Below, in pieces: positions 1-64,000 of a DNA stretch of 64,000 bases. Every line of letters begins with the position of its first letter. Positions within the stretch are counted from its first letter, which is position 1. The notes beneath the pieces were generated by a model. It made no database searches. It had not been told where the DNA came from and saw only the letters and a list, made by a program, of their open reading frames with translations. The translations under genes were made by a program, and so were the position numbers. The stretch is from Trifolium pratense (taxonomy: Eukaryota > Streptophyta > Magnoliopsida > Fabales > Fabaceae). The stretch is taken from positions 45,158,856 to 45,222,855 of the forward strand of contig NC_060063.1 of the NCBI RefSeq assembly GCF_020283565.1, in the 5' to 3' direction.

Positions 1-66
1 AAACCGGCTTATAAGATGAGGATTGCCCAGGTCATCTGACATCCGATGCGAGACTCTTAACATTCT
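1..66. repeat. fragment of a dispersed legume-type repeat
   Basis: The segment reads as a short piece of a widely dispersed repeat (a 'catctgacatccgatg ... gactcttaaca' signature). Related wording appears near 22.77-23.06 kb, 32.05-32.2 kb and 34.1-34.4 kb in this window. It is cut by the window edge, so the family cannot be named. Confidence 0.3.
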
Positions 67-1238
67 CATTATACTATTAGAATTTCAGAAATCCTTTCCC
101 TGCAAGGTTTGCCTAATTGCCTCTAAAAAGCATAACATTGCATAAAAAACCCCTTTTTCTCAAACTCATTTAACATGAAGCAAGCAAGTTGAAGCATGAG
201 TAGTAAAAAGTCCTCATTTTGATCACTTTTCATAATTAATAACTTTTAATATCATAAATTCACAATCAACCCAACTAAATAAACCCTAAAAAACATAATT
301 TTGCCCCAATTCATAATCTTAATAAAATTCTTCAGAATTGAACAGATAATTTTGATGGAATGTAAAAGAGTATATATGATGCAGCAAGATAAAGCTCGAG
401 AGAGAAAATAAAATAAAAAAAAAGGATGAAATTGAAAAATAGTCAAACCTGGAATTGTTGGAAAGATGATGATACCTGAAAAATGAAGAAACCCTTTAGA
501 AAATGATGATGATATTTACGTGAGGAGTGAAATGAAAGACGCAACGAATCTAAACCTCAGTGTTTCCTTATACCTCGGACCTAGAAATTAGGAGGTGATG
601 TCTGTGTCTAAAACGACAACAACAACAACGTCGTTTCTATACACCTCAGTGTTTCTTTTTTGAATAAAATAAAAAAATTTACAAAGGAAAAATTAAGTTT
701 TTTTTTTTTGTAGCCATGAGAAAAATTAAGAGTTTAATTTCTATGCACATTATTTAATAAATTAAATGTGTAAATTAAGAGTTTTACACATGCAACTAAC
801 GATGTATTGTCACATTATTTAATAAATGTGTCACGTTATATATTTATAAACACAATATATGATGTATCAACATGTGTAAAATAAATTTACATTGACAGGG
901 TCTGAGAATTCCTTTAGAGAAGAACCACGCTAAATAGTTAGGGACCATTTCCACCAATTTCAACAATTACAAAAAGTAGCGAATGAAAAAACGGAATAGG
1001 AGATTTCACACGTTAAAAAAGGTGTATATAAATTAAATTCAAGAATTATATCTAGATTTGATAGGTTGTTCTATTTTTAAGGATGTGTCGGTTGCTGAGA
1101 TGAGAAGATTATTAGGTTGGATGGCAAAGGGGGGTTGGAGGTGGCGTAAGAATCTTGTTGCGGAATATTGATTGTTGTCTGTTTTAAGGTTGATGTGATT
1201 AATAAATGACGTTGGAATCTGGATCCCGACTTTGGCTA
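67..1238. other. no gene seen; possible 5' leader of a minus-strand gene off the left edge
   Basis: No convincing coding region. On the minus strand, 450-600 looks like a plant 5' untranslated leader (CT-rich, with a possible donor in 'AATTCCAG|GTTTGA' near 450), so a minus-strand gene could begin here and continue off the left edge. That is a guess. 600-1238 is AT-rich intergenic DNA with one small poly(T) insertion described separately. Confidence 0.25.
687..730 (-). mobile_element. minimal poly(A) retroposed insertion with 11-bp direct repeats
   Basis: The 11-mer GAAAAATTAAG occurs at 687-697 and again at 720-730. Between the copies are only 22 bases: T12 followed by GTAGCCATGA (minus strand TCATGGCTAC plus A12). 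A poly(A) tract bounded by a target-site duplication is what target-primed reverse transcription leaves after extreme 5' truncation. Here the duplication is short, so confidence is moderate. Confidence 0.5.
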
Positions 1239-3083
1239 CTCCCTCCGTCCCAAAAAGGATGACCCATTTGCAAAAAAAATTTGTCCCATAATACTTGAGC
1301 CATTTCAACTTTTTATATTATTTTTCCATTTTTACCCCTTATAAATGCTTTTGGAGAATCTACTTTTTGTAATCATTATTGGACAGAAAAGTGCCTTTGA
1401 GATCACAATTGTTGCTATCCATGCAAATAGTACACGTTTCTCTGCATCAAACCTTGGACGGGCTGTAGCGGCTAAGAACATAACTTTTCCAATAAAATTT
1501 TTACTTTTACAAGTGCGTAATGGATCTTCTTCATCTGGTAGCAAATAATAATTCTGGGACTTCTTTGTCATTTGAAACCATTTCTCATCTATATGAATGA
1601 TGTTATACATCCCTAAAAAAGTTGGATCATGAGGCAGCGAACTAGCATCAAGCATTGATATACAAAATTGCAATCGAGTTTTTTTGTTCTCTTCCCTTAA
1701 AAAAGGCTTCACGGCATTTGAATGCTTTCGTAAAACCCCCATCTTTAGATACCTATGCAAAGTGCTCTTACTCATATTCATTGCACTAGAAGTTGATCTA
1801 ATAGACGTCCTTTTACGCATAGGAATATCACGAAGTCGATTAAAATCAACTTGAATTCTCTTACGACCAACATTTTTAGTTAGTTTGTGGGAAACATCAA
1901 CATAGACACCAGAATTTCTTCCTTGTTTCCAAATACGCTGAATAGTGGATCTTGAAACTGAAAATTGTGATTTAACCATATCAATGGCCCCTCTTATAAG
2001 TCTTCCTTCAACACTCTTACCCAAAAGAGTATTATATATCGCCATTCTATCCTCATTACACAAACTTTTCTTTCTTGTTGGTGCCTGTGTTACTTGTGAA
2101 CTTGTAACATCATCGACACTATCTTCTTCTGCAAAAATGAAGTAAATTAATTGAATCAATAAACACATTCCAAAAATAAGTGTGTAGTAATACCATAGAA
2201 TTATTTTTATACATACCCAAATGTGAATCTGATGGATACATTATGTCTTCTAGCTCATCATCATTGAAGTCAAAAGATTGTGATGAAGAACGTGAATCTG
2301 ATGGATACTCACTGTTATTTGAATTTGATTGTTGCATTATGTCTCCTACTTGTTCATCATCTTCCATGACTGGCTCATCATTTAAGTCAAAAGGTAAACA
2401 ACCTCTTGATGAAGAACATTGAAGTATTGAAGTGGATGGACTTTGAATGAAACCAACATCTAACTCTTCTATATTAGCATTCAAATCTGGTATATAATAT
2501 TCTTGTCTTTCTTGATTGCCTTCATTAGAATTGATAATATTTTCATTTAAATCTATTTCTCTCATAGACATTTTCTAACTTTGTTTTGAATTAGTGTGTT
2601 ACCATTACTGATCATGTTTATATAGAATTAATTTGGTGGGAAATTTAAATTGACAATGAAAATTTGGCACAAGGAAAATGGCAGTTTACCAAAAGAAAAT
2701 TAAAATTTGGCATTTTGGTAAAATACAACAACCGTTCAGCTTGTTCTTTGCTTTGCAAAATCTTTCCACTACTCTATGTACTCTCCATTCTATATCCTCA
2801 TTAAATTCAATTGGTTGGAGTAGTAATACGTGATAGTAGCTTTTTGTATTGGTTGTAGATAATCCTGCTAAAGTTACTTTTCAGCAGCAAAAAGACAGCT
2901 TTTTATCAATGCTTTATTTTAACAAGAAAAACAATCATTCCTTTTTAAAATTGGATTTTAGTATAAAAATTAAATATAACAAGGGTAATTTGGTAAAACT
3001 AATATTATCTCTCATTCACTCCTACACTTTTCTTAATATGTGTGAAATGAGCAAATAGGTCATCCTTTTTGGGACGGAGGGAG
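1239..3083 (-). mobile_element. Tc1/mariner DNA transposon, internally deleted
   Basis: Terminal inverted repeats begin CTCCCTCCGTCCCAAAAAGG at 1239 and end with the complementary run at 3083, flanked by TA on both sides (1237-1238 and 3084-3085). This is the terminus and target site of plant mariner-like elements and their Stowaway derivatives. The element is about 1.85 kb, short of a full-length plant mariner, and its minus-strand transposase lacks the C-terminal half. It is therefore probably a non-autonomous deletion derivative that could only move in trans. Confidence 0.85.
1332..2571 (-). pseudogene. mariner-like transposase, C-terminally truncated
   Basis: The start is at 2571. A first exon to about 2215 joins a second exon from about 2130 (donor G|GTATGT, acceptor TTTTTGCAG|AAGAAG). 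The N-terminal part is acidic and Asn/Ser-rich and carries three DLN motifs, one an exact DLNxxP (DLNDEP). Next comes a helix-turn-helix DNA-binding region (near SRSTIQRIW and SKSTLHRYL) and the start of the DDE/D domain with the first catalytic Asp in HIDEKWF. After FLAATARPRFD the conserved sequence is lost, so the second and third catalytic acids are missing. The product could still bind DNA but not cut it. Confidence 0.8.
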
Positions 3084-3085
3084 TA

Positions 3086-3428
3086 TTTGATTAGTGGGGT
3101 GTACCACTAGTTGACTCATTTGTTTTAGGTGGAAACTATAGTTTATAAATGGCTTAAATATAAAAATAATCCCTGCGATCGTGCCTTATTTTGATTTTAA
3201 CCATGAAAAAAAAAATTGATTTTAGTCCCTGCAAAATACCAAAATACCAAAATTTTTGACTGACAAGTTAAGTAGTTGATGATTTGACAAATACTAACTA
3301 AAATTTGATGTCGTGGAATTAACATGTCATTTTCATCATTTAAAAATAGAAAAATGAAAAATAACATTTCCAGAGCTGTCTCCTAGAATCAAATTGAACT
3401 TGGCTTCAAGATTAGTAAAAAAAAAACA
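3086..3428. other. MED9 upstream region with half of a palindromic repeat
   Basis: This short interval between the mariner element and the MED9 start codon is AT-rich. 3143-3300 resembles one arm of a dispersed 'gtccctgca' type repeat. No clear TATA box was recognised. Confidence 0.3.
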
Positions 3429-6243
3429 ATGGATCATTACTCTTCTCCAGGAGGAACATGGACAATGATCCCAACCCCAAATTCCAATTCCCAAATCCAA
3501 TCTCAATCCAATCAAGACCTTTATCTTCAACAACAACAATTTCTTCAACAACAATCTCAATTCCAACAACAGCAGCAACTTTATCAACAACAACAACAGC
3601 TTATTCTACAACAGCAACAACAACAACAACAGCAACCTCAGCAACAGCAACAGCAACAGCAGCAGAATCTTCACCAATCACTCGCTTCTCATTTCCATCT
3701 TTTAAATGTATGTAAACAAACCCCTTTCAAAACCCTAATTTTTATTTTACTCTTTTTTTTTTTTATGATTTTAATTATGGGAAAATTGGTTTTTGTGGAT
3801 TTAGTTGGTGGAGAATTTAGCTGAAGTTGTTGAACATGGAAACCCGGATCAGCAATCAGATGCATTGGTATGAATGTTTCACTGTTCTGTTTTATCTTAT
3901 TTTTTTAGTAAACTACCACATAGTTAAGCTAATTTCAAATAGGTACCTGACTTTTTAAATATTTCAAAAAGGGTCTCTGCTCTATTAAATTGTCACATTG
4001 ATCCTTATTATCAGTTTGGTCATTAAGTTTATCCATTTACCATTTATTCGCAATTTAGTCCGTAGCATATTATTTGAAGGACTAATACGGACTACGGAGT
4101 ATGAATAAAATTTAACAGTGTCAGGGACTTTTTTGAAATATTCATAAAATTAGAGACCTATTTGAGTGTGTCTTATTAAGTCGGAGACATATTTGGTGGT
4201 TTACTCCAAATTTTCTCCTTCATTGTAAGTTTAGCTTTAGGTTTATTTATTTTTAGACTGATATTTAGTTATGTTATTTGTGTTTGATTTTGTTTGTTGA
4301 AGATTGCTGAATTGAGCAACCATTTTGATAAGTGTCAGCAATTGTTGAACTCAATCTCTGCTTCTATTAGCACCAAAGCCATGGTAACTCCTTCTCTTAC
4401 TTATACCCTATGAAACACTGACACGTAAACACGATAATGATTTTGGGAAACCTATAAAACACTCACTTACACGTTAACACCGATAATAATTTTGAAAAAA
4501 ATGGAATAATTAAATTGAGTGCAACTAATATAGGACACTGGACCATTGTTATTTATCAAAATCGAGTAGAATCATGAAATCCCACGATTTTGTCACTTTG
4601 CTCACCCTAAATGATTTGAATCTTGGGTAGAATCCTAAATCAATGCAAAATCCCAGTAAAATCTCACATAATTGCAAATACCCAATAAAATCGTGCGATT
4701 CTGTATGGATTCTACTGATTCTTGTATTTTTTTAATTTTTTTTTGTAATTTTTTGATAGGGTAGAAGATGACCTGGTTTAAGGTTTTCGACCCGGTTTAT
4801 TAAAATAAATGGCAAAACTTTGAGACTTGGTTGTTTTATGTTTGTTTTAAGATTTCAAACGTTGAGTAGTTGCACTTTATAATGCATATTTAATATTAGG
4901 CTTAACTACACATTTGGTCCCTTACGTTTATTTTAAGTTTCAATTTGGTCCCTTACGTTTAAAAAGTATCAATTTGGTCCCTTACGTTTATTTTGGGTTT
5001 TAAGTTAGTCCTTTTCGTCAATTTTGTCACATGTGGCAGTCAATTTGCACATGTGGACTGACACGTGGCACTTGGACACACTGACACGTGTACTGTTCAA
5101 ATGGTGTTAGTGACAAAATTGACGGAAAGGACTAACTTGAAACCCAAAATAAACGTAAGGGACCAAATTGATACTTTTTAAACCTAAGGGACCAAATTGA
5201 AACCTAAAATAAACGTAAGGGACCAAATGTGTAGTTAAGCCTTAAAATTATGAGTAGAATCCTTCGATTTTGGTTGCGATTTTCAATTTTGCGATCTTAC
5301 TTTCCCCTTCCGATTCTACAAAATTAATTGAGTAGAATCCATCGATTTTGGTTGCAATTTTAGGTTTGTGATCTTACTATCTTCTTTCGATTTACAGCAA
5401 ACTCATGATGCTGACAATCTTGCACTGGACACACCTTTAATTTCAAGTGTCAATGCTACATAGCTTTAACATTTCCGTCATATATCTCTCTTCTTTACTT
5501 TCTTTCATTTTGCTTTGCTACTATACAATCCACACACACAAATGTGTGTGTGTGCGCGCGCGCGCGCGTGTGTGTTGCTTCTCTAGTATCTCTACTTTAG
5601 TTTTGCCTCTAAATGGACATTTTTTTATACTGCTTAGTTCTGGTGACATAGATAGTTAGGACTTAGGTTTCAGGTTTTGGATTTGTTTTATTTAGTTCCT
5701 TCTAACAACCGGTACCCTAAGGCATTTGTTAAAGAATCAAGATTTAGAACTTTTTAATTGAAAATCAAACTATTCAATGTATGATTCATCTTAAAAGCTT
5801 AATTTCTTAATAATGTTTTTCCATTTCTGATTTCTTAAACCATTTTCATTTTTCTTAATCATATCATATGCCTTGTACATGATTAACAATACTAATTGAT
5901 GTTATTAAAAAGAAGAATGATGTGTCTGCTGTCAGATGTCTTGCTGTAATTGTGAATTTGTGATCGAAACGTTAAAAAGTTATGTCTAGCTAGTAGTTTG
6001 AAGCTGGGATTTTTGGCCTAACTTGAGGGCTTTTTGGATGCTTATTGCAGACTGTTGAGGGACAGAAGAAGAAGCTAGAGGAAAGCGAGCAATTGCTGAA
6101 TCAGCGAAGGTATGTACAAATTGTATTAGGTATCTTTGTTCGGTTAAGTTCATAAATTCTAAATACATGTTTTATTCTATTTCAGAGATTTAGTTGTCAA
6201 TTACACAAAATCTGTAGAGGAGCTTGTCCGATCAGAGCCATAA
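3429..6243 (+). CDS. MED9: Mediator of RNA polymerase II transcription subunit 9
   Basis: Five exons: 3429-3707, 3805-3867, 4303-4383, 6051-6109 and 6186-6243, all GT-AG and in phase, giving 540 nt and 179 residues. Residues about 27-80 are a glutamine-rich stretch typical of plant MED9. The conserved part follows: QSLASHFHLL, then DKCQQLLNSISASI, then GQKKKLEESEQLL and QRRDLVVNYTKSVEELV, which is the Med9 helical region. MED9 sits in the middle module of the nuclear Mediator complex and bridges transcription factors to RNA polymerase II. The start is the first ATG before the conserved MDHYSSPGG N-terminus. Introns 2 and 3 carry MITEs, and intron 3 also holds an AC/CG microsatellite. The repetitive CAA/CAG run probably varies between accessions. 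Confidence 0.92.
3907..4205. mobile_element. palindromic MITE in MED9 intron 2
   Basis: The ends are inverted copies of each other: AGTAAACTACCAC at the left and GTGGTTTACT at the right. The interior continues the symmetry ('aggtacctgac' against 'gtcagggac'). It has no coding capacity. The superfamily was not resolved because no clear target duplication was read. Confidence 0.55.
4899..5241. mobile_element. MITE with long inverted repeats in MED9 intron 3
   Basis: It starts GGCTTAACTACACATTTGG and ends with the exact inverse, flanked by TTA on both sides (4896-4898 and 5242-5244). The arms are built from repeated 'ggtcccttacgtttatttt' blocks and fold into a near-perfect hairpin. The centre carries CACGTGGC-like words. 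The 343-bp length and TTA duplication suggest a Tourist/PIF-type MITE. The hairpin structure would make it a small-RNA source if transcribed. Confidence 0.7.
5530..5576. repeat. (CA)n-(GT)n-(GC)n-(GT)n microsatellite
   Basis: Alternating purine-pyrimidine tract: a short CA run, then GT, then about seven GC units, then GT. It lies within MED9 intron 3. Such tracts are hypervariable and can adopt Z-DNA. Confidence 0.8.
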
Positions 6244-7089
6244 GAGCCTTCTTTCATTCTTTTCAGACGGGTAATAAATATTAAATGAGATTTTATTTGT
6301 AAATACTTAAATAGATTGTAGATTCCATGTTTTACTGGAAGTGGTGGGTTACTTGTGTTTCACCTTAAAAATGATGAAATGGAATGCTAATAGTTATTCA
6401 ATTAAAAAAAATGCTTAGTGCTTGGTTATAATACTTAGTCATGTCTCGAGGTATTTTCTATTATTATCGGCATATGTTAAAGGGTAATTAGGTTTAAAGG
6501 AATTTTAGTGTTCTTTATGGCCTTCAAATTTTCCATTACCAAGTTCTGCTTTAGTCGTTCAATTTAAAACCACAAAATATGCAGATCCTACCGGTATAGA
6601 ATGAGAGTCCACTACTTCTATAACTAATATGGAAATTACTTTTCGATGAGTTTTATTCAGTTTTCATTGTTGGTTGAACTTGCATCTTTTCTGACCTGGT
6701 TTTGATCATAGTTGTTGCAGATCTTGCTGAAGATATATACACTTTAATCTTCCTAGTTCTGAGAGAATCTCTTTCGACTATTTTTGTTCAGTAATTTGGT
6801 AGATATTCAACTAGTTATTTATCATGTATTGGCTCTTAGATGTTCTGGACTCTCGAGAAGCAAGAAATTACGGGAAGAGTGAAATTTGGTAATTTAAAGA
6901 ATGTAACATAACATTAACTGATGATATATATGATGTAAAAATGGTTACCCTTTGTGCTTTAAATATGGAGTAAATTTTCCATTTAGATTGAGTGAAAATA
7001 TTCTTGTGTAGCGGAAATGAATCAAAATTATGAGATCCTTTAGGCCGAGTATGACAAAAAAATTTAACTAATTTCATTCATCAACTCAG
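6244..7089. other. intergenic, no gene seen
   Basis: This AT-rich interval starts with the MED9 3' flank. No coding region, RNA gene or recognisable repeat was identified. Confidence 0.4.
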
Positions 7090-7925
7090 TTTTAATACAG
7101 GATGGCGACCAGCAAAAGATAATGATGCTCTAGCTAACAAGTGAGCAACATTGTTGGCTTGTCACCTAATAAAACTTATCCTAAAGTTTGATAATAGTAA
7201 CAACGAAGCTTTACAAGCGTGCATAATCGCTCCAAATTTGGATTGTACATTGGGTTTACTGCTAATGCTATCTACCATTAGCTTGCAATCTAGTTTTATA
7301 ACAACATTAGAGTAACCCAAGTTTTGTAGCTAAATAATCGCTATCTTCAAACCCCACGCCTCTGCTTCATGCGGTAGAGGGCTTCCAAATCTCCATAATG
7401 TATGAGCCCGGATAAAATTGCATTATCATCTTCGACACACATGCCTGCACCATCACAATTGTATTCTCTAAAAATTGATGCAACAACATTGCATTTAAAC
7501 ATGCGTAGAGCCGGAACAGGCCACTGATGATTCTCACGGGTCATTGTAGCGCTATTACCACTGTGTCCAAGCATGTCAGCATGCTGTTCTTCAGATGTTA
7601 CCATTGTCAGGATGCGGTTTTAGTTCAGCTGTTGGGGCTAGCTTTCTCACAACCAGCCAATTGTGCATAACATCTTGCACCAATTGAAATGATACTGGTG
7701 GTCGAATTTCGACGTCTTTCCATACCTTTTGATTCCTTCTCTTTCAAATACACCAAAGTGCCATTGCAAATCTCTTGTCTTACTACAACAAAAAAATAGA
7801 TGCCAATCATTCTCAAAATTACCTTGACAATATGCACATTTTAATTACCAAATCTTCATCCAACTCTCTTCCACTCTTCTTAATTCTCTTTTGTCCACCA
7901 AGTTCTCCATAGTGTAGTAATAAGT
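7090..7925 (-). pseudogene. LINE remnant: RNase H (RVT_3) domain
   Basis: Read on the minus strand, fragments match the C-terminal RNase H-like domain of plant non-LTR retrotransposons: HQWPVPALRMFKCNVVASIF, GAGMCVEDDNAI, then LPHEAEAWGLKIAI and LDCKLMVDSIS, ending IRWQANNVAHLLA. The pieces lie in more than one frame (7604-7347, then about 7360-7095), so it is broken. A linker-like open frame at 7837-7625 sits upstream. No intact reverse transcriptase is present. Confidence 0.65.
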
Positions 7926-8221
7926 AGATTTGACATTATAGTCGTCGTGCCTTGTGAACTTCCAAGTTGGGGATATGGACCATTTTCGTAAACCAGTTTT
8001 TAAAAAATATTTAAAATATCAACGACAATATATATATTGTTGCTTAAATGTATATGTTAGTGATCATTCTTATTTTTACGACTAAAATAATGATTTAATT
8101 GATTTCGATTTGACTAAAACAACAAAAAAATAAATTATTTGGTAAACAAAATAGAAGGGATATAATATTTGGTAGGCTCCTCTAAAATGGATATAATATT
8201 TGGTAAACAAAATAGAAAAAG
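7926..8221. other. AT-rich spacer, nothing recognised
   Basis: Short low-complexity spacer between the LINE remnant and the minisatellite. Confidence 0.3.
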
Positions 8222-8599
8222 AACAATGGTAAAACCATCAACAAAAAACCTTAGGTCTTCGTATTAATATAGAAATATAAATGTAGATAATGTAGAAATT
8301 ATGAAAAAAATAGGTTACCTTATTAATATATTAGTAAAAACATAGGTCTTGTAAAAATCACCAAAAAAACTTATGTCCATGTATTAATATATGAGTATAA
8401 ATATAGTCACGTACAAATTATTAAAAAATAGGCAATCGTATTAATATGTTAGTGAAAATATAGGTTTCATAACAATCATCAAAATAATTAGGTCATTGTA
8501 TAAATGTGAGTATAACCTGTAAAATTGTAAAAAAAAATAGACAACTTAATTTTTATTTTATTTTTGTTACAAACAACTTAATTAATATATAATTAAAAG

Positions 8600-9329
8600 C
8601 AATGTTGCACGGGTACTCCATTTTGGAGAGAGTATCGGTACCGGGTACGTACCGGGTACCGGTACGCGTATGGTACTCCCCAGGTACGCACCGACGTCGT
8701 ACCTAGTTTACGCGCGTGGTACACCAATCCAAAAAAAACACTTTTTTTTTCTTCTCCTTTTTTTCTTTTATTAGTATTTTTTATAGGAAGATTTAAGTTT
8801 TTTATTTGTTTATAATATAAAAGTAGTAACTACTACTAAAAAACAATAACAAAGTATCAACTATCTAGTTTTTATTCATAGCAATCTTCGTCTTCTCTCG
8901 AGAAAGAGAAATAGTAATACTTATAATGAAAGTGCAACAAAAATGTGGGATATTCGTAGAGATGCATGAAATTTATTTAATATATAGTTGATATTCTTGA
9001 AATTGCAAGTCTTTCTCGCGGTGAACGTAACTTGAGGTCGCTCTTTTTAGTGATGATGAAGAGGGAAATCATTAACTCTTTTTGAGCTAATTGCTTTTAA
9101 ATTTCATATTTTGATGTTTCGAACAATTTAAATTACTTTTAAAGTGTGATGTGATATTTTTATGTTTAATTATTTGTTTTAACGATATAATTCTATTATT
9201 TAATATATATAATTATATTTTAAAAAAAAATTAAGGACGTACCCGTACCTTAGTTTTTCAAAAAATGACGTACCTCGTACCGGTACCCATATCGGATACC
9301 GGTACCGTACCCGCACCCGGGCAACATAG
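8600..9329. mobile_element. non-autonomous hAT-type element
   Basis: An 8-bp duplication ATTAAAAG flanks the element (8592-8599 and 9330-9337). The termini are CAATGTTGCACGGGT and the inverse of CTATGTTGCCCGGGT, 13 of 15 matching. The subterminal regions are rich in GGTACC/GTACCGG words in inverted orientation. It has no transposase. The 8-bp duplication and CA...TG termini point to the hAT superfamily. Confidence 0.78.
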
Positions 9330-9534
9330 ATTAAAAGTATAAGTCCCGTAATATACGAGTATAAATATAGGTCCACAAATGTTATAAAAGACGGGAAAAC
9401 ATATTAATATGAGTAAAACGCATAGGTCCCCATGTACCAAAAAAAACAAATAGGTCCCCATAAATCACACAAAAGATTAGGTTCTCGTATTAATATATGA
9501 TTATAAATATAGGTCTAAAAAAAATAGTAAAAAA

Positions 9535-9915
9535 TTGAAAACTTCATTAATAAGAGCTTATGGGACATTAACCGAATCGTACCTTGATTATCATGTTCCA
9601 ATCCCATTTTTAGGGTCTTTTTTAAAAAAAATTAAAAAACAATTGAAAAAATATTTGAAAAATCATTTTTTTCTAGTTCTTAAAGTTTTTAATGAAAGAA
9701 AAAAAAGGTTTCAAACCATGTTAAATGAAATAGAAAACTGGAACATCGAAAGTCTTCTATTTGGGTTCAAAAAAATAGATAAATTGAGTGAAAGCGAAAA
9801 AATTTCAACAATCAGTAAGAATAATCCAATCATTGAGGAATCGCCCGTTATAATTCAATATAACCATATTAATTGGACAAATTCTTCATTCACAGAAAAA
9901 AGGATAAAAGATTAG
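9535..9915 (+). pseudogene. ycf1: nuclear insertion of plastid ycf1 (NUPT)
   Basis: An uninterrupted frame of about 126 codons encodes a piece of the plastid Ycf1/TIC214 protein, recognised by LVLKVFNERKKRF and the later INWTNSSFTEKRIKD, which is conserved just before the next Ycf1 segment. It sits in the middle of the AT-rich minisatellite. The right junction falls at AAAAGATTAG, a phrase also present in the surrounding repeats, so microhomology-mediated insertion is likely. It has no nuclear promoter or ATG at the start. Absence of stops suggests a fairly recent transfer. Confidence 0.8.
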
Positions 9916-10675
9916 ATTTTGTATTAATATATGATCATAGACCCCGCATAAATCACACAAAAGATTAGATTTTGTATTAATATATGATCATAAATATATA
10001 TAATGTAAAAATCATGAAAGAATGACAACTTTATTAACATATGACTAAAAATATAAATCTCGTAGAAATCAGAAAAAAATAGGTTCTCGCATTAATATCT
10101 GAGTATAAATTTAGGACCTGCATAAATTATTAAAGATCAGGAAACCTTATTAATAAGAGGAAAAACAAAGGTCCGCAAAATTCACACAAAAGATTATGTC
10201 CCCGTATAAATATTTGAGTATAACACGTAAAATTATAAATAAAAAAAATAAACAACTATATTAATATATGAATAAAAATATAATGCCCGTAGATATAACA
10301 AAAAAAGGTTCCCGTATTAATATGAATATAATCCGTAAATTTATTTAAAAAATAGATAACATAATATATTAGTAAAAACACAAGTTTCGTGAGAGTCACA
10401 AAAAATAATAGATTTTCGTATTAATATATAAGTATAAATATAGATTTTGCTGATGATATTGATGGTCAATCTATTCCAAAAGAATGGTCAATGTATTGAT
10501 GACAAAAAATATTACTCCCTCTTTTTTTTATAAGTGTTTCATCAAATTGAATTTGTATAAAGTGAAGTAATTTGAATTTGGGTTACATACAAAAAATTGG
10601 AGTTTTGTGGTTACAATTGGACATTTAAGTCATATTAATTATATGTTGGTTCCAATAATATAATAAATTAATCTA

Positions 10676-10800
10676 TATGGCTTAGTGGTTAATGCAATAA
10701 GAAGTGTAACTAAACGGTTTAGGGTTCGAATATTACTTAGAAATGTTTTAGCATTTTTCTACTAACTTTTTTTTAATAAAGACATAAAATAACCCTGAAT
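10676..10800 (+). mobile_element. tRNA-derived SINE, degenerate
   Basis: A pol III A box (TGGCTTAGTGG, 10678-10688) and B box (GGGTTCGAAT, 10722-10731) sit about 33 bp apart, as in tRNA-headed SINEs, followed by a T-rich tail. No cloverleaf can be completed and target duplications were not found. Confidence 0.55.
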
Positions 10801-10917
10801 TAATTATGTGTCAAAAAAATGAAAAAAGAGCAAATTGGGAATTTCATACGTATCTTTTTTTCGTAGATTTTGATTTTCTATGAACTCTGCTTTGCTGCCT
10901 CTAATTTTTTCTTCTCA

Positions 10918-11821
10918 GGGCCCGTTTGGTGCGCATGATAGCATAGTAACAGGATAGGATATAAAACAGGATAAGGATAGGATAGGATAACAGTAGGATA
11001 ACAGTTATATTCAGTTATCATATCCTATGTTTGGTGCACACAGGATAACAAACATGATAACTATTATATTTTGTTTTTAATACATACTTGCTCATAATAA
11101 TATGATAAGATATATAACATATTTAATTGACAAAATTACTCTTGTAAAACAATTATTATTTTTTAAAAATTATTTTGTAATACTTTGAATTTTATAAATA
11201 AAAAATATAAATAAGTAATCAAATAACTTTATATAATTTAAAATAAAAATCATGAGAAAATAATCAAGTTTAATTTTTTACATGAATCATGGTCAAATAA
11301 ATAACTCAATAATATATACATGTTAGATAAGCCAAATAAATATATGATATATCTCATACGTAAATAATAAAACTACTATTGCAAAAGAATTATATTTAAT
11401 TTTTTATAAAATTTAAATTAATATCCCTATTTGTCAATTTTTTAATAATCATTTTACTTTAAAATATTGTAATTTTAGTAAAATTTTGATTTTTTAGAAT
11501 ATATAAATTACAAAATTATCCCTGTGAGAAAATCACATATATATTTAAAAATTAATTATTTTATTATTTATATTTTATTAATTTTATTTTATGTATTTTA
11601 AAATATATTTTATAAAATAAATCAGTATTTTTTTTTCTTCTTATCCTATCCTGCTGGTAACCCAGCTCAAATTCAGGATAAAAATTATAACTAGAGAGAC
11701 ATGATATGATAAGCTTCAGGATTAACTTATCATATTCTGCTGTATCATCACACACTGGATTGCGACATGATATGATACAATTATCATATCCTGTCTCTTA
11801 TCCTGTGCACCAAACGACCCC
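10918..11821. mobile_element. Tourist-like (PIF/Harbinger) non-autonomous element, copy 1
   Basis: It starts GGGCCCGTTTGGTGCGCATG and ends in the inverse GTGCACCAAACGACCCC, flanked by TCA on both sides (10915-10917 and 11822-11824). The subterminal regions repeat 'caggatagga'/'tatcctgt'. It has no transposase. A second copy with the same termini lies at 28,355-29,400. Confidence 0.75.
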
Positions 11822-12122
11822 TCAGTGTATTGAATTGGAAGTCAAGCCAACAAATCAAACTGCAAAATAAGAAAGTTCAGCAGAAAAACCAACATGATAA
11901 ATTTATGAAGCTATGAGGGTGATGATTCTGTTTAGACTATACGACGAAAGAACAAGCACCTCGACAATATAGTAGATTTATATCACATTCAAAACTGATT
12001 TTTGGTTTAATTAATCTCTAGGCTGTCTGACTATTTAAGAATATTTAAATAGGTCCCTAAACTAAAAATAGTTGTAATCAATATTTTTTTTAATTTTCTT
12101 TAATTAATATTAGTAATACTTA

Positions 12123-12372
12123 GGGTCCGTTTGACCTAGTTTTTTTTGAGCTTATGCAAATAGCTTATGCAATATAAATTATGTTTTATGTTATTTTATA
12201 AGTTTTAAGGATGTTATTTTATAAGTTCACACTAGTAAAAATTGTAATTTTATAAGTTATTTTATCATAAACTACCTTGACAAACTTATAATAATATATA
12301 AAAATTGCATAAATTATTTACATAAGTTCTAAATAAAAGAAGAAAAAAAAAGTCAGATCAAACATACCTTAC
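12123..12372. mobile_element. MITE of the 'agcttatgcaaata' family, copy 1
   Basis: It begins GGGTCCGTTTGACC and ends GGTCAAAC-like in inverse ('gtcagatcaaacatacc'). The interior carries 'gcttatgcaaatagc' and 'ataagttattttatcataaa'. Five relatives lie in this window: here, 14,706, 23,690, 43,030 and 48,470. Confidence 0.65.
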
Positions 12373-12699
12373 TCTAACTCTAGCCATCGCAACATTAATT
12401 AATATTAGTAACACTTACTCTAACCTCCACATTCCAAAAATAGATATTGACAAAGTTAGTTAAATCCGTTAAAAGAATTAAGAATGTATTTTGTTTAATT
12501 TGTCTTATATCTCTATATGTATCAATATATATGTCTTTGTCTCTCCTTCCATTTCTCTCCATCTCATCTTTTCATCCTTGAAATTAACAAAACTAAAACA
12601 GAGAAATTAAGGGAAGAGAAAATTAATCTCCTTCCTAACAACCACCTTCCCCTCCGGAAACGCACCAATTCCTCCTTTTTTTTCTGTTCCAAAAAAACC
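12373..12699 (+). promoter_or_regulatory. LBD gene upstream region and leader
   Basis: CT-rich leader with 'tctctccttccatttctctcc' immediately upstream, typical of plant 5' untranslated regions. In-frame codons extend back to 12517, but they encode low-complexity sequence unlike the LBD family, so they are treated as leader. Confidence 0.4.
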
Positions 12700-13765
12700 A
12701 TGAACAACATTAACATCAACAAAAACAACAACAACACAACTCAAGCTTGTGCTGCATGTAAATACCAACGTAGGAAATGTGCTCCTGATTGCATATTAGC
12801 ACCTTATTTTCCTCATGATCGTCAAAGACAATTCCTTAATGCACACAAATTATTTGGTGTTAGTAATATTAACAAAATCATTAAATATCTTGATCCTCCT
12901 CTAAAAGATCAAGCCATGAGAACAATCATTTATCAATCTGATATGCGGGCCAATGATCCTGTCGGCGGTTGTTATAAATATATTCAAGATCTTCAAGCTC
13001 AAATTGAATATTGTAAAATAGAACTTGATCTTGTTCTTCAACAACTCGCGGTTTATCGAGCACAACCTCATCAACAACAACCACAAGTGGTTAATTATGG
13101 TGATCAAGTTATTATGAATTCAGATTCATTGTTAGGTTTTTATAATCCATCTGGATCTGTTGTTCCGGCTACCGCGCCGGCTCATTATCATTACAATGTT
13201 CAACAACAAGTGGTTACACCATTACAAGAACATGAACAAGAACAATACCTTATGATGCATGAAAGTAATAGTAGTAGTATTAATAGTACTACTCCTTTGC
13301 AACAACATATTAATAATTGGGGGGCTATGCAAAATTCTATTTCTTTATCATCTTTGTCATTGCATGGACAAAGTAGTAATGCTAGTGATGAATATGATCA
13401 TAAGCCTACTCTTGATATACCTTGTGACGAAAGAAATGAATTAGGATTCGACTCCGGAGAAATACTTCACCACAGGTTTGTTTCTTTTATTTTATTTTTT
13501 TTAAGAACTTGTTTACAACATTTATCAGAAAAAGTTGCATTGCATTACCAACATAAATTAGTTGTCGAAGGAGATTAATTATAATAAATTATGATCAAGT
13601 TTTTGTCTTCATGATATTTGCAGTGATGAATCAGTTTTGTTTAAGATAGATGATGGATTAATTAAAGCAGAGGGTGGCTACATTCAAGAAACACAAGCTC
13701 AAGAACAAGATCATGATCTAAAAGGAGCAGCAACATTGTTTACTCTAACAAATTGTACTAGTTGA
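12700..13765 (+). CDS. LOB-domain (LBD/AS2-like) transcription factor
   Basis: Two exons, 12700-13475 and 13624-13765, give 305 residues. The LOB domain starts at residue 15 with the zinc-binding block C17-X2-C20-X6-C27-X3-C31 (CAACKYQRRKCAPDC). A GAS-like block follows (AHKLFGVSNINKII, Val for Ala in the GAS core), then the Gly-containing turn GGCYKYIQDLQ and a leucine-rich coiled region ending QLAVYR. The C-terminus is Gln/Asn/Ser-rich. LBD proteins are plant nuclear transcription factors that dimerise and control lateral-organ, root or pollen development. The wording KYQRRKC and HKLFGVSN is closest to the LBD22/LBD27 group, as far as memory allows. The first ATG matching the family is 12700. 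If the intron is retained the frame would end at 13578. Confidence 0.9.
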
Positions 13766-14370
13766 TGATCCAGGTGTTAATTAGTATAGATTGAAGATGT
13801 TTTGACATCTTTTTGTTGTCATTAGCCAGGATATTTTGAGGTTAAAATGAATAGATTAGGTTTATGTATTTGCTTCTCTTGAGCAATTTTTATTGATAGA
13901 TTGAATAAACATGTTTGGCTTATTTATCAAACATCAAATGCAAACACAAGTTATAACATAATCCATTTGCCCTCCAAACGCGAAATATAAACTTCGTTTT
14001 ATTCCATTACAAAATATCCGAACAATGGAATAATAATTTTATTCCATTCCGCTCACTCCATACTATTTTGTTTCATTCCACTCCGTTCATTATAACATAT
14101 TTATTAGTGTTAGGAACAGAAACAAGAGTTTCAAAACCTTTTTTTGATTTGCAATTGTTACATAAATTTTGGTACACATGATGAATGACATCTAAAGAAT
14201 GGGACAAGTTTTTATCTTAACCTATTGATGATGATAACTTGAATGAGACATGAACTTTCCCTATAACATTGTGAATGGTAGGCTTAGACCCCTCAGTTTA
14301 TACTTTAGCACCCTCCTCAATAAGTAGAAAACTGATGCAAAAAATTGCTTTCATCATTTGCTTAAGCAGG
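13766..14370. other. intergenic region between convergent LBD and CPN60 genes
   Basis: It holds the two 3' flanks. 13965-14100 carries a fragment with repeated 'attccattccgctcactcc' wording that looks like part of a small transposon. No further gene was seen. Confidence 0.35.
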
Positions 14371-17300
14371 TTAGTAGTCCAAATCATCCATATCTGGCAC
14401 TCTTTGGGGAGGTTTATTTTTGTCATTCGGACTTTCCACAATAGATGCCTCGGTTGTCGTCAGTAGCAACGACACACTGCATCAAGGCAAAAAATAGTTT
14501 AACATATAATAATACATGATATATGCCGAGAAAAATTGCGATATGATGATATAATTTTACCTGGCAGCATCTGCCAAAGCTGTTCTAACAACTTTAACAG
14601 GGTCTATAATTCCGGCTTTCACCATATCAACATAGGTTCCTGTTTTAGCATAACAAGCATCGTAAACAAACCTTTTTATTGCAGTATAATTTTTTAGATA
14701 TTTAAGGCCCATTTGGATTAGCTTATTGTTGAACTTATGAAAAATAGCTTATGCATATAAATAAGCTTTTATGTTAATGCATAATCACTAGCGAAAATTG
14801 TATTTTTATAAGCTGTTTTTTCATAAACTATCTTGACAAGCTTATGAATAATACATAAAAAGCTTATTTACTTCCATAAGCTCAAATTTGCTGATCCAAA
14901 CGTTCCCTTTATTCTCAAATCTGAAGGTATATCATTAACACGACAGCAAATGATAATCACAATAGACTCCATGCATCTCATACGTAAAAGGGTTACTAAC
15001 CTTTAGCAGCATCAAAACCCAAATTAAGATTATCTTGTTCCAACAATTTGCTGTGAACTAAAGTACCATCATAACCAGCATTTGAAGCTATTGTATATGT
15101 TGGTGCCTATGAAAAGTAGTAAGCATTATTAGAAATAAAGAAAATTTTCCAGGAAAAGAAGTCAAAATAGAGAAGGGTCTTTATGTGACAAAAAAAAGTA
15201 GTGCGCAGCAACAGCACAACCTTGAGTGCATTCTGAATAATCTGTACTCCTCTTCTCTCATCCTCATTTTTAGTTTCAAGGTTCTCCAAGACTTTGCTAG
15301 CGTATAAGAGAGCAACTCCACCACCTTAAGAAAACAATTACATATCGACTTTTAATAGATGAGCATGTGATCAAAATATTGCGAACAAGAATATGAAGTA
15401 CATGACACTCGTCTCACACTAACTCTGCATATTTGGTATCCAATCAGAAAGGGCAAAACTAAGTTACCTGGAACAATACCCTCCTCCACGGCTGCTCTAG
15501 TTGCATTTAAAGCATCTGTTACCCTATCTTTTCTTTCGCCAACTTCTGCCTCACTAGCCCCACCAACCTGCAGATGTTTAGATTCATTTTCTATGTGAGG
15601 TCACGAATATAACTCGAACATTACAAAATAGTGGTTTTAAGGATGAATGACAAACTTTGAAAACAGCGACACCGCCAGAGAGTTTTGATAGCCGTTCTTG
15701 TGCCTTTTCTTTATCGAATGTTGCAGAACTCTTCTCCATGGCTTCTCTCAGCTACAAAATGATATTTTCTCATTAAATATCATAAAAGTACACAAATTAT
15801 AATTGTTGAACCCTTTTTATCAACAGCCTTCTATAAATGGTTTAATTTAAGAACTAGCAATATTTTCATTCAAGAACAAAATAAAGTACTATTAAAAATT
15901 TAGTACTTTCAAAAACCAAAAAAAAAAAAAAAAAAACCAGGGGAAAAGATTGAAAAAATACCTGTGAACATCTCTCTTCAATAAACTTCTTATCCCCACC
16001 ACCATGTAGAACAATAGTGTCATCAATGGAGACAGTAATCTGTTGCACATTGAATTAGATATTTCTGTAAGACCTTATGATTAGAGTAACCAAATAATAG
16101 TTAGGTTGGTTCAAGCCACATGCCTTTTTTGCAGTGCCAAGCATTTCAGGTCGAACTTTGTCAAGAGTTATGCCGCGCTCTTCTGTGATGACCTGTTTTC
16201 AAATTCATTGTGATAATTTTCAGCATGATAAGTAGTAGAGAATCATCGTTGAATACCAATACAACCATAAAAGGAGCCCAAACACAATAACTGATTAGTA
16301 TTATAAAGATAGAGAATCACCTCTCCTCCGGTAAGAATTGCAAGATCATCTAGACTTGCTCTTCTATTATCCCCAAAACCAGGAGCTTTTATAGCACAAA
16401 CCTACAATACAAGAAACTTGAAATAAGGTGGAAAACAAATATATACAAATTCAAGTAACTTGAGAATAGATCAAGTTCCAAGTAGCCCAGAAATATACAG
16501 GGCAAGCACGGAATTACTTATAACTTGCAGATCCATAAATAAAACTAAAATTTAGCAAACACACTGACTAGAAAAAAAATGAGGCAAGATACTCACTTCA
16601 AATATACCAACTGAATATCCATCTATGGTACACTATGCATTTATTAGAGAAAACATATTTCACTTGTTATTTCTAAAGGTTTTATGACAACACATTTCGA
16701 TTGGAATTTGGAACACTTTTACACCAATGATCACATATGAAATAAGAAGGTGATGACTGCAAACTAACAATGCACAGTTCAAGCTACCCCATTTTGGAGA
16801 TATTAGTATAGAGACATCATTGTCTTTATTTTGTTTGAATTGGACATTACATTTTCTATCTCAACAATATTGTGATTAATCTAACTTGCTAACCACTTAC
16901 CCTCGAGTAACATCCAACATAAAAAAGAAAGCAAAATCCAAGTTGCATGTAACATCAACAAAGAACACCAACTATATGTACATAGATTATGAGTTACTAA
17001 TACAATAATCAGAAATTATCAGAGGTGACAACAAAACCAGCAACCAAGTAAGTAGGACCAAGAGGTAGGAAATATAACCAAAATGAACGCATTAATCACC
17101 TTAAGCCCAGCACGATGCTTGTTAAGTATGAGCAGAGCCAATGCATCACTATCAACATCTTCCGCAACAACTAGGAGTGGTCTTTTGTTCTGAATAAAAT
17201 TAAAATAAAAAACTAAATAATGAGAATCTTCAAAATGTAGATGAAAATAAGCACAATGAATCGAGGTTAGCTTATATACCACTACTGACAGCTCCAATAC

Positions 17301-20300
17301 TTTCAATACCGAATTCATGTCTGAAATTTTCTTGTCATGGATGAGGATAAAGGGATTCTCCAATTCCTAACAAAATCAAAATCACCTTTAATAATATCAC
17401 AAATAAAAATTAAACAAGTTGAATGAAGCCTTTTATTTATATGACATGCATCATATACAACTGAATAAACCAATCTTTTACATTTGACTGATTGATTCTA
17501 TGGCTTATCGAAAACCATCAGAACACATATCAATAAAATATCATAACTAACATTGAAAAATGAAAATAGCCTTCAACATGTAATGAGTCAAAACACTACT
17601 CCCTCCGTCCCAAATTATAAGGGAAAAAAGCCCATTTTTTTTGTCCCAAATTATAAGAGAAAAAATCATTTTCAAAAATGTTTTTTCCTTATTTTCATAA
17701 AATTAAATGCAAATTGCATTTAATTTCTTCTCTCTCTCATTTTCTCAATAAACAACAACCAATAAAAATTGTTTTTACATCTTCTTATGCAACTTATTCC
17801 AAGGAAAACCCACAAAAACATACTTCAAATTCTCATGTTTTACTTTTTCTTAATAAGTGTGATTTTTTTATTTTCCCTTATAATTTGGGACGGAGGGAGT
17901 ATATCCTTAACAAATGATCATATCACATGATTATAGGAAGAAAAACAACAAGGTCTCTTTTATAAAGGCATCAATTTTGTAGACAAAGGAGATTTTGTAA
18001 TACATACTAGCAATAAGAAGAAAGAAATTCCACAAAATATATCATCATCAAATGCTTATCAAAGTAAATAAATTCTACAAAGACATGGTAAAGCATTTTT
18101 TGAGAATGTTTGTCATCTGTTAGTGACAATAGAGTAAGTCTACGCTTACACATTTCTGGGTCTTCTGATCAGTAATAAAATATGGAGATATGTAGCCTCT
18201 ACTTAACTTCATTCCTTCTACAACTTCCAACTCATTATCCAGAGTGTTCCCATCCTGAAAACTTTAAAATCTTAGGCAACCAGAACTAAAACTTTGTCAA
18301 TAAAACAAGTTCAGCAAAATAGATAAATGTTCTTACCGCAACAGTAATGACTCCTTCCTTCCCAACTTTCTCCATTGCTCTTGCTATCAATTCACCAATA
18401 TCACGCTCTCCATTTGCAGATATAGTACCAACCTACTAGTCATATAAAATCAATGAATAGACAGTAGCAAACTATTTAAAAACAGTACAACGAATAGCGC
18501 TACACATATCAATTAGGAAGACAATTACAAGTATGGCCTGATTTTTGTCGAATAAAAAGAGTTATATATGTATCAGGTAAATCAACTGCAAGCGTTTGAC
18601 GGCAGCGGCAAAATTATTCAATGCCTATAGATCTAAAATTCATTATAGGAGGCAAGTAGACAAGCATTGTATTGTAAATCAATTTTCTTAGCCAAAATTC
18701 ATTTAGTAACATTAAAGTTTTCTTGAGAATTCCTTGCACCTGGGTTATCTCTTCTGGTGTACTTATCCTCACTGCTCTGCTTTTCAAATCCTTAAGTACA
18801 GCATCAACTGCTTTATTTATTCCATTACGCAAATCCATAACATTTACACCAGCAGCAATTGATTTGCATCCTTCTATGAGTATTGCCTGAGTCAAAACAG
18901 TTGCACAAGTTGTACCTGAAAGAAGAGAAGAAAAATTGGTTTGTAAGATCAGAAGGAATTAAAACTTAAAAGTGCTACATATATATAAAATATAACTTAT
19001 GAACTATGGTCATCTCTATGTTTTCCGCCGAACATGCAATGGGTTGGAAAATATAAAAAGATATTATTTGCAAACAACTTAGAATATTTGATAATTTAAG
19101 AAATTCAATCGAAGAGTCATAGTAATATTTGATATAGTTAAGAAATAACTTATGATCACTTATGCAAACGTGTTGTTTGAACTTTTTTTTTTAACGGCAA
19201 ATATATTATTAACGAGGTCTCTACAGAAGACGAACAGAGACATGTTTTTGAACTTGATAGAACAAATCTGAAAAACTATGAGTTTATGACTACTTTTATA
19301 GACAAGTCTGTATTACTTCCCCTGAGATTGAAATAAATTATTGTTTTTGGCTTACAAAAAGCCTCTTCTAGGACTTGTGCTATGTTATAAATGAAAATCA
19401 TATTATCAATAAACACTCATAGGATGTTTTCGAGGTAATGTTTTTGAAAGAAAGGTACTCACCGTCTCCTGCAGCAGTGTTGGTAGCCTTGGCCACCTGT
19501 TTGATCAATTCAGCACCAACATTTTTGGCTTTGTCTTTAAATTTGATACTTTTGGCTACGGTGACACCATCCTTCGTGACTCTGGGACTCCTATTACTTT
19601 TCTCAATTATCACATTTCGACCCTAGCTCAATCAATTCAAAACACAAGAAAATAAAGTTACTCTCCACCATCACTTCAAATTGTCAAATTATCGGCTCAA
19701 CATTCCTAATCCAAATCACATTTCAACTCTTACAAACAAAAATGAACATATTAAAACCTAATACTAACATCCATTGACCAACCCATACGGTACAATTTGC
19801 AACAAGCATGTGTAAGAAATAAGAACAAAAATTGGATTCAACAACAAAACAAGGCTGTAACCTATGTAGCACATTTAGATTGAAGGCGTGTCTGAAGGCG
19901 TAGCACATTTAGATTGAAGGCGGAGTCAGGTGTCGGTGACCGTCTGATCAAGATCGGACGGTCCTAATTTAAGTCCAGAATTATTGCAATTATTAAATAA
20001 AAATCAAATTTACTTTTTTGTGTCCAATCTTAATCAAACTACCTGACTTCATCAAATCACCAACTGCATAGAATCCATTTCCTTCTTGTGTTTGTTTGTC
20101 AGACACCGACAAATGTACTTACATTCAATCACTCCCATTTTCTCATATTATTTACCGGTGTCGACGTGTCACGGAACTTCATAGGAAGTACTAGATGTAA
20201 TAATGAACGAGTAGTAAAAAGTAAAGTACTACAAAACAAGACAATACCTTGGGTCCCATGGTAACTTTAACAGCCTCAGCAACCTCAGAAACACCTTGAA

Positions 20301-20641
20301 GCATAGCAGCACGAGCCCCAACTCCAAAGTTTATATCTTTCGCCACATAATTTCTTCTTAACAATACCCCATTATACACCTGCCCCAAAAATTCACCATT
20401 TTTATTCAAATAACAATAATTGCACAATCAAATCAAACAAAAACAAAACTGAGATACACCCCACAATGCAAATTCAATAAAAATTCACACTTTACAGTTC
20501 AAAACAAACAAACAAACAAATAATTAAGTGCTTAAAAAAATAGGAACAAAACACTAAGATTAATTATTGTCTTACGAGGTTCTTGTTCTTTGGGGACGAA
20601 GAAGCTATAGATGAAGCTAATTTGGAAGCAAATCGATACAT
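14371..20641 (-). CDS. mitochondrial chaperonin CPN60 (HSP60), HSP60-3A / CPN60-like 2 type
   Basis: Seventeen exons read from high to low coordinate: 20641-20576, 20379-20248, 19622-19463, 18915-18740, 18432-18337, 18254-18150, 17366-17280, 17189-17100, 16401-16321, 16192-16124, 16039-15962, 15751-15656, 15567-15468, 15324-15221, 15106-15001, 14639-14561 and 14476-14371. Together they give 1731 nt and 576 residues, the normal length. The N-terminus ([11 protein letters not shown], then [11 protein letters not shown]) is basic and Ser-rich like a mitochondrial presequence. Chaperonin signatures include [23 protein letters not shown], the apical [11 protein letters not shown] and [12 protein letters not shown]. 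It folds imported proteins in the matrix as a ring with CPN10 and ATP. The C-terminus ends PDMDDLDY and lacks the Gly-Met tail of most HSP60s. Intron 10 begins with GC, not GT. Confidence 0.93.
14706..14910. mobile_element. MITE of the 'agcttatgcaaata' family, copy 2, in a CPN60 intron
   Basis: The left end 'ggcccatttggattagctta' is mirrored at the right by 'gctgatccaaacgttccc'. The interior repeats 'ataagctttt' and 'ataagctgtttt' symmetrically. It lies in the intron between the 16th and 15th exons. Confidence 0.65.
17599..17899. mobile_element. Stowaway MITE in a CPN60 intron
   Basis: It starts CTCCCTCCGTCCCAAATTAT and ends in the exact inverse, with TA on each side (17597-17598 and 17900-17901). 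It has the same terminal core as the mariner element at 1239-3083, so a mariner transposase probably mobilised both. Confidence 0.85.
19185..19246 (-). mobile_element. 5'-truncated LINE 3' end in a CPN60 intron
   Basis: On the minus strand the 62-bp insert ends 'aatatatttgccgtt' followed by a poly(A) run, a tail familiar from plant LINEs. A 9-bp direct repeat TTTGAACTT flanks it (19176-19184 and 19247-19255). Extreme 5' truncation is the usual fate of LINE copies. Confidence 0.6.
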
Positions 20642-20781
20642 TGGAGTTGCAGAAACAGGAAATTGGGAATGTGAGATTAGAGAAAGGAAGAAGAAGTGGA
20701 AAATAGGGCTTTAGAGTGAAAAAAAGGGTTTAAGCAAATTTTTTTTTGTTTTCTGGAAACTTCCTCTTCTTTGCTATGTTC

Positions 20782-20787
20782 GGCCCA
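20782..20787 (-). promoter_or_regulatory. site II-like TGGGCC element upstream of CPN60
   Basis: TGGGCC on the minus strand, about 140 bp upstream of the CPN60 start codon. Site II (TGGGCC/T) boxes are common in promoters of plant mitochondrial and ribosomal protein genes. A single copy is weak evidence. Confidence 0.35.
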
Positions 20788-20829
20788 TCATATCATCAGT
20801 AAATTTCAAAAGGACTTATCTCCAAGAGT

Positions 20830-21720
20830 ATTTCTTTTCGCGCCCCCTACTATTTCTCATGCGTTCTATAAAATAACTAAAATATTCCTCTTGCTATTTA
20901 AGTAGCGGATTCAGTTCGCAGGTTATGTAGCGGGTTATAAATTCAATTGTTTTCTGATTGCAAACTCTTTTATTGTCCGGTTTTATATTTATTTTAATAT
21001 TGATCACATTAGAATAAAATCGAAGGACCTGGTGAATATCGCATAGGAAATGAAGCTAGTAATCCCGAACGAATGACGGTATGCTAGGGCCAATATGTGA
21101 CCATTAAATTCAGTATCTAAGGCCTTAGTATAGGATTAGAATGCACGATAATTTCTACCTAAACAGAGTTATAACTAGTTAGAGGCACACATGACGACTT
21201 ATGACACATGGAGCCACTAAGGTAATGATACCAACGTTTTTAACAAAAAAGTGGAACCTAGGACGATGATACTTAAATAGAGTAAGGGTAACCACTAACT
21301 AGGCCCTGCACAGTTTGTAATAGAAATATGAAAAGATATTGCTTCGAACCTATTTTCAATAGTCCATTTCCTAATAGGGGGAAACAAGGGAATAACCACC
21401 AAGCAGGAGTAAGGGAGGAATCCGACCACGCTTAACCACCCCGTGTAGTCACACACACCATTTACTTTTCTGTCATTTAATTTATGTCTTTACTTTCCTG
21501 TCATTTACTGTTACCCGCAAAGATACTTTTCAAACAAACAAAGCGAAGACAACTATCCATATTCGTAAGCGAAACTAGTAACTTTGGCACAATCCCTGTG
21601 GAGAACGATAAACTTAACACTTTATTACTTGGTAGCAATTCTATGCACTTACAGAACCATCGTCAGTCCTTCAATATATTTTTATACTAATATTAATTTG
21701 ATGGTTATCCAACTCGGTAA
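20830..21720. other. degenerate LTR-retrotransposon-like sequence
   Basis: The phrase 'aatccctgtggagaacgata' near 21,590 followed by 'ttattacttgg' and 'tgcacttac' resembles the leader/LTR region of plant Ty3/gypsy elements. No gag or pol coding and no LTR pair were found, so it is at most a remnant. Confidence 0.3.
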
Positions 21721-22202
21721 TCATTATACACTCACTTGTTAAGTTTATTGAAAAATGGTTGATTAAAAACAATATTAAAAAATGGATGCATAAAAAAATG
21801 AATTTTTTTCTTATAATAAGTGTATAGAAAATATAAAACTGCTATGTTTTTTCATAGAAAAAAAATTCTATATCTTTTCTAAGAAAAAATAAATATTTTT
21901 TTGGTAGAGTTAATCAGGAGATTTTGATTCAAAGGAAATGTCAATATCTAAAAAACAACACATGGTTATTTTTATTTTTTTTACAAACTTAAGATCTTAA
22001 ATTAAATTAGTGCCAAACATATTATTTAGAAGAATTTGTTGCAAAGATACATGCGAGATTACTAAAAGAATTTTTTTTTTTATAGAGAATCAAAATTCTA
22101 TTTTTTTTTCTTTGATATACAAATTTTATATATTTTTTCAATATTTCAACGCAAAAATATTTAACACCCACAATAGTGCTATTTCTAAGTATTCCAAGCA
22201 CA

Positions 22203-22257
22203 AAACATGGTATATTAGTTTTTTTTTTTTTTTTACATGAAACATGGTATATTAGTT
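22203..22257 (-). mobile_element. minimal poly(A) retroposed insertion, 18-bp direct repeat
   Basis: AAACATGGTATATTAGTT is present at 22203-22220 and again, exactly, at 22240-22257. Between them are only T14 and ACATG (CATGT plus A14 on the minus strand). This is the structure expected of a target-site duplication around a retroposed tail. Confidence 0.7.
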
Positions 22258-22304
22258 ATGTAAGGGAACTTGTATTTTGAAAACACAGATGCTGAATTTG
22301 TTTG

Positions 22305-22350
22305 TCTCTATCTGTTGTTTTTTTTTTTGAACCAATCTCTATCTGTTGTT
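22305..22350 (-). mobile_element. minimal poly(A) retroposed insertion, 15-bp direct repeat
   Basis: TCTCTATCTGTTGTT occurs at 22305-22319 and 22336-22350. The 16-base insert is T9 followed by GAACCAA (TTGGTTC plus A9 on the minus strand). Confidence 0.65.
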
Positions 22351-22770
22351 ATTCTTCTCTACTTTGATCATTTTAACAATTGATACTCCACCTATTTTTA
22401 ATTCTTTGCATTGAATCGTTAAAAAGCAATTCAGTTGATTCTGCAATTTTTAATTATTTGTAATGTCTCATAAAAAAAATATGCAGATTAAAAGAAATGT
22501 TATATAAAGGAAAAAATAACAAAAGTGCAAACTTAGTTCGATCAAAAGCAACTATACAATAAAACCATTAACATAGGAAAATAGGTGATACACTAGAATC
22601 AATTCACGATTGGTTATACTATCACTTTTTATTGACTTTCTTTCGTTCAATAATTTTTACCCTCGCTCACTTTCCTCTAACTTTCTTTTGGATTCCAAAC
22701 AAATCATTTAATCACAACTCACAAGTTCCTTTGAGAATTTATTTTATGTGCAGACAAGTTTTCCGACACA

Positions 22771-23200
22771 TGACGATCCGGTGGATCGTGGATGAGACTC
22801 TGATACCATCTTAGAATCGAGAGTTAGACCTAACTTATACTTATAAAATTCACTTGTAAAGTGATGATTACTCTCACTTAATTATAAACACATATTCATG
22901 TCATATCATAATCAATGTGTAACTTCTTAACAATAATGTTATTCTAAGATTTGTGCGGCGTCCACCACTTCATTCAAGACTTGGCATGGTCCAATTGCAT
23001 TCCTTACCCACCCACGGGTTATTGATTTTACTTTTGACAAAAATTTCCCTACTCACGTCACTTTAAGTCTTATTCCTAGCTTTCATGTCCTCTGTCTACG
23101 AGCTATTGCTGTATATGGTAACATAGGAATATGTTCATGGGTCACCTACGAGACCAGATTCTCTCCCATAATAGGAGAGTCCAGTTAAGTCTGGATCATT
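22771..23200. repeat. remnant of a dispersed legume repeat
   Basis: Phrases such as 'gtggatgagactctgatacc' and 'ggcgtccaccacttcattcaagacttggc' match in style the repeat fragments at 1-66 and 34.1-34.4 kb. No coding sequence is evident. Confidence 0.3.
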
Positions 23201-23269
23201 AATTTATTTATTTTTTTTAAATAATTTTTTTTTGAAAATAATAATATGTATTGTTATGTTTGTGATAAA

Positions 23270-24015
23270 CTAGTCATTCACCCGTACGATGTACCAGTAA
23301 ATTATGTATAATCATATTTTATAATATTGATAACAAAAATGTTTTTTATTGGAATAATTATCAAAACTTGAAAATGCAACATAAAAATTAAAAAAAAATG
23401 AGATATAGGAATGTGAATTAATTATATTGAAATAGGAATTTGAAACCTTTTTCAAGTGTTAATATTTACAATTAATTAATAAAAAATTGACAAAATGCTT
23501 AAAAAAAAGGCAGAAGATTAGGCGCTATATTTAAGAAGGAAAACTTGTTTTGTGTCTTAATATATAAATAAAAGGATGCCCCATTTTTTATATAAATCAT
23601 ATAATTTGAAAGAAAAGTTAAAGAATATACTTTGATACTAACTTTTAATTCTTCAAATAGATTTTACTATTAAGATCTAAGAGTCTAAGGTATCGTTTGA
23701 CCTGATTTTTTTTTCCTCTTATTTAGAGCTTATGCAAACAATTTATGCAATTTTTATATATTATTATAAGTTTGTCAACGTAGTTTATGATAAAATAGTT
23801 TATAAAATTACAATTTTCACTAGTGTGAACTTATAAAATAGCATAAAATCTAATTTATATCGTATAAGCTGTTTGCATAAGCTTAAAAAAAGCTGGGCCA
23901 AACGGACCCTAAGTCTATTTTAAAATTTAGTTATAATAATTATTTATTTTATTTATTTATTTTAACGCACGCACGCATGCACATGTGAGTGCATGTCTGC
24001 ACATACACACTAAGT
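23270..24015 (-). mobile_element. Helitron-like element A (3' end at 23270)
   Basis: Read on the minus strand it ends with a short hairpin (ACTGGTAC ... GTACGGGT), then GAATGA, CTAG, and a T outside the element. CTAG preceded by a hairpin with insertion beside T is the hallmark of Helitron 3' ends. The body matches element B at 25,225 along its length, down to the CA/CG-rich microsatellite and 'cacacactaagtaaaa'. A MITE is nested inside at 23,690-23,911. The 5' terminus was not identified with certainty. Confidence 0.6.
23690..23911. mobile_element. MITE of the 'agcttatgcaaata' family, copy 3, nested in Helitron A
   Basis: The left end 'ggtatcgtttgacc' is mirrored by 'gggccaaacggaccc' at the right. 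The interior carries 'agcttatgcaaacaa' and 'ataagctgtttgcataagct'. It is absent from Helitron B, so it inserted after the copies separated. Confidence 0.65.
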
Positions 24016-24244
24016 AAAAAAAAAGATGGTGCCCCTAAAATTTTAGTTTCATTCGCTTCTCTCGAACACCCTCTGAAACCTTAAAAAAAACAAAAATCTT
24101 CATCTATATCATGTTGAACTCCCCTTATACCTTCCAAAAAACAAAAATTATCATAATTGGAATTGAATTTTTATATCAACCACCTCTTTATAGCACTTTA
24201 TTTAACTTTAACTAATTGAGGTTTTTTTTTCTTTTTGTGCCTAG

Positions 24245-25105
24245 GACCGAAAATATAAACATAAGATCTAGACGACACCAAGCAAAAGTGTTAGGTACAC
24301 TACTTATTGTTTTGGGTGCCATGGTGATGACAATGGTTAAAGGTTTCATACTGTTTGGGACAGTTGGAGCCATTAACCATAGTCACCATGGTGGTTCTCA
24401 TTCAATAATTGGATTGATGGTCATCCTAATAGGATGTACATATTTTGCTTATTCTAGTATCCTCCAAGCAAGTTGCTCTATCTCATAGTTAATGGCTCTA
24501 GACTATCATCATTAATGAGTACCATTAGCGAGCACTCTTTGTTGTTTCATTGATTTCCTTTTTGGGGATTATTGAAGGTATGTTAGTGTAGAAGGTCAAA
24601 CTTATTATACCGTTTGGACGATCTTTAGATGGGATCTGATATTACTGTATGTCATTTTACGTGGTATGCAATCATCTAATATTATTCATAGTTTTAAGCA
24701 AACTTTTACTATTGTAATTTAAATAATTAAACCAATTTACTTAATTTTTAAAAAAATATAGGGAGTATTTTGCTCAGGCTTAGGTTACTACTTGGAAGCA
24801 GTAGTAATGCAAGCTAGAGAGCCGGTGTATGTATCATCATTTGGTCCTCTCTGCATGATATTTGTTGCTTTCTTGGAAGTGTTCCTTCTTGGCGAACAAT
24901 TATTGTTTGGAAGGTAATTATAAAAGTCAAATAATCTTTGAAATTAATAAGAATTATAAAGTAATCTATTTGGTTAACTAATTAAATTAAATATATTTAA
25001 TATTGCAGGTTGATAGGCACAATTGTGATTTGTGTGAGACTCTATTGTGCCTTGTGGGGGAGAGCCAGACATGTCACTAGGACATCACAAGACGCCCAAG
25101 ACTAG
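24245..25105 (+). pseudogene. WAT1-related / nodulin MtN21-type transporter, 3' remnant
   Basis: Only the C-terminal exons of an EamA/DMT-family plasma- or tonoplast-membrane transporter are present. The first exon begins after CCTAG at 24245 (ENINIRSRRHQAKVLGTLL, GAMVMTMVKG) and degrades after LQASCSIS. A frame-shifted match LISFLGIIEG is near 24,575, then in-frame stops. A second exon, from about 24,762 to 24,915, reads GVFCSGLGYYLEAVVM and FGPLCMIFVAFLEVFLLGEQ. The last exon, about 25,009-25,105, reads LIGTIVICVRLYCALWGRA and ends at a stop. The 5' exons are absent, and frameshifts and stops break the middle. It lies between two Helitron-like 3' ends, so it may be a captured fragment. Confidence 0.75.
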
Positions 25106-25224
25106 ATGAATCACATCCGGTCATAAATGCAACTCCATTTACCGTCTAATTGTTTATTTGACCATTTTTGTTATTTTAGTTGTTTTGGAGAATGTTTATT
25201 TGATCATGTAATACTTGATGTTTA

Positions 25225-25765
25225 CTAGTCATTCACCCGTGTGATGCACGAGTAAATTATGCATGATCGTATTTTACAATGTCGATAACAATAATGTTTT
25301 TTATTGGAATAATTATCAAACTTGAAAATGCAACATAAAAATCAAATAATGAGATATAGGAATTTGAATTAATTATATTGTAATAGGAATTTGAAAACTT
25401 TTTCAAGTGTTAATATTGACAATTAATTAACTAATAAAAAATGGGTAGAATGCTTAAAAAAAAAAAGGCAGAAGATTAGGCGTTATATTTAGGAGGGAAA
25501 ATTTGTTTTGCGTCTTAATATATAAATATAAAGGATGCCCCATTTTTTAAATATAAATCATATAATAATAAATATACAATTTGAAATAAAAGTTAAAGAT
25601 TATACTTTGATACTAACTTTTAATTTTTCAAATGGATTTTACTATCAAGATCTAAGAGTCTGAGTCTATTTTAAAATTTAATTATAATAATTATTTATTT
25701 ATTTTATTTATTTATTTTAACACACACACGCACGCACGCACGCATGCACGCACATACACACTGAG
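25225..25765 (-). mobile_element. Helitron-like element B (3' end at 25225)
   Basis: Minus-strand end: hairpin ACTCGTG ... CACGGGT with a 5-base loop, GAATGA, then CTAG followed by T. The hairpin pairs well. The body is a direct repeat of element A, including 'gcttaaaaaaa ... ggcagaagattaggcg' and the CACGCACG microsatellite near 25,720-25,755. Confidence 0.65.
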
Positions 25766-27180
25766 TAAAATAAATTATTTAGAAGGGAAAACTTGATTTG
25801 TGTTTTATAATTACCCAAGTTTATCTTCCAGGCACTTCCTTCTATTTTTGCTTAACTTTTTATATATGATATATATATGTGTGTCAAATATTTGTGATCA
25901 ATTAAATATTTCTTCAGACATGATGTCTAGTATACTCGATCTCTTTTGGAGATACTGACAAAATAAATAATACAAAGTAGATGAAAAATACTATTGATAG
26001 TACCATTATTACTGATCATGGTTGAAAAATGAATATTGTAATCTTACTTTTTTTTAATAAAAAAAATACCCCAAATATCTTGTAGTAAATTATTAATAAT
26101 TGTTCTGCACAGAACTCGGTGAGTCAAAGTCATTAGATTTGGTCTAGTGGTGAGGAGTTTGAGTAGTATGCTATAGGTTCTTGGTTTGATCCACAACTCA
26201 TTGTAAAAAAAAAAAAACTCGGTGAGTTAGAATTATTCGAAAAGGATAAAAGAGAGATAGAAAACTCACAATGGTGAGAGGTAGAAAAATTCTTCAAGCT
26301 GGAGGTCAGAATCCGCGTGTCAAAAAAGACCGACAATAAAAAGAGATACTTACAGAAAATACTATGACGCTCAAGTCACTTAATGTCGAGGATGTTAGAG
26401 TAATGTTCACTATTTGGATTTGATGAACACCGACATGTCACTAAAACGCCACCATGAAACATTGTGTCTTTATCTTACAACCTGTTTCCCACCTCCAATA
26501 AAGAAAAATTGTATCTTACATTTTTTTTTAAGAAAAAAAAACATAACCAATATTTGAAGTGAAATACATGATAATTTGTTAAGGGTTACCATATGAATGT
26601 GTTAAATAAATTAAAACATTAAAATTTTCACTATAGTCAGTTTAAAACATTAAAATTTTCAAAATTTCTACTCCTCTTCTACCTCATTTTAATTTTAAGT
26701 GACAGGTCAGTTTGACCAGGTATACTATTCACATATCTTGTTTTAACCATTTTTTTTACTAATAAATAAAAACAAATATATTACCATGTGGATATTGTTG
26801 GATGTTTTGATGAATATTTTTAAAATATTAATTTTTTATAATTTTTATTAATAAATAATTAAAAATATTATTAATCAAAATTATATATTGATATATATAA
26901 AACAGTGAACTACTATAGTCTATATCACTTAATACATGACGCGAGGAATAAATAAAGAGAATGTTTTTCCCACAATATTTTTAAAATAAATGAAAATGAT
27001 AATATCAAACAATTGTATTGTTAACTGGTAGCTTTAAATTAAATGCATGAAGTAAAATCTCATAAACCATATAGTCAAAAAAAAAAAAAGAAAAAAAAAA
27101 AGAGTGACAATGATGTATGCACCTGCTGCTGCTACTACTCATAGTACTATCAATCAGTTATTAATTATACATATTACATG
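25766..27180. other. AT-rich intergenic DNA, no gene seen
   Basis: It holds one SINE (26125-26215), A-rich tracts near 27,070-27,105 and a region of 'cattaaaattttca' duplication near 26,620-26,660. No coding region was recognised. Confidence 0.4.
26125..26215 (+). mobile_element. short tRNA-derived SINE with 12-bp target duplication
   Basis: A box TGGTCTAGTGG (about 26140-26150) and B box GGTTCTTGGTTTGATCC (about 26177-26192) are followed by a poly(A) tail. AACTCGGTGAGT flanks the insert exactly (26113-26124 and 26216-26227). At about 91 bp it consists of little more than the tRNA head and tail. Confidence 0.75.
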
Positions 27181-27222
27181 CCATAAATAAAAGCCGTTGA
27201 GCACTGCCAACACTGTGCTTGC

Positions 27223-27229
27223 TATAAAA
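27223..27229 (+). promoter_or_regulatory. probable TATA box of the cyclase gene
   Basis: TATAAAA in 'gctataaaac'. A T-rich leader follows with a plausible intron (donor GAG|GTAAGC at 27469, acceptor TTGCCCAG ending 27585), placing the ATG at 27639 on the next exon. A second TATATAAAAG lies only about 25 bp before the ATG and is too close to serve. Confidence 0.4.
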
Positions 27230-27638
27230 CTGTTTCACATGAGACTCCATCATATGTGTTGTGCTCTGCAGCAAGGCTTTTTGGCTTCTGCAGGTGTAGC
27301 CTTTGTGTTTTTTAGGCTGCCTGCTTTTTTTGTTTTGTTTAGGGTGTAGTTTTTGTAAGCCTTTATATGTTTGTCCTTTTTGTTGTAGTGGGGGCAGACT
27401 TTGCCTTGTTGGTTTCAGATCTTGTATTGTTCCTTTTCTTTTGCTGCTTCTGGTACTCCTTGTTAGAGGTAAGCTTTAATAATATTTGCAGATTCAAAAA
27501 AAAAAATATATCATACAGTATACAGTATATACACACAAATCTCATATAGTTGCTAATTTTCAATATTGTCTTTCCTTTTGCCCAGAATATATATGCTGAA
27601 ACTTTGCAATACATATATAAAAGATATAATATAAGAAG

Positions 27639-30600
27639 ATGTGGAGGTTGAAGATAGGTGATGGTGGAAAGGATCCAAACATATTCAGCACAAATAACTT
27701 TGTAGGGAGGCAGACATGGGAGTTTGATCCTCATGCTGGTACTCCTGAGGAGAGAGCTCAAGTTGAAAAAGCTCGTCAACATTTCTACGACAACCGATTC
27801 AAAGTTAAGTCATGCAGTGACCTTCTTTTACGTTTTCAGGTAATTATCTCTTCGTTGTAATAGACAAAATATACATACATATATCCTTAGAGATGTTCAT
27901 CAATTGGTCAAGTTCAATGCAGAAGCTAGGAGAGTACTATATTATTGCAAAATCATGTTTCAAATATTGAACCTGGAATTCCTAGCTTCTGTGGCAATCA
28001 AACTCAATTCTAGTAATATAAAATTAAATAGTTTCAAGTAGACTTTTTTTTTTTTTTTTTTTTTATAACAATTAATGTACACCCAAAAGCAATTTTGGTG
28101 TATACTATCTCAATGAATTGATAAAAATCAATTTTTTAAATTCAAACATAAATCACTTTAAATCCAACTCACTTTTATTAAAATAAATTTATCAAAAACT
28201 AATTTTTGTCGTCGCAGAACCAAACACATACTAGTGTTTTTATACAATATCCATATTTTTTTAAATGAATAAGTGGGAAATTTTTGTTAACTAAAATGAC
28301 ACTAATAATCATTTTACGACTATATTTTTTATGGGTTCAAACTTAAAACCTTAAGGGCCCGTTTGGTGCACAGGATAGAGAGACAGGATATGATAACACT
28401 ATCCTATCCTGTTTAAATCCCTTGTTTGGTGCACTAAGAGGAAAGGATAAATATAACCTGTTACTAATCCTATCCTACTATTCCTTTATTATTTTAATCC
28501 TTATTTTTTGGTGGGTTAGCAACCTGATAGCATAATATTATCAGGCGCTTGTATTTTCTATTTTTCAAAGACGCTTGTTCGATTCTCTCTGGCAACTGCT
28601 TCTACAATTTTTACTGACATTTTTCCTTTTAATTATCTGTATTTTCCAGAAATCCCTAGTCGACATACTTCCCCCAATCGATGATCTATTCTATACTTTT
28701 CTAATTCCCAACAATCCCTAATCGATCCACGCTGATCTGTTCCAAAATTTTTTAATCCCCTAAACACTGTAATCATTGAAAGAGTCTGCCATGCCTTTAT
28801 AAAAGGGGGAAAAAAGCTAGAGAATGACAATGAAGACGACGATGACAAAATCAATGAACCATTTTTATTGCTTGATCTCTATTCAATTGACTTGTTTCAT
28901 TATTCATCATAGATTTTCCTATTATTGTTATTATTTTACTGCCATCAATTGCTTCTTATTAAGTTAGATGGAATCAAATTGAAATTTGGGTGGAATCAGG
29001 TTGATTTTGATTCATCGTCGTCACCTGTTGTTACTATTATTATTATTTTTTAATTGCTATGTCAACAAGTGTAATTTTTCTTTTTAAATTATGTAAAATT
29101 TTATTATACAATAGGATAATTTTTCTTCAACATGTCAAATATAAAATTATTTTTTTTATAAAAAAATGTATTTGTTTTACAAGAATAATTTTTTCATTTA
29201 AATATATATGTATTTTATCATGTCAATATCAAGTGTGCACCAAACACAGGATATGATAAAATAATAATATCCTCTTTCTTATCTTGTGTGCACCAAACAT
29301 ATGACATGATATGTGCTTATCATGTCACTATCATATCCTATCATTATCCACCTTCTTATCCTATCCTATCTCTATCCTATCATGCGTACCAAACGGACCC
29401 TAAGCATACAAGCTAAATTCTTACTACTAAACTAGTATTTCAAGTTAAGATTCATACTTTATTGTACTATAAGAAAATAATTTATAATCTTGTTTTGCGC
29501 ACAAAAAAAAAAGAAGAGACTTGTTTGCACTAAATTAAATATTAATTTTTTAAATGTCAAAAACTCAATCTTAAAGTAACAGGAATCTACACCTATAAAT
29601 TACATTTTAAACTCTTTTTTTTTAAAAAAAAAATGTTAGTTGAGAGTTAAAATGTAAAAATAAGAGTGCTACGAGTGGCAGTGGTCTCGTTTTCTTCCAT
29701 GAAGTCCCAATATGTTATATGCTAGGAAGCACCAACACTCTTCAGATTAGGCGTGTCCGTGGACACGTGTCGGTGTCCGTGTTCGATACCGACACCGACA
29801 CTTATGATTACACTAAATTATGTCACTTTTCCAAATTTTTATCGGTGTCGACGTGTCAGTATCCGTGTCGTGTCCGGTGTCCGTGTCTGTATCCGTGCTT
29901 TATAGGTTACATGTCCTTTTAGCGGTTATGGGTGTTGAGTTTGCTCAACCCTAATCGAGGTCATTTTTTCATCTTTGTTTCGATTTTTCTTTTTTCTTTT
30001 TATTTTCCGTAACAAAAAAATAACTTTAACATAAAAATAATTCAAAAAATAATTGTTTAATAATATTAAATAAATAGGATCTGAGATTTATATGTTTATA
30101 AGTTATAGTTTTCATGCATAAATTAATAAAAACATATTTTTTATGTGTGTCTTTTAGATTCTGAAAGAAAATAACTTTAAGCAAAAAATAGCAAGTGTAA
30201 AGATTGAAGATCAAGAGGAGATAACAGAAGAAAAAGTCACAACTACATTGAGAAGAGCTGTTCATCATCTATCAGCACTTCAATCTATTGATGGCCATTG
30301 GCCTGCTCTAAATGCGGGCCCTCTCTTTTATTTTCCTCCCATGGTTAGTTCTTACTTCAAACCAAAATATTTAGATATGTACTTAAATTTAAGGCTTAAA
30401 TATAATTTTAATTCATATAATTTCATGTTTACCGCTCAATCCCTCTTTTTAAACTCAAAAATTAAAATTCTCAAATTCTCATGTGTTTAAGAGTGAAAGT
30501 CATGAAAAACAATTTCATATCTACAAATTGTGGATGAAGTTTTTACAAATTTCACCAAAATTAAACATAAGAAAGTTATAGCATATGCATCCAGAAGTTT

Positions 30601-33600
30601 TAGTAACTGGGGTCAAAATTATATATGTATTTGGTTCAAAATTTGGATCAAATACATTCATTTTTATTGGCTAATTTTTACTTATATTTTAGAACGGAGG
30701 AGTATATATATACTCGTTTAGTCTCTAATTATAAATAAAATTTGGCCAACAACTTAAAATTTGAATCAAATATATCATTTTCTTTTACCCATCTATGTTT
30801 ATGATTGGGAACATAGTTGTAACCAAAAAATGTGTAAACTATAAGTTATTCTAATCTGAATTAACACGCTTTAAAACACATTTTTTAAATGACATTGTCA
30901 ATATTATTATGGACATCTTTATTCAAACTTACAATTGTACATATGATTTTTTACCCTATCCCAATTTTATTTCCCTTTTTTTAAAAGGAAGCCTCTTTAT
31001 TAACTTTTTCACATTAACTTTTTTTTATAAGATAAAATTACATTCACTAATTTCTATGATTTATGATAGTACTATCCATGCACCATATAAATTACAACAA
31101 ATGAATCATGAAAATAGCGCGTCAATCCCTAGCTTCTCCCTCTTTTTTCAAAACTAATTTGAACTTTGAAAGTACCCTAAAACCCTCGACGGTGGAAGGA
31201 AGGTTTTATATCCATGAAATGGCGACTAGCCGGAGATCCATAGACGCAGTAGAGCATGTGCCACACCGTCACACAGTGGCACCAGTGGAGTTCTCCGCGA
31301 TGCTGTTGTCGGCAGTAGGTTGAAGTTGAACCGCGCGCTAGGTAAAAGACGAGGCAATGGCACAGTGTAGGTAATAAATAACTTCTCTAATTTACTCTCC
31401 TTTTGAGTTTGACATGTGGTACAAAATTGTGTGTTCTTCTGAGCGTGCATTAGGTTTTAGGAATCAGGATTTTGAATCATGTCTTTAGCAATTATTGAAA
31501 TTAGGATTGGGATTTTATTTGAATTGTTGATATTTTTGGTATTTTTTTTCCAAGATTTAAATGAGTTTGAAATTCATGATAAATGGAAATGGAAGTAAGA
31601 AGAGTAGGTTGGTTTGTTGTGTTTTTTTGATTGAAGAGTTTTCTGTTGTTGGTATTAACGCTCTGGTTTCAAAGAGAAAGGGGTCCTGGTAATCTAGAAT
31701 GAATTCGGCCATGATGTAAGTAAAGCCCGACCAAGAATTGTCCCACCAGGAATTAAACTTGGGTTCTCCCAAATGATTTGTCCTAGGAGGAACTCATTAA
31801 CCACTTGGGCCCAATTTAGTTGAAAACTTCCCGAATGGAAGCAAAACATGGACATGTTTACATGTTCCTTAGGTCTTCTCATAGTTAAAATACCCCAAAT
31901 TAATATACTTCCACATATGAATTGGTTTTGATAAATTAAGCCAATTGCAACATGTGATTAATATGTAAATAGTCTTTGCTTATAATAAGGAAAATTTACT
32001 AAAAAGGGGGTTATTGGATAGAGACGTGGCACAATGTGAAATGATTGAGGATGCAAGCTATTTGCTAGAAGAGTAATATTAAGAGTCCACATTGGATGAG
32101 AAATGACCGGGAGATATGTTTACAAGTGACGGGAAATCTTCACCTTACAAGTCAGTTTTGTAGGGTTGAATTAGGCCCAACCCAAGTTATAAGAAATACT
32201 ACAATAGTTTGGAGTAAATTCAACATTACATTGCCAGGGGAGAAGGTCATTTATTACAATTTGAAGGACTACTGGGAGGAGAAAAATTGTACAACAAAGA
32301 GTACAAGTGATTTGGTATGTTTGTGTTTGGATAATACAGAAGATGAGAAACAATATGGTTTTTGATAAAATGAAATGGATATGGAAAGGATGCTTAAGGA
32401 CATGAAAATATTATCTTGAAATTAGTTAACTACAAACATTAAAGGATTTAACTACCCAGTCTCACATTGGATTACAAATCCTGTTGGGTTCTTGGGTGTG
32501 ATAAAGGAATATGGAGCAAAGAATAAAACTGGAGGATATAAGGGTGGAGTTTCCTTTTATGATAAACCGATGGAAGGAGAGTCAAAATGGTCATGGTGTT
32601 GGATTAATTGATGGAGGATATACTGTTATATTGCTAATGAGTAAATTTATATGATATCAGTGTGAATACAAGTATTGTCACAAATGGTTATAATAGTTTC
32701 AAATGTATGGTGATAGATCAAAATCAGGGTGAATTAGATTTACAAGGAAAAAAGATGTTGATGAATGAGAGTATATGGAAATGAGGGAAGTCAGAGGAAT
32801 TGACGAGGAAATCAATTTTTTTGAAGGTGAGCAGTTGAGGGTGTACAAGAAAAGTGAAGTTTGCTAAGAGGCAAGATCTTGATTGTGGTGCTTCCTGCTG
32901 ATTTTTTGTGACAATCTATTGAGCTTGTACTGAATATTAAAAGAGAAGGGTGCAACGGTTTTACTTTGTTTTATCTGTATGTCTCAAAACTCAGGAGTAT
33001 TACAGCAAACTCTATGGATGGATAGAGGAGGATTGTACAACAGTTGCTTATGGTGTAATTTTTGTAATTAGGACAGGAGTCAAAAGAGATATTAAGCATT
33101 TATAAGGGGGGTGTCTGTTACTAATATAGTATTAGAGCCCCTGATGATATCTTAACATTTGATATTGCATATTTGCATGGGCAAGAGAGGAATTGAATTA
33201 TTTGACAAACTATATATGTATGTACGTATTTATAAAATTGTTATTTATATTTTCCATATATTATCCCATTGCAGGGAGGCTGGTAAGTAATGTCAATTTA
33301 GGTTTTATGGGCTATACAGCTTTTTACTTTTTTCCCAAGGAGTTATTGCCTTCATTAGATGTCAAATTACTTGTAGTGTATTTATAGGGCCCAAAATAAT
33401 GATGCTGATATCTTTAGGGAAATCAATAGGGGTCTATTCATCAGTAAACTATACCAGTTCATCATTTCAGGTCATATTCAACCATCAATACTAGGAATGA
33501 ACATAGAAACTCAAACTTTGAAAACCTTGTTTGTTTATGAAATTGGAAAAAGGATTACTAAGTAATTCAAAACTATTTTTAATAAAAATTCTCAAATTTG

Positions 33601-36600
33601 GTAATACACATGAAATTAAGATTACATAAGATATTAGAAATTCGGTGTCAAAAAAAAAAAAAAAGATATTAGAAATTATTGAACAAAACAACATAAGATG
33701 TATATTAGTATTAAAAAAACGAAAAACAATGCCTACTACGCACTTTATGTATACAATTGTTTTTTTTTTCTCTTTCTGTATATAAAATTTAACTCCAATA
33801 TGCTAATGCACTAATCCATATTTATTGTTCCACACTCAAAACACTGCAGGTTTTTTGTATGTACGTTATAGGGCATCTAGATTCGTTGTTCCCCAAAGAG
33901 TACCAGAAAGAGATTCTTCGTTACATATATTGTCACCAGGTATTGTTGTAAGTTCTACATTCAAATAAGATATGACTTGAAAATGATTTTATAAGTGGGA
34001 GACTTCCCCCACCTTATACCAAACTAATTTTCTAGGATTGAATTAGACTTGACTACATTTTAGGATGGTACTATTAGATTTATCCAAGATCAGTTTGACC
34101 ACCCACTATTAGACCAGTCAGGCCATGTTTTAGGATAAGAGGGTGACAGGGTGTCATAGGAAAAACCTAATTCCCACATCAAAAAGAGATTAGGTCTAAA
34201 AATAGTTTATAAAGAGTGGCAACCTCACCTTACATGCTGGTTTTGTAAGAATAATTTACATTCAATATACAAACCTAAGAGGGTGCGTATAAGAGTATCC
34301 ATTAGGCCGCCTGCTATTGGCCGCACTACATATGTCAAGTCTTGGGCATGAGTGAGTGTGTTGAGAGTCGCACATTGAATGCATTATGGCCCGGAAATGT
34401 ATTTGTTGATATTTAATATTATTGTAAATATATTCTAGAGTATTCTTAGCATAGCATATTCCATAGTAATATTCCCTTGTAATTAATGCTCTTAGTATTA
34501 TATAATGGAATGTCCGTGATGCTCAAATACACACGGTTTTCACCAATGCCTCTTGTGTTCTCTATTATTTTCTATTTCAATATGGTATCTAGAGCCTATT
34601 AAGAGGCAACCCTACACCGTGCTTAACCGGGGGACCCACTGTCCTCCGTTGAAATTTTTTTCCCGGCAAACTGTGTGTTACCACCAGTTTGTCCCTTATT
34701 TGCTGCCGTGATTATTCCGGCAATTTTTCAGTCAATTTTCATCCCCTCCCGCCACTGCCACCACAGCCGCCGCCCATTCCGACGACTTTTCCGGCAAACA
34801 ACCCCACCATCCGAATCGCAATCCCCGATCCGGCCTGTCCCCAAAACCGCGTCAGCAACCTCGCCGTCACGCGCTCACACGCGCCGTCTTTCTCACCGGC
34901 GCGTTCGCCCACGCGCCTCCGCCGTAACCGCGCGTCCGGCCGCCGTTCAGGCCGCCGTTTGGATCGCCGGACTCGTCTCTTCGTTCTGGTTCCATATCCG
35001 ATCTCAGTTTTCAGTTTCGATCGATCGAAATACGTGTTCCTTCACAAACAGCCCATATTTATACCGAAGTGCGTGGCGTTTACTGCTTCTGGATTACAAT
35101 GGCTGCTGATAAAACTTCTGATGGTTCCAAGAGTATTTTTACCAACTACGTTACATCTCCTCTCTCTACATAGAAACTGAACGGTTCAAATTACGATAGT
35201 TGGGCCGCCGATATCAAATTATGGGTTACTGGGCAAGGTTACAAGGACCATCTCACTACAAAGTCCGATTCGATTGCTACAACCGAGAAACCAAAATGGG
35301 AACAGATTGATGCTCAGTTGTGTAGTGTTATCAAATCGACACTTCACCCTGATATCAAACCGATCTTCCGTCCTCATATCACGTGTGAATCCGTTTGGAA
35401 TCAGGCTAAGAAACTTTACACTAATGACACTCAGCGTCTTTATGGAGTTTGTCACAAATTGATGAATATCATTACTTCGAAAAAGATAGAAGGCTCTATG
35501 TCGACATATCTTGGTAATGTTCATTCTGCACTTCATGATTTTAATGAGCTTCTCCCTCCTGCTGCAAGCACTACAACTGAACAGGAGAAGGAACGTGACC
35601 AACGTAGCACCTTCTTCATGCTCCTTGCCCTTTATGGCTTACCAGAAGAGTACTCTGCCATTCGTGATCAGATTTTGGGTTCTGCAACTGTTCCGGATAT
35701 GTCTACAGCAACTGCTATGCTTCTTCGAGTACCTGCCAAACATTCACTTGAGCCTACTATCACCCCTGCACCAGGTGATACTGCTGCCCTTGCATCATAT
35801 GGAAATAACAAGAATCGATACCGAGGAGGGCCATCCAATTATAAACCACGTTCCAATTCTAAGTGTACGCATTGTAACCAAACTGGACATGATATTGATG
35901 ATTGTTGGGTGTTGCATGGCAAACCTCCTCGACGTCGGGTTAATATGACTCACACTAATCAGTCTCGCATCATTCAGACCAAGCCTTCTTCCCAAGGCTC
36001 TACGGCAAGCTATGAAGATTTCCTCAGGTGGTGTCAGAGTAACCAGGACTCCGGTTCTACTGCTTCGGTTGCACACACTGGTAATTCATCTGTTTGCCTC
36101 TCTCAATCATCTCTCGGTCCTTGGGTTCTTGATTCTGGTGCGTCTGATCATGTTACCGGTAATAAAGGTCTTTTCTCTTCTCTCTCTACATCTGGTTTCT
36201 TACCCAGTATAACTTCTGCAAATGGTTCTCAAACTCAATCCCAAGGGATTGGTACTGTCCAAATTCTACCTTCAATTTCAGTTGACTCTGTTCTCTATGT
36301 ACCTGGTTGTCCATTTAATCTACTTTCAGTCAATCGTCTAACTCGTTCTCTTGATTGTATCGTTACTTTCACTAATAATAATGTTACCTTGCAGGATCGG
36401 AGTTCGGGACGAACGATTGGCGTCGGATGTGAGTCTCAAGGCCTTTACTACCTATCTTTGTCTTCCAAAACATGCTCCGCCACAGATTCCTCACTTACCA
36501 TTCATGCTCAGTTGGGACATCCAAGTCTTCCCAAACTTCAGAAGTTGGTGCCAAGTTTATCTAAGTTGTCTAGTTTACATTGTGAGTCATGTCAGTTAGG

Positions 36601-39600
36601 GAAACACACTCGTAGTAACTTTCCCGATCGAGTCAATAAACGGGCTTCGTCCCCTTTTGCTTTAGTTCACTCCGATGTTTGGGGTCCATCTCGTACCATG
36701 TCTACTTTACAATCAAAATATTTTGTTACTTTTATTGATGATTTTTCTCGTTGTACCTGGATATTTTTAATGAAAAATAGATCCGAGTTATTTTCTATCT
36801 TTGAGCAGTTTTATCAAGAAATCAAAACTCAATTTGGTGTGTCTATTCGTACTTTAAGAAGTGATAACGCTCGTGAATATTTGTCACATCAATTTCAAAA
36901 TTTTATGGTTTCAAATGGTATTCTCCACCAAACATCATGTCCTCATACACCTCAACAAAATGGGGTGGCAGAACGCAAAAATCGGCATCTCATTGAAACC
37001 ACACGGACCCTACTTCTTCATGGTAATGTTCCATTTCGCTTTTGGGGGGATGCTGTCTTAACGGCATGTTACCTCATAAATCGCATGCCATCTTCTGTCC
37101 TTGATGGCAATATCCCTCATTCTGTTCTTTTTCCCAATTCCCATCTTCACCCGCTGCCTCCTCGTGTCTTCGGGTCCACATGTTTTGTTCACAATCTCTC
37201 CCCTGGACTCGACAAACTGTCCGCCCGATCACTAAAGTGCGTCTTTCTTGGTTATCATCGGTCACAAAAAGGTTATCGTTGTTATTCTCCTACATTACAA
37301 CGATACCTCGTATCGGCCGATGTTACCTTCTTTGAGTCTGTCCCATACTTTGAGCCAAATACCATGACTCATGAACCCCTTCAAGAAATTAATCTTGAAC
37401 CCATCCAAGAAGTTACCATTGTTCCTCTTGAGCCTTGTCCATCTGTCCCACCAGATACACCTCTGGTTGACCCTCCAGCTTCGAAACCACTACAAACATA
37501 TCAGCGTCGTCCACGACCCTCTGTTGTACCTATTCCAGAGGCTGTTGAAGACTCACCGCCAACGCCATCGCCGTCACCGGATCCGGTCCCGCAACCTGAG
37601 CCTAGTCTGCCCCCTGTAATCCGTAAAGGTAATCGTTCAACACGTAACCCGTCTCCACACTATATAGATTTGTGTTACAGTCGTCTTTCCCCTTTACATT
37701 ACACTTGCTTGTCATCTTTGTCGTCTGTTTCTATTCCTAAATCCACAGGTGAAGCATTATCCCACCCTGAGTGGAGGCAAGCAATGATTGACGAGATGTG
37801 TGCTCTCCAAAGCAGTGGTACTTGGGAACTGGTTCCTCTACCCCCTGGAAAGTCTTTGGTAGGTTGTCGTTGGATATATACGGTGAAGGTTGGCCCGGAT
37901 GGTAAGATTGATCGATTTAAGGCTCGCTTAGTGGCCAAAGGCTATACTCAGATTTTTGGGTTGGATTATAGCGACACTTTTTCACCTGTAGCCAAAATGG
38001 CCTCAGTTAGACTTTTTCTCTCCATTGCAGCCATTCAGCATTGGCCTCTCCATCAGCTTGACATTAAAAATGCATTTTTACATGGCGATCTTGAAGAGGA
38101 AGTGTATATGGAGCAACCACCTGGGTTTGTTGCTCAGGGGGAGTCATCTAATATGGTTTGTAGGTTACACAGGTCTCTTTATGGTCTTAAACAGTCTCCT
38201 CGAGCTTGGTTTGGCAGATTCAGTACTGTAGTCCAACAATTTGGCATGATTCGTAGTGAAGCTGACCATTCTGTTTTTTATCGTCACTCTGTTGAAGGAT
38301 GCATTTATCTGATTGTTTATGTAGATGATATTGTCATAACTGGTAGTGATCAGCAGGGAATACTTCAGTTAAAACAATATCTCTCGAATCAGTTTCAGAC
38401 TAAAGACCTTGGTAAACTCCGGTATTTTTTGGGCATTGAGGTAGCTCAATCTAAGGATGGTATTGTGATCTCACAACGAAAATATGCTATGGATATCCTT
38501 GAAGAAACATGTTTATTGAATGCAAAGCCTGTTGATACTCCTATGGATCCAAATGTCAAGCTTCTACCTAATCAGGGGGAGCCTCTCTCAGATTCAGGGA
38601 GATATAGGAGATTGGTTGGAAAATTGAATTATCTCACAGTCACTCGTCCAGACATTTCATTTGCACTCAGTGTTGTAAGTCAGTTCTTAAATTCTCCTTG
38701 CCAAGAACACATGGATGCTGTAATCCGGATTCTGAAATACATCAAAGGTGCTCCAGGAAAAGGTCTCATTTATGAAGATAGAGGTCATACTCAGATAGTT
38801 GGTTACTCAGATGCTGATTGGGCAGGCTCACCCATTGATAGACGATCAACTTCTGGGTATTGTGTACTTGTTGGAGGAAACTTGATATCTTGGAAGAGTA
38901 AGAAACAAAATGTAGTAGCAAGATCAAGTGCCGAGGCAGAATATAGAGCCATGGCACTAGTAACATGTGAGCTGATTTGGTTGAAACAGTTACTCAAAGA
39001 ACTTCAATTTCAAAATGTTAGACCAATGACACTTATCTGTGATAATCAGGCTGCACTGCACATTGCCTCAAACCCAGTTTTTCATGAGAGGACCAAACAT
39101 ATTGAGATAGACTGTCATTTTGTCAGAGAGAAGATCGAATCAGGCGACATTGTCACGAGCTTTGTCAATTCTAATGATCAATTGGCAGATGTCTTTACAA
39201 AATCACTGCGAGGTCCTAGAATCAACTACATATGTGGCAAGCTTGGTGCATTTGACTTATATGCTCCAGCTTGAGGGGGAGTGTTGATATTTAATATTAT
39301 TGTAAATATATTCTAGAGTATTCTTAGCATAGCATATTCCATAGTAATATTCCCTTGTAATTAATGCTCTTAGTATTATATAATGGAATGTCCGTGATGC
39401 TCAAATACACACGGTTTTCACCAATGCCTCTTGTGTTCTCTATTATTTTCTATTTCAATAGTATTTATAACTGGGAACATTCCTCACCTTACAAATCGGT
39501 CTTGTAAGGTTGAGTGAGATCTGACCCAAATTTTAAGAGGTATACTTGTTCTATTTCAAAACTTGATTGAGCATGATGGAAACAACAAGAAAATTACAAT

Positions 39601-42600
39601 CTTTTTACTTGCATCAATTAAATAACTTGGTCATTTCTCAAATATGAATACTTTGAAAATTGAAATATATTCGTGCAAAAAACAAACATTTTAATGTTGG
39701 CCATGTTGCATTTTCATTTGTAGAATGAAGATGGAGGGTGGGGACTGCACGTTGAGGGTCACAGTATCATGTTTTGTACTGTACTCAACTATATATGTAT
39801 GCGAATACTTGGAGTAGGTCCAAATGGAGGTAAAGAAAATGCTTGTGCTAGAGCAAGAAAATGGATTCATGATCATGGTGGTGTGACACATGTATCTTCA
39901 TGGGGGAAAATTTGGCTTTCGGTAACATTTTATCTAATGAATTAATTAATGTAAAATATAAATATGCATAAAATAGTATATGCCTATATGTGTTGGTAAT
40001 TTGATTGAATATTGAAACTGCAGATACTTGGTATCTTTGATTGGTGTGCATGCAACCCAATGCCCCCTGAGTTTTGGATGCTTCCCTCATTTCTTCTTAA
40101 GCATCCAGGTTGAACTAATTTGATTGAATATTTTTATTATTAGTGAATATAATTTTTTCATTATTAAATTGAGTGTTTATATTCTATCTCATTTTCTTTT
40201 TGGTACATATTCTATCTCATTTTTACCTTGTACTAAACACAGTCAAAATGTTGTGCTATTGTCGATTGGTATACATGCCTATGTCTTACTTGTATGGGAA
40301 GAGGTTTGTGGGTCCAATCACATCACTCATCTTAAAGTTGAGAGAAGAACTCCTTACTGAACCTTATGAAAGAGTTGATTGGAAAAAGGTTCGCCACCAA
40401 TGTGCTAAGGTGAGGGATATTATCTTTAGATAACCACAATGTGTGTATATATGCATAATCTTCTTTATCTTATGAGTGATAATTGTCCATTTTATATATT
40501 ATTACAGGAAGATCTTTACTACCCCCATCCTTCGATACAAGATCTAATATGGGATAGTTTATACATAGTCATGGAGCCAATAATGACTCGTTGGCCGTTT
40601 AACAAGTTGGTTAGAGAAAAAGCCCTCCAAAAAGTAATGAAGCATATCCACTATGAAGATGAGAATAGTCGATACATAACTATTGGATGTGTGAATAAGG
40701 TAGTTAATTATCATAATAGTAGTAATAAGAGTTTAATTTTATTGTCAATAAAACACGTGTGACTTTAGAAGTAGTTATAATTAAAGTGAAACTTTTTTAT
40801 TGATTTGATGATTATGATTGATTGATTAAAGAAATTTTACGCTAACAATGTATGAGTTAAATCATGATAACAATGTATGAGTGAAATATAAAACTCTTAT
40901 ATTAAAGGGGATTAATTCATTCACATGAAATAAAACTTTCCCCCCAGGTTTTGTGCACACTAGCTTGTTGGGTGGAAGATCCACACGGAGATGCTTTCAA
41001 GAAGCATCTTGCAAGGCTCCCGGATTTCTTGTGGGTTTCAGAAGATGGAATGACCCTGCATGTATAAATCATACTACCATATTTTAATACAAATTAATTA
41101 CTTGAGTATTATTACTATTATTACATAATCATCATATATAAATGCGCCTATTTATATAATGCAGAGTTTTGGTAGCCAAACATGGGATGCTAGTTTGATC
41201 ATTCAGGCTTTGCTTGCCAGTAACCTAAATGAGGATATTGGTGCAACACTTGCTAAAGGGCATGAATTCATCAAGAAATCTCAGGTGTGCTCAAGTTTAG
41301 CGATAAGATTATTACGTTACCTTCTTTAATTTAAGGAAAGTAAACTCCTCGAGGAACTATTAGTTTATCCACATCATAAATTCATTAGCCAAGTAAATGT
41401 TACCAAATGATTTCTTATTGGGCAATTATCTATTCCTCTGGTCTCAATTATAAGAAACAGTTACAAATTTTAAGGTGTATTTATTGTTTAAGATCATAGT
41501 TTTAAAATCCGGCTTTGACTGGCCAATCAGACCTGTCCAACCAGGAACCAATGATATGACCGGCTCGGTCCAAGCATTGGAGCGACCATGCCATTGTAAT
41601 GTAGAAACTGTTGTGAACCCGAGTGGAACAACCAATCTTTGGAAAACCCTGTGAATTTGGTTTTTGGAACTAAACCATTTCTTGTAAATGGTGGGAACAA
41701 TTTACCATTCATAAGTTATGTTTTGTGGTGCAGTTCTTATATAGGAGAAGAGGAGAGTGTAAGTGAGTAGTTTTTTAATGTGGGACTTCAATAGTATAGT
41801 TTGAGAAAGTTTTATAAGTGTGAGATTTATATGCGTTGAACATAACTAAATAGCCAACTTTGAGTAATAATATGACATTTAAAACAACTTTATTTACCTT
41901 CATGTTATCCGTAAGAAATTATAGACATTGTTTCTAGCTTTCAAATGATCTAATTTTTATATTAAAATGATATTTATAACTCAAGATAGTCACAAAAGTA
42001 GTTAATCTACTAATCTAGCAATAAATTCAATATCACACTCTGAATTTGTAGTAGAGTTTTTACTATGCTAGAGGTCGAATTTGTTTTTTTTTTTTTTTTT
42101 TAATAAACACTAGATTTGTAGATATTTTTATTAGCTTTCAAATAATATAAAGAACACCTTATTTGGGCAAGAATAACTCAAGATATGATATTTTCTTTGA
42201 GCATTACTCAACATATATTTTATAGGTATGAAATTTGTGTCATGTAAATTTTGAATTTTTTTACTAATAGATATCAGATCATGTGGTTTAATTAGTAATC
42301 TTCAGGTCTTACCAATGATCCAGTGCTCTTTGACTGGGTTGATGAATAGTTCGGTTTTTAAAACATTGTTTAAAATATTTTTCTATATTAGTAAGAGTAT
42401 TTAATGTCCCACAATTTTCAATTTCCCATGCATGATTATACCTTTGAAAAACATTAAAAAATTACAATAATAAATGAAGCTGAATAGGACTACCGGGAAA
42501 AATTGTATTACTGTATTAACTATAACTTGTACAATTACATTATTCCAACTTTATGTGACATTTATCATGCAAAGGTTGTGTTCATTATACTATTGTACAA

Positions 42601-45600
42601 TTTGTGTGCTACTATTCGATTTAGGTTAGGGACAACCCTTCAGGAGATTTTAAGAGCATGTATCGTCATATCTCTAAAGGGTCCTGGACCTTCTCTGATC
42701 AAGATCATGGATGGCAAGTTTCTGATTGCACGGCAGAAAGTTTAAAGGTAACTAACTACATAGGTCAGCGTTGTCTACTTTTATAATCACAAACAAAATA
42801 TTGTTGATTAATTTTTTACTTGTTTAGTGTTGTCTGCTTTTGTCAATGTTGCCTCGGGAGATTGTGGGGGAAAAGATGGAACCTGAAAGGTTATATGATT
42901 CAGTCAATTTCCTATTGTCACTTCAGGCAAGTATACTATGTATTTACTACTTTTCATTCTTTTGTATGTCCTTTTCTTTAAAAAATAATAATAAAATAGT
43001 ATTACTTACTTGTCATTTGTAAAGTTTACAGTGAGTTTGGATTGACTTACTTTTGAGCTTATGTAAACACTTATACAAATAAATAAGTTTTTATGTATTA
43101 TTTATAAGTTTCTTAAGGTATTTTATGAAATAATAGCTTATGAAGATACAATTTTTACTAGCTAGAACTTATGAATTAACATAAAAGCTTATTTATTTGC
43201 ATAAGCTATTTTTCATAAGCTCAAAAATAAGCTAATCCAATCAAGCCCTTAAAGCTTTTGTCAGAAATATTTTTAACTACTTATTGTAAAAAAAGAAATA
43301 AGTAAAATGAGATAATAAACAGTCATACTACAAATGATGAACAAATCGTACTTAATGCAGAATTTTCAAAGTAAACAATCCCAAAAGACACAAATTAGAA
43401 AAGTGATCAAATTCACTCAACTTCCGGATCAATAGCAGAAATAACATTAAAACGATGAGAAGCAAAAGTAATACCTTCCACCATGCGCTAAACTTTGAAT
43501 TTCACATCAGTAATAGTAATAGAGGTTGGAGTATTCATGAAAATCATAAATTCCAAGGTCTAATAAGAATCAACGAAAAGTCAAAAGTATGTTATACAAT
43601 CTATTTTTTGCAGTAAAGTCCATTTGCCTAATCTAAGGTCAACCAAAAGTCAGAGGTTGCATTGCACATAGAGTACTTTGATAATTAATGTTCAATTTTC
43701 TTATGCTACATGATTTACTTTTGACGCATTGTTGCAGGGTAAAAAGGGTGGCTTACCAGTTTGGGAGCCATCAGAAGCTGTAGAATGGTTGGAAGTAAGT
43801 ATTATGATATTAAATTAATAATGAACAAGTGATTAGAATACTTTGTTAAACCTCTTACATCAATTGTTCTGTATGTGAATGAATATCAATCTACTATCTC
43901 TTCATTTCAAAATAATATATACACCATATGAATTAATTAGATTTGTTATTAATTTTCAGCTACTCAATCCCATAGAATTTTTTGAGGAAACTATAGTTGA
44001 GCTTGAATATGTTGAATGCACCGCATCAGCAATTCAAGCATTGGTTTTGTTTAAAAAATTATATCCCGAGCATAGAAAGAAAGAGGTAGAGAATTTCATT
44101 GCAAATGCAGTTCGATTCCTTGAAGATAAACAAACAAGTGATGGTTCATGGTATGGAAATTGGGGAATTTACTTCACTTATGCTTCTTGGTTTGCACTTG
44201 GTGCTCTAGTGGCTGCTGGCAAGACCTATGAAAATTGTGCCGCCATTCGCAAAGCTGTTAAATTTTTGCTTACAATACAAAGAGAGGATGGTGGGTGGGG
44301 AGAGAGTCATCTTTCATGCTCAAAAAAGGTTTGTCGTTGAATTGCTATTATCTACTAATTAATTAACTAAAACATATTGCATGGAGTATTTTCAAAATGA
44401 ATCAAAATAATATTATTTAGAACATATTTTAAAATATTTGGCACAAATAATAGATATTTGGATCTCTTATATTTTGTTCAGGCACTCAATCTCTAGCCAG
44501 AGCATATAAAAACATGTTAGGAGAATTAATCCCTTAAATTGATATCAATCATGCATTGGGATACCTTGACATTGTGTATTATTTATGAGGAGTAAATTAG
44601 AATGAAAATAATGCAATGCAGATATATGTACCTCTTGAAGGAAGCCATTCAAATATTGTACAGACAGCATGGGCTCTTATGGGTTTAATTCATACCGGCC
44701 AGGTATCTTCACTTTATCGCAAATTAAAATTCAAATGCTTAGTTACCACCCACGTGAATCGTAAAATAAGACTACTTTCTATGTACAGGTAGAGAGAGAC
44801 CCCACTCCTCTTCATCGTGCTGTAAAATTGATCATCAATTTCCAACAAGAAGAGGGTGATTGGCCGCAACAGGTGCATATCAATCATTTGACATTGATAT
44901 CATGGCTTTTTATATATTTATGCTTAACTCAGTATAGGAAAAATTAGTTGGGCTTAATAACCTAGGACAAGTTACTTGCAAAAGCTAATTGGGAACAACT
45001 TTTTCTTTATCTATTTTTCTGAAAAACTAAACATGTAGCAAGTGCAAGCGAACCCCCTGAAGACATGCCCAAAAACCACTTTTATGAAGAGAACTTCGTA
45101 CAATCCACCAGTTGCTCAACTGTCAAAACCTTGTTACCCAAGCCAGAAAATGTCAAGCTAATGTCAGACAGTGTTTCAGTTGGGAACCAATTCCAAAGGA
45201 ATTAAACCGAGAATAATCGGAAAAGGTAAGGTAACATGGCCAACTCCCACCCTAGCCATACCACACTTGAAGGAACAAGTTGTAGGTAACAAAAAGATCA
45301 TGAGCTGACTCCTGAGCAGTGCCACAAAAAACATGTCAAACTTTCAGCATCCGTTATAATCTGATGACAGAAGATATTTTGGCGAGTAGGAGCCCTATCT
45401 AAAAGGAGTTGCCAGGAGAAAACAATGAGTTTAGTTGGGGCCCAATATTCCAAACACAAGAATCCTGAATACTGACTTAGTGACTTGATAGGGAATTTAC
45501 CCAAGCTCATCTGTCCTCATCCAGAGATAGAGGAATTGCCCCAACCATAGTACCTAAATCCACCAGCACCACCAGTTCATGTTCCCAATCATAGAGAGCC

Positions 45601-46080
45601 CTCCTTCACATAAACTCCCAAACTCATCTGTCACCAACTCATTGAAATTCCCCGCAACCCCTCTTGTTTGTTTGAAACAAGGAATAACCTTAGGGAAGCA
45701 ATCTCTCATGGCAAGTTTCGCAACCCAAAGATCATTTATAGTACTTCCTTCGGTCTTTTTTATAAGAAACAATTCATTTTTTAGGTTCATTGAATAATTT
45801 ATTTATCTAAAAAGTGAATTGTTTCTTAGAGGGACACTAGGGAGTGTAAATTTTGTGATTGTAAAAAGAAATGCACTTATTTTTTTGAGTAAAAAAAGCA
45901 TGTACATATTATTTATTATTTTTATATCGCTAATTATATTTTAATTTGTCATAACAGGAAATCACAGGAGTATTCATGAAAAATTGCATGCTGCATTATG
46001 CACTGTTTAGGGATATATTTCCAATGTGGGCTCTAGCTGAATATCGTAGACGGATTATGTTGACTTCTACTGCAGTTTAA
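27639..46080 (+). CDS. oxidosqualene cyclase (triterpene synthase), beta-amyrin-synthase clade with MLCYCR motif
   Basis: Sixteen exons: 27639-27839, 30158-30343, 33850-33939, 39724-39921, 40024-40108, 40243-40409, 40508-40699, 40948-41061, 41165-41284, 42625-42747, 42828-42926, 43738-43794, 43960-44328, 44622-44702, 44789-44872 and 45958-46080. They give 2289 nt and 762 residues with no stop, the usual size. The enzyme cyclises 2,3-oxidosqualene at the ER membrane. Visible: [13 protein letters not shown] at the start, QW motifs NEDGGWGL and REDGGWGES, and SDCTAE with catalytic Asp485. The product-steering motif reads MLCYCR (Leu257) where beta-amyrin synthases have Trp. FGSQTWD carries Thr for the usual Glu. 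The overall sequence is of beta-amyrin-synthase type, so the product may differ from beta-amyrin. Intron 11 has a GC donor. Intron 3 holds a sense-oriented copia element. Confidence 0.9.
28355..29400. mobile_element. Tourist-like (PIF/Harbinger) element, copy 2, in cyclase intron 1
   Basis: It starts GGGCCCGTTTGGTGCACAGG and ends in the inverse 'gcgtaccaaacggaccc', flanked by TAA on both sides (28352-28354 and 29401-29403). It has the same termini and subterminal 'tatcctatcc' repeats as the element at 10,918-11,821, with a different interior. A long T tract near 28,045 lies outside it. Confidence 0.8.
29740..29935. repeat. GTGTCCG/ACACCGAC-rich repeat in cyclase intron 1
   Basis: Dense, partly palindromic 'gtgtccgtg' and 'accgacaccgacac' words. 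Similar wording occurs around 19,925-20,165 in the CPN60 gene. It is probably a dispersed small element, with termini not resolved. Confidence 0.4.
30344..33849. other. cyclase intron 2, degenerate transposon-like filling
   Basis: A 3.5-kb intron. 31,090-31,450 is GC-richer than its surroundings and reads like a leader. 32,050-32,220 carries the 'caccttacaagtcagttttgtagggttg' type repeat. 32,500-33,130 has purine-rich sequence like a decayed retroelement. No conserved protein domain could be read. Confidence 0.35.
33643..33677 (+). mobile_element. minimal poly(A) retroposed insertion, 15-bp direct repeat
   Basis: AAGATATTAGAAATT occurs at 33628-33642 and again at 33663-33677. Between are CGGTGTC and an A13 run. 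It lies in cyclase intron 2, plus orientation. Confidence 0.65.
33990..34403. repeat. left part of an older dispersed repeat split by the copia element
   Basis: Contains 'cctcaccttacatgctggttttg' and 'gagagtcgcacattgaatg'. The sequence resumes directly after the copia element at 39,466 ('ataactgggaacattcctcaccttacaaatcggtcttgtaagg', to about 39,540). Removing the retrotransposon and one GTATT rejoins the repeat, so insertion was nested. Confidence 0.55.
34404..34582 (+). repeat. 5' LTR of the copia element
   Basis: 179 bp, TGTTGATATT ... TTTCAATA, reads identical to the 3' LTR. Confidence 0.93.
35099..39274 (+). pseudogene. copia gag-pol polyprotein with one in-frame stop
   Basis: The frame opens at ATG 35099 and is interrupted by TAG at 35171-35173. 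It then stays open to the stop at 39272-39274; the first ATG after the TAG is at 35318 (1318 codons). Domain order from that ATG: gag with zinc knuckle [14 protein letters not shown] (about residue 182), protease [10 protein letters not shown] (about 268), integrase zinc region HAQLGHP ... CESCQLGK (from about 395) and DDE core ([25 protein letters not shown]), reverse transcriptase with [11 protein letters not shown] (about 1000) and RNase H with [17 protein letters not shown] (about 1165). The order protease-integrase-RT-RNase H defines copia. All domains after the stop look intact. The leader 34,596-35,098 is unusually GC-rich. Confidence 0.9.
39282..39460 (+). repeat. 3' LTR of the copia element
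   Basis: 179 bp, preceded by the polypurine tract and followed by target duplication GTATT. Confidence 0.93.
41495..42368. mobile_element. non-autonomous hAT element in cyclase intron 9
   Basis: The termini CATAGTTTTAAAA and the inverse of CAATGTTTTAAAA are followed by CCGG/CCGA words. The 8-bp flanks are TTTAAGAT (41487-41494) and TTTAAAAT (42369-42376), one mismatch. There is no transposase inside. A related end begins at 63,580. Confidence 0.7.
43030..43250. mobile_element. MITE of the 'agcttatgcaaata' family, copy 4, in cyclase intron 11
   Basis: The left end 'gtgagtttggattgactta' is mirrored by 'gctaatccaatcaagccc'. The interior repeats 'ataagcttatttatttgcataagct' in inverse. Confidence 0.65.
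45000..45800 (-). pseudogene. LINE remnant: reverse-transcriptase zinc-binding (zf-RVT) region, in cyclase intron 15
   Basis: Minus-strand frame 45510-45298 reads [20 protein letters not shown], then [10 protein letters not shown] and [12 protein letters not shown], which is the zf-RVT domain found downstream of reverse transcriptase in plant LINEs. A second open piece (45790-45554) lies just upstream in another frame. The parts are broken and antisense to the cyclase. Confidence 0.6.
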
Positions 46081-48469
46081 AAACGAAGTGCTGCGCACAA
46101 AAGGAAAAGCCATATCAATAAAGAATCAGGTAAACTCAGGAACAACTTTGAAAAATTCAAAGGAAGATGAAAGGAGGGAACCAACCCAATGTGCAGACCA
46201 AAAAGAGGCCAATGCTATTTTTCTTATCAATTATTTCCATTGGTCAGAACTTGAACCTATTAGGCCATAACAATGAGGGTTGTGTGAATTTATGGAATTT
46301 CAAGAAATTAGTACATTGTTGTATTTAGATTGGCTAATGTTGGTCTTAATTTAGATAGGCTCACCTTGTGGAATGATATCCCTTTTGTTATTAAAGATAA
46401 CTTTGAATCTAACAGGCTTGGTAAACCCTTCTATAGGGTTGTACTTAGTTAGGGAGGTTTTGGTCTAGTCCCCCTCCTTTTTTTTTTTTGTATCTCAATC
46501 CTCATCTATCTATTTATATATCTTTTGAGGCAGTAGCACTTTGCTACTCCTCTTTTTTTTTTTTTAAAAAAAAAAAAAAAAACATGCAATTTTACAAACT
46601 AGATTTCTCTCGTTGGAACTTATATGCTTGCTCAAGCATTCTTATCTTGAGTCCTCTATAGTCTTTATGGCCGGAGCTCTGTTGCAGGAAGAACATCAAT
46701 TATTGCTCAAGGAAAACTTCAGAGGGATGCATGGCAATATATATTCTCAGGGAAAACCTTCTTAGAGAGTAGTAACATCAATGCTAATTTTTATTTACGA
46801 AGGAACAGATGCAAAGTTAATGATATATATGGATAAATACGAGTAAATTACACATAAATTTAAGCGCAAAGAATTTAAAATGTCAAAATTCAAAGATACT
46901 TGCTTTCCAAAGAGAATTCCTTTCCTTGTTCTTTCCTAGGGGTCTTAAATTTTTGCCTAAAACTTCAGATGTTTTGAGTGGGATGTGTTTCCATCAAAGT
47001 GTTTGGCCATCAACTTTTTGTCCTAAAAATCTAGTTGATTTTTCTGTGCCATAAAAAAATGTGTGATACTAACTTGGTTTTTCTGTCTGTCCAATATATA
47101 TAATAATATATTGTTACATATCTCTTTCTGGACCTTTGCTCCAGAAAGAGATAATTATTCTATTCACTCTCCTATAATACACCAAAACAGGATATTCATG
47201 ACAATTTAATAAGAACAATATAATTTAAAAAAAAAAAACACTTAAATCTAGCTTATAAACAATGTCAGAAGGATCTTAGATTAGAAAAGTGATAACAATT
47301 TTGTAACTACCAAACTAAATTTCAACCAATTATTGTTATCTTGCAATGCAAGTAACAAAACAATACAATCTTAATTCTCATTTCAATATGAATTATGTTC
47401 AATACACCCCCTTAATTCATGTTGGACAATTCTTTAATTCCTATCAAATCCCTCAGCCTCTTGAATACTTCCACTTGCACACTCTAGAATCTGTATAGCC
47501 CGTCAATTTGCATTTTTTTTTTACCTTCATCTAAAGTTGAAATAGAATTCCACTATCAATTCCTTTTAAGATATCTCAGTACCCTCTTTGTTGCAGTAAG
47601 GTGAGATACATTAGGTCTTTCCATGAATCTACTCACAATACCAACACTATAAGCAAGGTCAAACCAATGTTGCAGAGATACCTCAATGATCCTATAAGTC
47701 TTATGAACACTGTTGGATCAACATCATCTTCTTCATTCTTTGTTAATTGAAATCTTGGTTCAGAAGGTGTGACTGCTAAGTTGCAATTTTCAATTGCAAA
47801 CCTCTTCAATATTTCACTAGCATACTTCTTCTAATGTATCATGATGCTCTATAGCACTTGTGAAATTCAATCCCTAGAAAATATGCCAAATGGCCAATGC
47901 CTCTCATTTCAAATTCCTTCATAATTTGCCTTTTGAATTGACCGATGTGACTCTCATTGCTTCCGGTCGGTTATTAACAAGTCATCAACATATAAACACA
48001 GGATAATCACACCTTTGCAACTATCCTTTTTTACTATTTTTTTTTACTATCAAATTTACTAAATTACCCAAAATATCCCTAATCAAATTTCTAACTTTTT
48101 TATTAAAAAATATATACGGACCATTATTTGTCACCGATACATAAAAAATTGGATAAATATTTGTCGTTGATAATTTATTCATTTAATAAGTTTTACAAGA
48201 AATAACGCAATAGTTTCACTTATATTTTAACAATATTATATAACAAATTTTTAAATATTTTATTCTAAATAAAGTTTTACTTTAATATAATGACAAACTT
48301 AAATATTGAATAAAAGTCAATTACATGCACGAGTCTTTTAACTAGTTCACCTTAAAAAAGGTGAAATTCTAATCAATAGACTACTTGACAAAAAATGTCC
48401 TTTTACATTTATTAACTAACTAAACAAGTGATTTTATCAAATACATTAATTAACTTATCGACTATGGAC
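46081..48469. other. cyclase 3' flank and intergenic DNA with decayed elements
   Basis: 46,301-46,600 ends in T-rich and A-rich tracts like a retroposon tail. 46,620-47,430 shows nothing recognisable. A copia reverse-transcriptase remnant follows (listed separately). Confidence 0.35.
47440..48015 (-). pseudogene. decayed Ty1/copia reverse transcriptase fragment
   Basis: Minus-strand reading gives LYVDDLLIT near 47,970. After a frameshift it continues GSNESHIGQFKRQ, MKEFEMRG and GHLAYFLGIEF, which is the copia reverse transcriptase core around the catalytic YVDD. Several stops and frameshifts follow. It is much older than the element in the cyclase and of a different sublineage by wording. 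Confidence 0.7.
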
Positions 48470-48665
48470 CCATTTGTATTAGCTTATTTTTGAGTTTATT
48501 CAAACAACTTATGCAAATAAATAAATTTGTATGTATTATTATAAGTTAGTTTATAATAAAACAGTGTATAAAAATACAATTTTCACTAATAAAAATTTAT
48601 AAAATAACATAAAACTTAATCTATATTGTATAAGTTATTTGCATAAACCGAAAAATAAGCTAATC
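48470..48665. mobile_element. MITE of the 'agcttatgcaaata' family, copy 5
   Basis: 'ggacccatttgtattagctta' at the left and 'aaataagctaat' at the right, with interior 'caaacaacttatgcaaataaa'. The right end is degraded. Confidence 0.55.
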
Positions 48666-48997
48666 AATAATATGTTAAGGGTCTTGCTAACGAGTGCCCC
48701 CGGGTCACTTTTTAAGTATTCCATTAAAAGAAACTTTTTATTCAAAAAATAAAACACTCTAATTTCCAATGCGTTGACTTTACGCATTTTCATAAAAATT
48801 CTATAAAAAACTTACTATTTAAGGGCTTAAAGAGTGCCCGGGACATTATTTAGCATTTGGCATATGTTAAGGATAACTTATCGACAATCGGTCTCCTTTG
48901 AAAATAGCTATCACCTATAAACTATTGGTGGTGTGCTACATACATTCCTACCCTGAACGAGAAAAAAAAAACCCTAACCAAAATCCAAATCTCGACA

Positions 48998-49627
48998 ATG
49001 GTGGTGATGACGCGGAGCCGAAGTCGCATGATGGCGGAAGCAACGGCGGAGTCACTGACTACGATTCTACCGGAGGAAGTGATGATTGAAATCCTTAATA
49101 GGGTTGAATTGAACGATACTCTACAATTGAGGTGTGTTTGCAAATCATGGAAATCGCTGGTTCTTGATCCTCAATTCATGAAGAACCACCTTCACAAATT
49201 GCTCAATGATATCACCGTTCAATTTTCTAAGGCCAAGGAATTCTTCAACGCTTTCAAATCGCAGCATCGTATAAATAACCCGGTCATGCCTCAAGAACAA
49301 GTAGACGATGACGAAGACGGTGAAGAAGCAGCACAAGAAGATGCTGCTGCTGTTGACAATGTTGCCGCTGAAGATGAAGAAAAAGAAGAGAAAAAAGAAG
49401 AAGAAGAAGCTGAGAAACATTGTTTGGTGACTGCACTTGCTGTGTTGGATGGTATTTTGGTAGATGTTCTTTCTCTCAAAGGGGATTTGAAATTTATCAA
49501 CCTTGAGACGCAAATGCAACCTGTTGAGGATAGATTGAAGTGTCTCCGAAGCTTTATGCGAATTTATCTCAAGTCAGAAACATCTTCATCTTCTTCTGAT
49601 TACTCTCTTTTGAAATGTTGCAACTGA
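48998..49627 (+). CDS. short F-box protein with acidic domain
   Basis: Single exon, 209 residues. Residues about 20-65 form an F-box (ILPEEVMIEILNRVELNDTL, then RCVCKSWKSLVLDPQF), which binds SKP1 and recruits a substrate to an SCF ubiquitin ligase. Residues about 100-145 are a strongly acidic Asp/Glu-Ala-Lys tract. The rest (TALAVLDGILVDVLSLKGDL) is probably helical. No kelch, FBA or LRR substrate domain is present, although most plant F-box proteins are about twice this length. It may be a truncated or legume-specific member. Four in-frame ATGs (48998, 49007, 49028, 49031) precede the F-box, and the first is used. The gene is flanked by transposon remnants. Confidence 0.8.
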   Translation: MVVMTRSRSRMMAEATAESLTTILPEEVMIEILNRVELNDTLQLRCVCKSWKSLVLDPQFMKNHLHKLLNDITVQFSKAKEFFNAFKSQHRINNPVMPQEQVDDDEDGEEAAQEDAAAVDNVAAEDEEKEEKKEEEEAEKHCLVTALAVLDGILVDVLSLKGDLKFINLETQMQPVEDRLKCLRSFMRIYLKSETSSSSSDYSLLKCCN

Positions 49628-49912
49628 TTTTTAATTAGTTCTTTTCGAATGGATTAGTTAGTTAGTTAGTTAGTTGAATTTGAACTTCTTTGCTATGATA
49701 ATTGCAGAACCTATTCTTGCTATATCTTAATGTGAAATGTAAATTATTAATTACTATTAGGTCATCTTTGGTACACATTATGTTTCCGTTCCTATTCTAA
49801 AGACAGTTGTTTTACATTGACGTCCAACAAGAACTCGCCATATTGTCATATAAGTCTAGTTTGTAATCGTTTTTAAAATAACTCCCAGATACTACATTCT
49901 CATTGAGCGTAA

Positions 49913-50110
49913 GTGGCACTAGTAGTTCTTAGTGAGGTAAATCTGTGTGTGGAAAAGTTGTACGTGTTTGAAATTTCTAGGAGGAGTCTGGCACCTTCCA
50001 AGGTAGTTGCTTTCTCTTGGAAGATACTTCTTAATAGAATTTCGTCTAAAATTAGGCAGTTTAGATGGAGGGTTGTGTTTTGTGTGTGGGGAATGAGGAA
50101 TCTGCATTAC
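49913..50110 (+). pseudogene. LINE remnant: zf-RVT fragment
   Basis: SLAPSKVVAFSWKILLNRIS followed by degraded sequence matches the start of the LINE reverse-transcriptase zinc-binding domain. It lies on the opposite strand to the similar fragment in cyclase intron 15. Sequence to about 50,350 is probably the decayed continuation. Confidence 0.55.
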
Positions 50111-50689
50111 ATTCGTTCATTGCAGCTAATTAGACTGAAATGTTGGATATTATTGCATACCGACACTCAGAAGTTGGATGATTTTGATACAGTTATTGGA
50201 TGAAGGTTATGAATCTGATGAACTCAAGTTTCGGAGAATGTTGATGATGAGCTACCTGTAGATATAATTGATCATCAGTAGTACAGGGACAGTGGTCAAT
50301 CTGCGGATCATGAGGAGTCGAGGAGGTTGTGGATCGAAGTGGTGGTGATAAGAAGCAGACTAGTTCTGGTAATAATTTCCTTTAGTTTGTAATTGTATGT
50401 GAATCAAGTTCTTAAGCTTTTATGAGTTTTAGTTGGTGTCTATAAATTTAGTGATGTCATTAGTCTGATTGATGAATAGGAAGATTGAACCTTAAGTGTT
50501 ACTGTTTTAGCTGGTGTCTATAAATGTAGTGATGACTATAAATTTAGTTGGTGTCTTTTTTACTGTGTTGTGATTTATTTGCAGATATCGAAATGATTAG
50601 TACTTTAAAGTATTATAGTATGATGAATTGTAGGTATCCTATCACCTATGATGTGTTCATATTCCATAATGTAATGCTCCTAGTGTTTG

Positions 50690-51430
50690 TGAAAAGTTCT
50701 CATCGAAGATAAATTTGAATTTTTTTGGTCTCAATTCTTCTCTTTAATTGTCTCTTCTTTGGTTGATCTTCTCTTTGTCCATGTTTGTTTCTCTTCTTTG
50801 ATTGTCTTCCTCTCTTTGGTTTCTTCTGATTGATTGGTCTCTCTCTATTGATTCTTCTGAATGGTTGTTTCTCTCCGATGTTGACTCTTCGGTTTGGTTT
50901 TGCTCCTTCTCTCTTCAGTCTGATTGTTTCTCCCTGCTGATTTCTTCTGATTGATTGCTTCTTTCTGTTGATTCTTCTTATTGATCGTCTACTACAAATT
51001 TGGTTGTTTGGTGAGTCGAGTGCTCACATTTGGTGATTTAAGTGCTCACAATTTGGTTTCAATTTGGTTTATTCTGATTGCATTCCACTTCTCCCTCTAT
51101 TGTTTCTTCTGATTGCACTTCTCCATCTATTGGTTCTTTTGATTGATGGCACTTCTCCCTATTGCACTTCTCTCCTGATTGCATTGCACTTCTCCCTATT
51201 GGTTCTTTTGTTTGATCGGTCTCCTCTCCCTTGATTGGTTCTTTTGGTTTGGTTTTGGTAAGCTTGGAATAAATTGGATGTTGGATTGGTTTGAGATTGA
51301 TTCTTCTATCTGATGGTTTCTCTCTTTGGAGGTTACTTCTCTCTCGGATGATTGCTCACTTTGGTTGCTTCTTTCAATTGGTTAGTTATTAGCTCGGTTG
51401 GTTACGCTAGTAGTTGGTTGATTTATTTTC
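50690..51430. repeat. degenerate CT-rich low-complexity repeat
   Basis: Loose repetition of 'ttcttctgattgattggtctc'-type phrases, about 20-30 bp apart, with no coding potential. Functions are unknown. Confidence 0.6.
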
Positions 51431-51853
51431 AGGGTAACTTGTAACAAGCTTAAAAGCTTAGTAAGATTTAGCTTGAGGGGTAGTATTAAGATAAAAAGTT
51501 TTGAGTTTATATTATTCAGCTGTGCTATTTTTAGCGAATTTTAATTTCGCGAAGCATCACGACAGTGTTACTTAAAATTCAGAAACTGCGTTACCATACA
51601 CATGTGGAGTAGGTTTGATAAGTCAAGCCAATGAAATTACAACATGTATTGTTCGTGATGGTTTCGGGACAAAATCTTTCGCTTTAAGTAGCATTTCTCT
51701 ATATTATTTAGTATGTTTTTCGTATTTTGTTTTGTTTGACAAACTTACAATGCTTCTTGTTAACACATCGTGAGTTTGAGCGTAGGTGTTAGATAATAAG
51801 TTATTGGGCTTGCTATTGTGCCAATTAGATTTGCTATATAATCCCTTGTAACT
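51431..51853. repeat. probable copia LTR remnant hosting the MULE
   Basis: 'agcttgaggggtagtattaaga' near 51,469 resembles a polypurine tract running into an LTR start. 'atcccttgtaactctattttat' before the MULE and 'taactgaatatcaatgtg' after it (60,513) would join into typical LTR 3' wording. It is inferred, with no second LTR found. Confidence 0.35.
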
Positions 51854-51862
51854 CTATTTTAT

Positions 51863-51923
51863 GATATTTTCTCTCCCCACCCCCCACGTTTCTTTTATAC
51901 CCCCCTTAAATCCCAGTTTGCCC
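51863..51923. repeat. MULE left terminal inverted repeat
   Basis: 61 bp. Differs from the right repeat mainly at CCCCA versus TTAGG after the first 12 bases, and near the inner end. Confidence 0.9.
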
Positions 51924-51939
51924 TTCGAAAATGACCACT

Positions 51940-52425
51940 TTTTTGGTTAGCAAATTCGGGTTTTACGAATCGAAAAAATAAAAACTTCGGTTTTTAAAAA
52001 CCACTCGCTTTATACTTCGAGTTTTACGAATCGAAGTATGTTTATATAGAAAGCAACCTCTCACATTCTTCATCACTTTCAATACTTCATCCCCACACTA
52101 CCAAAAGAGATCCCAAAATCCAATCCGTTTTTCACTCAAATCGCTGCTTAAAATCAAGTTTGGAACGTTTGCTAAGGGTTGGAAGGCGATTTGAAGCACA
52201 ATATTAAGGTAATCTTCCGTTTAATTTCTTTTATTTTCAACTGTCATACATGTTAGGTTGGTAGGTTTCTGACACAAAATCGTTCGATTTATAGAAATCG
52301 AAGGAATCCTTCGGTTATTACGAATCGAAGTGACTGGAACTTTTGGTTTTGTGTTGGTTTAAACGTGTTTGCTTGCCAAGCCTAACCGAAGGATTCTTTC
52401 GGTTGATACTAACCGAAATAACTGG
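51940..52425 (+). promoter_or_regulatory. MULE left subterminal region: repeated CGAATCGAA / TTCGGTT words, TATA box and leader intron
   Basis: ACGAATCGAA or close variants occur near 51,955, 52,024 and 52,318; TTCGGTT or AACCGAA near 51,985, 52,308, 52,384, 52,397 and 52,410. A matching cluster sits inside the right end (60,340-60,437). TTTATATAG near 52,029 is a plausible TATA box. A leader intron from 52209 (AAG|GTAATC) to 52580 (TTATGTAG) would place the transposase ATG two bases into the next exon. The repeated words may be transposase-binding sites. Confidence 0.5.
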
Positions 52426-52582
52426 AACTTTAATTTTTGCAATGTGTAATTATTTGCCTTGACTGTCTGTTTTGCTTGCATTGCCTTAGCTGTTATGGAT
52501 TATAGAATGTGCTACCAATTTTATATGTATTAAGTATTATATGTGGCTAATTATGTGTTTATCCCTCTTATATTATGTAGTT

Positions 52583-55507
52583 ATGGCGGGCAAACGAGAG
52601 CTTGTGCTAGGTATCTGTGCCCCGGGAATTGTTGAGGTTCCGCCTGATAAACCTCCATCTAGACCTGTTGCATATGAGATTGATACATCAGATCATTTTT
52701 ACACTGAAATGGCAACCCCTGACCGAGATGAGTTGATTAGATGGGCTCGGGAGATTGCCTTAAAGCTAAAGTTTGCAATTGTAATTGGCAAATCCGACAA
52801 CGGCAGCGATAAGAGGAAGCAATATTTCAGGTTGGATTGCGAGCGGGGAGGCCGGTACGTGTCAACAAATAAGAAGCTAAAATCTGATCAAACCGGCACG
52901 AGGAAATGCGGCTGTCCATTTCGACTCCGTGGTTATTGTCATGCCGATAAAACATGGCATTTGACCGTTGTAAATGGCAAACATAACCACGAGTTGGACA
53001 AGGCAGTTGAAGGCCATCTCATTGTCGGTCGTCTCAAACCGGAAGAAAGGCAATGTATGGAGGAAATGTCAAGGAATTTGGTTCCGCCTAAGAATATAAT
53101 GTCCACATTGAAAGATAGGGATCCAAACAACAAGACAACGGCAAAGCAACTCTACAATTTAAGTCATCGATTAAAACTTAAAATGAGGGCATCAATGACT
53201 GAAATGCAACACCTCTCCAAAAGACTTGTCGAGACCGGGTATTTTTTCAAACATAGGACGGTTGTTGCAGACGGATCCGAACACGTTCAAGACATTTTCT
53301 TTGCACATCCTAAATCTATAAGTTTGTTCAATTCTTTTCCTACTGTGCTTTTGATGGATTCGACATACAAAACAAACAAATACAAAATGCCGTTATTTGA
53401 GATTGTCGGATTCACATCAACTGGGAGATCTTTCAATGTTGGATTTGCTTGGCTTACCAATGAAAGAGAAGACAACTTCACTTGGGCTCTAGAGCAGTGT
53501 GTCAGTCTCTTAAGGAATGAGGATGTTAGACCGAAGGTGATTGTCACCGATAGGGATTTGGCTCTGATGAATGCAGTTTCCGAGGTATTTCCAACATCGG
53601 CTGCAATGGTTTGTCGTTTCCATGTAAAAAAGAACGTGAGCTCTAAGATGAAGGAAATTGTGAAAATCAAGAATGGAGAGAATGAGAAGCAGACTGATGT
53701 GTGGGATCAAATCACCGATGCTTTTAATGATGTGTTAGAGTCGCCAACGGAAAAAGAATATGCTGACAATGTTATGGTGTTTAGGGAGCTCTGTGCGAGA
53801 TGGCCAAAGTTTTTGCGTTATGTTGAAGAGACTGTCCTAGACACTGATAAAGAAAGGGTTGTCAATGCTTGGGTAGACCAACATATGCACATGGGGAATC
53901 ACACCACGAATAGAGCTGAATCATGTCATGGTGTGTTGAAAGGTTACTTGAAGGACGGTAACGGTGACTTGGTGAAAGGATGGGAAGCGATAAATAAGAT
54001 GTTGATAAGTCAGTTCACTGAAGTACAAGGTGAATTCGGTCGGAGTATGTCTGTTGCGGAACACAGATACGATGATGATCCTCTTTACGCATTCTTGTTT
54101 TATAAAATCTCAAGAAAGGCTATGGATCACATTTATGACGAAGCAAACAGGGTCGAAGAATGTGGTATGGATAGCAAAAAGTGTGGCTGTGTTATGAGAA
54201 GGACATACGGGTTGCCATGTGCATGCTTGATTGCGAAGAAGATAAAAAATAACAAACCTATCCGACTGGATGAGATTCACCCTCAATGGAAGAAACTGTG
54301 TTTCGAAGATGAGCCGGCACCGGGCGACGTGGCTGACGATTATGATTGCTTGGCTGAGTGGAAAGCAATTCAGGTTATTACACATTCATAAATATAATGG
54401 TTACATTTCGTATACCTTTTTATTATGATTTTAATTTCACATTATGTGTATAATGTTACACTTTGTATACAATTAATTTTAATGAGTTTGATTTTTTTTC
54501 TTTCTTTGTAGGAACGATTAAAAACAGCCGATGTTAGCGTGAAGAATGATATTAGGAATCAACTTCGTCTCATTGCATATCCAGAAACCACCTCTGTGAA
54601 ACCTCCGCTTCAAAAGGCCAAAACAAAAGGTGCTAGAAAGAAAAAATCAGTTCGTGTCACAAGATCCACGAGCAGGGATAAGTCTCGGTGGGAGCATGTT
54701 GATGATCATATTGCAGCTACACAGGCATCTCAGTCGCAAGCAACAAAGTCAAAGCCGTCGACTTCACAAACAGTGCCTGAGGTGCCTAAAGAACTCGTCA
54801 TCCGTACTTTGACTCCAGCACCTCCAGCACCTCCTGAAATTCCTTTTATCAACCATATGCCGAAGTTCATGCACCCATTTATTGAAGATATTATTGACGT
54901 TCAAGGTGACGGTTATTGTGGATACCGTGTGGTAGCTTTGCACCAAAAAGGAAATCAACAAGATTATGAGTTGATCAGACTGAACATGGAGAGGGAGCTG
55001 AGATTGCATAAGGAATCATATGTGGAGTTGTTCGATACTGAGCGTTACAAGTATGTCACGGATGCACTTTTCCCACCACCGAGAAGGAGTAAACATGCTA
55101 TTGCAACCAAGGACAAATGGTTTACTTTTCCGGATATGGGTTACGTTGTGGCTACTCATTTTCAGAGGGTTGTTGTTCAACTATCAAATATGGAAAAGTG
55201 TGGAGCATCTAGAACTTGTTTCCCATTGCGTGGCAAACCTCCATCAGACACGTCAGACTTGGATTCCAAGATTATTTGCATCGGCGCGCTCGCTGACCAC
55301 TTTGTGTTAGTGCGATTGAAAGTAGGATGTCCGATACCTCCAACGGCTCATCAGTGGAAAAACTCTTGTTCCGAAGAAGCTGCAGATTGGGAGCCCATGT
55401 TTTTGGATAGAATGCAAAAGTTTGGTGAGCTGTTGACCATTGAAAGAGCAGGCGATGACTTAGTCACGATTGGAAAGGGTAGCAAAGACGATCCGTTGGA
55501 ATTGTAG
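52583..55507 (+). CDS. MULE transposase (FAR1/WRKY-GCM1 finger, DDE, SWIM) fused to OTU-like cysteine protease
   Basis: Two exons, 52583-54373 and 54512-55507, phase 0, 928 residues. Order: FAR1-type zinc region (RKCGCPFRLRG ... GKHNHEL, about 108-145); MULE transposase core with acidic residues in LLMDSTYKTN (about 257) and VIVTDRDLAL (about 322) and NRAESCHGVLK; SWIM finger CGCVMRRTYGLPCAC (about 533-547). A basic Ser/Pro linker follows, then an OTU domain with DVQGDGYCGYR (about 724-734, nucleophile Cys in GYCGY) and the C-terminal His in ALADHFVLVRL (about 857). The first part cuts and joins DNA ends. OTU domains are usually deubiquitinases. The CAG|GTTATT donor could be read through, ending at 54391 to give a transposase without OTU. 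Start 52583 follows a probable leader-intron acceptor. An upstream in-frame ATG at 52541 lies within that intron. Confidence 0.85.
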
Positions 55508-55532
55508 TAGATTTTAGTAGTTTCATTTTGAA

Positions 55533-55612
55533 TTAGCTAAGCGCATTATTTTTTGAAATGGTAGCTAAGCGCACTATTTTTTGAAAGGGTAGCTAAGCGC
55601 ATTATTTTGTGA
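55533..55612. repeat. tandem repeat, 33-35 bp unit, three copies
   Basis: 'tagctaagcgcattatttt' phrases repeated three times just after the transposase stop codon. Possibly a 3' untranslated or terminator region. Confidence 0.75.
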
Positions 55613-55924
55613 TGTATACCATGCCGATTATGCTTTGTAACATATTAACTTTGTATGCGCAATTTACACATGAACCTTGGTTATGAAATGTGGTATTATT
55701 GTATATTGAACTTTGGTATTATTGTTATGAAATATGATTATGAAACTTTGGTTATGAAATGTTGTAACAAATTGTATTTAGCCTGATAGAATTTTGGAAA
55801 TGAATTGAAAGAAAAAACAGGTTTTGACCTCGACGATTTTGGAAATTTAAATTTTGCGAAGGGGGTATAAGAGACTTGATGGGGGGGATTGAAGAAAGGT
55901 AGGTATTATGTGAAAAATGATCGA

Positions 55925-56055
55925 AATTGCACCGACAAGTTTTTGTGGTCGATATTGTACCGACAATATTTTGTGGTCGATATTGCACCGACAATATTTT
56001 CGTGGTCGATATTCGTGGTCGATATTCGTGGTCAATATTGCACCGACAATATATG
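55925..56055. repeat. tandem repeat around 'gtggtcgatattgcaccgac'
   Basis: Four to five imperfect copies of a 30-36 bp unit, with a short 'gtggtcgatattc' triplication inside. It lies directly upstream of the first small gene's TATA box. Confidence 0.75.
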
Positions 56056-56079
56056 TGGATATTATTGATTTCTATGTAC

Positions 56080-56087
56080 TATAAATA
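56080..56087 (+). promoter_or_regulatory. TATA box of MULE small gene 1
   Basis: TATAAATA, 45 bp before the ATG at 56132, directly downstream of the tandem repeat array. Confidence 0.6.
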
Positions 56088-56131
56088 CGTATAGGGAGAG
56101 TTAGAAAATAATTTAAATCGTTTTCTACAAA

Positions 56132-56497
56132 ATGAGTACTTCAAAACGTTTTGTTAAAAACAATTTAGCGACTTCTTATCCATTTTCAATCAAGTTTCGC
56201 GGTAACGACGAGTTGTTCTGCGTTGATTTGAAAAACACTTTAACAACTCTTCAAACTATCAAAAATACGATTGAAGCCATGTATCGCTTCAAATACGCTA
56301 GACAAATCAAAATAGACAATCTAGCGTATTATGAGTCATATATCGATCTGGCAGCTGACCATGTTGGAGGATATGATGATGCACCACGGAAATACGAATG
56401 GAAAGAGTTGAAAGATGATGAAGATGTGAGAAAAATGTTCGACTGGATTGAAATTGATCCGAAATATCCACGTTTGTATGCTACCTTATGTTGTTGA
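56132..56497 (+). CDS. MULE small protein 1, uncharacterised, beta-grasp/PB1-like
   Basis: 121 residues, single exon, own TATA box. Not recognised as a named family. N-terminal half: a strand-like PFSIKFRGNDELFCVDL followed by an amphipathic stretch with two LxxL-like steps (LTTLQTIKNTI). C-terminal half: RKYEWKELKDDEDVRKMF, then PRLYATLCC. The 'W-x-x-L-x-D-D-x-D-V-x-x-M-F ... L-Y-A-T' pattern resembles the small N-terminal domain that heads many MuDR-type transposases, which this element's transposase lacks. The same pattern recurs in small protein 2, so the two are probably paralogues. The function is unknown. Confidence 0.65.
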   Translation: MSTSKRFVKNNLATSYPFSIKFRGNDELFCVDLKNTLTTLQTIKNTIEAMYRFKYARQIKIDNLAYYESYIDLAADHVGGYDDAPRKYEWKELKDDEDVRKMFDWIEIDPKYPRLYATLCC

Positions 56498-56633
56498 TTT
56501 TCCGTTTATGTTGTTGATTTTCCGTTTATGTTGTTGTTGAATTTTATATTATGTTACGTAATTTTCAGTTAATGAATGTTTGAATTAACAATGTAAGTTG
56601 TAAGTTTTTTAATTAATCAATATGTGCAACAAT

Positions 56634-56729
56634 AACCATCACATACCATTTAAACTTCACCTACCACATTAACCATCACCTACCACATTAACCATCACCT
56701 ACCACAATAACCATCACCTACCACAATAA
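56634..56729. repeat. tandem repeat, about 20-bp unit 'aaccatcacctaccacatt'
   Basis: Four to five near-identical copies immediately upstream of the second small gene's promoter. A separate 22-bp duplication ('ttgttgattttccgtttatg') lies at about 56,492-56,535, after small gene 1. Confidence 0.8.
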
Positions 56730-56746
56730 TGTGCAACAATATGATC

Positions 56747-56753
56747 TATAAAT
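56747..56753 (+). promoter_or_regulatory. TATA box of MULE small gene 2
   Basis: TATAAAT, 47 bp before the ATG at 56800, an almost identical layout to small gene 1. Confidence 0.55.
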
Positions 56754-56799
56754 TAATGTACATTACCACATCTTTTTTCAACACTCAACTCACAAAAAA

Positions 56800-57192
56800 A
56801 TGGATGTCTCACTCACACAACGCATGAGATCTACCCTTGCAGCAGTTTACTTCAACCACGAAAAACCAATTTTGTTTCGCATTAACGATGGTGAAACGTT
56901 CGATGGTCTGAAACAACAACTGAACGAGCTGAATCGTACCACCAACAACCAGAACGATAACAGAACAGTTTCGAGTCTCAAGTACCGTAAACCGTCGATC
57001 GGTCCCGACGGACGCATTTCCTTCACCGATATGATGCTTGAAAACAATGATGATATTGAAACTATGTTCTCAATTTTCGAGCAGTATAGCAACAGGGGGC
57101 CTATCGAATTAGATGCAACGCTGACAAGATCTGTCGAAGCCATCCTTGCTAGCCTTGTTCGTCCGGAAGATCGAAATCATGTTTCCATTTGA
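56800..57192 (+). CDS. MULE small protein 2, uncharacterised, beta-grasp/PB1-like
   Basis: 130 residues, single exon. It reads PILFRINDGETFDGLKQQL, then a polar Asn-rich loop, SSLKYRKPSIGPDGRISFTDM, then LENNDDIETMFSIFE and IELDATL. It aligns by eye with small protein 1 at three points: FRxNDxExF, the DD-x(0-1)-[DV/IE]-xx-MF block and L-[YD]-ATL. It has no catalytic motif, signal peptide or membrane segment. The position between transposase and PMD gene, the separate promoter and the intact frame suggest that it is expressed. The function is unknown. A protein-interaction or transposase-partner role is a guess. Confidence 0.65.
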   Translation: MDVSLTQRMRSTLAAVYFNHEKPILFRINDGETFDGLKQQLNELNRTTNNQNDNRTVSSLKYRKPSIGPDGRISFTDMMLENNDDIETMFSIFEQYSNRGPIELDATLTRSVEAILASLVRPEDRNHVSI

Positions 57193-57661
57193 TGCGTTGT
57201 AACAATTTCATTCCGATGTAATTCCTAATTTCCGTTTATTGTGTTTGATTTGTCTAATATCGAGTTAAATCGAAACAACTTTAATATCGAGTTAAATCCT
57301 ACCTTACTGGGAATTTAAACAATTTCGGTCCGTATAAACCGAAGTATATCAGGCCAAAAAACCAGTCAATGTGAGTCTTTGCCTTGCACAACCTCTACAC
57401 ATTTGAGGTCCAAACCTGTTTATAACACATTTTAGTATGTTATATATGACAGAGCATCAACATATTAACCATCCAATCTAAAAATATTTTAGCGATTAAT
57501 AAAAAACGTAACAACCGGTAACAAATTACGAATTAAACGATACTAAAATACGTAGTGTACTACATCCGATTGTCATAATCAAAGTTACATCAAAAATAAA
57601 AACAAACATCAGAGTTTATAAACAACCACGTCAACATTAAAGTTACAAAAACAAACAAAGT
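57193..57661. other. MULE spacer between convergent gene ends
   Basis: AT-rich, with one AACCGAAG/TTCGGTCC pair near 57,320-57,345. It contains the 3' flanks of small gene 2 (+) and of the PMD gene (-). No further frame is seen. Confidence 0.5.
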
Positions 57662-59820
57662 CTACCCCCGAGTGTGGTAGCGTGTCCCCTTCCCCCGCTT
57701 AATTCGCCTATAAGCAAGTATCGGATTAAGCAAATTCAGAATCCGCTGCAAAGTACCATGAATTGGAGTTCCTTCAACCGCCTCACCATCGCGAACTGCC
57801 CTTTCGACCTCAACCTTTACACTCCGGCAAACTTGCATTAGATTAGGGTCATTTCTTGCTTCCGCCGCCTCTATTAACACCTCTAAATTAGGTGGCCTTG
57901 GTGGTGATTCAGGAGCTTCTACGGGTCGCATAACTGGATGCGACACTCTATAAAACCATGACATATATCCGGGTTCAGTGTCCCACGGGCTTGTAACAGG
58001 CCGACCCCTCATCTCTTCATCTATCATTCTCAGCTCCAATTCTTCCGTAAACACACGATCTATCTCACACAAGTTCATCCCCGGCGTTGCAGACATACTC
58101 GGGTTTCTTGGAATGCCTTGCACATGTTGAAATTGTCTTAGCACACGTTCCGGCAAATGCTTGGCTTTCAATTTACCACACCTTAACCATCCAGAAAACC
58201 AACATGCATTTATCAAAGGTCGCACTTGTCGGTGGGCATCATACGGGCTGAACACGCAATCGTAAGTTTGAATATTGTCCAAACTGCTTCTATATCCAGC
58301 TGCATCCTTATGTCCTTGCCCAGGAACAACCTTTGAATTTAGTGGCATGTTCGCTGTATATCTAGGAGCCTCCACCCACACACTAAGTCTCGGAAAGTGC
58401 GCAATAATCCATCCCTGAAAGTATGACGAACAAGATTCATTATAGCCAAACATAGTCTATGTGACAAATTAGACAAATACAAATAATATCTTATATAACG
58501 CTCAGATATTTTTACCTGAAGAAATGACATGTAGCCAGCCATCTGAGTCGTGCTAACCGCAGATCCGTGATCCAAATAATGCTGCAGATGAACAAGAGCA
58601 GCAGCACCCCAATTCCATTCATGAACGCATGACAAATCTTGAAAGTACTGCAAATACACAACATCCGCGTAGTAACTGCTCTTGTTGCTGAATATTGTAC
58701 AACAGACCAAATGTAGCATAAAAGCCCTTACGCTCCTCTCCCTGTAAAGCCTAACAACATGCGCCGGCTTATTTTCAGCAATCGCTCTTTCAGCAGACGT
58801 CTGGTTTGTTGTGTATAGAGTTTGCAGGGTAGTATGCTTCAAATGTACCCCGTTGGTTTCGGCAAATGCTTTATCAATATCCTCTCGCTCAACTCCTAGA
58901 TATGAACTAACCATGTCAGCCCCTTCTCCCCTTGACATCTTCGTATGGTTCAAAAACTTTCCTTGGATTGGAAGATGTAACAAACATTGTACATCGTCCA
59001 ATGTGATGCCGAGCTCACCTAACGGAAGGTGGAAAGTACTTGTTTCCGGATGCCATCTTTCAACAAATGCCCATATAACCCCATAGTCAAGTACGCTAAA
59101 ATTGACACGGGTAAGCGGCTCCAATCCCGATGCTTCTATTGGATCCCAAAACCACCTCTCACTACGAGGCGGTTTGACGATGTCCATAACCTTTTTCCCG
59201 CTAGCTTGGCAACGCAGAGTCCTCTTTAAAACCTGAAAAATTACAACAACACAAAACATTGAAAACTTAATTAACATAATCACAGTATTTAAAACAATTA
59301 ATACATTTAATAAAACAATTAATACACTTAACGGTACCTCGTGATCATCTGGTTCTGCATCCCATATCGGAACCGCCCTATGATTTCCGTATTGTGTTAA
59401 TAATGACATATCACTTGGTCCTCCTCCATAACCCTCATTTGCTGCATCTCGTCGTGGTTGCCGTGGTCGCTGTTGCGGTCTCCGTCGTGGTGGTTGTTGC
59501 GGTTCTTCAATTTGCGGTTCATCAGGTTGCAGTTCATCAGGTTGCGGTTCTTCAGGTTCGCCATACTCGGCATCCTGATTTAGAAATTGATCCGCGTCAA
59601 AATCATCATCCTCAGCAGCATTTTGTGCTTGGCCTAAACGTGACCGTGTACGCGTACGCGAACCACCCGCCTCAGCATCATGTGTCCCTCGCGCGGGAAT
59701 TGGTCCTTGCTGCTTACTACGACCTCGTTTGGCAGGGCGATTTGCAGCAAGCTCTCTACGAGCGGAAGCATTTGCATTGCTTGGCTTGCCATGCCTACCT
59801 CTCCCAACATTTTCTTCCAT
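57662..59820 (-). CDS. plant-mobile-domain (PMD) protein carried by the MULE
   Basis: Three exons from high to low: 59820-59338, 59232-58516 and 58414-57662, all phase 0, 650 residues. The N-terminus is basic (RPAKRGRSKQQGP), then acidic and Glu/Pro/Gln-rich (EEPQPDELQPDEP), then Arg/Pro-rich (PPRRRPQQRPRQPRR), and is likely disordered and nuclear. The PMD ('aminotransferase-like, plant mobile domain') covers about 185-500: LLHLPIQGKFLNH after LPLGELGITLDDVQCLL, VVYLQYFQDLS, WNWGAAALVHLQHYL, MAGYMSFLQGWIIAHFPRL. The C-terminal region is helical and charged. PMDs occur in cellular MAIN/MAIL1 proteins, which act in gene silencing and transposon control, and in transposons. Here it is transcribed inward from the right end, opposite the transposase. 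Start 59820 is the first ATG of the conserved frame; an upstream one exists at 59856. Confidence 0.85.
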
Positions 59821-60442
59821 ATTTATCCTAACATGGTAAAATATCGTCAAACTCAATACAATCTTATAAACTATGATAAATTCAAACTATAATTCAATCA
59901 ACGTTTAATGCTAACACCTATGGAAACATTATTCGTATGGAAACACATTTAATTTGACTTAGACATTTTGTCGAACACGTAGTGTAGACCATAATACCAA
60001 CTAATCACATACACAAATTGAACCTAATATCACATGCATTCATGTTAACATCTAACTAAACTAACAACTAATCATTAATTCAACAATTCAAACATAGAAT
60101 TTTGAGATAGAAAATTACTCAGAGAGGGAAAAAAACGTAGAAAAGAGTGAATGTGATAAGAAAAACATGGAATGAGAAAAGAGTGAATGTAAATGCATGG
60201 AACTTACTTGATTAAGAATGGTTTGAGATAGGATGTTGAAGTTTTCCACAAAATCGCTCTCAAGAAGAAGAAGGAGTGGTGTTGTTGGTGTTTAGAAGAA
60301 AATACGTAACTGAGAGGTTATGAAATGCTTCTGTTTCTATATCAGTTAACTTCGGTTGACAAAACTCGAAGTTAAACGCGATCGATTTCTATTAACCGAA
60401 TTGTTTTAAAGTTCGATTCGTATAACCCGAAACACCGTGCAG
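59821..60442 (-). promoter_or_regulatory. MULE right subterminal region: PMD promoter and repeated motifs
   Basis: Contains the PMD leader and a cluster of AACTTCGGTT, ACTCGAAG, TTAACCGAA, GTTCGATTCG and AACCCGAA words at 60,340-60,437, matching the motif set at the left end. A CT/GA-rich leader at 60,100-60,260 suggests transcription starts near 60,300. Confidence 0.45.
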
Positions 60443-60503
60443 GGGCAAAAACGTAAGTAAGGGGGGTATAAAAGAAACGTGGGGGGCCTAAAGAGAAAAT
60501 ATC
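60443..60503. repeat. MULE right terminal inverted repeat
   Basis: Inverse of the left repeat, ending GAGAAAATATC at 60503 immediately before target duplication CTATTTTAT. Confidence 0.9.
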
Positions 60504-61245
60504 CTATTTTATTAACTGAATATCAATGTGAATGTTAGGAAACCCTAGCCTCCGTTTGTCTCATCTATTTGTATTCCTCTTTTGTTCTGCGGTTTTGGTG
60601 AGCCATTACCACCTTTTACAAGTGGTGCATGTCTATCAATGAAGACTTGCTTTGCTGTTTTCCCATCCTTATTATAACGTTCATAGAAATTAGGCGGCAT
60701 GAAGTTCTTAACATGCTGAAAAACACAAACATTATGCGCAGGGCCGGTCCAAGCAAATTTGGAGGCCCGTTGTAATTTTAAAAGTATACCCTTAATAAAA
60801 GTTCATTTTAAAAAAAAATCAATATTTTTAAAAATTATAAATATATAAGTGAATATACAAGGACTATGTAAAATATATATATTTTGTAATGTTTAGTGCA
60901 TTTGTTACAACTTACAAGTGAGAGACTGCAGGTCATCATGCGTTGAACTCTCTCTAATTCATTGTTATTTTATTTTTCAAAACAACATAAAAAAGTTCAC
61001 ATAAACAGGATTTTATAGAGTGACCTTGAGGTTCATAAAAACGCACGGTTGACTACACCACTTGGCCAATCCCAATTTATGTTTTAAAATGACATTAGAA
61101 AATATATAATATCGAAGTTTGTAAATTTGGCCCAAAAAATTGGACAAATAGGCCCCCAAAAATTTGAGGCCCAGCTCCATAGCACATCCTGCACTTGGTC
61201 TGTGTCGGCCCTGATTATGAGTAACTTGAATTATTTACTTTACCA

Positions 61246-61425
61246 CCAAATGTTAGTTGGTTCAGTGGTGATTGATGCTGAACTTGGTAGGGAGGACCAC
61301 GATTCGATCCCCCGCAATTGCATTTGGGAGGGGACTGGAACCACTTGATGCCAGAACTCGCCCCGAACTCTGGAGTATTAGGGTCCCCTTCCCCTAAGAA
61401 CCAAGGGATGAAAACTAAAAAAAAT
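61246..61425 (+). mobile_element. tRNA-derived SINE with perfect 16-bp target duplication
   Basis: ATTATTTACTTTACCA flanks the insert exactly (61230-61245 and 61426-61441). The head has an A box (TAGTTGGTTCAGTGGT) and B box (ACGATTCGATCCCC). The body is about 100 bp of unrelated sequence with 'gaactctggagtattagggtcccc', and the tail is A-rich. At 180 bp it is a structurally complete SINE. Confidence 0.85.
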
Positions 61426-61828
61426 ATTATTTACTTTACCAATCAGCAATTTAATTAACCAGATTACAATGAAATCCACTTTATGCAAGACAAAACATAT
61501 ATATATATATATAGTATTTTGGTATGAGAGGAACTTGACTCAAATTCCTTAATCAATGTCTCGTTTTGTGGATGGAAAAAATGTAATCAGATTCACAGAG
61601 TTGGTGATACTTCGCACCAATAACATGATCACCAAAAATGATAAGTTAGTTTGTGAAGATTTCTAATCTATTTAGAGGGATAAATATTCAATACCTTATA
61701 CCACTTGTATTCCCACTGCATTTGCATTGCAGCACCAGGTACCCGCCAAGGCTTAAACCTCCTGTAAGTTGCAGCAAGATGCAATGCACTGTTGCCATTG
61801 ATATCAACTTGACGAAATCTCTTTGATT

Positions 61829-61846
61829 TTTTTTTTTTTTTTAATA
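61829..61846 (-). mobile_element. minimal poly(A) retroposed insertion, 17-bp direct repeat
   Basis: ACGAAATCTCTTTGATT occurs at 61812-61828 and 61847-61863. The insert is T14 plus AATA (TATT plus A14 on the minus strand). It sits in or at the edge of the ankyrin exon. Confidence 0.7.
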
Positions 61847-61995
61847 ACGAAATCTCTTTGATTACCCTCCTCTTATTTAACAAACTGTATACATGAACAG
61901 AATGAATGTTATTCAGTCAAATCCGGATATAACTTGGTCATGAGATTTATTATTCGTAGTGATAGGTATCATGTGGCGGGAAATTGGAATGGTTC

Positions 61996-62220
61996 CTAAA
62001 AGGTCCCTTAAAGAAAAAAAAAGGTCTAAATAAGTCTCTTAAAGACATCTCCGTTAATCAGTTTGGTCCCTAAAAAAGGTCCGAATTGGACCAAACTGAT
62101 TAGCGGAAATGTCTTTAAGGACCTATTCAGACATTTTTTTTCTTCTTTAAGGGACCTATTTAGATTTTTTTTAAGGGATCAATGTGAAACCAAAAATATA
62201 TTTAAGGACCATTTTACTAA
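61996..62220. mobile_element. palindromic MITE
   Basis: 'aaggtcccttaaag ... gtctctTaaagacatctccgttaatcagtttggtcc' is mirrored by 'ggaccaaactgattagcgg ... aatgtctttaaggacc', folding into a hairpin of roughly 90 bp per arm. It has no coding content. Confidence 0.65.
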
Positions 62221-62905
62221 TTAAGCCAAAATAAAAAATATGGTAGAAATTTTGTACACCCTAATATTTATTATGTTAACTTAAACCATAAATTTTGAAC
62301 TTGAAAAAAGTACCTATTCATCTTGATTCCGCCATTTCCTTTGCTAAATGGAGTTCAACTAAAAAATTTTCATTTTAATATATATATAAAAAAAATCATT
62401 TTCATCACTATTACCTTACACGAATTGGAGTAAATATATAGAAAATTCAAAAGTAGGGCAATTTGTTATATTAGTTTTAAAAGGGATTTTCGAAAAAAAA
62501 CTTTGGGGTAAATATATTACAGTAGTTTTTATTTTTCTTTTCAAAAGAGGATATTTTGAAAGAAAAAACCTAATGTTATACGTTAATGAGATAAATCAAA
62601 ATTAACTCATTATTTGGATGTTCGTAAGACGTTAATTTTGATGTATCTCATTGACGTATCAAATGATTTCTGATTAATATTATATTATATATATATATGA
62701 TCAATCTTATAGTATCTTCCAATCCAGCGCGATTTTGTAATACGATTATCCGGTAAAGAATTATCAGAGGTGTTATATAAAAAATTTGACATCTTAACGT
62801 CATTTGATCCTGATCCATATATAAATTAGTTGCGCTGCTTATTGTATATAAATTTAATTTTTTTGAACAGATTAATTTGTAGATTCATGAGTTTAAGATC
62901 ATAAA
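62221..62905. other. AT-rich intergenic DNA, nothing recognised
   Basis: No gene. A short symmetric passage at about 62,595-62,665 ('aatgagataaatcaaaattaactc' against 'gttaattttgatgtatctcattg') forms an imperfect inverted repeat. Confidence 0.3.
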
Positions 62906-62909
62906 CACT

Positions 62910-63095
62910 AGAGCTGTCAAAATGGGCTAGTCCGAATGGGCCGGCCCGCCAAGCCCGATTTTTTTTCCGGGCTCGGGCCTTGAAAATCCTAGCCTGAATT
63001 AATTCCGGGCTTTTTAGCCCGGCCCGACAAAGCCCGATTAAAATATGGGCTAGCCCGAATGGGCCGCGGGCGGCCCGCAAGCCCGAAAAAATTAA
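62910..63095. repeat. GGGCC/CCCG-rich dispersed repeat
   Basis: Dense repetition of 'gggctagcccgaatgggcc', 'ggcccgacaaagcccg' and similar words, much GC-richer than its surroundings. Repeats of this wording are common in plant genomes. Boundaries and family are not resolved. Confidence 0.45.
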
Positions 63096-63184
63096 AATTT
63101 AAAAAATAAAATAAAATATCAATAGAAATAATTTGTTTTGGATGGTTTGAAATTAGTTTGTAATATAAATTATAAAACACCGTC

Positions 63185-63575
63185 CGCTACTTAAGTAACA
63201 GATGAATAAAAATATGTCACCCAAGAAACTCGTAGGTAGCGGATGAGTAAAAATAGAACGCGCGAGAAACTCGTACGTAGTGGATGAATAAAAATAAGGC
63301 GCGCGAGAAACTCGTGCGTAGCGGATGAGAAAAAATAGGGCGCGCGAGAAAGTCGTAGGTAGCGGATGAGTAAAAATATGACGCACGAGAAACTCGTAAG
63401 TAGCGGATGCGTAAAAATAGGGTGCGAGAAACTCGTAGGTAGTGGATGAGTAAAAATAGGGCACGCGAGAAACTCGTACGTAGTTGATGAATAAAATTAG
63501 GGCGCGCGAGAAACTCGTACGTAGCGGATGAGTAAAAATAGGGCGCGCGAGAAAGTCGTAGGTAGCGGATGAGTA
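63185..63575. repeat. minisatellite, 41-bp unit, about nine copies
   Basis: Unit begins 'agaaactcgtaggtagcgg' and continues 'atgagtaaaaatagggcgcgcg'. Variants at a few fixed positions (aaactc/aaagtc, tacg/tagg, gcggatg/gtggatg) hint at higher-order ordering. One copy is 39 bp. The minus strand is stop-free through long overlapping frames purely because of unit composition, and no gene is proposed. Confidence 0.88.
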
Positions 63576-63579
63576 TAAA

Positions 63580-63740
63580 CAGTGTTTTAAAAACCGGACC
63601 GGACATCGAACCGATGAGGGTACTGGTTCATTGGTTCATTGGTCGAACCACTGGGTCACTGGTCGAACCGCATGACAAATCGGATTAAACCGGATTAAAT
63701 CGGTGGAATGAACCGGTCTCTATATAGTTATTGAACCGGT
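63580..63740 (+). mobile_element. end of a hAT-type element
   Basis: CAGTGTTTTAAAAACCGG starts immediately after the minisatellite and matches the termini of the hAT element in cyclase intron 9. Following text has 'tcattggtcgaaccactgg' repeats. The other terminus was not found in the window. Confidence 0.5.
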
Positions 63741-63800
63741 CTCTATATAGTTAAAAAAAATCATTGTTACTTTTTTTTTTTCCTTAGATCTTTCATTGTT

Positions 63801-63960
63801 ACTTAGGCCCCATTTGACCTTACTTATTTTCTACTTTTCTACTTCTTTACTTTATTGCGGTAATTCTTTTAAGGAGAAATAGAGCAAAATACAATTTTAT
63901 ACTTCTCTATTTCTTTTAAGGAGAAGTAGAAAAGTAGAAAATAAGTAGGCCAAACGAAGC
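63801..63960. mobile_element. palindromic MITE
   Basis: 'taggccccatttgaccttacttattttctacttttctact' is mirrored by 'agtagaaaagtagaaaataagtaggccaaacg' at the right, leaving a short loop. Non-coding. Confidence 0.65.
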
Positions 63961-64000
63961 GTATTATTATCAAAAAGACACACTTTCATAGATAATAAAT

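Follow-up and report, generated by a model that had tools for sequence, protein, structure and literature searches.

Positions 51863-60503 of the window, by which we mean the whole 64,000-nucleotide stretch of Trifolium pratense DNA that was analysed, are almost certainly occupied by an intact, mobile, multi-gene Mutator-like element (MULE). The element combines the features that define MULEs, namely a 9-bp target duplication, terminal inverted repeats and a MULE catalytic domain. Its transposase gene, which has an OTU-like tail, runs inward from one end and its PMD gene from the other, and two small genes, s1 and s2, lie between them:

51854-51862, no strand: left-hand flanking copy of the 9-bp duplication, CTATTTTAT, matching 60504-60512 at 9/9 positions
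51863-51923, plus strand: left terminal inverted repeat, 61 bp, beginning GATATTTTCTCT, 50/61 identical to the right end
52583-54373, plus strand: transposase exon 1, encoding a DNA-binding region of FAR1/AFT type and the MULE domain
54374-54511, plus strand: transposase intron, 138 bp, GT-AG, between the transposase part and the OTU-like part
54512-55507, plus strand: transposase exon 2, coding for a linker and a region resembling OTU cysteine proteases
56132-56497, plus strand: small gene s1, 121 aa, predicted to be PB1-like via homology to s2
56800-57192, plus strand: small gene s2, 130 aa, with a modelled PB1-like fold
57662-58414, minus strand: PMD exon 3 of the spliced gene model
58516-59232, minus strand: PMD exon 2 of the same model
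59338-59820, minus strand: PMD exon 1 of the same model
60443-60503, minus strand: right terminal inverted repeat, 61 bp, 50/61 identical to the left end
60504-60512, no strand: right-hand flanking copy of the 9-bp duplication, CTATTTTAT, directly outside 60503

A first-pass annotation of this DNA had described 61-bp inverted ends, a perfect 9-bp duplication exactly flanking the element and four open genes, all of which are borne out, with the qualification that the transposase-OTU and PMD genes require splicing. In reverse orientation the left 61-mer finds its next-best place in the whole window at 32/61 identities, as against 50/61 at the right end; inward of the ends, a 98-nt pair (51955-52052 and 60334-60431) is 73% complementary. 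The recent activity that had also been proposed is supported by other copies in the red clover genome, where the left 118 bp have at least 40 matches: the right end was located in 16 copies, 15 of which have perfect and mutually distinct 9-bp duplications. These duplications, together with the constant gene order, rule out chance neighbourhood or nesting. All genes are present in the same order in 8 of the 21 copies examined, the window copy measuring 8641 bp and the seven other complete copies 8888-9261 bp, and internally deleted copies with perfect duplications occur as well (e.g. L012, 2007 bp). The element, which we label family 1, is an autonomous, recently amplified MULE of T. pratense, and it is not a Pack-MULE, since an intact transposase is present. 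Rfam at gathering thresholds gave no match in 51000-61500, and three scans of viral contigs confirmed no relatives.

Accessory genes and related families

The spliced PMD protein, antisense to the transposase, has 650 amino acids, and its model agrees with the public predicted protein P0021, which is equal in length and 100% identical over the part searched. Pfam finds in it PF10536 alone (E 1.2e-40, 140.2 bits vs a cut-off of 34.9), with no match to DUF1985, a VANC domain; the PMD protein of the MURA-type family 5 did match DUF1985, though below cut-off. The Ulp1 protease domain is unlisted in Pfam for all four window proteins up to E 1. PMD genes within MULEs, frequently antisense, have already been published (passages of PMC5418596 and PMC6446971), and the former source describes PMD genes also as host genes, among which Arabidopsis MAIN and MAIL1 encode proteins that promote silencing.

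The small protein s2 models as a PB1 beta-grasp domain, newly described here: its structure model has a pLDDT of 65 and PB1 domains as top structural matches, even if Pfam PB1 (PF00564) is unlisted for s2 up to E 1 and a PDB profile search returned three weak matches, none of them PB1. The predicted protein P0001 is 99% identical to s2. Profile homology to s2 (hhalign probability 93%, E 3.4e-7) leads to the prediction that s1, which has a conserved lysine (K21), is PB1-like too. The N-terminus of the MURA-type transposase of family 5 is likewise homologous to s2 (probability 98.4%, E 8.3e-15), the match of s1 to this N-terminus alone being weak (probability 20.8%); therefore, PB1-like domains are already part of some MULE transposases, of which the MUGB genes provide another case (passages of PMC3435246). 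In the red clover genome s1 has 117 places, 106 of them without a stop; at 32 of the 36 places below 50% identity, no s2 was found downstream on the same strand.

That the genes of this MULE form a distinct architecture, co-occurring in the same order, had been proposed at first pass, and the complete copies support it against the notion of chance neighbours. Among the PMD exon-3 matches listed, 46 places in all (those seen by exons 1 or 2 alone are excluded), s1 lies upstream in 41 and s2 as well in 37. The accompanying idea of a fixed four-gene unit, in contrast, fails: families 3 and 4, with one locus read each, have transposase-OTU, s1 and PMD while s2 is missing, and a second PMD gene is present in family 2. 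The PMD types differ too, family 1 having the P0021 type, family 4 the P0054 type and family 2 both lineages. Nor is co-adaptation with this particular transposase shown, for s1, s2 and PMD also ride in family 5, a long-TIR MULE (two copies read) with an unrelated MURA-type transposase, and small trees of transposase and PMD differ in the placement of family 2. The family-3 locus has 98% inverted repeats (977-1126/8837-8986), beside which no target duplication was found. Comparison between families indicates purifying selection on the tested genes, with dN/dS well below 1 for s1, s2 and PMD; within family 1, pN/pS is 1.08 for OTU and 1.29 for s2 on few changes, with no excess of silent changes.

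Palindromes and the possible function of the gene set

The non-coding DNA of family 1 contains 20-bp palindromes, whose general pattern was written after inspection of families 2-4. In the window copy they lie as follows:

51955-52417, no strand: five palindromes, TTCGRTT-N6-AAYCGAA, starting at 51955, 52016, 52283, 52310 and 52398, in the left subterminal region and 5' leader
57324-57343, no strand: one palindrome, in the s2-PMD gap, towards which both genes are transcribed
60351-60431, no strand: three palindromes, starting at 60351, 60381 and 60412, in the right subterminal region and PMD leader

Allowing up to 2 mismatches, the window copy has 9 palindromes vs 14 in the seven other complete copies, and in the s2-PMD gap one vs three; its OTU-s1 gap has none. 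A complete copy has clusters in all non-coding stretches except the s1-s2 gap. In one element or locus from each of four families, 84 of 85 palindromes lie outside coding sequence, and those of families 2 and 4 form long arrays within internal non-coding DNA. The inner left dinucleotide leans differently by family, each represented by one element: TT in 7/11 for family 1 (P0021-type PMD), AA in 7/10 for family 3, TA in 17 and TT in 14 of 43 for family 2, and CA in 9, TA in 4, GT in 4 and TT in 3 of 21 for family 4. The MURA-type copies of family 5, which have s1, s2 and PMD, contain none of these palindromes; because of this absence, the link of the palindromes with the OTU-type transposase is no weaker than their link with the PMD gene.

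The palindromes are new here and resemble the anti-silencing system of VANDAL elements and their VANC protein. By this analogy, the FAR1-type transposase would cut and paste the element, while PMD, with the PB1-like s1 and, in elements that have it, s2 serving as assembly adaptors, would constitute an element-encoded anti-silencing complex. The palindromes would bring this complex to the element's own non-coding DNA, where it would hold promoters open, the part played by VANC in VANDALs. The tail resembling OTU would trim ubiquitin from the transposase or from nearby chromatin. We give this explanation as a whole, an autonomous MULE with a PMD/PB1 complex acting via palindromes, a little less than an even chance, and regard its central step, anti-silencing through the palindromes, as a tentative proposal that falls somewhat below evens. 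Several observations count against this explanation: the window PMD lacks the DUF1985 match, the loci read from families 3 and 4 lack s2, the OTU-s1 gap of the window copy is free of palindromes and its s2-PMD gap has a single one, the general palindrome pattern was drawn up with families 2-4 in view, silent changes are not in excess in OTU and s2 within family 1, the two halves of the element differ in synonymous divergence, and MAIN and MAIL1 act in the reverse direction by promoting silencing (passages of PMC5418596).

The palindromes could equally be transposase sites. If so, the accessory proteins may be transposition helpers like MURB, with no part in anti-silencing, the PB1 proteins assembling a synaptic complex and PMD acting in DNA processing or target choice. 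We consider this plausible, though on balance doubtful. Palindromes do cluster at both ends, where the transposase must bind, the MURA-type copies have the same accessory genes and no palindromes, and PB1-like domains occur within MULE transposases, as seen in the MURA-type N-terminus homologous to s2 and in MUGB (passages of PMC3435246). However, palindromes lie also in the OTU-s1 and s2-PMD gaps, where the transposase has no evident need of them, and in the long arrays of families 2 and 4, while internally deleted copies such as L012 retain perfect duplications. Such copies do not prove that the internal palindromes are dispensable, because the deletions may postdate insertion.

Possible composite origin and the nature of the transposase tail

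In evolutionary terms, the two halves of the element have diverged unequally: synonymous divergence is 1.6-1.8 in the transposase half vs 0.6-0.8 in the s1/s2/PMD half, and because of this difference the parts may have separate histories. Between families 1 and 3 the values are 2.9 for the transposase (near saturation), 0.67 for s1 and 1.4-1.8 for PMD. In the small transposase tree, family 2 groups with T. subterraneum (0.98), while in the small PMD tree it groups with family 1 (0.998). A further feature lies between the two halves:

55861-55897, plus strand: internal right-end-like block, GGGGGTATAARAGA...GGGGGG, downstream of the transposase gene and upstream of s1

Against the maximum of 200 shuffles each, the score of this block is borderline in family 1 (25 vs 26), whereas family 2 has a clear match at the corresponding place (37 vs 30). 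One copy, L017, was considered a candidate for an element that stops near the block. Its 9-mer occurs again at 5700, but no MULE end is present at that point, so L017 was treated as truncated and placed outside the copies with a right end. Together, the block, the unequal divergence and the conflict of the trees over family 2 would fit an ancient fusion of two MULEs: one of 4 kb, carrying transposase-OTU and ending at the block near 55900, and one that brought s1, s2 and PMD as cargo, a half that was later exchanged between families. We consider such an origin rather unlikely. A search of the one locus each from families 3 and 4 did not find the block, although transposase-OTU, s1 and PMD are all present there; its match in family 1 is borderline; none of the 21 copies read stops at it with a target duplication; and the divergence contrast recurs between families 1 and 3 and would also be yielded by gene-specific rates. 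As an account of where the element came from, it is compatible with the anti-silencing explanation.

The transposase itself is well defined. The spliced product has 928 amino acids, in agreement with the public predicted protein P0015, equal in length (928 aa) and 98% identical over the part searched. Pfam recognises the MULE domain PF10551 over its whole profile (1-99 of 99, E 1.1e-28) as well as AFT (E 2.8e-9) and FAR1 (E 1.2e-4, under its cut-off). Up to E 1, Pfam does not list the SWIM zinc finger PF04434, common in MULEs, for this transposase, and some MULE groups are without one in the table of PMC6446971. Of the transposase-OTU fusion claimed at first pass, the MULE transposase spliced to a tail stands clearly, whereas the OTU part comes from motif and weak profile evidence.

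OTU proteases are expected to have conserved Asp, Cys and His residues and a Gly-Asp-Gly-x-Cys-type motif. Candidate catalytic codons in the window are Asp 54908, Cys 54917 and His 55298; the corresponding D133, C136 and H263 are invariant in 7 aligned rows, and the same three residues recur in 4 families. The Pfam OTU domain PF02338 has no match in the window transposase and no significant match in 9 sequences (best E 0.16 in one), for which reason the OTU label comes solely from the motif and the weak profile evidence. A phmmer search of the OTU-like region against PDB found nothing; in a PDB profile search the best matches were the OTU deubiquitinases OTUD5 (E 0.052) and VCPIP1 (E 0.54), aligned on the catalytic motif, and the unrelated enzyme agmatine deiminase matched the same stretch (E 0.51). 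The AlphaFold model (pLDDT 37.8) is too poor to judge the fold. The OTU assignment is thus weak, and the earlier claim of a protein-modification domain is not supported as stated. That the tail is an unrelated C-terminal domain of the transposase with a chance motif would accord with the empty Pfam and phmmer searches, the poor model and the agmatine deiminase match; the invariant Asp, Cys and His and the OTUD5 and VCPIP1 alignments make this improbable.

Capture of host genes is frequent in MULEs. PMD exists also as a host gene (passages of PMC5418596) and no s2 is present at the family-3 and family-4 loci, but that PMD and s1/s2 are captured, Pack-MULE-like passengers useless to the element is very unlikely, given the order and orientation conserved in copies read from four OTU-type families, the low dN/dS, the s1 places without stops and the recurrence of the set with a second transposase type. 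The accessory genes are, with high probability, a conserved set.

Comparison with known systems

Maize MuDR has gene sets converging from its ends, a 9-bp duplication and a helper gene. The present element is like it in its two converging gene sets and 9-bp duplication, and unlike it in its short, imperfect ends and other type of transposase. The names mudrA and mudrB belong to maize MuDR (passages of PMC9168764), and the same passages describe barley Abermu, similarly a recently transposing MULE with three ORFs, the third reversed, yet of a grass family, with a MURA-like transposase and an ORF2 of unknown function; by term count, neither PMD nor OTU is named in that paper.

The Arabidopsis elements VANDAL21/Hiun and VANDAL6 (VANA, VANB, VANC) are three-gene MULEs that likewise have extra genes beside the transposase, and family-specific short motifs in their non-coding DNA, often in tandem arrays, to which the palindrome arrays are alike (passages of PMC5735166 and PMC10398659). 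In these passages it is VANC that lets a plant transposon evade silencing in a sequence-specific way; PB1 proteins go unmentioned in them. The below-threshold DUF1985 match of the family-5 PMD adds to the likeness. Unlike VANDAL, the window PMD is without DUF1985, the transposase is of FAR1/AFT type with an OTU-like tail, and the motif is a 20-bp palindrome instead of the 9-base VANC21 motif. Kaonashi (KIU) MULEs combine a cysteine-protease domain with extra genes, as here, even if their Ulp1 domain lies in a VANC-like gene and the OTU-like region is fused to the transposase (passages of PMC13317346).

PMD inside a MULE, often antisense as here, is described for rice, grasses and Amborella (passages of PMC5418596 and PMC6446971). 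Antisense PMD occurs in the MUDR, MDR, MUDRAVI2 and Solanaceae_1 groups, and the table of PMC6446971 enters MULE group 42 as 'unknown ORF and PMD'. For grasses and Amborella, the passages of PMC5418596 describe a fusion of PMD with the transposase, whereas here PMD is a separate gene. By term count, OTU is absent from both sources and PB1 from PMC6446971.

Joined together, the observations allow a broader, speculative reading that we hold to be unlikely: PMD and PB1 proteins may form a transferable anti-silencing cassette in legume MULEs, reading family-specific 20-bp palindromes with which it co-evolves, having moved between FAR1/OTU-type and MURA-type MULEs, with PMD linking VANC to MAIN/MAIL1. 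The dinucleotide leanings, from one element per family, are suggestive of such a cassette. The stand-alone PB1-like proteins, homologous to the MURA-type N-terminus, suggest complex assembly via PB1 contacts in these elements. A conserved PMD gene beside intact transposases and family-leaning palindromes makes the presence of PMD on plant transposons directly testable, and the same system makes testable how silencing proteins of the MAIN/MAIL1 type relate to transposon PMD.

Structure and genomic copies of the element

The element at window positions 51863-60503 has CTATTTTAT on either side, and its inverted ends of 61 bp share 50 identical positions; for the left 61-mer in reverse orientation, the next-best place in the whole 64-kb window scores 32. 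The 61-bp terminal inverted repeats and 9-bp duplication reported in the first-pass annotation are thus borne out. According to our gene models, the transposase gene encodes 928 aa and has a 138-bp intron and an OTU-like second exon, the small genes s1 and s2 encode 121 and 130 aa, and the antisense PMD gene, with two introns, encodes 650 aa. Annotated T. pratense proteins include some that are 98-100% identical to those of the element, and Pfam recognizes the MULE (E 1.1e-28) and PMD (E 1.2e-40) domains in the window proteins, with no match of weight for s1 or s2 and no confirmation of an OTU domain in the transposase tail. Nevertheless, this tail is likely to be OTU, judging from Asp, Cys, and His positions that are invariant in alignments and from a PDB profile search in which the best match was OTUD5 (E 0.052), although that search also matched agmatine deiminase (E 0.51), an unrelated enzyme, beside VCPIP1 (E 0.54). 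The public names of the transposon proteins P0015, P0018, and P0023 ("PKS-NRPS hybrid synthetase cheA-like", "IMP dehydrogenase/GMP reductase related") look like misannotations. The surroundings of the element contain the following features.

Other features of the window
1332-2240, minus strand: Mariner/Tc1-like transposase fragment (DUF7769, E 2.6e-17; HTH_Tnp_Tc3_2)
12499-13578: gene encoding a LOB-domain transcription factor (E 9.1e-36)
35174-39274: nearly complete Ty1/copia polyprotein, a single open frame of 1366 aa (RVT_2, E 3e-73; integrase; gag pre-integrase)
48908-49627: gene encoding an F-box protein (E 7.3e-11), with the MULE inserted about 2 kb away

A search of the host genome with an element end had been suggested at the outset. 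In the 413.6-Mb assembly, the left 118 bp gave at least 40 matches, including partial ones; scoring covered 40 of the 550 candidates, which makes this number a minimum. We read 21 of these 40, namely the window copy and the 20 best-matching others, a sample therefore skewed to young copies. Every gene and both ends are present in eight (window, L010, L011, L018, L019, L023, L026, and L027), and the remaining 13 are incomplete, with at least one part missing or no right end within 10 kb. The tested exons are free of stops and frameshifts in six of the eight complete copies, the exceptions being L023 (transposase frameshift) and L026 (PMD exon 2 interrupted by a stop). Of the 16 copies whose right end was located, 15 are flanked by perfect 9-bp duplications, each with its own sequence; in L016, one of nine positions matches. 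Copy L017 matches the element up to 4472 and ceases to do so from 4473 onward, being a truncated or rearranged member of family 1, as we call the window element and its T. pratense copies.

Palindromes in noncoding DNA

The palindrome TTCGRTT-N6-AAYCGAA occurs, with at most one mismatch, at nine sites in the window, all within the element, and at none in 30 Markov shuffles of it; allowing two mismatches adds one site outside, and allowing three gives 12 inside versus 11 outside, an enrichment test that is partly circular because the pattern was derived from the window copy. Seven other complete copies carry 14 sites (two mismatches or fewer) in four clusters, at the left end, the OTU-s1 gap, the s2-PMD gap, and the right end, with none in the s1-s2 gap. 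A wider pattern, TTCGG-N10-CCGAA, written after inspection of the related families 2-4, has 11, 43, 10, and 21 sites in families 1 to 4 (one element or locus each), the family-2 count including tandem duplications and those of families 3 and 4 covering whole 10-kb loci, hence without flank control. Only one of the 85 sites lies in coding sequence, counting PMD introns as coding, and the one family-5 copy tested has none. The preferred inner bases vary among families, with overlap: TT in 7/11 for family 1, TA (17/43) and TT (14/43) for family 2, AA in 7/10 for family 3, and CA (9), TA (4), GT (4), and TT (3) among the 21 of family 4. Different from this palindrome are the tandem repeats directly upstream of s1 (28 bp, TCGATATTGCACCGACAA..., window 55921-56049) and of s2 (19 bp, window 56629-56729), which are possibly promoter repeats.

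In carrying conserved genes besides the transposase and arrays of motifs in its noncoding DNA, the element resembles the VANDAL/VANC system in layout (PMC5735166, PMC10398659); by the DUF1985 test, it is not a VANDAL. Previous work places antisense PMD genes in several plant MULE groups (Dupeyron et al., PMC6446971) and proposes an anti-silencing role as possible for MULE-captured PMD (Ikeda et al., PMC5418596). In the open-access literature searched, in the portions seen, neither small PB1 proteins nor TTCGG palindromes are described for MULEs that bear PMD, and no MULE transposase is described as having an OTU tail.

Selection and history of the genes

Between families 1 and 2, dN/dS is 0.135 for the transposase, 0.208 for OTU, 0.285 for s1, 0.187 for s2, and 0.252 and 0.188 for PMD exons 2 and 3. 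Inside family 1 (21 or 28 pairs), pN/pS is low for the transposase (0.12), s1 (0.35), and PMD (0.16 and 0) but not for OTU (1.08) and s2 (1.29), whose values derive from few changes. The dS between families 1 and 2 is 1.80 for the transposase and 1.62 for OTU, with 0.61-0.80 for the other genes; that between families 1 and 3 is 2.9 and 2.8, respectively, with 0.67 for s1 and 1.4-1.8 for PMD. Small trees of 6 transposases and 14 PMD proteins place the family-2 transposase with T. subterraneum (0.98) and the family-2 PMD of P0024 type with family 1 (0.998). This dS contrast and tree conflict point to either an exchange of right halves between families or gene-specific rates.

Distribution of the accessory genes

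Family 2 shows identities to the window element of 65% (transposase), 52% (OTU), 71% (s1), and 82% (s2), and the copy read to its end measures 13,077 bp, with duplication TCTTGATAA; it holds two PMD genes, 64% (P0024-like) and 37% (P0054-like) identical to that of the window. In families 3 and 4, known from one locus each, transposase-OTU, s1, and PMD (again antisense) are arranged as in the window element, and s2 was not found in these loci by tblastn. Elsewhere in the genus, the T. repens gene model P0014 apparently joins a transposase-OTU linker to an s2 tail, and for two of the four listed T. subterraneum transposase-OTU genes, the neighboring locus tag belongs to a PMD gene, on a contig of equal length (75450/75440 and 366080/366090).

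Among 117 genome places for s1, fragments counted, s2 lies downstream (same strand, within 8 kb) in 18/24 at 90% identity or more, 30/43 at 65-75%, 3/14 at 50-64%, and 4/36 below 50%, although distant s2 genes may be undercounted because the query was the family-2 protein. The 36 places below 50% identity are probably further MULE families; 32 have no in-frame stop, and in 32 no s2 was found downstream.

How far do the four genes form one unit, as the first-pass annotation held? Among the 46 PMD exon-3 places listed (those seen by other exons alone being excluded), 41 have s1 upstream, no more than 8 kb away and on the other strand, 37 have both s1 and s2, and five have neither. The association of the accessory genes therefore stands; the complete foursome was not found in the single loci of families 3 and 4, nor is the set confined to one transposase. 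In two copies of family 5, whose transposase is of MURA type (PF03108, PF10551, and SWIM), s1, s2, and PMD are enclosed by inverted repeats, which measure 326 bp with full identity in one copy and 239 bp with 95% identity in the other. When the ends are set within one base of these repeats, the duplication is 9/9 in one of the two copies and 8/9 in the remaining one. The copy with the 326-bp repeats (L036 and L037 3254-11901, corresponding to C1:24740254-24748901 of the host genome, G000) is apparently very young, given the complete identity of its repeats. Hence, the accessory set is common to two unlike types of MULE.
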